Positions 1-39,373 of a stretch of 39,373 nucleotides of DNA are shown here, piece by piece (the first letter of the stretch is position 1; each line of letters opens with the position of its first letter). The DNA is from Peloplasma aerotolerans (GTDB lineage Bacteria > Bacillota_I > Bacilli_A > Acholeplasmatales > Acholeplasmataceae), in contig NZ_JASCXW010000017.1 of assembly GCF_030012175.1 (NCBI RefSeq), positions 1-39,373 of the forward strand. The letters run 5' to 3'. The notes beneath the pieces were generated by a model. The model was not told where the DNA came from and searched no databases. It saw only the letters and a list, made by a program, of their open reading frames with translations. The translations under genes and the position numbers were made by a program.

Positions 1-62
1 GTTGAATCAATCAAATCAAATTTATAAGTTAAAAAGTTTGTAGTCTATTATTATTCATTTAC

Positions 63-71
63 TGTTATAAT
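63..71 (+). promoter_or_regulatory. Extended -10 promoter element
   Basis: The bases read TGTTATAAT, an exact TGnTATAAT extended -10 element, 33 nt before the ATG at 105. No good -35 hexamer is visible at 16-18 bp, which is acceptable for an extended -10 promoter. It would drive the TPR/PP2C gene pair. A second TATAAT follows at 72-77. Confidence 0.5.
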
Positions 72-104
72 TATAATAAATAACCTATCCAAGGGGGATT
101 AACC

Positions 105-1217
105 ATGATTGAAAGTATATCTAGTACAATTAATGAAGTATTGATTCATAAGGTTGAGGCAATTCATAAACGTCCTTCACTGATTAACACACGAGAATTT
201 GAAAAAGAGATCACGGCTGTTTCTAAAGACATGAAAAAATTAACGGAAAAAGAGTTAAGTGTTTTAGAAAACGAAATGACTCAAAAAATTGATTTATTAT
301 TGGCGACCAAAGAACCAAATGATATCAACATTGCCTTTGTATATTATTTTCTTTTATTTACCTTTTATCGACGAAATCGCGTGATGAATCCATTAAATGA
401 TTTGATTTCATCATATGCTCAATTATTTGAGTCGATTCCATTCAATGAGCATATCTTGATTTTATACAACGCCCTAAAACCTTATCAAAACAGTAAGAGA
501 AAGGAGTTATTAAACCAAGCAGAAAAACTGGCTAATAACGAGACATTTTCTTCACATACTGGGGTCTTACATCATTATGCAGAGCTTTGTGCAGAATATT
601 ATGAGTTTAATATAGAGGAACTAAATCAAACTATGAGTCAGGAGCAAATCAAAAATGCTTATCTAGTTGCTCAAGAAATTGTCCACATCGAATCAAACTA
701 TGCTAAGTTCTATGTAACATTAGGTAGACTAGCTTCTTTAAATAAAGACTATAATGAATCTTATGAAGCATTTTCTAGAGCACTAGCTCTTGAAGATGTT
801 GAATCTGCTAGAAGCACATATAGTCTTTATCAAATGCAAGCCTTAGCTGTTAAAAAGAATTTTGAGACATCTGAATTCATCCATAAGCAGTTAAATCAAC
901 AAATTGAAGACTTTAATGATAAAATGAGTAAGACAAAAGCAGAAAATATTAGAACCATTGGTCTATTTGCTGGTCTTGTTACATTTATACTAGGTAATAT
1001 TAATATTGTTTTATCAGGTTCTCAAAGTACTGTTCAAGTTATGGCACTATTCACATCAGTATTTCTCATTTATTTTGCCTTAGTTGTTTTATATAGTTCA
1101 ATCGATACAACGAACATTAAGACGAAGTTCAGTAGATACTTTCCACAGTTTTTAATATTACTTACATTTCTATCGGGTATCATGATTATTATTTTATTGT
1201 TGACAGGAGTTCTTTAA
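105..1217 (+). CDS. TPR-like protein with three C-terminal membrane helices
   Basis: Function unknown. The first ~280 residues are helical and hydrophilic. Residues about 200-231 (AKFYVTLGRLASLNKDYNES and the following helix) fit one tetratricopeptide repeat, and weaker helical pairs precede it. Residues 262-282 are charged and could form a short coiled coil. Three hydrophobic segments follow at about 284-304, 311-331 and 346-368, so the N-terminal domain probably sits in the cytoplasm as a membrane-tethered scaffold. The start is supported by an AAGGGGG ribosome site at 91-97. Its stop overlaps the start of the PP2C-like gene by one base (TAATG), so the two proteins are probably made together and may act together; that partnership is inference. 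Confidence 0.75.
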   Translation: MIESISSTINEVLIHKVEAIHKRPSLINTREFEKEITAVSKDMKKLTEKELSVLENEMTQKIDLLLATKEPNDINIAFVYYFLLFTFYRRNRVMNPLNDLISSYAQLFESIPFNEHILILYNALKPYQNSKRKELLNQAEKLANNETFSSHTGVLHHYAELCAEYYEFNIEELNQTMSQEQIKNAYLVAQEIVHIESNYAKFYVTLGRLASLNKDYNESYEAFSRALALEDVESARSTYSLYQMQALAVKKNFETSEFIHKQLNQQIEDFNDKMSKTKAENIRTIGLFAGLVTFILGNINIVLSGSQSTVQVMALFTSVFLIYFALVVLYSSIDTTNIKTKFSRYFPQFLILLTFLSGIMIIILLLTGVL

Positions 1218-2035
1218 TGATAAAGTATCAAAAACTATCAATTCCCTCGAAATCATATAATGAAGATGGATATATCATACAACCACCAATGTATGTTGTT
1301 TTTGATGGTGCAACACCGTTATTCAATCAAGACAGCAATGAATCAAGTGCATCCCATATGGTTCGCTTTTTAGAAAGCAATTTATACAGTAAATATAATG
1401 AATTTCATTCTTTTGAAAAAGCTTTACATGAGTTAAGCAAAGCATATCATCATGCTCAAGATACAATTGATTATGATAAAGCTAAAACACCTTCTGCTGG
1501 TATTGCTGCTGTTATTGAAGATAAAGACTATTTTAACTTATATGTTTTAGGAGATTGTGAGATCGTTTATTTAAATCAAAACGATCATGCAAAACGGTTC
1601 GCTTATTATGATTTACAAAATCTTGATCGAAAAGCAATAAAACAAATGAAAGAAATTGCAAAAAAACAAAATATAGATTTTAAAACTGCAAGATCATACA
1701 TTGATGATACCATCATCAGCAATCGTCGCTTGATGAACGAAAAAGATGGATACAATGTATTTGCCCCATCAAAATGTCCAACTTTTCAAATAAAAACTAA
1801 GAGAATTCTTAAGTCTACTACGAAAACAATATTTATATATACTGATGGGTTTGGTCAAGCATTTGATAATCTTAAGATTGCCAAAGGGTACACAAATTTA
1901 TTTAAATCATCACTTGATATTGAATACATAAAAACAGAGATCATTAACAGATGGAATCATGATCAAAATTTCAATATGTATCCAAGATTTAAAGAGCGAG
2001 ATGATTTAACAATTATTAAAATAGAGAACACATAA
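1217..2035 (+). CDS. PP2C-type (PPM) protein phosphatase-like protein
   Basis: Predicted metal-dependent Ser/Thr protein phosphatase. The PPM motifs occur in order: N-E-D-G near residues 15-18, VFDGAT with the metal aspartate D30, LGDC with D113, IYTDGF with D210, and RDDLT with D262/D263 at the C-terminus. The length (272 aa) matches a bare catalytic domain. There is no membrane segment, so it is cytoplasmic, perhaps recruited by the TPR/membrane protein encoded just upstream and overlapping by one base. The N-terminus lacks the usual RxxNQD form and the middle is diverged, so substrate and activity are uncertain. No partner Ser/Thr kinase gene lies in this window. Confidence 0.72.
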   Translation: MIKYQKLSIPSKSYNEDGYIIQPPMYVVFDGATPLFNQDSNESSASHMVRFLESNLYSKYNEFHSFEKALHELSKAYHHAQDTIDYDKAKTPSAGIAAVIEDKDYFNLYVLGDCEIVYLNQNDHAKRFAYYDLQNLDRKAIKQMKEIAKKQNIDFKTARSYIDDTIISNRRLMNEKDGYNVFAPSKCPTFQIKTKRILKSTTKTIFIYTDGFGQAFDNLKIAKGYTNLFKSSLDIEYIKTEIINRWNHDQNFNMYPRFKERDDLTIIKIENT

Positions 2036-2060
2036 ATCGTGCCATGATTTATGTTTTTTT
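2031..2060 (+). terminator. Intrinsic terminator after the TPR/PP2C pair
   Basis: CATAAATC (2031-2038) and GATTTATG (2046-2053) form a perfect 8-bp stem with a 7-nt loop, followed directly by seven T (2054-2060). The stem includes the stop codon of the phosphatase gene. Confidence 0.8.
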
Positions 2061-2124
2061 ATTAAAGATTTATATATCCTTCTTCATTCATCAAAAATTA
2101 TCATTTTAATACTCGAAATAAATC

Positions 2125-2138
2125 TTAACATATGTTAA
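2125..2138. promoter_or_regulatory. 14-bp perfect palindrome upstream of oadA
   Basis: TTAACATATGTTAA is a perfect palindrome in the oadA leader, 63 bp before the start codon. It may be a repressor or activator site. No regulator gene lies next to it, so the assignment is inference. Confidence 0.35.
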
Positions 2139-2142
2139 AATT

Positions 2143-2172
2143 GTTATGGAAGCACTTTCATAACCTTTTTTT
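2143..2172 (+). promoter_or_regulatory. cre-like dyad / hairpin followed by T run in the oadA leader
   Basis: GTTATGGAA (2143-2151) pairs with TTTCATAAC (2156-2164), with one G-U pair and a GCAC loop, and is followed by C and seven T. As RNA it resembles an intrinsic terminator or attenuator 30 nt before oadA. As DNA its core TGGAAGCACTTTCA (2147-2160) matches the CcpA cre consensus TGWAANCGNTNWCA at 12 of 14 positions. Either role would make the decarboxylase operon conditional. The sequence alone does not decide between them. Confidence 0.45.
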
Positions 2173-2201
2173 ATATAAAACTACAAGGAGAAACATAAAA
2201 A

Positions 2202-3602
2202 ATGCCTATAAAAATCGTTGAAACATCACTACGTGACGGTCATCAATCATTAATGGCGACACGGATGACAACAAAAGATATCTTATCCATCGTTCCAGAA
2301 CTCGATAAAGCTGGATTTCATGCATTAGAAGTATGGGGTGGAGCAACCTTTGACGCTTGTCTACGCTTTTTAAATGAAGATCCATGGGAAAGACTTAGAG
2401 AAATTAAGAAACTAGCACCAAATACGAAACTTCAAATGTTATTTAGAGGACAAAATATTTTAGGATATCGTCATTATCCTGACGATATCGTTGATAAATT
2501 CGTCCAAAAGTCTATTGAAAATGGCATTGATATTATTCGTATCTTTGATGCTTTAAATGATATTCGTAATCTTAAATCAGCAGTTGATGCTACTAAAAAA
2601 TACGGTGGACATTGTCAAATCGCCTTATCTTATACAACTTCTCCTGTTCATACGGTAGACTATTACGTTAAACTCGCTCAAGAAGTTGAACAAATGGGTG
2701 CTGATTCTTTATGTATTAAAGATATGGCTGGTATACTTCTACCTCATGATGCATATAACTTAATCTCACAACTCAAACAAAACACAAAACTTCCGATTAA
2801 CCTTCATAGTCACGCAACAGCAGGCATTATGGAAGCAACCTACCTTAAGGCAATTGAAGCTGGTGTCGATATCATCGACACAGCACTATCACCTTTATCG
2901 GGTGGTACTTCTCAAGTTGCTACTGAGTCATTTCACTATATTTTAAAAGGTACACAATATGATCCAAAATTAGATATTCATAAATTAAATCAAGCAGCAA
3001 CCAAGCTTACGATTATTAAAGATGAATACTTAAAAAACGGAATACTCAATCCAAAAGCACTAACATCAAATCCTAGCATTCTAGAATACCAAGTTCCTGG
3101 TGGGATGTTATCTAACTTAATGAGTCAACTCAAAGAGCAAGATCAAATGAAGGATTTTGAAAAAGTTTTAAAAGAGATTCCAATCGTAAGAAAAGACTTA
3201 GGTTATCCACCTTTAGTTACACCAATCTCTCAAATGGTTGGTACTCAAGCATTGATGAATGTGATGACGGATAACCCCTATAAAATCGTTCCTAAAGAAA
3301 TTAAAGAATACCTTCGCGGTTTGTATGGTCAAGCCCCTGCAAAGGTCAACTCGCTTGTTTTGGCGAAAATTATCGGAAACGATAAAATCATTACCCATCG
3401 TCCAGCAGATGATTTAAAGCCAGAATTTGAAGCTTTAAAAGAAAAATATAAAGATTTCGCAAAATCTGATGAAGATTTATTATCGATTGCGTTATTTGAA
3501 AAAGTCGCAATTGAGTTTCTAGAAAAGAAATACAAAGAAAAACCTAAACCTAAAAATGAAATTTATGCATTTAGCGTTACCATCGGAGGTGACGCAACAT
3601 GA
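2202..3602 (+). CDS. oadA: Oxaloacetate decarboxylase alpha subunit (carboxyltransferase)
   Basis: Carboxyltransferase subunit of a Na+-translocating decarboxylase: it moves the carboxyl group of oxaloacetate to biotin, giving pyruvate. The TIM-barrel signature TSLRDGHQS (residues 8-16, metal aspartate D12) opens the protein. CIKDMAG carries the conserved lysine K173, and LHSHATAG supplies the metal histidines H202 and H204. At 466 aa it holds the HMGL-like and conserved carboxylase domains but lacks the biotinyl domain found at the C-terminus of longer (~590 aa) OadA; that domain is a separate gene at 3908. An AAGGAG ribosome site precedes the ATG. The end overlaps the next gene by 4 bp. Pyruvate carboxylase subunit B is a close relative, but the neighbouring pump subunits favour the decarboxylase. 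Confidence 0.92.
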   Translation: MPIKIVETSLRDGHQSLMATRMTTKDILSIVPELDKAGFHALEVWGGATFDACLRFLNEDPWERLREIKKLAPNTKLQMLFRGQNILGYRHYPDDIVDKFVQKSIENGIDIIRIFDALNDIRNLKSAVDATKKYGGHCQIALSYTTSPVHTVDYYVKLAQEVEQMGADSLCIKDMAGILLPHDAYNLISQLKQNTKLPINLHSHATAGIMEATYLKAIEAGVDIIDTALSPLSGGTSQVATESFHYILKGTQYDPKLDIHKLNQAATKLTIIKDEYLKNGILNPKALTSNPSILEYQVPGGMLSNLMSQLKEQDQMKDFEKVLKEIPIVRKDLGYPPLVTPISQMVGTQALMNVMTDNPYKIVPKEIKEYLRGLYGQAPAKVNSLVLAKIIGNDKIITHRPADDLKPEFEALKEKYKDFAKSDEDLLSIALFEKVAIEFLEKKYKEKPKPKNEIYAFSVTIGGDAT

Positions 3603-3895
3603 CCATTTTCATAAGTACTTTAGAAGAAGGACTGTTTATCTCATTATTTAGTGTCTCGATCGTCTTTTTACTTCTCAGTTTAATCGCATTTACAATTCAA
3701 CTACTTAAGTATGTTCAAGAAAAACCAATACCAATGATTCCAATAATCGAAAAGAAACAAACGAAACCCTTTGATTTATCGGATATTAAAGATGAAAACA
3801 TGATGGTAGCAGCATTAATCGCTTCCATAGATTATTATGAAGAAATTAAACAAGATGTACGCGTGATCTCTGTCAAAGAGATTACGGTATCCTGA
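3599..3895 (+). CDS. oadG: OadG-like small membrane subunit
   Basis: Small single-pass membrane protein (98 aa) with a hydrophobic segment at about residues 9-37 and a charged cytoplasmic tail. This is the layout of the gamma/OadG subunit, which anchors the carboxyltransferase to the OadB pump. The ATG overlaps the oadA stop (ATGA), so translation is coupled. The tail contains AALIASIDYYEE, similar to the A-AI-A-Y pattern of OadG-family tails. The assignment rests on size, topology and position between oadA and the biotin carrier; the family is poorly conserved in sequence. Confidence 0.75.
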   Translation: MTIFISTLEEGLFISLFSVSIVFLLLSLIAFTIQLLKYVQEKPIPMIPIIEKKQTKPFDLSDIKDENMMVAALIASIDYYEEIKQDVRVISVKEITVS

Positions 3896-3907
3896 AAGGA
3901 ATAGACC

Positions 3908-4234
3908 ATGAAACTTTATAAAATAAATGTTAACGGAAAGACTTACGAAGTTGAAGTTGAAAGTGTTACAGAAAAGGAATCCAAACCTCAACAAAAAAAA
4001 GATGAAAATGTCAATGAGACGACAACGAACGTCTTAGCTCCAATGCAAGGAAAAATAACAAAACTAAATATTAAAGTCGGTAGTGAAGTCAAAAAAGGTG
4101 ATGTCTTAATGGTTTTAGAAGCGATGAAACTAGAAAACGACATCTTATGTCCTGTTAATGGATATGTAAGACAATTATTGATTAAAGAAAATCAGAAAGT
4201 GGAGCTTAATCAACTGATGTTGGTTATTGGGTGA
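3908..4234 (+). CDS. Biotin carboxyl carrier protein of the decarboxylase
   Basis: Biotinylated carrier that shuttles the carboxyl group between the OadA site and the OadB pump. Residues 1-30 form a short lead, followed by a charged linker and a biotinyl-lipoyl domain from about residue 42. The motif VLEAMKLEND places the biotinyl lysine at K74, and the second half of the hammerhead fold (PVNGYV) follows. At 108 aa it is a stand-alone version of the domain normally fused to OadA or found in GcdC/MmdC-type carriers. It lies 12 nt after the OadG-like gene, and its stop overlaps a GTG that belongs to the oadB ribosome site. The biotin ligase that would modify K74 is the last gene of the operon. 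Confidence 0.9.
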   Translation: MKLYKINVNGKTYEVEVESVTEKESKPQQKKDENVNETTTNVLAPMQGKITKLNIKVGSEVKKGDVLMVLEAMKLENDILCPVNGYVRQLLIKENQKVELNQLMLVIG

Positions 4235-4239
4235 CCCAT

Positions 4240-5403
4240 ATGTGGCAAGCACTCCAAGAATTTTTCGAAAGTACAGGACTTTACTACTTTTTTCAAGATG
4301 ATGGTTGGAAAAATCTAGTCATGATATTGATATCACTGACTTTGATTTATTTAGCTGTCTTTAAAAAGTTTGAACCGTATTTATTAATTCCTATTGGGTT
4401 TGCGATGTTGCTCGTCAACATCCCAAACACTGGTATGTTTGTTGAAACTATATCAATCGTTGATGGTGAAGAAGTTGCGTCATATAGTGGACTCTTAGGA
4501 TTTCTCTATTATGGAGTGAAACTGGGTATATACCCTCCTTTAATATTTTTAGGTATAGGTGCAACCACTGACTTTGGTCCTTTAATTGCGAACCCTAAAA
4601 GCATGTTATTAGGTGCTGCTGCTCAAGTTGGGATCTTCTTAACCTTTATCGGTGCGATTATACTAGGCTTTAGTGGTCCAGAATCGGCTTCTATAGGGAT
4701 TATCGGTGGTGCAGATGGACCAACATCCATCTTGCTTGCGAGTCGCCTTGCACCGCATTTAATTGGTGCGATATCACTTGCTGCTTATTCTTATATGGCA
4801 TTAGTTCCGATGATCCAACCACCAATAATCAATTTGCTAACAACTAAAAAAGAACGTGCCATTAAAATGGAGCAATTAAGAGAAGTTAAACAAACAGAAA
4901 AAGTTATATTTCCAATTATTGTAAGTGTTGTCTGCATGACATTTATTCCATCATCAGCACCCATTATCGGTATGCTCATGTTAGGAAATTTAATTAAAGA
5001 ATCTAATGTTGTACCCAATTTAACAAAGACTGCTGGAGAATCATTATTATATATTATTACGATTCTACTCGGTCTATCGATTGGTGCTACAACAATGGGA
5101 AGTTCATTTTTAAGATTAGAAACATTAATGATTATTGCATTAGGTCTATTTGCATTTTCTGTTGCTACTGCTTCTGGTGTCTTAGGTGGTAAGGTGATGT
5201 GTAAACTTACCCATGGTAAAGTCAATCCAATGATTGGTGCAGCTGGTGTTTCAGCAGTCCCAATGGCTGCTAGAGTCGTTCATATTGAAGGACAAAAGAA
5301 TGACCCTAACAATTATTTATTAATGCATGCGATGGGGCCAAACGTTGCTGGTGTTATTGGTAGTGCAATTGCTGCTGGTCTATTCTTGATGTTCTTTATG
5401 TAA
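4240..5403 (+). CDS. oadB: Na+-translocating decarboxylase beta subunit
   Basis: Integral membrane subunit that decarboxylates carboxybiotin and exports Na+. Family signatures are clear: GIGATTDFGPLIANP, the GGADGPTSI motif whose aspartate (D159 from this start) corresponds to the essential Na+/proton aspartate of the family, and NPMIGAAGVSAVPMAARV near the C-terminus. About ten hydrophobic segments cover the protein, and the length is normal for OadB/GcdB/MmdB. A GTG at 4231 is also in frame, but it lies inside the ribosome site (GGGTGA, then 5 nt to the ATG at 4240), so I chose the ATG. Substrate specificity comes from the alpha subunit, here oxaloacetate-type. Confidence 0.92.
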   Translation: MWQALQEFFESTGLYYFFQDDGWKNLVMILISLTLIYLAVFKKFEPYLLIPIGFAMLLVNIPNTGMFVETISIVDGEEVASYSGLLGFLYYGVKLGIYPPLIFLGIGATTDFGPLIANPKSMLLGAAAQVGIFLTFIGAIILGFSGPESASIGIIGGADGPTSILLASRLAPHLIGAISLAAYSYMALVPMIQPPIINLLTTKKERAIKMEQLREVKQTEKVIFPIIVSVVCMTFIPSSAPIIGMLMLGNLIKESNVVPNLTKTAGESLLYIITILLGLSIGATTMGSSFLRLETLMIIALGLFAFSVATASGVLGGKVMCKLTHGKVNPMIGAAGVSAVPMAARVVHIEGQKNDPNNYLLMHAMGPNVAGVIGSAIAAGLFLMFFM

Positions 5404-5405
5404 TC

Positions 5406-6119
5406 ATGAATAAACTCTATTTTGAAACCATAGATTCAACCAATACTTACCTCAAGAAAAACTATTTAGATCTTAAGCATAATACATGGTTATCAACCAA
5501 TCATCAAACATCTGGTAAAGGTCGCATTTCAAAATCATGGTATGGCAATGAAAATTCCTTAATGTGTTCTTTATTACTTAAAACAAATTTAGCTTATGAT
5601 CAGATCTCATTAATACCACTCCTTGCAGCTAAATCACTCCATCAAGTTTTAATCAAATATCATCCAGATATTAAAATCAAATGGCCAAATGATTTATTAA
5701 TTGATAACAAAAAAATTGCAGGTATTCTTGTAGAATCAATGACTCAAGAAAACAAGGTAACTGCAATCATTATTGGATTTGGAATAAACATTAATCATCA
5801 AACATTTACACCTGAGATTAAGGATCTTGCGACTTCATTATTTTTAAAAACAAATCAAGTCTATGATAAAGAAGTCATCTATCAAGAACTCATTAAACAG
5901 TTTGATATGGATTATCAAGCATATCAAAAAGACTCCCAATTTATTATCGATTATTGTAATCTACATCATGCTCTAACAAATAAGACAATAACATTTACCG
6001 ATCTAGAGGTATATCAACAAGCAAAAGTTATCACAATTTTAGATAACGGACACCTCTTAGTCAAAGCAAAAGACAAAGAAATGTCTTTATCAAGCGGAGA
6101 AGTATCAATTATAAAATAA
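5406..6119 (+). CDS. birA: Biotin--protein ligase (monofunctional BirA)
   Basis: Activates biotin with ATP to biotinyl-5'-AMP and transfers it to the carrier lysine. Visible motifs are ETIDSTN near the N-terminus, SGKGRISKSW (the biotinyl-AMP loop, usually GRGRxGR.W), KWPNDLL with the key lysine K92, KIAGILVES and GFGININ. At 237 aa it has the catalytic and C-terminal domains but no N-terminal DNA-binding domain, so it should not repress transcription as E. coli BirA does. It starts 2 nt after the oadB stop, so it is part of the decarboxylase operon and its likely substrate is the carrier encoded at 3908. Confidence 0.92.
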   Translation: MNKLYFETIDSTNTYLKKNYLDLKHNTWLSTNHQTSGKGRISKSWYGNENSLMCSLLLKTNLAYDQISLIPLLAAKSLHQVLIKYHPDIKIKWPNDLLIDNKKIAGILVESMTQENKVTAIIIGFGININHQTFTPEIKDLATSLFLKTNQVYDKEVIYQELIKQFDMDYQAYQKDSQFIIDYCNLHHALTNKTITFTDLEVYQQAKVITILDNGHLLVKAKDKEMSLSSGEVSIIK

Positions 6120-6165
6120 AAAAGCGGGTTACTCATCATCTTGAGTAACCCGTTATCTTTTGATT
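6112..6165. terminator. Bidirectional terminator between birA and the dehydratase gene
   Basis: CGGGTTACTC (6125-6134) pairs perfectly with GAGTAACCCG (6143-6152) around an 8-nt loop. T-rich sequence follows on the right and an A-rich tract (6112-6123) lies on the left, so it can end the oad/birA transcript and the converging minus-strand transcript. Confidence 0.85.
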
Positions 6166-8021
6166 TATTTTCCGTTTGTTTTATACGTCTTAACAACCTT
6201 TTTAACCATCAGTTTCACATCGTAATTTGTCTTTTCTTCAAATGTCTTTATAATCTGATCTAACTCTAACTCACTCGCTTCAACATGTTTTTGCTTCTCA
6301 ATATATATTTTATCATTTGCTGTTCTTAAGTGATGGTCATACTCATGATCTATTAATAATTCTTCATATAACTTCTCACCAGGTCTAAGACCAACATACT
6401 CAACCATAATATCGACATTTGGACGAAGTCCTGCTAAACTAATCATCTTTTCTGCTAAATCTTTTATCTTAACAGGTTCACCCATATCTAAGATAAAGAC
6501 TTCGCCACCTTGTGCATAAACAGCACACTGTAAAATCAAACCAACAGCTTCAGGAATCGTCATAAAGTATCTTGTAATTTCTGGATCTGTAACAGTGATA
6601 GGTCCACCATCTTGAATTTGCTTTTTAAATAGTGGAATAACACTACCATTACTTCCTAAAACATTACCAAAACGAACAGCACTAAACTTCGTGACTTTAC
6701 TATGATTATTTTGCTCTTCAATAATAAGTTCTGCAAATCTTTTGGTTGCTCCCATGACATTGGTACTTCTTACTGCTTTATCACTACTTACCAAGACAAA
6801 CTTTTTAACTTCATACTGGTTAGCAAGTCTTGCTGCATGATGCGTACCTATAACATTGGTTCTAACAGCTTCTACAGCACTATCTTCCATAAGTGGTACA
6901 TGTTTATAAGCTGCAGCATGGAAAACGACCGTAGGTCTATATTCTTTAAACACACTTTCTAAACGTATAGGATTATAAACACTACCTATTAAGACTTTTA
7001 AATTTAAGTACTCACCAGACTTTTTGAACTTGCGTTCTAATTCCATTTGAGTATCATAAGCATTGTTTTCATAAATATCAAAGATAATCAGTTGTTTTGG
7101 TTTTAACTCGGCGATTTGTCGACAAAGTTCACTACCGATTGATCCACCACCACCAGTCACTAACACGACCTCATCTTTAATAAATCCTTCAATACCTCTA
7201 TCATCTAGTATAATTTCTTCACGATTTAATAAGTCTTCAATTTTGACATCAATAATTTGAGTTCTTTCACCTTGTGTGACGTCTGTAATCGATGTTAATC
7301 TCTTTAATCTAACATTTTTTTGTGACACAAGTTCAATTAATGCTTTTAATTTTCTTAATGGAAAATCATTGATAGCTATAATGACTTCTTCGATTTTATA
7401 TAAATCTAAGAAATATTGAATATCATTAATTGGACCAACGATTTTAATACCAGATAATTTATTGCCTATTTTATTTGGATCATCATCTAAAAATGCTACA
7501 GGTATATTACTTAAGTCTTTGTTTCGATAAACCTCTTTAACAACTATCTCACCTGCAGAACCTGCACCAACGATTAAGGTTCTTCTACCTAATGCTCTAT
7601 TCCAATCCATTGTTGTCTTGAAATATATAACTAAGCGATTTAAAATTCTAGGTAATGTAACAAGTCCTACTTCAGCAATTGTAATAAAGAAAAATGCTGA
7701 TTTATACATGAAAGTGATATTTGAGAAGAAAATAAAGAGTACGATAGCCACATTGGAAACAATGACGACAATCGCAATCTTAATCACATCTTCAAAACCA
7801 ACATGATTAACCAACATTTTATAGAGTCCTGAAAAGTGAAAGACAATTAGTTTGAAAACAATAACTAAAGGAACTGCATAAAAAACTAAATTATGATCGA
7901 CAGGGATTTCTAAAACAAAGAACATGAAAACAGCGATAAGATATGTGACAGCTATTGCCATCGCATCAAATACCATGTACTTGGAAAGATTCACATATCT
8001 TTGGAAATTCGTACGTTTCAT
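6165..8021 (-). CDS. Membrane-bound UDP-sugar 4,6-dehydratase (FlaA1/CapD/WbpM type)
   Basis: Predicted nucleotide-sugar 4,6-dehydratase acting on UDP-GlcNAc-like substrates for surface polysaccharide or glycolipid synthesis. About four membrane helices occupy residues 15-130. A first Rossmann motif VGAGSAGE lies at 151-158 (CoA-binding-like domain). The catalytic SDR domain begins with VTGGGGSIGSE at 288-298. Around the active site SSDKAVRSTNVMGATKR carries methionine M423 in place of the usual SDR tyrosine, with K427 in the M-x3-K spacing; this Ser-Met-Lys arrangement is known for the long membrane-bound members. The length (618 aa) is typical. An AGGGGAA site precedes the ATG. It is transcribed alone and ends at the shared terminator. 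Confidence 0.88.
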   Translation of the reverse strand: MKRTNFQRYVNLSKYMVFDAMAIAVTYLIAVFMFFVLEIPVDHNLVFYAVPLVIVFKLIVFHFSGLYKMLVNHVGFEDVIKIAIVVIVSNVAIVLFIFFSNITFMYKSAFFFITIAEVGLVTLPRILNRLVIYFKTTMDWNRALGRRTLIVGAGSAGEIVVKEVYRNKDLSNIPVAFLDDDPNKIGNKLSGIKIVGPINDIQYFLDLYKIEEVIIAINDFPLRKLKALIELVSQKNVRLKRLTSITDVTQGERTQIIDVKIEDLLNREEIILDDRGIEGFIKDEVVLVTGGGGSIGSELCRQIAELKPKQLIIFDIYENNAYDTQMELERKFKKSGEYLNLKVLIGSVYNPIRLESVFKEYRPTVVFHAAAYKHVPLMEDSAVEAVRTNVIGTHHAARLANQYEVKKFVLVSSDKAVRSTNVMGATKRFAELIIEEQNNHSKVTKFSAVRFGNVLGSNGSVIPLFKKQIQDGGPITVTDPEITRYFMTIPEAVGLILQCAVYAQGGEVFILDMGEPVKIKDLAEKMISLAGLRPNVDIMVEYVGLRPGEKLYEELLIDHEYDHHLRTANDKIYIEKQKHVEASELELDQIIKTFEEKTNYDVKLMVKKVVKTYKTNGK

Positions 8022-8054
8022 TTATTGTTCCCCTATACAGTGTTGTTTATATAA

Positions 8055-8070
8055 ATCCTATTATTAGGAT
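8055..8070. promoter_or_regulatory. Inverted repeat upstream of the dehydratase gene
   Basis: ATCCTA (8055-8060) and TAGGAT (8065-8070) form a perfect 6-bp dyad with 4-nt spacing, 34 bp upstream of the start at 8021. It could be an operator or a leader hairpin. Confidence 0.3.
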
Positions 8071-8131
8071 ATCATAAATTTAAGAAAAACTTAAGATTTC
8101 ACTTAAAAGCCTACAATATGGTAACGTATTT

Positions 8132-8521
8132 CTATTCTAATGCATTTTTAATCGCAAGCAAAATGACCTTTGATGAATAGGTTGCTCCTGCGACTACATC
8201 TACTTCTAGACTTTGAAAGAATACGACATCAAAGATAATATCTTCAGCAGCTCTACCTTGTCCAGTTAAATGTTTTACGATCTCGATATTAGTAATCATA
8301 TGGTTCTCGATGGTCACTAAAACAATTGCTTCTACTGGAAAAGACTTATATTCACCTTGGTAAACACCATCATCAATTGCACTTAAGTCGACATTTGTAA
8401 TTTCTACTTCTCGCAATTTTGCAAACTCTGCATTTGATCGGTTTACAAAGTAAATAACTCCGGCTATAATTGCTAGAATAATCATCGTAAGAACTACTAA
8501 AAGTATAAAGTGTTTTTTCAT
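8132..8521 (-). CDS. Membrane-anchored FMN-binding domain protein
   Basis: Predicted electron-transfer flavoprotein. An N-terminal helix (about residues 5-27) anchors it, and an FMN-binding domain like those of RnfG and NqrC follows on the outside. DVVAGATYSSKVI near the C-terminus resembles the flavinylation motif (S/A-GAT-x-S/T), where ApbE-type enzymes attach FMN through a phosphodiester to a Thr or Ser. At 129 aa it is a minimal single-domain version. Its ATG overlaps the stop of the flavodoxin gene (ATGA) and has no clear ribosome site of its own, so translation is coupled. No ApbE gene lies in this window. The pairing suggests flavodoxin-linked electron transfer at the membrane, which is inference. 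Confidence 0.8.
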   Translation of the reverse strand: MKKHFILLVVLTMIILAIIAGVIYFVNRSNAEFAKLREVEITNVDLSAIDDGVYQGEYKSFPVEAIVLVTIENHMITNIEIVKHLTGQGRAAEDIIFDVVFFQSLEVDVVAGATYSSKVILLAIKNALE

Positions 8522-8961
8522 GAATGATAAGTATGAATCATATTCGATATATCAGACTCTCTTTTTTTAGAAGACCAGTTGACAGAAGTCGTATAACGAA
8601 CTGTACCGTTTTTGTTTTCAATAATTTTTTTCATTTGTTTAAGTGTTCGATTACCACCCATCCAAGCAAACGGAAAGTGATGTGTAATAAATAAATCAAC
8701 TGTCTTCTCGCTTAGATCAGGCAATTGATTTAAATATGTATTCATAACATGACTTAATGAAAATCCATGTACAGGGGATGCGAAGACCAAATGGTCATAA
8801 TCACCTACTTGAGGAACTTCTGTTAATTCAACGTTTTGAATACTCGGATTGTCAGAAGTTGCCTTAACTTCAAAAAAATCACAGCTTAAAACTTCATTTA
8901 ATCGATTGGCAACACTTCTCGTATTGCCTGTTTTAGAATATATAATAATACATTTTTTCAT
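8518..8961 (-). CDS. Flavodoxin-like protein
   Basis: Small FMN-binding electron carrier or flavodoxin-type reductase. The phosphate-binding loop YSKTGNT (residues 8-14) follows the first beta strand. A second cofactor segment, ASPVHGFSLS, follows about 65 residues later, and HHFPFAWMGGNRT lies in the third loop. The length (147 aa) is normal for short-chain flavodoxins. An AAGGTG ribosome site precedes the ATG. It is the first gene of a two-gene operon with the FMN-binding membrane protein. Two DNA dyads lie in its promoter region. Confidence 0.82.
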   Translation of the reverse strand: MKKCIIIYSKTGNTRSVANRLNEVLSCDFFEVKATSDNPSIQNVELTEVPQVGDYDHLVFASPVHGFSLSHVMNTYLNQLPDLSEKTVDLFITHHFPFAWMGGNRTLKQMKKIIENKNGTVRYTTSVNWSSKKRESDISNMIHTYHS

Positions 8962-8979
8962 AAAACACCTTTTAAAACT

Positions 8980-9023
8980 TATATCTAAGATATAGTTTGA
9001 TATTCATATCATACCATATCAAA
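8980..9023. promoter_or_regulatory. Two dyads in the flavodoxin operon promoter region
   Basis: TATATCTAAGATATA (8980-8994) is an odd-length perfect palindrome. Next to it, TTTGATAT (8996-9003) and ATATCAAA (9016-9023) form an inverted repeat with a 12-bp spacer. Both lie 19-62 bp upstream of the flavodoxin ATG, where the promoter should be, and are good operator candidates. Confidence 0.4.
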
Positions 9024-9054
9024 TAAGTGTCGTAAAGGTGCAATGATAAAATCT

Positions 9055-9765
9055 TTATGAATTTGTCTCGTCTTTATACTCACAAGCCTTTAAATTCAGA
9101 CGGTAACCAAGTCCCCATACGGTTTCAATCATTTGGATGTCGTCTTGGCATTTCAATTTTTTTCTAAGTCTAGTAATATGAATACCTAATGCATTATCTG
9201 TTGCAGATAGATCATCATCCCAAACATAACGAATGATCTTATCCTTTGAAACTAGGTTATCGTGGTGCTCGACAAGTATTTTTAATAATTTATATTCAAC
9301 GTTTGTCAATTTTATACGATGACCTTCATAAACAACTTCGCGATTATCAAAATTAATAACAAGTTTACCAATCTTAATGGATTGATGTGAATTCCTTTTT
9401 ACATTATTTAAGAATCTTAAAACTGCTTTGATTCTTGATGAGACTTCTTGACTAGAAAATGGGATATCAATATGACCTTCAGCACCATGCTCCATCAACA
9501 ATGCTTTTTCAGTTGGTAGATGGTTTCTAGAAAAAAGATACAAAGGACAAACTGCGTGTTGTTTGATCAATTGTATCATCTTGATGTTGTTCGCTTCTGA
9601 TGCATTTAAATGTAATAAAATAAAATCATATGAATCTAATTCTTGAGGACTTGAATCCAAATAATCTAAAGCTTCTGAATAAACATTAAAAAAATCTCTT
9701 TTAAAATAGTCAATCAATTCGATGTAAGGCGTTACATCATTAGAAATGAGTAATAAATTGTACAA
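9055..9765 (-). CDS. Orphan OmpR/PhoB-type regulator with degenerate receiver
   Basis: DNA-binding regulator with an N-terminal receiver-like domain (residues 1-118) and a C-terminal winged helix (about 129-225, ending ETVWGLGYRL). In the receiver the phospho-accepting aspartate is replaced: YDFILLHL has H52 where Asp is expected, and the conserved lysine before Pro-Phe is Ile (HIDIPF, I101). The beta-1 acidic pair reads N-D. It is therefore unlikely to be switched by a standard histidine kinase, and none is encoded nearby. I chose a TTG start at 9765 because GGGGAGG sits 8 nt upstream and the protein then begins MYNLLLISND, the normal beginning of a receiver. An ATG at 9786 would add seven residues without a ribosome site. 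It may regulate the divergent tyrosine-kinase gene. Confidence 0.85.
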   Translation of the reverse strand: MYNLLLISNDVTPYIELIDYFKRDFFNVYSEALDYLDSSPQELDSYDFILLHLNASEANNIKMIQLIKQHAVCPLYLFSRNHLPTEKALLMEHGAEGHIDIPFSSQEVSSRIKAVLRFLNNVKRNSHQSIKIGKLVINFDNREVVYEGHRIKLTNVEYKLLKILVEHHDNLVSKDKIIRYVWDDDLSATDNALGIHITRLRKKLKCQDDIQMIETVWGLGYRLNLKACEYKDETNS

Positions 9766-10096
9766 TTCAATAACCTCCCCAGGCATTGCATATATATCAT
9801 TATTATAGTGAATAACCTATTTCTTAATTACTTCAAAATGAAATAATTATGAATATTGTAAGAATATTTAGACGATTTTTGTCAAATTATGACGATTTAT
9901 TCAGTATTATATATTATTTGCGAATAAAAGTGCAATACTTTGCTTATTTGACATCTTTCCTATAAACCACAATATAATTCAATTAATAAAAAATTAATAT
10001 TTATCTTTTTATTTAGAAAGAATTACGAAATGAATAAAACATATAATGAATAATGTATGCTATCGATGAAAATCTACAATATCCGGGGTGAATATG
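9766..10096. other. Divergent intergenic region between the regulator and cpsD
   Basis: About 330 bp without a gene. It holds a TATAAT on the minus strand (9802-9807) for the regulator, a near-perfect dyad AATTACTTCA/TGAAATAATT (9826-9848), a direct repeat of GACGATTT at 9871 and 9891 (20 bp apart, two helical turns, as OmpR-type regulators often require), and a plus-strand promoter for cpsD. I see no RNA gene or small ORF in it. Confidence 0.55.
9948..9978 (+). promoter_or_regulatory. Promoter of cpsD
   Basis: TTGACA (9948-9953) and TATAAT (9973-9978) both match consensus, with a 19-bp spacer that is slightly long. A leader of about 110 nt would follow. Confidence 0.45.
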
Positions 10097-10816
10097 ATGT
10101 TTGGATTTAAAAAAGAATTAGAAGAAAATTATGAGTATGTAGTTGCTAAAGAAAAACCATTTTCTTATACTACAGAGTGTATTCAAAAAGTCATTGCAAA
10201 CATGGAAATGACAAATGTTGACCAAAAAAATAAAATCATTCAATTTACTTCTTCTTTATCTGGAGAAGGTAAAACAACGATTATATCTAACATTGCATAT
10301 CTCATGTCAAGAAAAAACAAAAAAGTGATTGTTGTCGATCTCGATTTGAGAAAACCAAAAATGCAACGTGTTTTTGATGTCCCTAATCGTCATGGATTAA
10401 CAGATTACTTAAAAGGCAACATCACTCAAGATGAAATGATTCGTCATTCACTATCACATGGTGTGGACTATATTCTTACAGGTGAACAAACAAATGCAAT
10501 CATCAATGTTTTAGAATCACAAAAACTAAAAGATTTAATTTCAACGCTTAGGTTAGCTTATGATTACATCTTAATAGACTCTCCACCAGTCATTGCAGTA
10601 TCTGACCCACTATATATTTCTCGACTTGTTGATGGTATCTTATTTTGTGTCGCTGACAAAAGAGCTTCAAAACCACTCGTTAAAGAAGCTGTTCAAACCG
10701 TACAGCGTGCAAACTCAAATATATTAGGTATGCTCATGACAAGATCGATTGTTATGGAAAAAGGTTATCGATATCGTTATGAATATGTCTATAACTACGG
10801 TAAAATTTCAACATAA
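10097..10816 (+). CDS. cpsD: CpsD/CapB-type bacterial tyrosine kinase
   Basis: BY-kinase that controls export or polymerisation of capsule/exopolysaccharide. From this start, Walker A SSLSGEGKTT lies at about 52-61, Walker A' VIVVDLDLRKPK at 77-88 and Walker B YILIDSPP at about 157-164. The C-terminal tail has six tyrosines at every second residue (GYRYRYEYVYNYG, 223-235), the autophosphorylation cluster. The cytoplasmic half is encoded alone: no Wzz/CpsC-type membrane activator and no CpsB phosphatase lie beside it. An in-frame GTG at 10088 lies inside the ribosome site GGGGTGA, which is 5 nt before the ATG at 10097, so I chose that ATG (ATG 10094 is also possible). It is divergent from the orphan regulator and ends at a terminator. 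Confidence 0.85.
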   Translation: MFGFKKELEENYEYVVAKEKPFSYTTECIQKVIANMEMTNVDQKNKIIQFTSSLSGEGKTTIISNIAYLMSRKNKKVIVVDLDLRKPKMQRVFDVPNRHGLTDYLKGNITQDEMIRHSLSHGVDYILTGEQTNAIINVLESQKLKDLISTLRLAYDYILIDSPPVIAVSDPLYISRLVDGILFCVADKRASKPLVKEAVQTVQRANSNILGMLMTRSIVMEKGYRYRYEYVYNYGKIST

Positions 10817-10822
10817 ATCAAA

Positions 10823-10857
10823 ACAACAGCTCGAAATTGAGCAGTTGTCTTTTTATT
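10823..10857 (+). terminator. Intrinsic terminator after cpsD
   Basis: ACAACAGCTC (10823-10832) pairs with GAGCAGTTGT (10839-10848) apart from one A-A mismatch, with a 6-nt loop and then CTTTTTATTT. It also lies at the end of the converging minus-strand hydrolase gene. Confidence 0.75.
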
Positions 10858-11644
10858 TAAAGCTTCGAATAGTCACAAGTATAGCATGTGCAGCATTTTC
10901 CCAATTTGGATCAATCGTTAGAAAATGACATAAATCATTCAAGATGATTGGTGCTACATTAAAAGCACTTGCAGTCTTCATAATCTTAGACTCATCAATA
11001 ATCATATCATCTTTAGAACCAATCACACCTATGGGTATCGTAATCCTTGTATAATCATCAATAAAAGGCTCTAAGAGGTCTTTTTTTACTAAAGACGACT
11101 CTTTGGTCAAACGTTTTCTAATTTCACTTAATTCGGTCGGATTCATGCGGTTGCTAAAAATCGTTTGGTTTAATAAGTGATCTAAAGTTATTTTCTCATT
11201 TGGATTTTCTTTTTTCAATTTCCTAAGGAAATCCCTTGTGTCATTAAAAAATAAACCTAAATGAGAATCTTTATCAATACCACCAGCTTCTGCTGATGAT
11301 AATAGGATAGCAGCATGAATTTCATCTTGGTAATCAGAAATAAAACGTTGCGTGATTGCTCCACCCATTGAATGTCCGATTAAAATAGGTTTCTTCTTTA
11401 AAATACTAACAACAGATTTAACATCACTGACATAATCATCAAGACGGTAAGTATCAATATCTTCATAACCTTCACTTTTTCCATGACCTCTTAAGCTCAA
11501 CGCATAACAGTCATATCCATGATTAGAAAAATATGATAAAAAGTGCTTGAAATACCAAGCACCACCTGCAGCTCCATGAATAAATAATAATGGAGGTTGA
11601 TTCGTTTTTTTCTTTGCTAGTTTCCTTAAGACTTCTAGTTTCAT
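10853..11644 (-). CDS. Alpha/beta hydrolase
   Basis: Predicted serine hydrolase (esterase or lipase-like). FIHGAAGGAWYF (residues 21-32) gives the oxyanion HG motif, LIGHSMGG carries the nucleophile S92, GSKDD (209-213) provides the acidic residue, and H240 in LCHFL is the likely catalytic histidine. A variable cap occupies about 125-195. There is no signal peptide, so it is cytoplasmic. The substrate cannot be inferred. AAGGTGA precedes the ATG. It is the last gene of the minus-strand run that starts near 15.8 kb, 51 nt after the GNAT gene. Confidence 0.82.
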   Translation of the reverse strand: MKLEVLRKLAKKKTNQPPLLFIHGAAGGAWYFKHFLSYFSNHGYDCYALSLRGHGKSEGYEDIDTYRLDDYVSDVKSVVSILKKKPILIGHSMGGAITQRFISDYQDEIHAAILLSSAEAGGIDKDSHLGLFFNDTRDFLRKLKKENPNEKITLDHLLNQTIFSNRMNPTELSEIRKRLTKESSLVKKDLLEPFIDDYTRITIPIGVIGSKDDMIIDESKIMKTASAFNVAPIILNDLCHFLTIDPNWENAAHAILVTIRSFK

Positions 11645-11695
11645 GAAATCACCTTATCTACATTTTACCATAAAAAACGTTTATTCGATGTGTAC

Positions 11696-12163
11696 CTAGA
11701 GCACAATCTCATAAACGTTTAGTTTTTGTTTACCAATGACATAAAAGATATGATCTTTGGGAACATCTTGTTCAAAGGCTATTAATGTACCACCAGATCT
11801 TGAAATCGTTCGGATTGACTTATTATTATTGCTTTCGCTTGTTATGAGGAGCATGCGATATCCATGCTCTCTAGCGATATCTTTAATCATTTCAAGAGCA
11901 TAGTAGCTATAATGATGTCCTTGATAATCTAGTTGAATTTCATATCCGATATGACCATGGACCATTGTTTCTTCGTTATATCCTAAGCGAAGCGTGATGG
12001 TTCCAATGGATTGCTTACCGCAAGTGATTTGAAACATGTAATAGGGTAGTGCATCTTTTTCCTTAGGAAAAAAACTAATCAGTTTTAAATCAACGACTGG
12101 ACCATAGATAAAGTCTTTCTTTAGCAGTTGATGATGTATTAAGCAATCATATTTACTTCTCAT
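11696..12163 (-). CDS. GNAT-family N-acetyltransferase
   Basis: Acetyl-CoA-dependent acyltransferase of unknown substrate. The GNAT core is seen as GTITLRLGY (beta 4), HIGYEIQLDYQGHHYSYYA (motif A, with a diverged Q-x-x-G/A pyrophosphate loop), and LLITSESNNNKSIRTISRSGG (motif B region, where neighbours of the acceptor bind). At 155 aa it is a single domain. The start overlaps the stop of the GNAT gene upstream (ATGA), so the two acetyltransferases are translated together. It belongs to the RimJ-like side of the family by its SNNNKS motif. Confidence 0.72.
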   Translation of the reverse strand: MRSKYDCLIHHQLLKKDFIYGPVVDLKLISFFPKEKDALPYYMFQITCGKQSIGTITLRLGYNEETMVHGHIGYEIQLDYQGHHYSYYALEMIKDIAREHGYRMLLITSESNNNKSIRTISRSGGTLIAFEQDVPKDHIFYVIGKQKLNVYEIVL

Positions 12164-12696
12164 AACTTCTTACTCAAAATTAAGTCGTGTTTACCCCTAC
12201 CATTTGCATCTGGCATAATACCTATCAATTGGTATCCATGTTTCATATAAAAGCGTGCTGGATGATTTTTTGGATCAAAATGTTTCATTTTGTCATAAAT
12301 ATCATCATATCCATCAGCATCTCTTAAACTTGATCTTCGATCATCTGACTCATCATCTGATGCAGCATAAATGGTCAATCCACCTAAAAATCGTGCTTTA
12401 TCTTCTAAATACTTGATTAATAAACCACCAAAACCTTTGTTTTGATATTTTGAATCAATGACCATTGGGTGTATTTCGTAAACGTTTCCGCTATAGCAAG
12501 GTAAAATACCACCCCAACCAATGAGTTGTCCAGAATCGATTAAAGCGTAAAAATAACCATCAGCCTCTAATTGCTCTGATATTTCATTTTGTGCATCTTC
12601 TACCTTATTCCAGCCGATTGGTAACTCTTTATTTAATAATAACGCACATTGATATAATTGTTTTTTACTCAAATCTCTTAAATCATGAAATTCCAT
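12160..12696 (-). CDS. GNAT-family N-acetyltransferase
   Basis: Single-domain acetyltransferase (178 aa). Motif A is clear: IHPMVIDSKYQNKGFGGLLIKYLEDKA, with the acetyl-CoA pyrophosphate loop Q-N-K-G-F-G. Earlier GWGGILPCY gives the central strand, and HPARFYMKHGYQLIGIMPDANG is the C-terminal alpha4-beta7 region. This last part, with KNHPARFY, resembles acetyltransferases annotated as acting on small molecules. An AGGAGA site precedes the ATG. The gene is 12 nt after the zinc-ribbon protein and overlaps the following GNAT gene by 4 bp. Confidence 0.82.
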   Translation of the reverse strand: MEFHDLRDLSKKQLYQCALLLNKELPIGWNKVEDAQNEISEQLEADGYFYALIDSGQLIGWGGILPCYSGNVYEIHPMVIDSKYQNKGFGGLLIKYLEDKARFLGGLTIYAASDDESDDRRSSLRDADGYDDIYDKMKHFDPKNHPARFYMKHGYQLIGIMPDANGRGKHDLILSKKL

Positions 12697-12708
12697 GGGA
12701 TTCTCCTT

Positions 12709-13206
12709 TTATATTCTAAATTGAATACCACAATGATTACAAAGCTTAGAACTAACTTGATTAAGTTCTTTACATTCTGGGCATTTTTTAAACATTGCAC
12801 ATCCACAATTATCACAATACATCGCATCAGGAAACATTTCCTTACCACATTGTGGACAGGTTTTTGATGGCAATGGTGTGTTTTTGAGTTGTTCAAAAAA
12901 CGCACCAGTTGAATCTTTTGATTTATTTAATATATCGCTTTTAATCGAATTATGAGCAACAAACTCATCATCACTTATTTGATACTTTTTAGTTTTTTTA
13001 ATATAACCAAATAACAACATCATCAATCCAAGTAAAAGGATTAGACCACCTATATAAGTTAAGTATATGATATTAGAGGAATCTGATGCAAAAAAATCGA
13101 TCATTGCAATCAACATGATGAAACATCCAATAACAATGAGTGCGACACCACTTTTTTTAAATCTATTTTTTATTTTTGCTAGGTCTTTTAAGTCATAATC
13201 CTTCAT
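12709..13206 (-). CDS. Two-helix membrane protein with double zinc ribbon
   Basis: Function unknown. Two membrane helices lie at about residues 18-39 and 47-68. A linker leads to two four-cysteine zinc ribbons at the C-terminus: CPQC...CDNC and CPEC...CNHC, both in the cytoplasm if the N-terminus is inside. Tandem zinc ribbons of this type are common in Firmicute membrane proteins and usually mediate protein contacts rather than catalysis. AGGTGGGG lies 7 nt before the ATG. The gene sits between a membrane protein and a GNAT in the same run. A shorter overlapping reading frame at 12678-12905 is a shadow of this gene. Confidence 0.78.
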   Translation of the reverse strand: MKDYDLKDLAKIKNRFKKSGVALIVIGCFIMLIAMIDFFASDSSNIIYLTYIGGLILLLGLMMLLFGYIKKTKKYQISDDEFVAHNSIKSDILNKSKDSTGAFFEQLKNTPLPSKTCPQCGKEMFPDAMYCDNCGCAMFKKCPECKELNQVSSKLCNHCGIQFRI

Positions 13207-13227
13207 CTAAAACCCCACCTATATTTC

Positions 13228-13809
13228 TTATTCCTTTGTATCCTTGAAATATACTTCACTTTCAAGATAACGATAAAACAATTTTTTTCTAATCCGTGAT
13301 TCATGACTTGTAAAAAAGAATACAGTAAATGCTTCCCACAATAGAAACCAACCACCAATAAATAAACCTTCTACCATAATCGAAAACAATAATTCAAATT
13401 GATCAACATTACGTAAAGTATAAGCTCCAATTAAAAACATAATACTTAATGTCATGTAAGTTAGCAATTGTCTATAATTAATTCTAAGAGTTTTTTGGAT
13501 AAAGAAAATAACAACTTTAAAATTGTTTTTTATGCCGGTAATGCTTTTTGATTCTTTATCATCATCTTTAATGGATAAAGGACGATAAAAACACAACTCT
13601 ACAGATTCTTTTAATGGAATCTCGGTTGCTGCTTGTTCTAAGTAATCAATAAGCTCAGGCTCTAAGTCCTTTCTTCTTAATGGAGAGGCATCCCATCCAT
13701 TAAATAGTTCAGAATAGTCGTCTAACGAGACTTCAATCACATACGCACCTGTTTCAGGATTTTTATTATAAATATTTTGAAACTCATGTTTTTTCTTTTT
13801 ATTAAACAT
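13228..13809 (-). CDS. Hypothetical two-helix membrane protein
   Basis: I do not recognise the family. The first ~85 residues are soluble, with a segment VSLDDYSELFNGWDASPLRR followed by EPELIDYLEQAA and ELCFYRP. Two hydrophobic segments lie at about 115-135 and 143-167 (counted from this start), and a basic cytoplasmic tail follows. The start is the ATG at 13809, 5 nt after the GGTGA of AGGTGA; the GTG nine bases upstream is part of that ribosome site. It follows a GNAT gene by 9 nt and precedes the zinc-ribbon membrane protein by 21 nt, so the two membrane proteins may act together (inference). Confidence 0.7.
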   Translation of the reverse strand: MFNKKKKHEFQNIYNKNPETGAYVIEVSLDDYSELFNGWDASPLRRKDLEPELIDYLEQAATEIPLKESVELCFYRPLSIKDDDKESKSITGIKNNFKVVIFFIQKTLRINYRQLLTYMTLSIMFLIGAYTLRNVDQFELLFSIMVEGLFIGGWFLLWEAFTVFFFTSHESRIRKKLFYRYLESEVYFKDTKE

Positions 13810-13818
13810 GTATATCAC

Positions 13819-14364
13819 CTACTTTTCTATAACAAACGTTAAAGCATCATACTTTTGACCATAAATGATTCTAAAGTCTTTAAACCGATTAATTTCATAA
13901 AAACCTATTTTTATTGCTGTATGAATCATAGGTGTATTTCCAGACCATGTCTGCAAATACACTTTTTGATATCCATGTGACCAAACAAGATCTAAATATA
14001 ATTGGATTGCCTTGCTTCCAAAACCAAGATTTCTATATTTAACTTCAGGAATAACTAAGCCTATAGCAACATGTTTTCCTTCTACATCATATTCGAAGTT
14101 ATCATTCATAAGATAATGACTTACCCATCCAATATGAGTTATTCCATCCAAATATATTTCCATTCTTGGTTGCAATTGATACATATTTCTTGTTTCAATT
14201 TGTTTTAACTTATTGGCTTTATATTGATTTGCATCAAAAGGATCATCTTTTTCCCATGGTGCATCCCAATCCATCCATTCAATTTCTTTTGTAAACCAGT
14301 AAATGGCATCTTCAACATCTCTTTCATTAAAAAGACGAAGTTCTATGTTATGTTCATTATTCAT
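13819..14364 (-). CDS. GNAT-family N-acetyltransferase (RimJ/RimL-like)
   Basis: Acetyltransferase of unknown substrate. IELRLFNERDVEDAIYWF opens the domain as in RimJ/RimL and aminoglycoside 6'-acetyltransferase relatives. VAIGLVIPEVKYRNLGFGSKAIQLYLD is motif A with the R-N-L-G-F-G loop, and LQTWSGNTPMIHTAIKIGF is the Asn-containing motif B. The region EWMDWDAPW is shared with small-molecule acetyltransferases of this branch. Two adjacent ATGs are possible (14367 and 14364); the second has better spacing from AGGTGA. The gene overlaps the stop of the squalene-cyclase-like gene, so translation is coupled. Confidence 0.82.
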   Translation of the reverse strand: MNNEHNIELRLFNERDVEDAIYWFTKEIEWMDWDAPWEKDDPFDANQYKANKLKQIETRNMYQLQPRMEIYLDGITHIGWVSHYLMNDNFEYDVEGKHVAIGLVIPEVKYRNLGFGSKAIQLYLDLVWSHGYQKVYLQTWSGNTPMIHTAIKIGFYEINRFKDFRIIYGQKYDALTFVIEK

Positions 14365-15296
14365 CATTCACCTTTTAATTCGTTATGGATACATGTTTGA
14401 TAAACATCAGGTCTATAGTGTTTTAAAACCTTTAAGGCTCTTAAAGTATTAAAGCGACCATAGGTTGTCATTTCAAGTTGAAAGTGGATTAAACCGGGAA
14501 TTTGAGTACCTCTTTTTAAACGTCCATCCTTTATGTTGTTTAGCAAAATTGTCATCACTTGATTAAGACGTTGATCATATGGATACTTCATATCTGCTAA
14601 GAGTTCAAGTACTCTTAAATAATCATATTTCCATCTTGGAGGATAATGATATTTAACCATACTTGGATGCAATGGTTGTTTTGATTTTTTGTTTAGAATA
14701 ACATCTCTAGATAATAAACACTCTATACCTTGTTGTATAGCTTTTTTAACATCTTCTAAACGATAAGTATAATTATTTTTAACAAATTCATGTAAGCCTT
14801 CTAAAACAGATATGGTTGTATGAACTGAACTGATTTTAGGATTTCTTCCACTATCCCACTGGCAGTTCCATCCACCATCATCAAACTGATGATCTAATAT
14901 GTAGTCCATCATTCTAGGGTTTCTTTGTTCATGGATGTTTGCGTAAGTAACTAATTGAATGAGCATACCAACAATGCACATATCTTGCTGTCTTTGACCT
15001 TTTTTTGGTTTCTCATCAATCCATAAATGATCAACTAAATTTTTAACTGCTTCATGATAAACATTGTGCATTGGATCAATTTCCATATACTTAAGTTCCA
15101 ATAAAGTGTAATGCGTAGAAATCCATTTTGGAGAATAGATACCATGCCCCCATCTTTTACTTTCAGAATCATATAAATGAATATATTTTTGTATATATCC
15201 ATCATCAATATATTTAACATCTTGATCAAGCAAATACTTATTGACAAGTCTTGCAATAACAGGGTCTCCCTGTTTTAGCCATGTTAATACGTTCAT
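14364..15296 (-). CDS. Squalene-cyclase/prenyltransferase-like toroid protein
   Basis: All-helical alpha/alpha toroid protein of the prenyltransferase and squalene-oxidase-repeat superfamily. The clearest repeat is QFDDGGWNCQWDSG (about residues 137-150), similar to QW repeats of terpene cyclases, and helical pairs fill the rest. At 310 aa it is half the length of squalene-hopene cyclase, lacks the DxDD protonation motif and has no membrane segment, so it is probably not a hopanoid cyclase. Similar stand-alone proteins occur in Bacilli beside acetyltransferases, with unknown function. AAAGGAT precedes the ATG. It lies between two GNAT genes, 4 nt after one and overlapping the other. Confidence 0.7.
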   Translation of the reverse strand: MNVLTWLKQGDPVIARLVNKYLLDQDVKYIDDGYIQKYIHLYDSESKRWGHGIYSPKWISTHYTLLELKYMEIDPMHNVYHEAVKNLVDHLWIDEKPKKGQRQQDMCIVGMLIQLVTYANIHEQRNPRMMDYILDHQFDDGGWNCQWDSGRNPKISSVHTTISVLEGLHEFVKNNYTYRLEDVKKAIQQGIECLLSRDVILNKKSKQPLHPSMVKYHYPPRWKYDYLRVLELLADMKYPYDQRLNQVMTILLNNIKDGRLKRGTQIPGLIHFQLEMTTYGRFNTLRALKVLKHYRPDVYQTCIHNELKGE

Positions 15297-15300
15297 TGTT

Positions 15301-15837
15301 TTATCCTTTACTTAATATTTCCACACATTTTTGATTCAACTGTTCTAAATCAAATATAAAAACATCCACTTCTAGCTTTCCATCAATTTGTAAATCCTTC
15401 TTAAATATTTTACCACCTAAGTAGAGATAATATTGATTTGAAGGTGCATAATGGTGATTATAGACAACTAAAGATGTCTTTTTAAGTGGTAAGTAAATAT
15501 CAATCAAGTGTTTGAGTAATAATATTGATAGTTTTTTTCCTCGATGATTTGGGTATACCCATAAACCATTGAGCTCAAATGCATCTTTTCCATCTTCTTC
15601 TTCAGCAAAACTAGCAAAAGCTACACCGAGCATTTCGTTATGCTCAAATGCGCCAATTAAGGTTCTAACATCGTTGTTTTCTTTAGCATGATGCATCCAA
15701 TGAACCCAAAAAGAAAGTTCTTCTTCAAAAATGAGTTGATGTTCTAACTTTCCTGCAAGTTCTTCTTGCCATGAAGATATTTTTAAACGAACAACCTCTG
15801 GCATGTCTTTTTCTGTCAAGTTTCTTATTTCTATCAT
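15301..15837 (-). CDS. GNAT-family N-acetyltransferase
   Basis: Single-domain acetyltransferase (178 aa). EIRNLTEKDMPEVVRLKISSW opens as in ordinary GNATs, ELNGLWVYPNHRGKKLSILLLKHLIDI is motif A with R-G-K-K-L-S in the pyrophosphate loop, and NQYYLYLGGKIFKKD is the C-terminal region. The substrate is unknown. GGAGAAG precedes the ATG. It is the first gene of the second minus-strand run. A TATAAT element lies about 30 nt upstream, and a terminator for the preceding gene lies just beyond that. Confidence 0.8.
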   Translation of the reverse strand: MIEIRNLTEKDMPEVVRLKISSWQEELAGKLEHQLIFEEELSFWVHWMHHAKENNDVRTLIGAFEHNEMLGVAFASFAEEEDGKDAFELNGLWVYPNHRGKKLSILLLKHLIDIYLPLKKTSLVVYNHHYAPSNQYYLYLGGKIFKKDLQIDGKLEVDVFIFDLEQLNQKCVEILSKG

Positions 15838-15867
15838 AAGTCTTCTCCGCTAATATGTTCTTATTTC

Positions 15868-15873
15868 ATTATA
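15868..15873 (-). promoter_or_regulatory. -10 element of the second array transcript
   Basis: TATAAT on the minus strand (plus strand ATTATA), preceded by TTG, 31 nt upstream of the GNAT ATG at 15837. The -35 region is poor and T-rich. Confidence 0.4.
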
Positions 15874-15891
15874 CAAAAAAAAAGAGTAAAT

Positions 15892-15916
15892 AAAAACACC
15901 CCAAACGAGTGTTTTT
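15892..15916 (-). terminator. Intrinsic terminator after the 65-residue membrane protein gene
   Basis: On the minus strand AAAAACAC pairs with GTGTTTTT (extendable by two pairs with one G-U), and T-rich sequence follows. It separates the small membrane gene from the GNAT run. Confidence 0.65.
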
Positions 15917-15928
15917 ATGTTTTTCAAA

Positions 15929-16126
15929 CTAAAATCCCCATATTGCGAGTGCAATGATTGCAATCACGATAAAGATACCAAATGCAATCACTAGATTTTT
16001 TACAGTCTGACTACTTCCTTTTCTAATGAATATCCATAATATAAACGCTAAATTTACAAACGGAACAGCCATTAACCCAATAATCAACATCCATTCAAGT
16101 ACTGTTACACGATCACTTTTAAACAT
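15929..16126 (-). CDS. Small two-helix membrane protein
   Basis: Protein of 65 residues with two hydrophobic segments (about 10-33 and 44-64) joined by a short basic loop RKGSSQTVK. There is no recognisable catalytic motif; similar short proteins are widespread and uncharacterised. AGGTA lies upstream of the ATG. A TATAAT (minus strand, 16160-16165) lies 34 nt before the start and a terminator follows directly, so it is probably a separate single-gene transcript inserted between two longer runs. Confidence 0.65.
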   Translation of the reverse strand: MFKSDRVTVLEWMLIIGLMAVPFVNLAFILWIFIRKGSSQTVKNLVIAFGIFIVIAIIALAIWGF

Positions 16127-16159
16127 AAAATACCTACTTTACTTTCATTTATTGTCTCT

Positions 16160-16165
16160 ATTATA
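16160..16165 (-). promoter_or_regulatory. -10 element of the small membrane protein gene
   Basis: TATAAT on the minus strand (plus strand ATTATA), preceded by TTG as at 15868-15873. The 72-nt gap it lies in is the largest inside the array. Confidence 0.4.
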
Positions 16166-16198
16166 CAAGACTTGAATAAATAAAATGTGAATAAAGCA

Positions 16199-16726
16199 CT
16201 ATTCTTTATGTTTCTTTTTTGCAAATCCCATCCGACACATCGACCAATGAAATGATGATTGTTGAATTTGATGCATGATGTCAAACAACTCATCAACTGC
16301 ATGAAATTCAATCTCAAAAGCTTCAAGGGCTTTTCGAAGATTAGTTATTTGATAAGATGCAATAGGCACTTCTATATGTTTGCTAACATAATATCCGGCA
16401 ACTTCATCTTGTAAAACAAAGTTTTTAGGATCAAATTCATAGATGGTTAATGTTGTTTGATCGATTTGTTCTAGCCAATCTTTTTCAACGTAGATAGCGT
16501 GTTGACTTTTTTTATTTTGAAAATACTGATTGATATCTTCTTGTTTCGTATCTTTAGATACATGAAAAGTAACTCTTGGACAATTTCTTGGTGTCAAAAA
16601 GTTAGGTAAAGTTCTTTCGCATAATGCCCATACCAATCCTTCTTCACTCGTTAAGTCTTTTCGGTATGGCTTTCTTGGATGAAATATTTGAATGTTATGA
16701 TCTTCACTCACATGAAATAAACGCAT
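16199..16726 (-). CDS. DUF6886-like protein
   Basis: Protein of 175 residues beginning MRLFHVSEDHNIQIFHPR, with EGLVWALCERTLPNFLTPRNCPRV following. This pattern I associate with the Bacillus DUF6886 family of unknown function. The His/Arg-rich start and a pocket-like beta architecture recall RES/ART-type NAD-related folds, but that is only a resemblance. There is no signal peptide. AAGGAGT lies before the ATG, and the gene starts 8 nt after the nitroreductase stop as the last member of the 12-gene run. Confidence 0.6.
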   Translation of the reverse strand: MRLFHVSEDHNIQIFHPRKPYRKDLTSEEGLVWALCERTLPNFLTPRNCPRVTFHVSKDTKQEDINQYFQNKKSQHAIYVEKDWLEQIDQTTLTIYEFDPKNFVLQDEVAGYYVSKHIEVPIASYQITNLRKALEAFEIEFHAVDELFDIMHQIQQSSFHWSMCRMGFAKKKHKE

Positions 16727-16734
16727 AGTACTCC

Positions 16735-17256
16735 TTAATCGATATAAGTGACTATTTTTTCAATATCTTTTCTAAGTTTTTGTCTAGCTTCTTTTTCATC
16801 TGTATAACCTAAACTAACAATCAAACGAACTCTTTTCTTTTTAGGAATATCAAGTACTTGTTTCACTTTAGACTCATCAAACCATCCAATGATACAATTT
16901 GAAATACCTAGAGAAGTTGCTGCTAAAGCTATATAAGACGTTACAATTCCAACATCCATTTGCGTATAATCTTGATGTTTAATCTTACTACCTATCGTTG
17001 ATGTTATATTTGATTTTTCTTCAATAACGACAATAAAACCACCAGCTTTTGCATTAAATGCTTGCATATGTGATGCGACATTTTTCATAACTTCTTGATT
17101 TGTGATTGCTATAAAATGCCATGGTTGTCCATTGCATGCTGAAGGAGCAAGTCTTGCTGCTTCAATGATTGCTTCAACATCACTTTTTGAAACAGGTTTC
17201 CCATTAAACTTACGACAACTTTCTCTTTTTAAAATGAGTTCTTTGAAATTTTTCAT
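16735..17256 (-). CDS. Nitroreductase-family flavoprotein
   Basis: FMN-dependent NAD(P)H oxidoreductase. ILKRESCRKFNGKPVS gives the FMN-phosphate arginines/serine (the R-x-S-x-R pattern reads R11-E-S-C-R15). AARLAPSACNGQPWHFIAI is the family dimer/FMN motif, and GISNCIIGWF and LIVSLGYTDE are the C-terminal strand and loop. At 173 aa it is a short, B-type nitroreductase. The natural substrate is unknown; roles in reducing quinones, nitro compounds or halogenated compounds are known in the family. AGGAGG precedes the ATG and the gene is 8 nt after the SRPBCC gene. Confidence 0.85.
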   Translation of the reverse strand: MKNFKELILKRESCRKFNGKPVSKSDVEAIIEAARLAPSACNGQPWHFIAITNQEVMKNVASHMQAFNAKAGGFIVVIEEKSNITSTIGSKIKHQDYTQMDVGIVTSYIALAATSLGISNCIIGWFDESKVKQVLDIPKKKRVRLIVSLGYTDEKEARQKLRKDIEKIVTYID

Positions 17257-17264
17257 AAGCCCTC

Positions 17265-17723
17265 CTAGACTTTTGTCATGCGGTCAAATACATATCCCCA
17301 AGATTGATCAAAATAATCATATGCTTCATCCCAAAGTTTACCTTCTGGCCAACCTAAATGAATCAATTCAACAAGTGTTTGCTTATCATCTATCTTTTTA
17401 AATGTCAAAACGACCCATGTCTTATACTCATGATTTCTAACAGTCTCCATATTTGGAGGTGCATTCCAAGTAAATGATAACATCTCATTTGGGATAAACG
17501 ATAATACCTGACACCCCTCACTACCCTTTAATCCTTTTTCTGCATCTGGCAAAAAATACAGCTCATAAGCACCAAATGGTCTTAATTCAATTTTAGAATC
17601 AATGCCTAAAAGTCTTTGAAGCCCCTCAGGTGTTGACCATAAATGCCAAACATATTCGATTTCTCGATTCACAAATATTGACTTAATCAAGCGCTTATCC
17701 GTTACTTTTAATTTTTCCATCAT
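17265..17723 (-). CDS. SRPBCC (AHSA1-type START) domain protein
   Basis: Single START-like domain of 152 residues: IKSIFVNREIEYVWHLWSTPEGLQRLLG is the typical opening of activator-of-Hsp90-like SRPBCC proteins, LSFTWNAPP the central strand, and a long C-terminal helix with W-D-x-S-W-G-Y-V-F-D-R-M follows. Such proteins bind hydrophobic ligands in a deep cavity; no catalytic residue can be assigned. AGGAGG lies upstream of two consecutive ATGs, the second better spaced. It sits between a GNAT and a nitroreductase, in keeping with small-molecule handling. Confidence 0.82.
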   Translation of the reverse strand: MMEKLKVTDKRLIKSIFVNREIEYVWHLWSTPEGLQRLLGIDSKIELRPFGAYELYFLPDAEKGLKGSEGCQVLSFIPNEMLSFTWNAPPNMETVRNHEYKTWVVLTFKKIDDKQTLVELIHLGWPEGKLWDEAYDYFDQSWGYVFDRMTKV

Positions 17724-17729
17724 AGCCTC

Positions 17730-18155
17730 CTATTTATTTTTCCATACAAATAAAATATCTTGGTCATCACGTGGTGTTACTTGGGTTGCTCCTGCCTTAC
17801 GATAAAGATTCATTGCTGCATCATTGGTATGATTTGTAATAACAAAAGCATCCCGATAATAACCAGTTTCTAAAGGTTTCAATATATGTTCTAATAGTTT
17901 TGTTGCGACATGTTTTTTTCGGTAATCCTTTAATACGTCAATGGAATAAATAAACAATTGTTTTTCTTTTCCATCTGGTCGATCAAACTCATATCCATAG
18001 ACCATACCAATAACCATTGTCTCATCTAATGCAACATACATAACATTATTTGGTAAATCTAAAAAATCCTGATTAAACGTTTTTTTATCAAAAAATAACT
18101 CAATACTTTGTCTACCATATTCTAGATTCTCTTTTGTAACTTTAACGATTTTCAT
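17730..18155 (-). CDS. GNAT-family N-acetyltransferase, AAC(3)-I-like
   Basis: Acetyltransferase of 141 residues. The layout with an early Phe-rich helix, VMYVALDETMVIGMVYGYEFDRPDGKEKQ, then YSIDVLKDYRKKHVATKLLEHI (motif A with R-K-K-H-V-A) and NDAAMNLYRKAGA near the end resembles the AAC(3)-I/fortimicin acetyltransferase branch. Actual aminoglycoside activity cannot be told from the sequence. AAGGAGT precedes the ATG, which follows the metallopeptidase stop by 1 nt. Confidence 0.78.
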   Translation of the reverse strand: MKIVKVTKENLEYGRQSIELFFDKKTFNQDFLDLPNNVMYVALDETMVIGMVYGYEFDRPDGKEKQLFIYSIDVLKDYRKKHVATKLLEHILKPLETGYYRDAFVITNHTNDAAMNLYRKAGATQVTPRDDQDILFVWKNK

Positions 18156-18156
18156 G

Positions 18157-19236
18157 TCATACTCCTTTGGTTGTGATGTATTGACAACTTATAACAGTCA
18201 AATCATCATCTATTTCGACAACACCTGTATTGAAGATAAACTCTTGTTTTCCTTCAGGATTAATGAGCGCAAAAAATCCAGGACAATAAATATAATATTT
18301 ATAAGCTCTTGCATTGTATGGATCAACACCTAATAACTTATATTTTCCTTCATGCTTTGCATTACATTTTTTTAAGGTTTCTTCAATCAGTATCTTGTTT
18401 TCATTTTCAAATTGAATCACCATCTTTTCAATATCAGAATCAACATTTAATGTCTTTGATTCTGATAAAATCAAATAACGATTAAAAAGTATCTCACTTA
18501 ACGTTAGTGTAGTACTCGATAAATCGTGATGCCAATCCATTTCATTTTCTTTACATAAGATAGCGATCAATCCACCTATATCATAACATATTAGACGAAT
18601 TGGAAAATAGTTTTCTTCATTTAAAATTTTGTCTTTTAATACACTTAAAGTTTTTAAATATTTAGTTTGATCAAGCATCTTTAAAGCCATTAACTCAACA
18701 TAAGTCGCAAAGCCTTCAATCACTTCCGTTTTTGCTTCATAGTCAAATTGAGAGGGAAATTGTTGTTGTCTAGATTTTCTGGTTCTCAAAAAATCTTTAA
18801 ACAACTCCATATCAAACTGATCTAGACACGTAAATAACATTTCATTTTCTTGTTTTTTTATAGATAGATTAACTGCATCATATTGATAAGTCAATAAAGA
18901 TTTCACTTCATGTGGCCATCTTTGTTCACCTTGTTCAAATTGATATGCATGAAACATTTCATGAACTATTTTAGATAGGAGTACTGTAGAATCTTTTTCA
19001 TATTTTTCTATGTCTTTTGGGTTGATATACCAAATTGCTAAAAAGGTATTTTGATACTTAATCGCAGTATTACCATAAAATCTTTCATCTTTTTGGATAA
19101 CTTCATCTTTTAGAAAGACTTCATTATCGTTATATAAAGCAAAATCAAAGACATGAAATCCTTTCCAGATGTTATTAAAATCGATAAGATTTAGTTGTTT
19201 TTGAAGTTGCTGATATAGTTTTCTGATAACATTCAC
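18157..19236 (-). CDS. Predicted zinc metallopeptidase (HExxH, gluzincin-like)
   Basis: Protein of 359 residues with the zinc motif HEMFH at 92-96 (KIVHEMFHAYQFEQ) and a second helix EVIEGFATYVEL in which E174 is a plausible third zinc ligand, giving a gluzincin-type site. There is no signal peptide or membrane helix, so it appears cytoplasmic. The C-terminal half has beta structure (CPGFFALINPEGKQEF) of unknown role. The only reasonable start is GTG at 19236, 2 nt after the TAG of the YcaQ-like gene. I do not recognise a named family, and the substrate is unknown. Confidence 0.7.
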   Translation of the reverse strand: MNVIRKLYQQLQKQLNLIDFNNIWKGFHVFDFALYNDNEVFLKDEVIQKDERFYGNTAIKYQNTFLAIWYINPKDIEKYEKDSTVLLSKIVHEMFHAYQFEQGEQRWPHEVKSLLTYQYDAVNLSIKKQENEMLFTCLDQFDMELFKDFLRTRKSRQQQFPSQFDYEAKTEVIEGFATYVELMALKMLDQTKYLKTLSVLKDKILNEENYFPIRLICYDIGGLIAILCKENEMDWHHDLSSTTLTLSEILFNRYLILSESKTLNVDSDIEKMVIQFENENKILIEETLKKCNAKHEGKYKLLGVDPYNARAYKYYIYCPGFFALINPEGKQEFIFNTGVVEIDDDLTVISCQYITTKGV

Positions 19237-19238
19237 CT

Positions 19239-20426
19239 CTACTTTAATAAGTTTGTTTGTATATCAATTGTATGACAATCATTAAATGTCATAAAACGAT
19301 CGAGACAATTGAGTATATTATTTTTGAGCGTCTTCGTTAACTTAATATGATCTTCAAACCAAATATTTTTAACAAGTAATGTTTTTTCTTTCTTTTGATT
19401 GATCACTTCAATGCGTCCTATAAATTCTGTATTTGAGATAATAGGAAGTACATAATAACCATAAACCCTGTCTTCTTCTTTATTGTATATCTCCCATTTA
19501 TATCGAAAATCAAAAATGGTTTCGGTTAATTTTCTATCCCATATAAAGCCATCTAGTGGAGCAATCAATTCTGTTCTGCCTTCAAATGTTTTTCCACTGA
19601 TGATATCTAATAGAATCTGTTCATCTGAATTTAGAGCATAAAAGAGTTCATTAATGCCTTCAATTTCAATTTCTACAATCTTATCTTCTTTTAACAAAGA
19701 TTGATAAACTTCAGTTCTTTCTTTTGCTCTTAAGCCATGGATAAACAAATAAGCTTCGGTTGGTCTATTCCATAATAGGCCAATTGCTGAAATTCTTCTT
19801 AAAACACGATATTTATAAAATTCCAAATCAGTTTGAAAAGGATCATCTGCTTCATAATCTTCTTTTGGGATATAATCTCTTGCTAATGCATAATACTTAA
19901 TCGTATTTTTTTTATGGTGAACAATTAGTTCACCATGGAAATACATCAATTCGATTGCTGCTTTAGCAATCGATGTTTTATTCCAGTTCCATTCCACTTT
20001 TTGATCATTTGCAAAATCTTTTGAACATACATATCCTTTTTCTTCAATCTTTTTCTTTATCTCTTCCTTCATTTCAGCTAGATGAGGATGGTTTTCTTCT
20101 GTTTCATCATAACGATCTCTAACCCTTTTAAAGTACTTCCAATCATCAATAGATAAGATAGACATCACCTTATCATAATAATCCATAAGCTTTCGATCTT
20201 TATATAATAAATCATATAACATCTCTTTTTTAAAACCTTTAACACGAGATTGCAAAACAAGCTCTGCATTTTTACCACAAACATCAATAGGATCGTATTG
20301 AATGCACCCTACTTCTTTAATGTAATCTAGTGCTCCTTTTTTACCTACATATTTATAATGACCCATGAGGCCTTGCTTTATTAAAATAAACTTTCTAGTC
20401 TGTTCATTGCTTAAATTATATTTCAT
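19239..20426 (-). CDS. YcaQ/AlkZ-type winged-helix DNA glycosylase
   Basis: Predicted HTH_42 (AlkZ/YcaQ superfamily) DNA glycosylase, a family that excises bulky alkyl adducts or unhooks interstrand crosslinks. The N-terminal winged helix is followed by GCIQYDPIDVCGKNAE, where Q43-Y-D45 fits the catalytic QxD motif of the YcaQ branch (AlkZ has QxQ). YDKVMSILSIDDWKYF and HPHLAEM continue the family pattern, and LIAPLDGFIWDRKLTETIFDF is the conserved C-terminal beta-barrel region with the PLD motif. The length of 395 aa is normal. AAAGGATGAT precedes the ATG. YcaQ-type enzymes can protect against azinomycin-like or mustard agents; here the agent is unknown. Confidence 0.83.
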   Translation of the reverse strand: MKYNLSNEQTRKFILIKQGLMGHYKYVGKKGALDYIKEVGCIQYDPIDVCGKNAELVLQSRVKGFKKEMLYDLLYKDRKLMDYYDKVMSILSIDDWKYFKRVRDRYDETEENHPHLAEMKEEIKKKIEEKGYVCSKDFANDQKVEWNWNKTSIAKAAIELMYFHGELIVHHKKNTIKYYALARDYIPKEDYEADDPFQTDLEFYKYRVLRRISAIGLLWNRPTEAYLFIHGLRAKERTEVYQSLLKEDKIVEIEIEGINELFYALNSDEQILLDIISGKTFEGRTELIAPLDGFIWDRKLTETIFDFRYKWEIYNKEEDRVYGYYVLPIISNTEFIGRIEVINQKKEKTLLVKNIWFEDHIKLTKTLKNNILNCLDRFMTFNDCHTIDIQTNLLK

Positions 20427-20437
20427 CTAATCATCCT

Positions 20438-20896
20438 TTATAATGGTTTGACTAACAGTAAGCATGGTGAATCTTTACCCCAAAGCTCTTTAAATGTTTC
20501 AACAGGAATAAACCCTACTGATAAGTAAAAGTCTCTTGTCATCTTATAATAAGGGTCTGGGTGAGATGCATCTAACGTTTTGACTTCAAGGAGTTTGTAA
20601 TGTTTGGCCTTTGCGTATCTAGATGCATAATCTACTAATAACTGACCAATGCCTTTTCTGTGATGTTCTTTTAGAATGCCCATGACATGAATTTCAATCG
20701 TTGATTCATGATGAGGATTAAGTGATAGAAAACCAATGGGTTGTTCATTCTCATAATAAGCGAACATCAGCATATCTTTAACATCATTAATATATTCTAA
20801 ATTCGACTCAGGACGTCCGAACCAATTTGGTAATGCTTCAATGATATGTTTCGTAACATTTTGTTTTAAAGTGGGTTCAAATATTTCTTTAATCAC
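20438..20896 (-). CDS. GNAT-family N-acetyltransferase
   Basis: Single-domain GNAT of 152 residues. PIGFLSLNPHHESTIEIHVMGILKEHHRKGIGQLLVDYASRYA holds beta 4, beta 5 and motif A with the classical R-K-G-I-G pyrophosphate loop; DPYYKMTRDFYLSVGFIPVE is the C-terminal part. It resembles the streptothricin/phosphinothricin-like small-molecule branch by the YxxTRDFYxxxGF segment. The start is GTG at 20896, 8 nt after AAGGAG, and lies inside the end of the DUF998-like gene (8-bp overlap). Confidence 0.82.
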   Translation of the reverse strand: MIKEIFEPTLKQNVTKHIIEALPNWFGRPESNLEYINDVKDMLMFAYYENEQPIGFLSLNPHHESTIEIHVMGILKEHHRKGIGQLLVDYASRYAKAKHYKLLEVKTLDASHPDPYYKMTRDFYLSVGFIPVETFKELWGKDSPCLLLVKPL

Positions 20897-21488
20897 TTAT
20901 TATCTCCTTTAAATCATATTTGATTTTAAACTTAATAAAAACATCAATTAAGTATAGAAATGAAATGATGAACATGAATCTTTGAAAAAGTCCACGTAGT
21001 GGTTCAATCGAAAAGATCAGTATCGACAATAGCGTTGATATCAGGACCATGAGTATCGATAGCTGCTTTCTTTTCATACTTTCTTCGATAAAAAACATAC
21101 TCATCGAAAAAACCACAAAAGTAAACCCTACAACCGTTGCGAAAATTGAATGAAGCTGATCTTCAATATTATGTGTAATATAAGATACAACATAAACATG
21201 CTCATGTTTAAAAATGGCAGTTAAAATTAAAGCACCTCCAAATATGATTAATAAAACTTGCTGAACAGGATAATCTTTAAATGATTTTCTTGAATCAAGA
21301 ATAGTAGCAGCACCTAATAATATAAAAACCATATTCATAATCCAAGCATTAGGAGTTAATTGAGCTCCTAAGTGACTTGTTGTATGTTTCAAGATGCTAT
21401 ATCCTTCAAAACTAAAAAAAGGTAAAACAAACATAACAACAATCAATAATGGGTAAATATAGATTAATAACGGTTTATAAGCTTTCAT
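20889..21488 (-). CDS. DUF998-like six-helix membrane protein
   Basis: Integral membrane protein of 199 residues with about six hydrophobic segments. The motif TSHLGAQLTPNAWIMN after the first helix and the layout of the others match DUF998 (Frag1/DRAM-like) proteins, whose function is not established. GGAAG lies 8 nt before the ATG, inside the end of the P-loop kinase gene (14-bp overlap), so translation is coupled on both sides. Confidence 0.78.
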   Translation of the reverse strand: MKAYKPLLIYIYPLLIVVMFVLPFFSFEGYSILKHTTSHLGAQLTPNAWIMNMVFILLGAATILDSRKSFKDYPVQQVLLIIFGGALILTAIFKHEHVYVVSYITHNIEDQLHSIFATVVGFTFVVFSMSMFFIEESMKRKQLSILMVLISTLLSILIFSIEPLRGLFQRFMFIISFLYLIDVFIKFKIKYDLKEIISD

Positions 21489-22029
21489 GATTTAACTTCC
21501 AATCTTTTGTTGATGATATGATGTGTTTTCTTAATAAGTATTGATTAAGACGTCTTCTATTATTAAATATCAAGACTTTATTCGGATAATTATTTTTTAA
21601 AGATTTATATAAGTTTTTTCGTTTTATAGATCTACCTTTATAGATTAACCAAATAAAGAACTCCCAATCAATCTTTTCTGGACAGTTGTTGGTTATGCTT
21701 TCTCTTGACTTGTTTCGATAAATAAATCTTCTTTTAATAGCATTTAGTAAACATGTCATACGATGATAGTTTAAGATATAAATTTGATCAGCTAATGATA
21801 CTCTTAAATCAAAGAAAGCACCTTGATAATTGCCATCGATGACCCATTGCTCATGTGTATTGATAAAATCTAATAAATCTTGATTTCTATCTTCTACCTT
21901 CCGTTGGACCCAATTGGCTTCAAACTGTAAGGTATCGATATAAAGTAAAGGTAGAGCTTCATGTTTTGCTAAAAGTTTTGCTAGTGTTGACTTACCTGAA
22001 CCAGAATAACCAATGACCATAATCCTCAT
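21475..22029 (-). CDS. P-loop nucleotide kinase (FlaR/topology-modulation-like)
   Basis: Small P-loop kinase of 184 residues. Walker A GYSGSGKST lies at residues 7-15, LPLLYIDTLQFEANW follows like the substrate region of FlaR-type proteins, and WVIDGNYQGAFFDLRVSLADQIYIL carries the WVIDGNY motif and Walker B-like strand. RRRFIYRNKSRE-type basic residues form the lid. Homologues are annotated as DNA topology modulation proteins, but the real substrate is unknown. GAGGTGA precedes the ATG. Confidence 0.82.
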   Translation of the reverse strand: MRIMVIGYSGSGKSTLAKLLAKHEALPLLYIDTLQFEANWVQRKVEDRNQDLLDFINTHEQWVIDGNYQGAFFDLRVSLADQIYILNYHRMTCLLNAIKRRFIYRNKSRESITNNCPEKIDWEFFIWLIYKGRSIKRKNLYKSLKNNYPNKVLIFNNRRRLNQYLLRKHIISSTKDWKLNHESL

Positions 22030-22074
22030 CGTGTCACCTCAAACGTATTATAAATAATAAATAGACCAAACCAA

Positions 22075-22980
22075 TCATTTAAAACTAGATTGCTGATACC
22101 AAGAGGGTATAGATTGCCTAAAGTTATCAAAATGAATCATTGTCTTTCTACAAATATCCATCATAACATGAACTTCATCTATACCAAATGGTTCAGCCCA
22201 TTTGATAGAGTATAATGCTGAATGTGCACAATATATAACAAATATTTCCCAAAAGTCATTGGGTATATGATCATTGAAATATGCTTCAATTTGACCGATA
22301 CAAAAAGGAATGCTAACTTTTGTGCCAAAACTTTCCAACTTATAAAACTCTTCATAGGGGTCACCAATTTCCCAACGATTGAAATCAATCACACCAATAT
22401 TTTGATCAGGTGTTAAAATCAAGTTTCCTGGATGGAAATCTCCATGCAAATAAACAGGAGGTTTTGTCCATATTTGGTCAATATGATCCTTAAGAAACTT
22501 TAAAGCTATTTCATCACCATCAATTCTTAGTTGTGAAGTTTCGTATAACTCAATCTGTTTTTTCTTCTTAGGAATTTTTGTTGTTTGTGGTATTTCATCA
22601 TCAGGAAGAGGAATACTATGGATAGCTTTTAAAATGGCACCTGCTTGACGACCAAGTGCATACTGCTTACTGATATCAAGCTTGGGTAATACATCATCAA
22701 GGTCTTGACCTTCTACCCAAGTTAGTAACATATAGACTTCTTGATGGTTATTAAACCATCCAAAATCAAGAGCTTTTGACATATGAATATCTAGTTTTGA
22801 GAACTTGGCAATCATCTCAAACTCTTTTTTCTTCTTATCAAAAGCTTCTTTCGCTGAAGTTCTTAACAATAGCTTTTCACCGTTGATTGTCTCAATATAA
22901 TACTTTGTATCTCTTGACCATCCACGCTCGATTTTTTTGATTCGTTGCCATGTTTCATGGCCTTTGATATCTTCAAACAT
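22075..22980 (-). CDS. Aminoglycoside phosphotransferase (APH) family kinase
   Basis: Small-molecule kinase with a protein-kinase-like fold. VYLHGDFHPGNLIL contains the catalytic loop (D181, N186), and GVIDFNRWEIGDP holds the Mg-binding D199. The N-lobe includes LLLRTSAKEAFDKKKKEFE with the ATP lysine region. At 301 aa the length fits APH(3')/homoserine-kinase-like enzymes, and the loop sequence resembles putative antibiotic kinases of Firmicutes. The substrate is unknown. TGGAGG precedes the ATG. It follows the DUF3307 gene by 12 nt. Confidence 0.83.
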   Translation of the reverse strand: MFEDIKGHETWQRIKKIERGWSRDTKYYIETINGEKLLLRTSAKEAFDKKKKEFEMIAKFSKLDIHMSKALDFGWFNNHQEVYMLLTWVEGQDLDDVLPKLDISKQYALGRQAGAILKAIHSIPLPDDEIPQTTKIPKKKKQIELYETSQLRIDGDEIALKFLKDHIDQIWTKPPVYLHGDFHPGNLILTPDQNIGVIDFNRWEIGDPYEEFYKLESFGTKVSIPFCIGQIEAYFNDHIPNDFWEIFVIYCAHSALYSIKWAEPFGIDEVHVMMDICRKTMIHFDNFRQSIPSWYQQSSFK

Positions 22981-22992
22981 GATGCCTCCAAA

Positions 22993-23787
22993 TTAGATAT
23001 TTTGAAATAAAACGAAGATAAAATAATAAGTAAAAATAGTATATAGAATGCTAAACATGGTTCCTATAATAAAATACTCACCAAACTTTGTGACTTCTAA
23101 GGTTTTAAATCTAGCAATTGATTTTGCTGCTAGGATTAATCCAATCGTCATATAACTACCGACAATGAGTGAAATCATTAAAAGAATTCTTTCAAGAATA
23201 CCAATCGTTCGGCCAGCTTTCTGGTTTGAACTAAACACATGAAATCCATGTTCCTTGGCTTCATCAACATCTTCTTGAGATGGCTTATACTTTCCTAATA
23301 GCTCTTTAAAAAACACATTGCCAGTTTTTCCTATGAGTAAGAATGCTAAAACATATTGTAAGACTGAAAAATAAGTACTATCTGTTAAAAAATAATTTCC
23401 TAAGTTGGTTAAAGTAAAATTGAAGATAATATAAAGACCTAATAATATCAAAATAACAACATGCAATAATTGATCGATGAAGAAGAGATAAGGCCTTTTG
23501 TCTTCATTTGTTTTTTGATAAAGTTTAACTTTAATCAAATCAATCACGCCATGACTTAATCCTGCAATTAAAAAGATAATGATATCGAGCCATTGGTTAG
23601 GTATATAGACTAAAAATATTAAAAATGTACAAATGATGTAAATCAAGGTATGTTTAAAGAGCCTACTTTTAAATATAGTCTTTATTGATAAAACTTCTGC
23701 TAATTTTTCATCAGAAGCTTTTTCTGATTGAAAGTAAAAATCAACTAAGACATGAATAATTAGTAGAAAAAACATTAAAAACATCAT
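22993..23787 (-). CDS. DUF3307 membrane protein (SatD partner)
   Basis: Membrane protein of 264 residues with about seven hydrophobic segments. The start LLIIHVLVDFYFQSEKASDEK matches the DUF3307 signature (H-x-x-x-D-F-x-x-Q), and HVFSSNQKAGRTIGILERIL is a conserved cytosolic loop. In many Firmicutes this family is encoded next to SatD; its function is not settled. The ATG overlaps the satD stop (ATGA) with GGGAGGG upstream, so the two are co-translated. Confidence 0.8.
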   Translation of the reverse strand: MMFLMFFLLIIHVLVDFYFQSEKASDEKLAEVLSIKTIFKSRLFKHTLIYIICTFLIFLVYIPNQWLDIIIFLIAGLSHGVIDLIKVKLYQKTNEDKRPYLFFIDQLLHVVILILLGLYIIFNFTLTNLGNYFLTDSTYFSVLQYVLAFLLIGKTGNVFFKELLGKYKPSQEDVDEAKEHGFHVFSSNQKAGRTIGILERILLMISLIVGSYMTIGLILAAKSIARFKTLEVTKFGEYFIIGTMFSILYTIFTYYFIFVLFQNI

Positions 23788-24455
23788 GATCCCTCCCTAT
23801 TTTTAATAAATAAGCTTAATGCTTCTATCATCTCAACATATTCATAAAACTTAGTTCTCTTAAGTTTTTCATTAACTGTGGGTGGTGCTTCATCTAAAAG
23901 TTTAGCAAGATCGACTTGTTTAAAGTGACGCGTCAAGCCATAATGATGAATAATCATTTCAATCATTTTTAGTTGCGTACCTGTCCATCCACTTTTAATG
24001 ATATAGAGTAAATCAAAGACTTTATTGATCATCAAATCAAAAGCTGCGTTATTTGTTTTCATCATGATATTAGAAAAATCGGTAACTTTTTGTTTTTCTT
24101 CAAGTTCTTTGATTGCCTTAATGGCATCTCTTGCAAACCACCATGCCTCGCCATCGCTATCATAAGGTGATGCATCCTTGGATTCATCGAATAAGATATC
24201 ACCGATGCCTAGGCCAAATCTAATCTCAACAGGTTCTAGGTTAAACATAATTTTGTGCATAATTTCAAAGATATCATCAAACGTACGAAAAACACCTTGG
24301 AATTCATCACCCAATGTGATATACATTTTCTTGACTAATGTATCTTGGTATTCTTCATTAATCCTATTTAAGATATCTCTTAGTCTATGTTGTACTTCGA
24401 TTCGATTTTGAATCGTTTTAGACTTTTTCAAGTCACCGATTAACGTATAATACAT
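23784..24455 (-). CDS. satD: SatD-family protein
   Basis: SatD-like protein of 223 residues. MYYTLIGDLKKSKTIQNR is the family start, MYITLGDEFQGVF the core motif, and EIRFGLGIGDI follows; these strands resemble a nucleotidyl-cyclase-like fold that is probably not catalytic (inference). The C-terminal ~60 residues (HYGLTRHFKQVDLAKLLDEAPPTVNEKLKR) form a winged-helix-like DNA-binding region, so it may regulate its own operon. SatD was first noted in Streptococcus mutans acid tolerance loci. GAGGTGG precedes the ATG, and it is the first gene of a 12-gene run. Confidence 0.82.
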   Translation of the reverse strand: MYYTLIGDLKKSKTIQNRIEVQHRLRDILNRINEEYQDTLVKKMYITLGDEFQGVFRTFDDIFEIMHKIMFNLEPVEIRFGLGIGDILFDESKDASPYDSDGEAWWFARDAIKAIKELEEKQKVTDFSNIMMKTNNAAFDLMINKVFDLLYIIKSGWTGTQLKMIEMIIHHYGLTRHFKQVDLAKLLDEAPPTVNEKLKRTKFYEYVEMIEALSLFIKNREGS

Positions 24456-24475
24456 AAAACCACCTCAATATCATC

Positions 24476-24503
24476 ATTATATAATAAAAATGTTCGCTTG
24501 TAA
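24476..24503 (-). promoter_or_regulatory. Promoter of the satD-led operon
   Basis: On the minus strand TTACAA (24503-24498) and TATAAT (24481-24476) are separated by 16 bp, 20 nt before the satD ATG. This is a good match for a sigma-A promoter at the head of the long array. Confidence 0.55.
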
Positions 24504-24518
24504 ATACGAATTTAAATT

Positions 24519-24558
24519 ATATTAGGTTATTTATGCTAATATCGCATATATTAGGTTA
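24519..24558. repeat. Repeated ATATTAGGTTA and dyad upstream of satD
   Basis: ATATTAGGTTA occurs at 24519-24529 and again at 24548-24558 (29 bp apart), with a degenerate third copy (ATATTGGTG) near 24570. CTAATAT (24536-24542) and ATATTAG (24548-24554) form a 7-bp dyad with a 5-bp spacer. The block lies just upstream of the satD promoter and is a likely regulator binding region. Confidence 0.45.
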
Positions 24559-24586
24559 AATATACGAATATATTGGTGTTTTTTTA

Positions 24587-25117
24587 CTAATAAGTCAAAA
24601 ATATAGTCGAATAGACGAAGACTACAACTTCTCCAATCAAACGATTAGAAAATTTAGTCACTTTAGTATGTTCAAATATTGGATGATCAATTAAGTTCAT
24701 TAAATCATCTTTATTGGCTTTATAATTTGATATATAAATATTCTTTTTAAACCCTTTTGTTACAATCATTAAATAATCAGTAGACCCCGTTAAATCTTTT
24801 TGAATCGAATATAATAATTTTTTAACGTCACGAATAGGTACTTCGCACTTCTTTTCTTTACGTTCAATCCATAGACTTTGATCTATAATTTTAAAAGTAT
24901 AGTGTCTTGAATGCGCCAAATTGACTAAATAATTTATAAAGGCAAGCATTAATAAATAACCTACAAATAACATCTCAATTAATGTAATCGACATTTGTTG
25001 GTTAACGATTGAACTAATCATCATAACACTTAAAATAAGCATAACGATTATCGGTATGGATGTAGTGATTAATATACTTTTATATTCTTTATAATTCTCA
25101 TTGACGACTTCGATCAT
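24587..25117 (-). CDS. Two-helix membrane protein of unknown function
   Basis: Protein of 176 residues from this start. Two hydrophobic segments lie at about residues 16-36 and 43-66, and a beta-rich soluble domain follows (YTFKIIDQSLWIERKEKKCE, then DYLMIVTKG) with the look of a small PH-like membrane domain, as in YcxB/YdbT-like proteins. That resemblance is tentative. I chose the ATG at 25117 because an AAAGAG lies 7 nt upstream; the longer TTG start at 25141 has no ribosome site and would overlap the rlmD-like gene. It follows that gene by about 20 nt and may be co-transcribed. Confidence 0.6.
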   Translation of the reverse strand: MIEVVNENYKEYKSILITTSIPIIVMLILSVMMISSIVNQQMSITLIEMLFVGYLLMLAFINYLVNLAHSRHYTFKIIDQSLWIERKEKKCEVPIRDVKKLLYSIQKDLTGSTDYLMIVTKGFKKNIYISNYKANKDDLMNLIDHPIFEHTKVTKFSNRLIGEVVVFVYSTIFLTY

Positions 25118-25137
25118 AAATATGCTCTTTTCTGTGT

Positions 25138-26505
25138 TCAAGAAGTTTTTAGAACTAATAAACTCACACTTTCGACTAGCGATGTATAAGGAAACATATC
25201 AATTGGAACAACTTCAACTAGATGATAACTATTTAATAAGTCTTTAAAATCTTTAGCTAGTGTTGAAGGATTACAAGAACCATATATGATTCGCTTAGGT
25301 TTAAATTCTAAAATTAAATCAATACTTTCTTTACCTAAGCCTACTCTTGGAGGATCAAAAAACATGACATCAATCTTCTTTTCCTTTAAGCCACTTAAAG
25401 CTCTTTTAAAATCACTTTGCAAGACTGTAACATTGGTTATATGATTTTGTTTTAAACTTAGTTTAGCACTTTCACATGCAGCTGAATCTAACTCGATTGC
25501 ATAAACGTGTTTTGCATCTTTATGAATATAATGGCTTATTGGAGCAATCCCTGCATATGCATCGATTGCTATTTCATGAGGTTTTAAACTCGCAAGTCTT
25601 TTCATTTCTAAATAGAACTTATGTGCCTGAGGGGTATTGAGTTGAAAAAAAGCTTCAGGTTTTAATAAATAAGTTTGATTATTTAATGTTTCAGTAATCG
25701 TTTCTTTACCATAGAGTAATTTAACATCGTCTGTAAAATAACCAGGTTTCTTAATATCTGGATTTAAAACTTCAAATACTGATACAATGTTTTTCTCTTT
25801 TTCAACAAGTCTTTCAACTAAACTTGGTAATCGATTTGATTTATTCATCATAATAAAAGATACTTGAGCTTCTTTGTGATTCTCAGAGACTCTAACAACT
25901 AATGATCTAACATAACCTCTTCTTGTCTTTGCGTTTAACGCATCAACGCCAAGTTCATCCATTAATTGTATAATCGTTTTTAAGATTTGATTAATTAACT
26001 GATTTTGAACCGGACAATCCTCAATAATCACAAAATGACTAGAATTTCTAGCATACATACCTAACTTATTATTCATCTTAAACTTTTGAACGGGTAAAGA
26101 TGCTTTATTGCGGTAGTATCTTGGTTGATCTGCACCCATCGTTTTTTTAATGAGATCTTCATCAATCTTTCTACCGGCGTATCTTTCAAAAGATTTGATT
26201 AAGATATCTCTTTTTTGCACCAAAGTTTCTTCATAATCAAGGTGTTGCGTTTGACAGCCACCACATGATTCATAAACTGGACAAAAAGGTTCTCTTCTCA
26301 TCGAACTTGGTTTTAGGATATTCTTAATCTTACCAACTGCTCTATTTTCATAGACTTCAGTAATCACAACCTCAATATCTTCATCAGGAAGCGCATAGTC
26401 AACAAAAATAGCGAGTTTATTAAGATATCCAATACCCTCTCCATTAATGCCCATTCTTTTAATGTTTAATACAATTTGATCATCTACTTTGATCTCTTGA
26501 TTCAT
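25138..26505 (-). CDS. rlmD: 23S rRNA (uracil-5-)-methyltransferase, RlmD/RumA type
   Basis: SAM-dependent m5U methyltransferase of the TrmA/RumA family. An N-terminal TRAM domain (about residues 5-60) is followed by the 4Fe-4S cysteines C75, C81, C84 (FCPVYESCGGC) and C164 (EDCPVQ). The Rossmann domain has AIDAYAGIAP, FFDPPR and the catalytic YGSCNPSTLAKDF with C411. The target is probably U1939 or U747 of 23S rRNA, as in Firmicute RlmCD. An in-frame GTG at 26514 lies in the ribosome site AGGTGAT; the ATG at 26505 has correct spacing, so I chose it. Confidence 0.9.
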   Translation of the reverse strand: MNQEIKVDDQIVLNIKRMGINGEGIGYLNKLAIFVDYALPDEDIEVVITEVYENRAVGKIKNILKPSSMRREPFCPVYESCGGCQTQHLDYEETLVQKRDILIKSFERYAGRKIDEDLIKKTMGADQPRYYRNKASLPVQKFKMNNKLGMYARNSSHFVIIEDCPVQNQLINQILKTIIQLMDELGVDALNAKTRRGYVRSLVVRVSENHKEAQVSFIMMNKSNRLPSLVERLVEKEKNIVSVFEVLNPDIKKPGYFTDDVKLLYGKETITETLNNQTYLLKPEAFFQLNTPQAHKFYLEMKRLASLKPHEIAIDAYAGIAPISHYIHKDAKHVYAIELDSAACESAKLSLKQNHITNVTVLQSDFKRALSGLKEKKIDVMFFDPPRVGLGKESIDLILEFKPKRIIYGSCNPSTLAKDFKDLLNSYHLVEVVPIDMFPYTSLVESVSLLVLKTS

Positions 26506-26555
26506 GATTATCACCTAATATGATTATATCACATGAAACCCTTTCATTTTTTGAT

Positions 26556-26579
26556 AAAAAAGGCCAAGTTTAACTTGGC
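26556..26579 (-). terminator. Intrinsic terminator after manA
   Basis: On the minus strand GCCAAGTT and AACTTGGC form an 8-bp stem around a single central base (in practice 6 bp with a 5-nt loop), followed by C and a run of six T. It lies directly after the manA stop. Confidence 0.75.
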
Positions 26580-26581
26580 GT

Positions 26582-27511
26582 TTATACGTAAGATGTAATG
26601 ATTGACATTTTGCCAATCAATTGAATATGATTAACATTAGCTGTTACAATAAAATGATCACCTTTTTGAACTGGATTACCATTAACCTGTCCATAACCAT
26701 CAATAATGCTCATCAGTCTAAAACGATCATTTTCACGATTAAAGTTTGAATTGATATCCCACTTTTCGACTGTAAAAAAATCATTATGAACAAATCTTGT
26801 GATCGAAGTATCCCCTAAATCAAAATATTTAATGCGAGGTTTAACATCTAAATGAGGGATTGTACTAACTTCGATACTTTCTTTAAGATGTAGTTCTCTT
26901 TGATTCCCTTGTTCGTCTTTTCTATCATAGTCATAAAGTCGATAAGTCGTATCAGATGATTGTTGGGTTTCTAATATTAATAAACCCTTTCCTAAAGCAT
27001 GAATCGTTCCAGACGGAACATAGATAAAATCACCTTTTTTAACATGCTTTTTAATGAGTAGGTCATCCCACTGATTTTTTTTAATCATTTCCATAAACTC
27101 AGTTTTACTGTTAGCTCGGTGACCATAGATGATATAAGCATCTTGTTTTGCATCTAAGACATACCAACATTCAGTTTTACCCAAATCATCAGCAAACCTT
27201 TTTGCATATTGGTCATTAGGATGCACCTGAACACTTAAATCGTCATTAGCATCAAGTATTTTGGTCATTAAAGGAAATTTTTTTGAGTTATGGTAGTTGA
27301 ATAGCTTTCTTTCTTTTGCATAAACATCACTTAATGTTCTATCCTTAAACTTTCCATTGATAATTCTACAATCCCCATTCGGATGTGCGGAAATCGCCCA
27401 GCATTCCCCAGTTTTTGGGTCTGGTATCGTATAACCAAATTCGGTTTGTAGTGCGTTACCGCCCCAAATACGTTGCTTAAAAATGGGTTCTAAAAATAAT
27501 ATGTCGTTCAT
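26582..27511 (-). CDS. manA: Mannose-6-phosphate isomerase, class I
   Basis: Interconverts mannose 6-phosphate and fructose 6-phosphate. ILFLEPIFKQRIWGG is the family start. The zinc ligands are all present, counted from the ATG: Q95 and H97 in SVQVHPND, E114 in GKTECWYVLD and H171 in VPSGTIHALG. The C-terminal cupin part is intact and the length (309 aa) is normal for the short Firmicute type. The ATG at 27511 lies 5 nt after the GGTGA of AGGTGAG; the GTG at 27520 is inside that site. Terminators on both sides indicate its own transcript, next to the glycan operon, which also encodes a second isomerase-like domain. Confidence 0.93.
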   Translation of the reverse strand: MNDILFLEPIFKQRIWGGNALQTEFGYTIPDPKTGECWAISAHPNGDCRIINGKFKDRTLSDVYAKERKLFNYHNSKKFPLMTKILDANDDLSVQVHPNDQYAKRFADDLGKTECWYVLDAKQDAYIIYGHRANSKTEFMEMIKKNQWDDLLIKKHVKKGDFIYVPSGTIHALGKGLLILETQQSSDTTYRLYDYDRKDEQGNQRELHLKESIEVSTIPHLDVKPRIKYFDLGDTSITRFVHNDFFTVEKWDINSNFNRENDRFRLMSIIDGYGQVNGNPVQKGDHFIVTANVNHIQLIGKMSIITSYV

Positions 27512-27544
27512 TATACTCACCTACTTAAAAATATTATACCATGT

Positions 27545-27571
27545 AAAAAAAAAGATAAGTTGACTTATCTT
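27545..27571 (-). terminator. Terminator at the end of the glycan operon
   Basis: On the minus strand AAGATAAG pairs with CTTATCTT around a TCAA loop and is followed by a run of at least seven T. It overlaps the end of the SGNH hydrolase gene and marks the probable 3' end of the operon. Confidence 0.85.
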
Positions 27572-28269
27572 CATTTAAGATATTCATCTAATGTTTTTGT
27601 GATTAAGGCATAACCTTGTTCATTTATATGAAGTCCTTCAACCGTATATTTTTTATTTAATTGTCCATGTTCATCTATTAGTAAATCAAATAGCTGTACA
27701 TATTCTACATCTTTTATTTGACTTAATAAATCATTTAACTTTCGAATGATTTCATTTTTTCTTGGTAAAACTGTCATAGGGCTTAATGTTTCATTGACTG
27801 GATATACGGATTGTAAAATAATTTTAGTCTTTGGAAGTTTTATTTTTATTTTTTTAACGATGAGTTCAATATTCATATAAACTTCTTCTACGGTTGTTTT
27901 AAGAAGTGCGAAGTCATTGGTACCAATGAGAATAACAACGATTTTCGGTTCTAAATCAAAAATGCTTAAGTGTAAGCGTGATAAAAGACCCTTTGTTGTA
28001 TCTCCTCCAATGCCTCTATTATATACGTTTAAACCATGAAAGTATTCATAAACATTATAGTCTTGGGTAATCGAATCACCAACAAAAACAATACCACCTT
28101 TTTCAATAAAGGTGTTTTGTATATTAAAAGCGTTTATTTTATGATCAAAACCGCTTGTTAAAAGGATTTTTAAAAAGTCATCCATACCCTTTTTTATGCC
28201 TTTTTTATACATGAAATAACCGGCCATGAAGACAAAGATAATACCAAGTCCTAAATAGATGAATTCCAT
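27571..28269 (-). CDS. SGNH/GDSL hydrolase with N-terminal membrane anchor
   Basis: Predicted esterase or deacylase. A membrane helix (about residues 3-21) is followed by a basic stretch; the topology cannot be fixed. Block I is VFVGDSITQ with the nucleophile S66, block II is RGIGGDTT (G88), block III is IGTNDF (N118), and block V is EGLHINEQGY with H214. Block V normally reads D-x-x-H; here the aspartate position is E211, an unusual but possibly functional change. The fold matches GDSL esterases that remove acetyl groups from carbohydrates. It is the last gene of the glycan operon, 3 nt after the isomerase-fusion gene, so removal of acyl groups from the imported sugar is a reasonable inference. 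Confidence 0.83.
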   Translation of the reverse strand: MEFIYLGLGIIFVFMAGYFMYKKGIKKGMDDFLKILLTSGFDHKINAFNIQNTFIEKGGIVFVGDSITQDYNVYEYFHGLNVYNRGIGGDTTKGLLSRLHLSIFDLEPKIVVILIGTNDFALLKTTVEEVYMNIELIVKKIKIKLPKTKIILQSVYPVNETLSPMTVLPRKNEIIRKLNDLLSQIKDVEYVQLFDLLIDEHGQLNKKYTVEGLHINEQGYALITKTLDEYLK

Positions 28270-28272
28270 ACT

Positions 28273-29988
28273 CTACCTCACGTGAGCTTTAATCAACTTA
28301 CATCCTTGTTGATCCAGGCATTTGACCCTAAATGTTTCAATCGTTGAAGGAACAACGAAGGTCTCAGCATAATGAATTTCATAATCATCAAAACTTCCAT
28401 CTATAGAAGTAATTAAAGCTTTCTGTCCATCAACTAAGTTTGCCATATTCACTGACCCAAAAGTTTTTATATCCACTGCATCATCAAATGTATATCTTCT
28501 TGTTTCTAAAAATTCAGTTTCATGTAGTCCAGTTATTTCTTCATAATCACTAATCTTTTCAATTCGATTAATCAATTGATTTTCTACCCATTCTGTATTC
28601 CTATCATATTGAAGTGCTTTAAAACCATGTTCTAAATGAACAGGTCTTGGTCTACCATCTAAACCTTGTCTGCCCCAATCCCATAATTTAAAAGTAAAGA
28701 TATAAACACAAGCACTAATTTCTAATACCATTGTATTTTTTCCACTACAATGGATGGTTCCAGCAGGAATTAAGAAATGGTCATGTTTTTTGGCTGGAAA
28801 CACGTTAACGTATTTGTCTGCATCAAACATTTTTTCTCCAGACTCAGCAGATATTAAATCCTTTTCAAACGCGTCTTGACTCACAGAATCTTTGAATCCT
28901 AAATAAACTGTTCCATCATCTTTAGTATCCAAAATATAATAAGATTCATCTTGTGTATAAGTCATTCCAAATTGGTCTTGAATATATTCAGTTAATGGAT
29001 GGACTTGAAGCGATAAATTCCCACCTTCCATAGTGTCAAGCAAATCAAAACGTATCGGGAATTTCTTACCAAAACGACCATAAACACGTGCCCCCATCAG
29101 TTCCTTTGGTCTAAATTGAACTAAATCTTGAGCAGGAATTTCAATAAATGTATCGTCAAAACCAAGTCGAATACTATTTTCTTCAGGTACACCATCAAAA
29201 GACCATGCGTAATTTTGTTCTTTAGGATCTAAATTACACACTTCTTTCATCCATTGTCCGCCCCAGATACCAGGATCAAAATATGGAACCATTCTAAAAG
29301 GACGATTCGTTAATTGATTTAAACTATTTTCATAAGCGATATAATCGATCATTTTCGGGTGATCTATATCATTGTAATCAATTAAGTAATTCATGCTTTG
29401 AATGTTATTTTCTTTAATTCGATCAGCAACTCTCCATTCGACAAAATATCCTCTTTTATATTTTCTAAGAATATCTTCATCTGAATTTTTTGACTGAAAG
29501 TTTGTTAAACCTTTACGATATCTTAGTTGGATTTCCCAACGTGTGATACTAACAAATATGAGTACGTCAGCTTTAATCAGGCTGGCACCAAATCCATATA
29601 CAACTGTGAGCCCCTTTTTGTTGAATAGATCATTTCTTAATTTCAGAATCTGATCCATTTCATAGAAATCTTCAATTTGATGATGAGCATATAAACCAAA
29701 AACACGATCTTGAGTTAGATTTTTTTCTAACATCTTATCAATCGTTTTTTCTGACTTTGCGTATGTTTCTATATTGACTAATTTTGTAACATTAAGTTTA
29801 CTTATGATATCTTGATTGAGTCGTTCTAAATCAACACCTGGATATGTCTCAAAAACAATAACGCCTTCTTGAACTCGACTTAACTCTTTCAAAATAGATG
29901 GCGTATCTTTAAATACACTTCCATTAGATTCTTTCATTTGAATGACAGGATATTTGTCATAAAAAGACTTAAAATGAATGTATCCCAT
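28273..29988 (-). CDS. Degenerate kinase-like domain fused to phosphomannose-isomerase-like domain
   Basis: Protein of 571 residues with two parts. The N-terminal ~220 residues resemble uridine-kinase-type P-loop proteins but the loop is degenerate (VIVFETYPGVDLERL, no GxxGxGK[ST]); KADVLIFVSITRWEIQLRYR and RKYKRGYFVEWRVADR match the lid/C-terminal region of that fold. The C-terminal ~340 residues are a class I mannose-6-phosphate isomerase-like cupin, with zinc ligands kept: Q328 and H330 in SLQVHP, E348 in QDESYYIL, H413 in PAGTIHCSG. I chose ATG 29988 because AAGGG lies upstream and it follows the preceding stop; an upstream ATG would overlap it. The enzyme may isomerise a sugar made from the imported glycan. 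Confidence 0.8.
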   Translation of the reverse strand: MGYIHFKSFYDKYPVIQMKESNGSVFKDTPSILKELSRVQEGVIVFETYPGVDLERLNQDIISKLNVTKLVNIETYAKSEKTIDKMLEKNLTQDRVFGLYAHHQIEDFYEMDQILKLRNDLFNKKGLTVVYGFGASLIKADVLIFVSITRWEIQLRYRKGLTNFQSKNSDEDILRKYKRGYFVEWRVADRIKENNIQSMNYLIDYNDIDHPKMIDYIAYENSLNQLTNRPFRMVPYFDPGIWGGQWMKEVCNLDPKEQNYAWSFDGVPEENSIRLGFDDTFIEIPAQDLVQFRPKELMGARVYGRFGKKFPIRFDLLDTMEGGNLSLQVHPLTEYIQDQFGMTYTQDESYYILDTKDDGTVYLGFKDSVSQDAFEKDLISAESGEKMFDADKYVNVFPAKKHDHFLIPAGTIHCSGKNTMVLEISACVYIFTFKLWDWGRQGLDGRPRPVHLEHGFKALQYDRNTEWVENQLINRIEKISDYEEITGLHETEFLETRRYTFDDAVDIKTFGSVNMANLVDGQKALITSIDGSFDDYEIHYAETFVVPSTIETFRVKCLDQQGCKLIKAHVR

Positions 29989-29992
29989 AGTT

Positions 29993-30604
29993 TCAATTCC
30001 CTTCTTCATCCTCAATACTTCTAAATTGCATTAAATAAGGTTCAAATAATTTGTTTAAGTGAAAACTAACTAAAATACCATAAAAACCAATACCGATTAA
30101 AATCATCATCTCATGAACAAAAACAATTAGTAAAACAACAAAAGCTAAACTACCGATTAATTTAAAATTCGTCCACAAATTCATATTTGACAACAATAAA
30201 ACATTTTTAAGTAATTGCCGATTGGTTTCTGTCTTGAATCTTGAAATCACTGGAAAAACAAATATCGTAAACATTAAGAGCTGATATCCCCCAACAATGC
30301 CAATAATTAACAAAACCATTTGATCTGTATTGATTGCATAATTAAACATCATATATAAAGGAATACCAACTGCTAGAATGGATAACCAAACCAATGTGCT
30401 TATTACAAAATTTTCTTTAAAACTTTGAATAAATTGATGAAGCACATTGGTTGGTTCATTCTTTTTTAAAATTTGAAATGTGACAGAAAACATTGCTGTT
30501 GTTGCTGCCCCTAGTGTAATGAGTATGCCTAAAAAACTTACTAACATCCATAGTAAATTAACAAAAACGATATCAGTTGTTTTTCTAAAAAGTTCTTTAA
30601 GCAT
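29993..30604 (-). CDS. YesL/DUF624-like membrane protein
   Basis: Membrane protein of 203 residues with about five hydrophobic segments. The start LFRKTTDIVFVNLLWMLVSFLGILITLGAATTAMF is the DUF624 signature seen in YesL, a protein often encoded with LplABC/YtcQ-type sugar ABC transporters in Bacillus. Its role is unknown; a link with sugar uptake is by association. The ribosome site is weak, so translation may depend on coupling with the preceding gene, which ends 18 nt before. Confidence 0.8.
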   Translation of the reverse strand: MLKELFRKTTDIVFVNLLWMLVSFLGILITLGAATTAMFSVTFQILKKNEPTNVLHQFIQSFKENFVISTLVWLSILAVGIPLYMMFNYAINTDQMVLLIIGIVGGYQLLMFTIFVFPVISRFKTETNRQLLKNVLLLSNMNLWTNFKLIGSLAFVVLLIVFVHEMMILIGIGFYGILVSFHLNKLFEPYLMQFRSIEDEEGN

Positions 30605-30622
30605 GACAAACCAAATTTCTAA

Positions 30623-31447
30623 TTATTTTTTAAGTTTTAAAACTAAGAATACACCACCAGCAATAACTGCTACTGCACCTACAATAATCCCTACAAGTAA
30701 ACCCACGTTAGTTGCTTGACCAACAACAGTAAATGAGTCGTTTTCAACGAAAATCACTTTACCTGTGCCATCACCATCAACTGCATTTGGATCGTAATGT
30801 CTTAATTCTTCATATTCGCCATCACCGATAGTTACCGTGTAATTAGCTAATGCAGAAATATCAGCTTTTGTTACAAAACCAGCAAGATCTGCTTCATCAT
30901 AAATGTCATTCCAAATGCCATCAATTGCCCAATCTAGTGATGCTTCAACGATTGCTCTTGATTCTTTGAAAGTAAGCGTTCTAGTTAAACCACCAGTTAC
31001 TTCTAATGTTGGTTTTTCATCAGCATCAAAATCTGACCAAGATAAATTAGGTGATAAGTTAACAAGTTGTTCGTATTTATCTAAAAAGTCATCAAAGCTT
31101 GAAAAATCAAAGCTCATCTTGAAATAACGATGATAACCAGCAACTTCTGGATCATGAACAGTCATAAAGCTTGGTGCATTCGCTTCTAGCCATGCTTGAA
31201 TAGCAATCACGCCACCATCAACATGCTTATCATTTAAGACAGCACCTTTACCTTCAGTTCCATCTGGATCATCAGGATTTGTTATTGGTGTTGTGGATAA
31301 TAAATCATCCATGACATCAATAATAATCACTCTAGTTCCTGAACCGTCTGCATTAAAATGTGTTTCTACACCAACTTCTGCTGGCCAACAAGCAGATAAT
31401 ACTAATGCTAGGACAGCCAATACTAAAATCGAAAATACTTTTCTCAT
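30623..31447 (-). CDS. Lipoprotein with additional C-terminal membrane helix
   Basis: Exported protein of 274 residues. The N-terminal signal ends in a lipobox LSAC (C20), and a second hydrophobic segment of about 25 residues (NVGLLVGIIVGAVAVIAGGV) near the C-terminus is followed by KLKK, so both ends would be held in the membrane and the acidic middle domain would be outside. VGVETHFNADGSGTRVIIIDV after the cysteine resembles the DUF3153/LppM-type extracellular domain; I am not certain of that. It sits between the sugar permease and the YesL-like gene, which suggests a role in sugar binding or in organising the transporter. AGGGAG precedes the ATG. Confidence 0.75.
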   Translation of the reverse strand: MRKVFSILVLAVLALVLSACWPAEVGVETHFNADGSGTRVIIIDVMDDLLSTTPITNPDDPDGTEGKGAVLNDKHVDGGVIAIQAWLEANAPSFMTVHDPEVAGYHRYFKMSFDFSSFDDFLDKYEQLVNLSPNLSWSDFDADEKPTLEVTGGLTRTLTFKESRAIVEASLDWAIDGIWNDIYDEADLAGFVTKADISALANYTVTIGDGEYEELRHYDPNAVDGDGTGKVIFVENDSFTVVGQATNVGLLVGIIVGAVAVIAGGVFLVLKLKK

Positions 31448-31471
31448 TTCTATTTCTCCCTTTTTCTTTTT

Positions 31472-32386
31472 TTATGTTTCGTCGCCTAAATAAACAACAT
31501 ATTTGTTTAAGCGTAGTGCCAATACCGTAATAATGAGTACGATGACAAGTAAAATCCATGCCATAGCGCTTGCCATACCCATTGCGCGATCAACCATCAT
31601 TTTGTCAAATAAATAATATGCGTAGTAATAAGTCGATCTTGAAGGTCCTCCTGAGGTCATAATATATGCAATCGTAAAGACTTGGAATCCACCAATTAAT
31701 CCCATAATGAAGTTAAAGAATATTGAAGGTGTCATCAGTGGTAATGTAATATAAAATGTTTTTTTAATCCAATTTGCTCCATCGACTTCTGCTGATTCAT
31801 ATAATGATGTAGGGATATCTTGCATTTGTGCAAGATAGATCACCATGGATCCACCAGCTGTCCATAACCCCATGATAATGAGTGTCATCTTGGATGTAGA
31901 AGCTGCTTGATGCCACCTTAGTGGCTCCATATTTAGCAATCTATAAATAGGTGCTAATACTTCATTAATCAAACCAAAACTTGGTTGAAACAGCCATAAC
32001 CACAATAAACTCATCGCGACAATACTAACAACATTAGGTAAGTAGAACAATGTTCTAAAAGCACTCATACCTCTAATTTTGTTATTAAGAAGTAATGCAA
32101 GAGCAACACCGACAACAATACCTAATGGTATAGCTATAACGACATGATAGAACGTATTATATAAAGATTGCCAAAACAAATTATCATTTGTAAATAAAAT
32201 CCGATAATTTTCAAATCCAATAAATCTTGGAAGTGAAATCATATTATATGTTGTAAAACTAATATAAAATGAAGCAAGAATTGGAAATGCACCAAAAATA
32301 ATCAGCCCGAACAACCAAGGTGATACGAATAAATATCCCATTCTATTTTCTTTTTTCTTAAGTTGCTTAATCGTGACTGTCTTCAT
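31472..32386 (-). CDS. ABC sugar transporter permease (MalF/UgpA/LplB type)
   Basis: Six-helix permease of a carbohydrate uptake ABC transporter (CUT1). GYLFVSPWLFGLIIF is the typical first helix. The EAA loop reads ESAEVDGANWIKKTFYITLPLMTPS, the contact site for the ATPase. The length (304 aa) fits the MalF-like partner. It pairs with the second permease at 33725-34594 and the binding protein between them. GAGGTAG precedes the ATG, and it follows the binding protein gene by 19 nt. Confidence 0.92.
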   Translation of the reverse strand: MKTVTIKQLKKKENRMGYLFVSPWLFGLIIFGAFPILASFYISFTTYNMISLPRFIGFENYRILFTNDNLFWQSLYNTFYHVVIAIPLGIVVGVALALLLNNKIRGMSAFRTLFYLPNVVSIVAMSLLWLWLFQPSFGLINEVLAPIYRLLNMEPLRWHQAASTSKMTLIIMGLWTAGGSMVIYLAQMQDIPTSLYESAEVDGANWIKKTFYITLPLMTPSIFFNFIMGLIGGFQVFTIAYIMTSGGPSRSTYYYAYYLFDKMMVDRAMGMASAMAWILLVIVLIITVLALRLNKYVVYLGDET

Positions 32387-32405
32387 TTTCTACCTCAACA
32401 TTTAA

Positions 32406-33713
32406 TTAATTGGTTGCTTCGTAATTTGCCTTCTTTTGCAAGTAATTATTTCTTGCTTGTGTTAATGCTTGTTGTGCTGTTAATGTACCATCAAGTGCTT
32501 GTGTGTAATAAGGTTGCCAGTCGTTACCGTGCCATGATGGTGCATATGGAATATAAACTTTATCAGTTGCAAAGTCTACTTGCTCTAACAATGCTTGCAT
32601 AATAGGTTTATCTGCTACATAGGCTTCCATTGCACTAATATGACTCATAATCCAACCATTAACTTCTGCCATTCTCATTTGAACTTCTTCTGACATCATA
32701 TATTTAAGGAATTCAAATGCACCAGCTTTTTTAGCTTCCTCATTCTTACCATTGTCATAGAGTTCTATGGAAAAACCACTACCCCAATTGACATGAATTC
32801 CATCTTCATCTGGGATTGGTATTGGTGCAACTCCATAATTGAAATCAGCACCAGCATTAATGATTTGTTGATATAAACCATCAACTTCAACAATCATTGC
32901 AACGCGTTCGCTTGCAAATGGATTAAGTCCTAATAACTGATTACCTTCACCAAATGCTGTCAGTTGATTTCTAGTGAATTCATTATTAAAATTGATAATC
33001 CATTCTAAGACATCGACATGACCTTGAGTATTTAATGTAGGATTTTGATTTTCATCAAAGAAATCAAGACCAGTTTGCCATAACCATCCATGATATGTAG
33101 CATTACCATATGTTGGATCGAAACCAATTCTTGTAATTTGATTTTGGGTATTCACTTCGTCAAACATCTTAGCAATCGTTTTTAATTCACTCCATGTTGT
33201 TGGTACATCTTCAGCGGTTAATCCTTTTTCTGCAAACATATCTAAGTTATAATATAACGCTCTTGTTGTTGCAGTAAACGGTAATGCATAAAGTTGTCCA
33301 TTATATGTTGCAAAATCTTTTTGAGACTGTCTAAATTCATTTAAGTCGATATTGTTATCTGACTCATCATTTGCAATAAGTTCGCTGATGTTATATAAAA
33401 CACCACTTGATGCTCTTGCTTCAACATCATCAATCGTTGATAAGCCTAAGCTAGGTGCGGTTCTTGAAGATACAGCAATATTGATTTTGTCCCAATAATC
33501 CCAAAACGAGAATCCAGTCCCTCTAACAAAGTACTCTTCTTGACTATTATTAAAGTCAGTAATGATACTTCTCATGCCTGAATATGATTCGCTACCTACT
33601 GGAGACATATGCCAAAACTCAATGACAGTTCGATCTCCAACATCTTCACCTTGACATGATGCTATAAAGACTAAACTAAATGCAATAACCATCCATAGTA
33701 ATATTTTTTTCAT
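32406..33713 (-). CDS. ABC sugar transporter solute-binding lipoprotein
   Basis: Extracellular binding protein of the CUT1 family (435 aa). The signal ends at a lipobox with C20 (FIASCQ). The mature part opens TVIEFWHMSPVGSESYSGMRSIITDFN, a typical family-1 binding-protein start, and contains LYALPFTATTRALYYNLDMF and AFEFLKYMMSEEVQ, conserved hinge and C-terminal segments. Several exposed aromatics (WLWQTG, APSWHGNDWQPYY) would stack on a saccharide. It is encoded between the two permeases, not at the front of the operon as is usual. AGGAGG precedes the ATG. Confidence 0.92.
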   Translation of the reverse strand: MKKILLWMVIAFSLVFIASCQGEDVGDRTVIEFWHMSPVGSESYSGMRSIITDFNNSQEEYFVRGTGFSFWDYWDKINIAVSSRTAPSLGLSTIDDVEARASSGVLYNISELIANDESDNNIDLNEFRQSQKDFATYNGQLYALPFTATTRALYYNLDMFAEKGLTAEDVPTTWSELKTIAKMFDEVNTQNQITRIGFDPTYGNATYHGWLWQTGLDFFDENQNPTLNTQGHVDVLEWIINFNNEFTRNQLTAFGEGNQLLGLNPFASERVAMIVEVDGLYQQIINAGADFNYGVAPIPIPDEDGIHVNWGSGFSIELYDNGKNEEAKKAGAFEFLKYMMSEEVQMRMAEVNGWIMSHISAMEAYVADKPIMQALLEQVDFATDKVYIPYAPSWHGNDWQPYYTQALDGTLTAQQALTQARNNYLQKKANYEATN

Positions 33714-33724
33714 TTTTAACCCTC

Positions 33725-34594
33725 CTATCCTTTTATTCCGGTAAATGTTATACCTTCAATAAATGATTTTTGTGTAAAGAAGAACAAAACTAATGTCGGT
33801 AACATAATGAGGAGTGCTGCAGCCATCATCAGATCGAAACGCCCTCCATACTGCATTTGAAATGCTCTTAAACCTAAAGCTAATGTCCAATGATCTGGAT
33901 TGCTTAAGAAAATCAATGGACCAAAATAATCATTCCATGTTCCCATAAATGTAAATAGTGCTACGGTAATTAATGCAGGTTTACAAAGAGGTAACATTAT
34001 TTTTAAGAAGATCTGAATATGCGTTGCACCATCTATAATTGCACTTTCAGATAATTCTTTTGGAATACCTTTGAAAAACTGTCTTAATAAGAAAATATAA
34101 AATGCTGCACCACCACCAAAGAAAGCGGGTACAATTAATGGTAATCTCGTTCCTAACCATCCAATTTGTGCGTACATAATATAAGTTGGAATCAAGATAA
34201 CTTGAATTGGGATCATCATGGTAGCAAGCATGACTAAAAACCACTTATCTCTACCTTTCCAATTAAGCTTCGCAAATGCATATGCTGCAGTTGTTGCAGA
34301 AAATAGTGTCCCTACTAAAACTAAAACAACAATTATTAAACTATTTTTTAAGTACATTAAGAAAGGTAATGCAGTGACTGCAGTTACGAAATTACCCCAT
34401 TGAGGCGTTTGTGGGAAAAAGACTGATGTCCCTTGTAAAAGTTCTTGAGGTGTTTTTAGTGCGGTAAAAAGCATCCATAAAAATGGGAATATAAACCCAA
34501 AACTAGCTGCAGTTAAAACAATATACAATATTCCATTTTTAACGAATTTTCTTCTTCTTTTTGTCCACCAAGGCTTTTTAATCGTTTCAGTCAT
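33725..34594 (-). CDS. ABC sugar transporter permease (MalG/AraQ/LplC type)
   Basis: Second permease of the transporter, six helices. The EAA loop reads ESAIIDGATHIQIFLKIMLPLCKPA, and WNDYFGPLIFL with a C-terminal KSFIEGITFTGIKG is typical of the MalG-like partner. I chose the ATG at 34594, 5 nt after GAGGGA; the TTG at 34606 lies in that ribosome site. No ATP-binding subunit is encoded in the operon, so an MsmX-like shared ATPase elsewhere must energise it (inference). Confidence 0.92.
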   Translation of the reverse strand: MTETIKKPWWTKRRRKFVKNGILYIVLTAASFGFIFPFLWMLFTALKTPQELLQGTSVFFPQTPQWGNFVTAVTALPFLMYLKNSLIIVVLVLVGTLFSATTAAYAFAKLNWKGRDKWFLVMLATMMIPIQVILIPTYIMYAQIGWLGTRLPLIVPAFFGGGAAFYIFLLRQFFKGIPKELSESAIIDGATHIQIFLKIMLPLCKPALITVALFTFMGTWNDYFGPLIFLSNPDHWTLALGLRAFQMQYGGRFDLMMAAALLIMLPTLVLFFFTQKSFIEGITFTGIKG

Positions 34595-34612
34595 ATAATC
34601 CCTCAATATTTC

Positions 34613-36406
34613 TTATTTTGTCGTATCTTTTAATCTAATAAATCTTGGTCTATAAACTAAGTTATTTGACATATTATGATCAAAATTATAAGTATTTGTA
34701 TTATAAGAAACTAATACATCTGTACTCATCGATAAATGAGGATGAGCTTTTGCATTATAAGTGTAAGTTGTGCTCTTATATATTTCTTGTTCAGGAGTTA
34801 CATAAATCTTTTGTGGCTTAGAGAATGGTCCCCAAGGACTTTCACCAATTGCATAGGATACGTATTTCGTATTGACATCATAGGTAAAGACTGCTAAATA
34901 CTTATCTTTATATAAACCATCAAGAATAGGTGAGACGCTCATTTCACATGAAATATGTGATAAGAGTCCTACACTCTTAAAGATATCAGGTTGAAAATCG
35001 TTTCCATCGAAAAATGTCCAATCATCGAAATACTCAAAGTTTTCTTCTAAAACTCGGGCAAGAACCATTTCACGTAAACCCATCGTTGTTTTATAACCAT
35101 AAATATAAATGAAACCATCAGGGTTCTTAGAACCTGCTTTTCTGGTGCTAGCCATAATAGCAGCTCCGAACAACCATTGACTTTCTTCGTTTTCAACAAG
35201 TAATGGTGCCATCTTTTGTGTTGCTTTTTCATAATTAATGTCTTTATTTTCAATAGGTGTTTTAAATAAAGCAACACCTTTGACACAAAACTGAAGACCT
35301 TCAGGTTGATTGAGGTCGCTATTGATGACCATGGGTATGAAATATAGATGATCACCGATAATAACGCCATCTTGTAGCCATATCCATGAATGTTCAGGAT
35401 TTATTAATAGGGTTGATGAAGCATCAACTTTAAGATCTCTATATTGTTGATCCAAATTATAAAACTTAACTTGATTCAGTGCGAATAGTCCTTCAGTAAA
35501 GGTGTCATCATTATGATTGCCTACACCTGGCTTCGTTGGAACGATGAGTTTAATAAAGCGATGACTTTCGTGAATCTCAATGGTTTCATGGTTACCTAAG
35601 TACTCACTTTGACTTAAATTAATCTTTTTGATAAATGTGTAGGTCTCACCATTGAGTGATCCATGAATCTCTACTTCTTTTAAACCACGTTTTGCTAAAT
35701 ACTTTTCTTCATTGCTAAAATAATTGTAAAAATCTATATGTGTGATGTTTCTAATCTTATATAAATCAAAAACGATTTCTAAATCCTTTGGATAATATCC
35801 ACTAACATAACCAGGATTTTCATCTTTACGATCGTAACGAATGATATTTTGAATAACAGTACCAGCATTATCGTATTGAGGATCCATACTATAAAACCCT
35901 GCTACAGAACCGTCGTCTTTAAAATTTACCTTGAATTCTATTTTTTGGTCTTGATAGTAACCTAAACTATTGTTAGGCATAAGATGTGGTTGAAATCTTT
36001 GATTGGTTTTAAGATCTGATGTTCCAACAAATGTATCACCAAAAACAAACAATGTTTTCATATCTTGTTTTTGGTCAAACTGATCATTTCCATCCGTTAG
36101 GTTAAACGAATAAATACCATCGCCACCTGACCATCCTTGGAATCTTAGAAACTTATTTGTCATTTCATCATCTTTTGAGGCAATGTATCCTTGTCCACAA
36201 TAGATGTTTAAGTCCACCATTTCTTTTGAGTCGATCATCAGACGGTTTGCATATTTTGAATCCATGTTCAACTCATCATCAATAAAATATTCAACTTTAT
36301 TGAATTTTGCTTGATCAAAATCTGCGATTGGATAAATACCATCCAATAAGATTTCATTTAAACCATCTTCTATTTGAACACTTTTAATTAAATCTAAATA
36401 TTTCAT
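34613..36406 (-). CDS. Cytoplasmic beta-propeller glycosidase-like protein (DUF4185/DUF5005-like)
   Basis: Protein of 597 residues without signal peptide, so it acts inside the cell. It is a paralogue of the lipoprotein encoded upstream. Shared blocks are GWSGGDGIYSFNLTDG (91-106), FGDTFVG (D124), NNSLGY (145-150), WIWLQDG (D346), GFIYIYGYK (431-439), SCEMSV (E488), TYNAKAHPHLS (549-559) and YRPRFIRL. This resembles the five-bladed propeller families DUF4185/DUF5005, related in fold to GH32/43/68 enzymes; D124, D346 and E488 are the natural candidates for catalytic acids, which is inference. Residues about 195-318 look like an inserted discoidin (F5/8 C) module. AAGGAG precedes the ATG. Confidence 0.75.
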   Translation of the reverse strand: MKYLDLIKSVQIEDGLNEILLDGIYPIADFDQAKFNKVEYFIDDELNMDSKYANRLMIDSKEMVDLNIYCGQGYIASKDDEMTNKFLRFQGWSGGDGIYSFNLTDGNDQFDQKQDMKTLFVFGDTFVGTSDLKTNQRFQPHLMPNNSLGYYQDQKIEFKVNFKDDGSVAGFYSMDPQYDNAGTVIQNIIRYDRKDENPGYVSGYYPKDLEIVFDLYKIRNITHIDFYNYFSNEEKYLAKRGLKEVEIHGSLNGETYTFIKKINLSQSEYLGNHETIEIHESHRFIKLIVPTKPGVGNHNDDTFTEGLFALNQVKFYNLDQQYRDLKVDASSTLLINPEHSWIWLQDGVIIGDHLYFIPMVINSDLNQPEGLQFCVKGVALFKTPIENKDINYEKATQKMAPLLVENEESQWLFGAAIMASTRKAGSKNPDGFIYIYGYKTTMGLREMVLARVLEENFEYFDDWTFFDGNDFQPDIFKSVGLLSHISCEMSVSPILDGLYKDKYLAVFTYDVNTKYVSYAIGESPWGPFSKPQKIYVTPEQEIYKSTTYTYNAKAHPHLSMSTDVLVSYNTNTYNFDHNMSNNLVYRPRFIRLKDTTK

Positions 36407-36417
36407 CTTAATCTCCT

Positions 36418-38487
36418 TTATTCATTAACTTCTATGATTCTAATAAATCTTGGATAATAAATATTTGCGTCACTTAATGCACCTGTAATCAGTGTATTCA
36501 CATTATAAGAAATCAAATAATTTCCTGGTTCGCTTAGGACTGGATGCATTTTAGCATTATAAGTAAATCCACCTCTAAGTGTCTGAGATTCAGTTGTTTG
36601 ATAGATTTGAACATAGTCTCCGAATTGTCCATATGGTGTATCAGATAATGCATAACTAATTCTTCCACTTGTTGAATTTTCCATAACAACTAACATATAT
36701 TTTCCAGCAAATTTTCCTGATTCAATATAAGTTACACTGAGTTCTGGTGAAACGCCATCTTTAAGTGTTTTTGCATTTTCAATTAAGCTTGTCCAGTTTT
36801 CACCATCAAAATATGTCCATTGATTAAAGTTTTCAATATCTTCAGGTAAGAATCTACCAACAACTAATTTTCTACCATCAAGATCCTTATAGCCATAAAT
36901 ATAGATATATCCATCTACATGAGTATTGTTCATCAAACCAGCACCGAAGTACATCACACCACTATCACTTGTTTTCACCATCAATGGTGCATTTAAATAG
37001 GTTGCGTTTTGATGATCGAATTTTTCATCAACAATAGGCATCTTAATCATTGAAACATTGTGAACTTTGAAGATTTCGCCATCATCTTTGATCAAAATTG
37101 GGAATACATAAAATGTATCGTTTAAGACAATGCCATCTTGAAGCCATAGTCTTGCGCTGTTTTCATTAGGTTCAATTGATGTTTCATATGATCCCTCAAT
37201 TTCACCGAATAAAAAGTTGTCTTGTTCATCAAAGATCATGATTTTTCCTAAGCCAGTATAAGATTGACTATAACTTTCTAAGACTGTTAATTTTAAATAT
37301 CTAGCATCAACTTGATTAAATGATATTTCAATCGTATAAGGTTCTTGAGCTGACCCTAAGGCCTTTTCGATATCAAAAGTGTCGATAGTTGTCCAAGTTG
37401 TTTTGTCTAAGCTTGAACTTAACTCAAACTTTTTAACACCATAGTTAGGATTTGCATTATAATTCCAAATGTTGAGTGAACCTAATTGATGAGTACTCAT
37501 AAGATCAATAGTCAGTTCAGTTTCAATTTCGTCACTTAGCCACATTGCACCTTCTTTTTGGTTTGTTAATAGTGCATTTTTAGATCGAGTGATTGATAAA
37601 CCTTCGTTATCCAATAAATTTCTTGGTCTGGATCCAATATAAGGTGTTGGCTCAAAAATCGATTTTGGTGTGATATCAGCCATATTGTAATCAAATGTGA
37701 ATGCTTGATCAAAAGGTAGATGTTGATTCATGTAGCCTAAAGAGTTATTAATGATAATACCACTTTGACGTAGATGATTATGTGGATAGACTTTCCCAAC
37801 AAATGTGTCACTAAAGATGAAACCAACTTGATCTTTTTCTGCACCAATACGTGTATCACCATTGGTCAAGTTAAATGAAAATATACCATCTGCACCAGTC
37901 CAGCCTTCATATCTTAAAAACGTTTTAGACCATGCATCATCTTCTTGAACAATAATACCTGGTGATAATTTGAAATGGATATCTTGAATACCTTTAACCT
38001 GATCATCGGCTGCAAACGTAATTCTAACACTTTTTGCCATAGTACCTCCAAAATTGATTGTATTTGTGACTTCTGATAATTCATAATTTGTTTGGTATCT
38101 CGAATAGTTATATAGGTTTAATGATGTATCGATTGAGATAGTTGGTATTGTTTCAGCTCGATCACCAACATATGATGTAAAAATCATCATATCTATTGGA
38201 TAAACAGCATCAAAAATCAAAATCAATTGATGAGTTTTGATTAAAGAAGTTTCAAAAAATATAGGATTAATATCAATTGGTTTCCAATAATTGATGAAGT
38301 TGTCCAAATTGCCTTTTGTTGTTGAATGTGGAATATTAATATGAGTTACTGGTATTTTTTCTTGTGCGGTTTGAGTAAAAACTGTACCATCATCCTCAAT
38401 AATAATTTCTTCTTCTTGTTCAGGTCTAGTACAAGATGATAAAACAAGAAACAACACTAGGATAAACATAAACACTATCTTTTTCAT
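36418..38487 (-). CDS. Extracellular lipoprotein, beta-propeller glycosidase-like with discoidin-like insert
   Basis: Exported protein of 689 residues. The lipobox LSSC puts the lipidated cysteine at C19, followed by an acidic spacer. Residues about 45-175 form an N-terminal beta domain. The paralogous core then begins: GWTGADGIFSFNLTNG (195-210), FSDTFVG (D227), NNSLGY (247-252), LWLQDG (D451), GYIYIYGYK (526-534), SPELSV (E582), TYNAKMHPVLS (642-652) and YYPRFIRI. Residues about 285-422 look like a discoidin (F5/8 C) carbohydrate-binding insert. It is probably a surface glycan-acting enzyme that supplies the neighbouring importer; activity is not proven. It is the first gene after the promoter; the ribosome site GGTGA is weak. 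Confidence 0.75.
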   Translation of the reverse strand: MKKIVFMFILVLFLVLSSCTRPEQEEEIIIEDDGTVFTQTAQEKIPVTHINIPHSTTKGNLDNFINYWKPIDINPIFFETSLIKTHQLILIFDAVYPIDMMIFTSYVGDRAETIPTISIDTSLNLYNYSRYQTNYELSEVTNTINFGGTMAKSVRITFAADDQVKGIQDIHFKLSPGIIVQEDDAWSKTFLRYEGWTGADGIFSFNLTNGDTRIGAEKDQVGFIFSDTFVGKVYPHNHLRQSGIIINNSLGYMNQHLPFDQAFTFDYNMADITPKSIFEPTPYIGSRPRNLLDNEGLSITRSKNALLTNQKEGAMWLSDEIETELTIDLMSTHQLGSLNIWNYNANPNYGVKKFELSSSLDKTTWTTIDTFDIEKALGSAQEPYTIEISFNQVDARYLKLTVLESYSQSYTGLGKIMIFDEQDNFLFGEIEGSYETSIEPNENSARLWLQDGIVLNDTFYVFPILIKDDGEIFKVHNVSMIKMPIVDEKFDHQNATYLNAPLMVKTSDSGVMYFGAGLMNNTHVDGYIYIYGYKDLDGRKLVVGRFLPEDIENFNQWTYFDGENWTSLIENAKTLKDGVSPELSVTYIESGKFAGKYMLVVMENSTSGRISYALSDTPYGQFGDYVQIYQTTESQTLRGGFTYNAKMHPVLSEPGNYLISYNVNTLITGALSDANIYYPRFIRIIEVNE

Positions 38488-38501
38488 GCGATCACCAACT
38501 C

Positions 38502-38515
38502 TGCAAGCGTTTTCT
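38502..38515 (-). promoter_or_regulatory. cre-like operator at the start of the glycan operon
   Basis: On the minus strand the site reads AGAAAACGCTTGCA, matching the strong cre form TGAAAACGCTTTCA at 12 of 14 positions. It lies 7-20 bp downstream of the -10 element, over the expected transcription start, the usual position for CcpA roadblock repression; a LacI-family repressor would also fit. No CcpA or LacI gene is in the window. Confidence 0.6.
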
Positions 38516-38521
38516 ATTTTT

Positions 38522-38550
38522 AATATATCATAGAAACCTTCAATTTACAA
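38522..38550 (-). promoter_or_regulatory. Promoter of the glycan operon
   Basis: On the minus strand TTGTAA (38550-38545) and TATATT (38527-38522) are separated by exactly 17 bp, 35 nt before the lipoprotein ATG. Confidence 0.6.
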
Positions 38551-38591
38551 TACATTTATAATACATTTATAATATTTTTACTACATTACAA
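38551..38591 (-). repeat. Tandem 11-bp direct repeats just upstream of the promoter
   Basis: On the minus strand TTATAAATGTA occurs twice without a gap (38572-38562 and 38561-38551), and a related TTGTAAATTGA follows in phase over the -35 box. A further copy, TTGTAATGTA, lies at 38591-38582. The 11-bp period puts the copies on nearly the same DNA face, suitable for a regulator such as the neighbouring GntR protein. Confidence 0.5.
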
Positions 38592-38592
38592 T

Positions 38593-38624
38593 AAAAAAAA
38601 CCGTAAGTTTTTACTTCTTACGGT
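38593..38624 (-). terminator. Intrinsic terminator after the GntR gene
   Basis: On the minus strand ACCGTAAG pairs perfectly with CTTACGGT around a 9-nt loop and is followed by a run of seven or eight T. The stem includes the last codons, and the loop the stop codon, of the regulator gene. Confidence 0.85.
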
Positions 38625-39342
38625 AATAAAGTCTAGTTCGATACTCATAATGTGCAGCATTATAAAATGTTTCTGTATACTCAATTAAACGATTTGATTC
38701 ATCGTAACTGTATCTTTTTCTTTTGAGTTGTGGCGAATCATCTTGAATTTGAAGAATATTTCGTATCGTTTTAGGAGCTAAAACAGCACTTACATATTCT
38801 TCAAAAACATTGAAAAATATATTTTGTGAGGAAAGATACTTATATAATGATCCCATTAAAAAGGATTCAGTGTTCGGCAATTTTACAACAGGCAGTAAAT
38901 ATGTATCAGAATATAAAATTGGGATCACCGTTCCTCTAACACGGCGAAGGTTATATAGCATATCACCTTCATTAATGTTAAAAATACTGGCAAGTAACTT
39001 ATCTGCTTCAATTTCCTTCAACTCTGATTCCATCGTTTTGCTAGGCAATCCCATTTCATTCATTTCATTTGTAAAACTACGAATCATTGTAAAATTTGAC
39101 AATGAAGATTTATTTTTATAAACGGTTGTTCCAAAACCTGCACGCCTAGTTAAATATTGCTCTTGGACTAACTTTGAGATTGCTGTTCGAATGGTTACTC
39201 GACTAACACCATAGTGTTGAGCGAGTTCTTTTTCACTTGGAATTAAATCTCCTTCGTTCCATTCTCCAGTTTCAATCTTTTGTCTAAGGCTATTTCTTAC
39301 TTGAAGATAAAACGGCATTTTATCAGCTAAGTCAATCGACAT
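38611..39342 (-). CDS. GntR-family transcriptional regulator with UTRA domain
   Basis: Likely local regulator of the glycan operon. The N-terminal winged helix (about residues 8-72) has QKIETGEWNEGDLIPSEKELAQHYGVSRVTIR, the GntR signature. The C-terminal ~150 residues form a UTRA effector domain (HutC/FarR branch), a fold that binds sugar phosphates or similar small molecules. LKRKRYSYDESNRLIEYTETFYNA is the typical UTRA end. I chose the ATG at 39342, 5 nt after GGTGA; the GTG at 39351 lies in that ribosome site. It has its own terminator, so it is transcribed apart from the operon; its promoter lies at or beyond the window end. Confidence 0.9.
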   Translation of the reverse strand: MSIDLADKMPFYLQVRNSLRQKIETGEWNEGDLIPSEKELAQHYGVSRVTIRTAISKLVQEQYLTRRAGFGTTVYKNKSSLSNFTMIRSFTNEMNEMGLPSKTMESELKEIEADKLLASIFNINEGDMLYNLRRVRGTVIPILYSDTYLLPVVKLPNTESFLMGSLYKYLSSQNIFFNVFEEYVSAVLAPKTIRNILQIQDDSPQLKRKRYSYDESNRLIEYTETFYNAAHYEYRTRLYYRKK

Positions 39343-39373
39343 ATCAATCACCTACACTTTGTATTTTACTTAA

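Follow-up and report, generated by a model that had tools for sequence, protein, structure and literature searches.

Chromosomal integrons carry cassette arrays in which small accessory genes, often of the GNAT type, lie in one orientation. Operons are said to grow by insertion, and Price, Arkin and Alm reportedly described in 2006 that new genes join existing co-directional operons. The locus described here resembles both. Like chromosomal integrons, it holds small accessory genes in one orientation and is rich in GNATs but, unlike them, it has no integrase and no attC-like sites, its genes overlap and it probably comprises several transcription units. As in operon growth, it would gain genes within co-directional operons but concentrates many unrelated genes repeatedly at one locus. 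The closest known kind of locus is the hotspot of horizontal gene transfer without mobile elements described by Oliveira et al. (2017, PMC5635113), who report that hotspots are more numerous in naturally transformable species, that fewer of these carry mobility genes and that their flanking core genes recombine more. These hotspots and the array have in common bounds formed by core genes and a diverse repertoire dominated by turnover. The published hotspots lack recognised mobility genes, and no PF00589 tyrosine recombinase was found in the recovered arrays; the published hotspots are associated with transformable bacteria, and the genus of the array has ComEC and PilB/ComGA-type genes. The published hotspots are defined within species, whereas the array is seen across species of one genus; its cargo also forms operon-like runs of near-uniform orientation, among which persistent scaffold genes are scattered. 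Of note, literature searches listed no printed description of this locus, which is no proof of absence. We conclude that the locus is a gene-exchange hotspot of an ordinary kind, unusual in how tidily its genes run in one direction; specifically, the array is very probably a chromosomal hotspot of gene turnover, bounded by conserved frame genes, in an uncultured genus of Acholeplasmataceae.

The window, i.e. the whole stretch of DNA analysed, is an entire contig (C9) of 39,373 nucleotides from a genome (G000) of 2.04 Mb in 88 contigs. Between 10853 and 24455, its minus strand holds 20 genes, all exactly where the original prediction had placed them, and an additional 65-aa ORF, giving 21 ORFs in the array. 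In the following, g-numbers give the rank among the 20 genes from SatD (g1) to the alpha/beta hydrolase (g20), with the 65-aa ORF unnumbered. The features, all on the minus strand, are:

25138..26514, minus: frame gene for a rumA-type RNA uracil methyltransferase, which borders the array upstream in 15 congeners
24587..25141, minus: u184, a predicted membrane protein, also present between rumA and the array in G014 and G017
24476..24504, minus: promoter-like TTTACA-17-TATAAT directly before SatD, kept in G014
23784..24455, minus: SatD family
22993..23787, minus: DUF3307 membrane protein, which travels with SatD
22075..22980, minus: APH-type phosphotransferase
21475..22029, minus: P-loop kinase resembling PRK07261 'DNA topology modulation'
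20889..21488, minus: DUF998 membrane protein
20438..20896, minus: GNAT acetyltransferase (Pfam)
19239..20426, minus: AlkZ-like (HTH_42) DNA glycosylase with a Q-Y-D motif
18157..19236, minus: 359-aa protein with an HExxH motif (HEMFH), without Pfam family
17730..18155, minus: GNAT acetyltransferase (Pfam)
17265..17723, minus: AHSA1/SRPBCC protein
16735..17256, minus: nitroreductase
16199..16726, minus: DUF6886
15929..16126, minus: 65-aa membrane ORF missed by the original prediction, 89% identical in G014, with its own TATAAT at 16165-16160
15890..15918, minus: intrinsic terminator-like hairpin and T-run, then TATAAT at 15873-15868; kept in G014
15301..15837, minus: GNAT acetyltransferase, occupying the slot that separates the internal promoter from g14
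14364..15296, minus: scaffold gene g14, 310 aa, with a predicted alpha/alpha-toroid (terpene cyclase/prenyltransferase-like) fold
13819..14367, minus: GNAT acetyltransferase, found in the position between g14 and g16 only in G000, G014 and G005
13228..13818, minus: scaffold gene g16, a 196-aa membrane protein without Pfam family
12709..13206, minus: double zinc ribbon membrane protein, the fastest evolving (omega 0.45)
12160..12696, minus: GNAT acetyltransferase (Pfam)
11696..12163, minus: scaffold gene g19, a GNAT acetyltransferase present in 11 of 11 complete arrays
10853..11644, minus: scaffold gene g20, an alpha/beta hydrolase
6165..9786, minus: far frame genes for an OmpR-type regulator, a flavodoxin, an FMN-binding protein and a CapD-type polysaccharide protein

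The genes are packed as had been proposed, with gaps of -14 to 45 nt and several overlaps from 24455 to 16199, and eight genes following from 15837 to 10853. Neighbouring genes are co-oriented in 160 of 162 pairs in arrays and in 131 of 152 pairs outside them (Fisher P 1.2e-5), and this baseline is conservative because a few array genes, from the four partial loci L069-L071 and L077, were counted as outside; the median intergenic gap is 11 nt in arrays versus 24 nt outside. Because most outside pairs are co-oriented too, a run of genes on one strand says less by itself. Neither GC nor GC3 varies along the array and, therefore, no array gene looks recently foreign, a point against the hotspot reading. 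The promoter in front of SatD is close to consensus and is shared with G014. Shuffled sequences give promoter-like matches at least as often (100 found versus 113.6 expected) and, therefore, it is conservation rather than a match that counts as evidence. Before the g14 operon, a terminator-like hairpin followed by TATAAT or TATACT is present in G000, G014, G001, G002, G008, and G019, and these hairpins fold with z-scores of -2.2 to -4.8, the one in G001 being weak (7 of 200 shuffles fold equally well). G005 has a mere 35-nt gap where the others have the hairpin and promoter, demonstrating that this layout is not universal. Judged from the sequence, these signals suggest that the array in the window is composed of a 12-gene unit, a small unit for the 65-aa ORF and an 8-gene unit rather than one 20-gene operon; two or three transcription units are likely.

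Using rumA as an anchor, we recovered array regions, in part or whole, from 15 congeners besides G000, with one genome compared per species; four of the 20 genus genomes (G003, G012, G015, and G018, in which the hit is incomplete) gave no usable rumA region. The matrix of protein families covers 15 genomes including G000, with G004, represented by a short broken stretch, omitted; four arrays in it are partial (G017, G010, G001, and G009) and 11 are complete. In the congeners the frame persists, with rumA on one side and the OmpR, flavodoxin and capD genes on the other. In G033, which belongs to another genus, rumA is present together with the far frame genes.

Between these borders, G014 has all 21 ORFs in identical order with 59-93% identity, and the remaining complete arrays contain 5 to 17 genes each and represent 2 to 7 of the 21 families (seven in G005, six in G011, and three in G002). 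Full conservation in all relatives is thus not what the comparison gives: a single close relative conserves everything. The most-kept genes among the 15 genomes are g19 (12 genomes), g16 (12), g14 (11), a YhhN gene (10), which is common in the arrays of congeners but does not occur in the window, and g20 (9). Among the cargo of other arrays are Fpg-like glycosylases, HAD and histidine phosphatases, a nucleoside phosphorylase, a GH2 hydrolase, metallo-beta-lactamase-fold proteins, HTH proteins and an immunity-like family; the Pfam tally of cargo lists 25 of its 57 families. The 11 complete arrays hold 63 families, of which one is present in all 11, four in at least nine and 37 in a single lineage. 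These families were clustered by BLAST, which may split fast-evolving orthologs; with looser clustering, there are 58 families, 30 of them confined to one lineage. Dissimilarity among the complete arrays is made up of turnover (beta_SIM 0.80) far more than of nestedness (beta_NES 0.05), and this hardly changes with looser clustering (0.78 and 0.05), supporting replacement of genes rather than nested loss. A possible case of split orthologs is a slot common to G011 and G013, where two 259-aa proteins are 28% identical.

These values bear on the idea that an ancient large operon was eroded differently in each species, by loss only. Such an ancestor would explain why G000 and G005 have g3 (APH), g10 (SRPBCC), g13, g14, g15, g16, and g19 in the same order. 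Nevertheless, we consider it very unlikely because nestedness is close to zero; because the number of single-lineage families means that the ancestor would need about 60 genes; because gene order differs between groups, with g16 preceding g14 in G011, G013, and G006; and because the nearest relatives of the AlkZ-like gene beyond G000 and G014 are, among those seen, not congeners (at most 34% identity in congeners other than G014) but members of other families of the class (51%).

Differences between close species involve one or two genes at a time. G008 and G019 have 10 families in common, out of 12 and 11, respectively; G008 has an extra 261-aa gene at the rumA end, and one shared slot is occupied by two unrelated small proteins. 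The SatD-DUF3307 pair and YhhN are present in G011 and absent from G013, and an SRPBCC gene and a 186-aa gene are present in G005 and absent from the recovered part of its sister G017. Behind the internal promoter, the slot ahead of g14 contains a GNAT in G000 and G014 and an Fpg-like gene in G001, G008, and G019; it is empty in G002, which the rumA tree places as sister to G001. Because deep branches of this tree are weakly supported (5 of 15 inner branches are starred), we give these differences without direction. Identity of scaffold genes tracks that of rumA only moderately (Spearman 0.47-0.78, as rank correlation only), which is compatible with recombination as well as with its absence. 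Taken together, the fixed frame, the few persistent genes, the swapping of the other cargo and the small steps support the part of the original prediction that proposed a hotspot acquiring genes one by one.

Pfam agrees with the six GNATs, the APH, nitroreductase, P-loop kinase, AHSA1/SRPBCC, AlkZ-like glycosylase and alpha/beta hydrolase assignments and adds SatD, DUF3307, DUF998, DUF6886 and the double zinc ribbon protein; three array proteins (the 359-aa HExxH protein, the 310-aa protein, and the 196-aa transmembrane protein) are without a Pfam family. The broader proposal that all of these proteins modify or bind small molecules or repair damage holds by family for 12 of the 20 genes and fails for the other eight, which encode membrane, zinc-ribbon, SatD, DUF6886 or unclassified proteins. 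Consistent with the predicted lack of a biosynthetic core, no such Pfam match was found in 30 + 10 window proteins, with the six at 31472-39351 judged by eye. Overall, the cargo is a mixed accessory set of GNATs above all, phosphotransferases, base-excision glycosylases and small membrane proteins that does not form a single pathway.

GNATs are indeed crowded in the array, with 6 of the 26 PF00583 matches of the genome within 0.67% of its length (binomial P 1.8e-8, uncorrected for the post hoc choice of region). Four other stretches of GNATs in the genome did not reveal a comparable array. Of 87 cargo proteins scanned from the relatives, 17 match PF00583; the genus arrays contain 147 ORFs outside the window, and the 87 are what was left after omitting most scaffold genes and near-duplicates, with one scaffold GNAT retained. 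Genus-wide there are 447 matches in 20 genomes of together ~36.5 Mb, and the cargo excess has a P of 9.6e-16, presuming a 1.25% baseline at about one gene per kb. Tandem duplication as the source of the array GNATs was ruled out, as the six are at most 26% identical to each other.

In one lineage, the set could be kept as a unit. Between G000 and G014, omega (NG86) is 0.035-0.171 in 20 of the 21 ORFs and 0.45 in the zinc-ribbon protein, showing purifying selection, and dS is near saturation at 0.68-1.31 (rumA is 91% identical, with a synonymous distance near 1); therefore, the array is functional and old in this lineage. Because there is no gain or loss inside the array between the two genomes, genes turn over slowly in this lineage, which may retain the set as a whole. 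Past manA, the sugar-utilisation genes of the window find no clear counterpart in the G014 flank, which is thus less conserved than the array. The unchanged gene order and low omega in G014, together with the conserved promoter before SatD, the recurring GNAT chemistry and the presence in different species of DNA glycosylases of two unrelated families, would fit a stress or detoxification operon assembled and retained as a unit for self-protection or xenobiotic resistance, the other option of the original prediction. We regard this as improbable because, among the 10 other complete arrays, G014 alone keeps the gene set, because eight genes are of other kinds and there is no biosynthetic core, and because of the APH score, the defence scan and the glycosylase motif. 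Specifically, the APH-type protein scores 40 bits versus the cut-off of 205 for a named resistance enzyme and, thus, is not a named one, and PADLOC reported no defence system among the 10 of 21 array proteins scanned, giving just weak P-loop matches. As for the glycosylase, a study of this family (PMC9040887) assigns a Q-aliphatic-D motif to the YcaQ-like group, for which it reports no association with biosynthetic clusters, and (Q/H)-aliphatic-Q to the AlkZ-like self-resistance group. The array protein belongs to the same Pfam family, has Q-Y-D and, by motif, is nearer YcaQ/AlkX than AlkZ; it has Q-x-D as in the YcaQ-like group but Tyr instead of an aliphatic middle residue, and it sits outside any biosynthetic cluster. 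As a source of resistance or detoxification genes, the locus is so far ordinary.

By comparison of intervals by eye, none of the 83 PF00589 tyrosine recombinase matches lies inside any recovered array, and the junction repeat search gave no cassette repeat, just two-copy chance-like matches. Small genes in one orientation, GNAT-rich cargo and gene-by-gene differences would suit an integron-like or other site-specific cassette array; however, with no tyrosine recombinase in any recovered array, no repeat shared by gene junctions, and gaps between 24455 and 16199 too small to house attC sites, we rejected this reading as extremely unlikely. Rfam and tRNA scans of the window found nothing and, without a tRNA, insertion is not tRNA-anchored. 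Carriage by phage was also considered and dropped, as the HExxH protein had no match in the phage collection, and plasmid matches are distant (among the matches listed, at most 27% identity for the glycosylase and at most 46% for the APH). ComEC is present in 20 of 20 genus genomes, and a strong PilB/ComGA-type T2SSE ATPase, above cut-off, in 18 of 20; PilB-type ATPases also serve pili and secretion and, hence, do not prove competence. Based on these genes and on the hotspot pattern of transformable species, we infer that transformation with homologous recombination is the likeliest route.

Our working model for the turnover hotspot is that new genes would enter one or two at a time, either when transformation brings in DNA that recombines with homologous frame or scaffold genes or through illegitimate insertion; that the only insertions to survive would be those that keep orientation and co-transcription; and that imported genes would thereby be expressed from existing promoters. 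In a bolder version, which we think improbable, the locus would be an integrase-free gene-capture array in which the scaffold genes (g14, g16, YhhN, g19, and g20) and the short internal promoter/terminator units serve as homology handles; transformation would exchange the content of single-gene slots from one species to another, and the incoming gene would be expressed at once in the existing operon. If scaffold genes are such recombination handles, the locus would show how integron-free bacteria build comparable accessory arrays. In any case, turnover is well resolved at this locus, which is without tyrosine recombinases and belongs to a lineage near wall-less bacteria, and its simple slot structure lets gain and loss be traced gene by gene.

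Several single families deserve mention. Full-length SatD is found in 3 of the 20 genus genomes (G000, G014, and G011), each time at the rumA end; among the matches listed, a literature search on SatD/DUF3307 returned only unrelated uses of those letters. The P-loop kinase scores 187.5 bits against PRK07261, for which the cut-off is 224. Searches of solved structures with the HExxH and APH proteins gave nothing useful, and the predicted fold of g16 (pLDDT 74.6) had no structure match with E below 0.37. The HExxH protein is patchy in the class (29 of 395 genomes) and, like the AlkZ-like gene, speaks for cargo with relatives elsewhere, in line with the hotspot. The model of g14 (pLDDT 85.5) is an alpha/alpha toroid like those of terpene cyclases and complement C3d (TM about 0.4-0.5), and the membrane family of g16 has homologues in many Bacillota (Halanaerobium, Haloplasma, and others) in unrelated contexts.

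In four arrays, the gene of a 452-476-aa protein is overlapped by the gene of a small HTH_3-type protein, at these loci from other genomes:

L054:6777-8397, HTH_3-type gene and large partner gene
L055:7276-8918, the same pair
L056:8686-10315, the same pair
L057:1965-3519, the same pair

The larger protein is apparently multi-spanning, a Pfam scan of the L055 copy gave no match, and the two genes look like a co-mobile two-gene module. At L054, the array locus of genome G007, a 1943-aa ORF (11055-16886) lies on the strand opposite to the array, between the array end on one side and manA-like and OmpR genes on the other.

Three further features belong to the window itself:

12709-13206, zinc-ribbon membrane protein
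13228-13818 (-), g16, 196-aa membrane protein of an unnamed family without a Pfam match
28273-39351, cluster of sugar-uptake and hydrolase genes (read by eye as ABC transporter components, a GntR-type regulator and two large proteins related to each other)

The g16 family was found at 56 loci (L068-L123) in Acholeplasmataceae, Izemoplasma, Halanaerobium, Haloplasma and other Bacillota, in unrelated genomic surroundings. Between the window's genome and its congener G014, the zinc-ribbon protein (omega by NG86 0.45, identity 59%) has evolved much faster than the adjoining genes. The sugar-uptake and hydrolase cluster has no clear counterpart in the G014 region beside manA, in contrast to the adjoining array, which is fully conserved there.

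Gene content suggests that these Acholeplasmataceae make type IV pili or are competent: ComEC is encoded in 20 of the 20 genus genomes, and 18 of them have a strong match to a PilB/ComGA-type ATPase.

Follow-up and report, generated by a model that had tools for sequence, protein, structure and literature searches.

A conserved operon with two propeller paralogues

The window analysed here is the whole stretch of 39,373 nt from contig NZ_JASCXW010000017.1 (assembly GCF_030012175.1) of Peloplasma aerotolerans, a wall-less bacterium. Two adjacent genes, here named LIPO and CYTO, encode proteins that are 31% identical over 553 aa (BLASTP, E=4e-70, which rules out chance similarity), and a search of the organism's own genome found exactly these two copies of the family. 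The preliminary description of this DNA had reported them as neighbours sharing an ordered set of motifs, and both the open reading frames and the motif order in the BLASTP alignment agree with this. The pair lies in a conserved operon that also encodes an ABC importer, a DUF624 protein, a GDSL esterase, two phosphomannose-isomerase-type proteins, a BadF kinase and a GntR regulator (Table 1). The cre-like sequence AGAAAACGCTTGCA is the only exact match to the cre consensus in the window, where 0.04 would be expected, and it is conserved in orthologues.

Table 1. Features of the operon, with coordinates in the window
Feature	Coordinates	Strand	Basis or remark
GntR/UTRA regulator	38611..39351	-	domain match; position shared by Acholeplasmataceae and several further families
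Operator-like overlapping direct repeats (about 11 bp, ATAAATGTATT type) upstream of LIPO	38545..38580	-	kept in 7 orthologous loci
cre-like catabolite-repression site AGAAAACGCTTGCA	38502..38515	-	between -10 box and LIPO start
LIPO, extracellular lipoprotein paralogue, 689 aa	36418..38487	-	ORF, Pfam DUF4185 and F5/8 type C, predicted fold
LIPO lipobox cysteine C19 (LSSC)	38431..38433	-	translation; kept across orthologues
LIPO D200, probable nucleophile (EndoMA1 D33)	37888..37890	-	invariant; D-D spacing in SHORT clade; 4hbs alignment
LIPO D227, probable acid/base (EndoMA1 D51)	37807..37809	-	alignment, invariance
LIPO discoidin insert (F5/8 type C, CBM32-like), about aa 285-425	37213..37635	-	Pfam and model
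LIPO D451 (W-[LI]-Q-D), invariant clade-specific acid	37135..37137	-	conservation
LIPO E582, predicted third active-site acid (EndoMA1 E243)	36742..36744	-	alignment, invariance
CYTO, cytosolic paralogue, 597 aa	34613..36406	-	ORF, Pfam DUF4185 under cut-off, predicted fold
CYTO D96, probable nucleophile	36119..36121	-	invariant; SHORT-clade spacing; 4hbs alignment
CYTO D124, probable acid/base	36035..36037	-	alignment, invariance
CYTO discoidin insert, about aa 180-318	35453..35869	-	Pfam (sub-cut-off) and model
CYTO D346, invariant clade-specific acid	35369..35371	-	conservation
CYTO E488, predicted third active-site acid (EndoMA1 E243)	34943..34945	-	alignment, invariance
CUT1-type ABC permease (MalG-like)	33725..34606	-	domain match
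Solute-binding lipoprotein (SBP_bac_8)	32406..33713	-	domain match; top PDB match MBP1 (4r9f)
CUT1-type ABC permease (MalF/UgpA-like)	31472..32386	-	domain match
Lipoprotein without a family match, with a C-terminal membrane helix	30623..31447	-	conserved in operon
DUF624 (YesL-type) membrane protein	29993..30604	-	domain match
PMI2, 580-aa phosphomannose-isomerase-like protein	28273..30015	-	ManA 1qwr match, E=9.5e-12, aa 233-467
GDSL esterase with N-terminal hydrophobic segment	27571..28269	-	domain match
ManA, type I mannose-6-phosphate isomerase	26582..27520	-	domain match

AF2 models of both proteins are five-bladed propellers (pLDDT 89.6 and 86.2), as had been predicted. In LIPO the signal peptide and lipobox are followed by an N-terminal beta-sandwich (about aa 45-172) and a propeller interrupted by a discoidin domain, while CYTO has a small N-terminal beta domain and then the same propeller with its discoidin insert. 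The earlier observation of a discoidin-like insert at a similar place in each protein was also upheld: PF00754 matches LIPO at E=8e-14, over the cut-off, and CYTO at E=0.0013, under it, and both models show the insert as a beta-sandwich between blades 1 and 2.

Localisation and common ancestry of LIPO and CYTO

LIPO begins with a hydrophobic stretch and the lipobox LSSC (Cys19). Only five open codons precede the CYTO ATG (open frame 602 aa), and a signal peptide hidden by a mis-called start is therefore excluded; the start is preceded by a good ribosome-binding site (aaaggagat). A strongly hydrophobic N-terminus was present in every lipoprotein orthologue recovered with a complete N-terminus and in none of the cytosolic orthologues. 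The proposal of one paralogue with a lipoprotein signal and one without, placed outside and inside the cell from one importer operon, is thus borne out by the signals, by their retention in orthologues and by the neighbouring genes. The predicted active-site residues are intact in both proteins.

In the tree, the cytosolic (28) and lipoprotein (25) sequences form sister clades, each a single clade; the weakly matching genomes G220, G281 and G307 of the class were left out of the clade members. The pair recurs within the conserved operon in Acholeplasmataceae, in Izemoplasma and in other Bacilli. Two clades spanning families rule out a recent duplication, and the tree indicates that LIPO and CYTO arose by one old duplication and have been kept as a pair.

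Relationship to GH183 and DUF5005

The proteins had been likened to a GH32/43-like propeller. A Pfam search of both gave no GH43 or GH32 match at E<=1, and the 50 best structural hits of each model included no GH43, GH32 or GH68 structure, so membership of these families was dropped. The nearest solved structures are instead the DUF5005 protein 4HBS (BACOVA_04882 of Bacteroides ovatus) and the GH183 endo-D-arabinanase EndoMA1. With Foldseek, the best PDB matches of both models include 4hbs and EndoMA1 (8ic1/8hhv), 8an0 also being matched, and profile matches gave 1.8e-8 for 4hbs and 2.6e-4 for EndoMA1. For DUF4185 (PF13810), LIPO scores 47.7 bits, over the cut-off of 39.5, and CYTO 37.6 bits, just under it, with both matches covering only positions ~169-291 of 309; for DUF5005 (PF16396), CYTO reaches 24.8 bits, below the cut-off of 29.6, and LIPO has no Pfam match at E<=1. 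Comparison with canonical Bacilli DUF4185 by hhalign gave 98-99% probability.

The best match in both structure and sequence, 4HBS, shares GW-G-GDG...D[TS]F, the C-terminal HP-LS, Y-PRF/PYF and probably W..D in blade 2, but no discoidin insert was seen in its 416-aa chain. The GH183/DUF4185 endo-D-arabinanases (EndoMA1 of Microbacterium arabinogalactanolyticum, PMC10509167; DgGH4185a/b and Rv3707c, PMC10115798) resemble LIPO and CYTO in the five-bladed propeller, probably in the blade-1 Asp/Asp pair, and in the Glu of the E-SV motif, and the Microbacterium locus likewise has an SBP_bac_8 importer. LIPO and CYTO differ from them in a blade-1 loop insertion of ~10 residues, the discoidin domain after blade 1 and the extra invariant D346. 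Together with a sister clade, SHORT, they form a side of the tree separate from canonical DUF4185/GH183, with 100% support and long branches.

Conserved acids and predicted catalytic residues

Three acids reported as common to both proteins, D227/D124, D451/D346 and E582/E488 (LIPO/CYTO), do align exactly and are invariant wherever the column is present (25 lipoprotein and 28-29 cytosolic orthologues). In the same orthologues D200/D96 (G-[GA]-D-G), R240/R137 and R545/R451 are also invariant, and D525/D430 and R539/R445 nearly so. As a catalytic set, however, the three acids did not stand: the probable nucleophile D96 had been missed and D346 is not a GH183 catalytic acid. In EndoMA1 the catalytic residues are D33 (nucleophile), D51 (acid/base) and E243 (PMC10509167). 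After mapping onto this enzyme the triad D124/D346/E488 was replaced by D96/D124/E488 in CYTO, and D200/D227/E582 in LIPO, as the probable catalytic residues by homology. E488 aligns with E243 in the E-SV motif and D124 with D51; D96 was matched to D33 by motif, a register that rests on motif spacing and the 4hbs alignment. The D96-D124 spacing is 28, compared with 17 in three SHORT relatives and about 17-18 residues in blade 1 of GH183. With hhalign, the local alignment for the blade-1 motif ends at the C-terminal half, and in the global alignment the ~10-residue loop throws D96 out of register. Of the catalytic role first proposed, the conserved acidic active site is retained, whereas its GH32/43 basis gives way to GH183/DUF5005 relatives.

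The GH183 mechanism does not account for D346. Canonical GH183 has no counterpart acid in the alignment, the motif there being IPTGG, and WAGD of 4hbs is a possible, weakly matching counterpart of D451/D346.

It is very unlikely that one or both proteins are non-enzymes, LIPO capturing glycans and CYTO serving as a ligand sensor or scaffold. Propellers that carry discoidin domains often act in binding only, and no clade member with a described activity was found in the literature; against this, neither clade varies at D96, D124, D346 or E488 despite only ~31% identity between LIPO and CYTO, and binding and sensing are already provided for in the operon by a binding protein and GntR. The specificity of D346 to the DUF5005 side, together with its lack in canonical GH183, might also suggest that the pair attack another glycan bond by esterase, deacetylase or lyase chemistry with this fourth acid, like some other five-bladed propellers, and a GalNAc deacetylase is a structural neighbour of EndoMA1 (PMC10509167). 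We regard this as highly improbable, since the predicted counterparts of the GH183 catalytic acids are all kept, a GDSL esterase is already present in the operon and the 50 best structural hits of each model include no deacetylase; a GalNAc-deacetylase-like function was dropped on the last ground.

Precedents for the outside/inside layout

The layout had been thought undescribed for this family. Extracellular and intracellular GH43 arabinanases are known as pairs in Bifidobacterium longum subsp. suis (ABN43A/ABN43B, 41% identical; PMC10970622), and in Geobacillus AbnA and AbnB flank a CUT1 importer (PMC4194401). Like LIPO and CYTO, these place one propeller family outside and inside from a single import locus, but they are inverting, act on L-arabinan and belong to another family; in LIPO/CYTO the compartments correspond to two clades found together across several bacterial families. 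The published GH183 system has intracellular enzymes of other families, GH172 and GH116 (PMC10509167), where the present operon has the inside paralogue and lacks D-arabinose genes. The same layout was found in three Bacilli loci with canonical DUF4185 (L144, L145, L146), in which a secreted lipoprotein and signal-less copies are neighbours and adjoin ABC importer genes. Their DUF4185 domains are full-length and free of a discoidin insert, unlike LIPO and CYTO, and their inside copies, unlike CYTO, do not group as a single clade; L144 and L145 both carry DUF2961 (GH172), and L144 carries FucI and an FGGY kinase as well. The arrangement is therefore known for other enzyme families, while no description of such a pair was found in the literature for GH183 or DUF5005. 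The appearance of the one-family split in the LIPO/CYTO lineage, and again among canonical GH183 loci, suggests that Gram-positive-type cells with ABC importers may generally use such pairs to finish large oligosaccharides inside.

Candidate substrate and proposed pathway

The fold and the three predicted catalytic acids common to EndoMA1, together with the layout of the canonical Bacilli loci and their importers, could indicate true endo-D-arabinanases: an outer one that cuts D-arabinan in the walls of actinobacteria or other organisms, and an inner one that trims imported arabino-oligosaccharides. This is distinctly unlikely: long, fully supported branches separate the clade from canonical DUF4185, the Pfam match spans only about 120 of 309 positions, R198 and the substrate residues of blade 2 lack clear conservation, and phosphomannose isomerases take the place of the GH172 (DUF2961), FucI and FGGY proteins that accompany canonical Bacilli GH183. 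D-arabinan utilisation was dropped given the lack of these three in the operon. Cleavage of another furanoside (e.g. galactofuranose or L-arabinofuranose) on a glycan rich in mannose, such as fungal galactomannan or a mannoprotein, with GH38-type enzymes then taking the mannan core, would reconcile an active site built for alpha-furanosides (PMC10509167) with an operon that handles mannose-type sugars; no galactofuranose or arabinose metabolism gene was recognised in the conserved operon, and we consider it rather unlikely.

We give about even weight, for and against, to the reading that LIPO and CYTO are active retaining-type glycosidases of an undescribed GH183/DUF5005-related clade, acting on a mannose-containing glycan first outside and then inside the cell. 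LIPO, tethered outside and carrying two carbohydrate-binding-like domains, would cut the glycan; the CUT1 importer would take in the fragments; and CYTO would cleave the imported oligosaccharide again by the same chemistry. The membrane-anchored GDSL esterase may remove acyl groups, and the BadF-type kinase and the phosphomannose isomerases would feed the freed hexose into glycolysis. Transcription would start upstream of the LIPO gene under control of GntR and catabolite repression (cre). More tentatively, the clade might constitute a new GH family, placed between GH183 and DUF5005, whose target is a mannose-bearing linkage (probably in N-glycan or mannoprotein) and which was split early, by a single duplication, into surface and cytosolic enzymes; such a linkage, equally tentative, would be a target not known for this fold. 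The clade offers a coherent set of uncharacterised putative propeller enzymes for which the operon is defined, the catalytic residues are predicted, the promoter is conserved and a candidate substrate class is at hand, in bacteria with a little-known glycan diet. It also links the orphan DUF5005 fold to GH183 chemistry.

Gene content also points to a probable link to mannose. A gene for a GH38-type protein of 810 aa lies directly upstream of LIPO in the genomes of five relatives, and GH38-type genes occur in 7 of 19 clade-positive genomes against 2 of 376 other genomes of the class (raw counts, kinship ignored). GH38 is absent from the other 12 of the 19 clade-positive genomes in the family, and the mannosidase link is therefore not universal. 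In one genome (G042) the operon sits inside an N-glycan locus, whose counterpart in the same genome encodes GH85, GH125, four GH38, GH130, NagA-type and NagB-type proteins.

An extracellular and a cytosolic paralogue

The preliminary description of this DNA had placed paired paralogues at 34613-38487, and the ORF check located both minus-strand genes there. By its closest named relatives the 2.04-Mb genome is of Acholeplasmataceae type. A search of it found exactly these two members of the family, with 31% identity across 553 residues (E=4e-70) and the previously described motif set in the same order throughout. The reported lipoprotein signal on one product only, and discoidin-like insert in both, were likewise borne out. 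At the N-terminus of the upstream product (LIPO) are a hydrophobic signal and a lipobox. The downstream product (CYTO, 597 aa) has a clear ribosome-binding site and an open frame of just 602 codons, so a signal cannot hide upstream of its start. A discoidin domain lies at an equivalent position in each.

In a tree of 68 sequences, 28 CYTO and 25 LIPO proteins were each separated from all others by a single branch (support 93 and 99, respectively); 10 canonical DUF4185 proteins, GH183 members outside this group, split off with support 100. A signal is present in every LIPO with a complete N-terminus and in no CYTO. The protein query matched 18 of 88 genomes of the family and the profile 19 of 160 genomes of the order; the two genes lie side by side in nearly all, genomes G030 and G076 having single or partial copies whose matches are fragments. 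The pair was also found in a wider Bacilli sample. Given this clade split, signal split, adjacency and recurrence, one old duplication, whose two copies have long been inherited together, is well supported. The outside/inside split is ancient. Some lineages (loci L130, L136) have added a third, short propeller copy lacking the discoidin domain, and L140/L141 carry another set; one such protein in L140 is a lipoprotein with N-terminal rather than inserted discoidin-like domains.

Predicted fold and active site

AlphaFold2 models from alignments of 17-18 orthologous and paralogous rows were confident (pLDDT 89.6 for CYTO, 86.2 for LIPO), and in both the strands are ordered as expected for five blades, the first and second being separated by the discoidin domain. 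The propeller proposed earlier thus stood, but not its GH32/43-like character, as the top structures were of DUF5005 and GH183. Foldseek ranked 4hbs (BACOVA_04882, DUF5005) first for both; the GH183 endo-D-arabinanase EndoMA1 (8ic1/8hhv) followed directly in the CYTO ranking and took places three and four in the LIPO ranking, and M. tuberculosis AraH2 (8an0) was among the CYTO matches. Sequence-profile matches agreed with this ranking (4hbs, 1.8e-8; EndoMA1, 2.6e-4; canonical DUF4185 proteins of other Bacilli, hhalign probability 98-99%). LIPO scored above the Pfam DUF4185 cut-off, CYTO slightly below. A literature search on DUF5005 yielded one paper, on gut metagenomes. The pair belongs to a GH183/DUF5005-related, probably enzymatic clade, whose activity and substrate we infer.

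EndoMA1 uses D33 as nucleophile, D51 as acid/base and E243 as third essential acid (PMC10509167), placed by PDB alignment in TDLG, GDTF and SEMSV; the D51N entry 8ic1 reads GNTF, as expected. CYTO D124 aligned with D51 (hhalign) and E488 with E243 (profile alignment). Since three proteins of the shorter sister clade that lack the loop insertion have these aspartates at a spacing of 17 residues, as in canonical GH183 (17-18), and 4hbs has the same G-[GA]-D-G motif with a spacing of 18, CYTO D96 in that motif would correspond to D33 and is the likely nucleophile. D96, D124, D346 and E488 are invariant across CYTO and LIPO wherever the column is present. Conservation of the three acids first singled out therefore held, although D346 falls outside the GH183 set and D96 had been overlooked.

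The Microbacterium GH183 enzymes act outside, with GH172 and GH116 inside (PMC10509167), whereas in this pair the cytosolic enzyme is paralogous to the extracellular one. A literature search found no published description of this layout for the LIPO/CYTO family, as first supposed, but same-family layouts are known in GH43 (PMC10970622, PMC4194401) and recur in canonical DUF4185 loci of Bacilli. These loci are an independent case: in L144, genes for DUF2961, FucI and an FGGY kinase accompany three DUF4185 copies, two of them lipoproteins and the third signal-less, and L145 and L146 hold comparable mixes of lipoprotein and signal-less copies. Overall, the initial interpretation is partly supported.

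Operon and candidate substrate

The conserved order is GntR, LIPO, CYTO, permease, solute-binding protein, permease, small lipoprotein, DUF624, PMI2 (phosphomannose-isomerase-like), GDSL esterase and ManA. A BadF-type kinase, usually divergent from or near the operon in relatives, is out of view because the contig stops right after GntR. The intergenic region before LIPO contains ATGTATT-type direct repeats and the sole exact cre match in 39 kb (0.04 expected), both kept in seven loci. It resembles a promoter that would drive a sugar-catabolic operon. The genome encodes a CcpA-like LacI-family protein scoring under the curated CcpA cut-off.

Mannose-containing glycans are the best guess at a substrate, on four grounds. 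The operon encodes two phosphomannose-isomerase-type proteins. A GH38-type protein (~810 aa) lies immediately upstream of LIPO in family f16 relatives (L130, L132, L134, L135, L142); it occurs in 7 of 19 clade-positive genomes vs 2 of 376 others of the class, counts that ignore phylogeny. Against a general link, 12 of the 19 clade-positive genomes of the family have no GH38. In the related genome G042 the operon sits within a locus whose syntenic counterpart, on contig C34 of the window's own genome, carries a typical N-glycan set. The solute-binding protein has as its best PDB match MBP1 (4r9f), a mannan-oligosaccharide binder. In the two genomes of loci L155 (the window's own) and L012, a GH38 gene adjoins the gene of a conserved 705-aa protein that matches no Pfam family at threshold.

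Elsewhere, many small genes follow one another in the same orientation, in what appears to be an accessory region.

Locations of the features discussed
Feature	Location	Strand
LIPO, 689 aa	window 36418-38487	-
CYTO	window 34613-36406	-
Lipoprotein of no family, membrane helix at the C-terminus; conserved in almost all relatives, between the genes for a permease and DUF624	window 30623-31447	
PMI2, 580 aa, extra ~230-aa N-terminal part; conserved in the operon together with ordinary ManA	window 28273-30015	
Accessory-looking run, with GNAT acetyltransferase, AHSA1 and DUF998 genes among others	window 11696-23787	
APH-family phosphotransferase (in that run)	window 22075-22980	
AlkZ-like DNA glycosylase (in that run)	window 19239-20426	
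Own-genome locus: GH85 endoglucosaminidase lipoprotein (1314 aa), GH125, four GH38-type, GH130, NagA-/NagB-type, ketohexokinase-like PfkB	C34, L155:8673-19454 and L156:1-19100	
705-aa protein	L155:8673-10790; L012:19042-21159	
Canonical DUF4185 (GH183) loci of other Bacilli, secreted and signal-less copies adjacent, beside importer genes	L144:8388-12002; L145:9904-12463; L146:4195-15349	
Shorter sister clade, no discoidin insert, sometimes third gene beside pair	L136:3112-4095; L130:12743-13963; L140:4960-8251; L139:9374-10438
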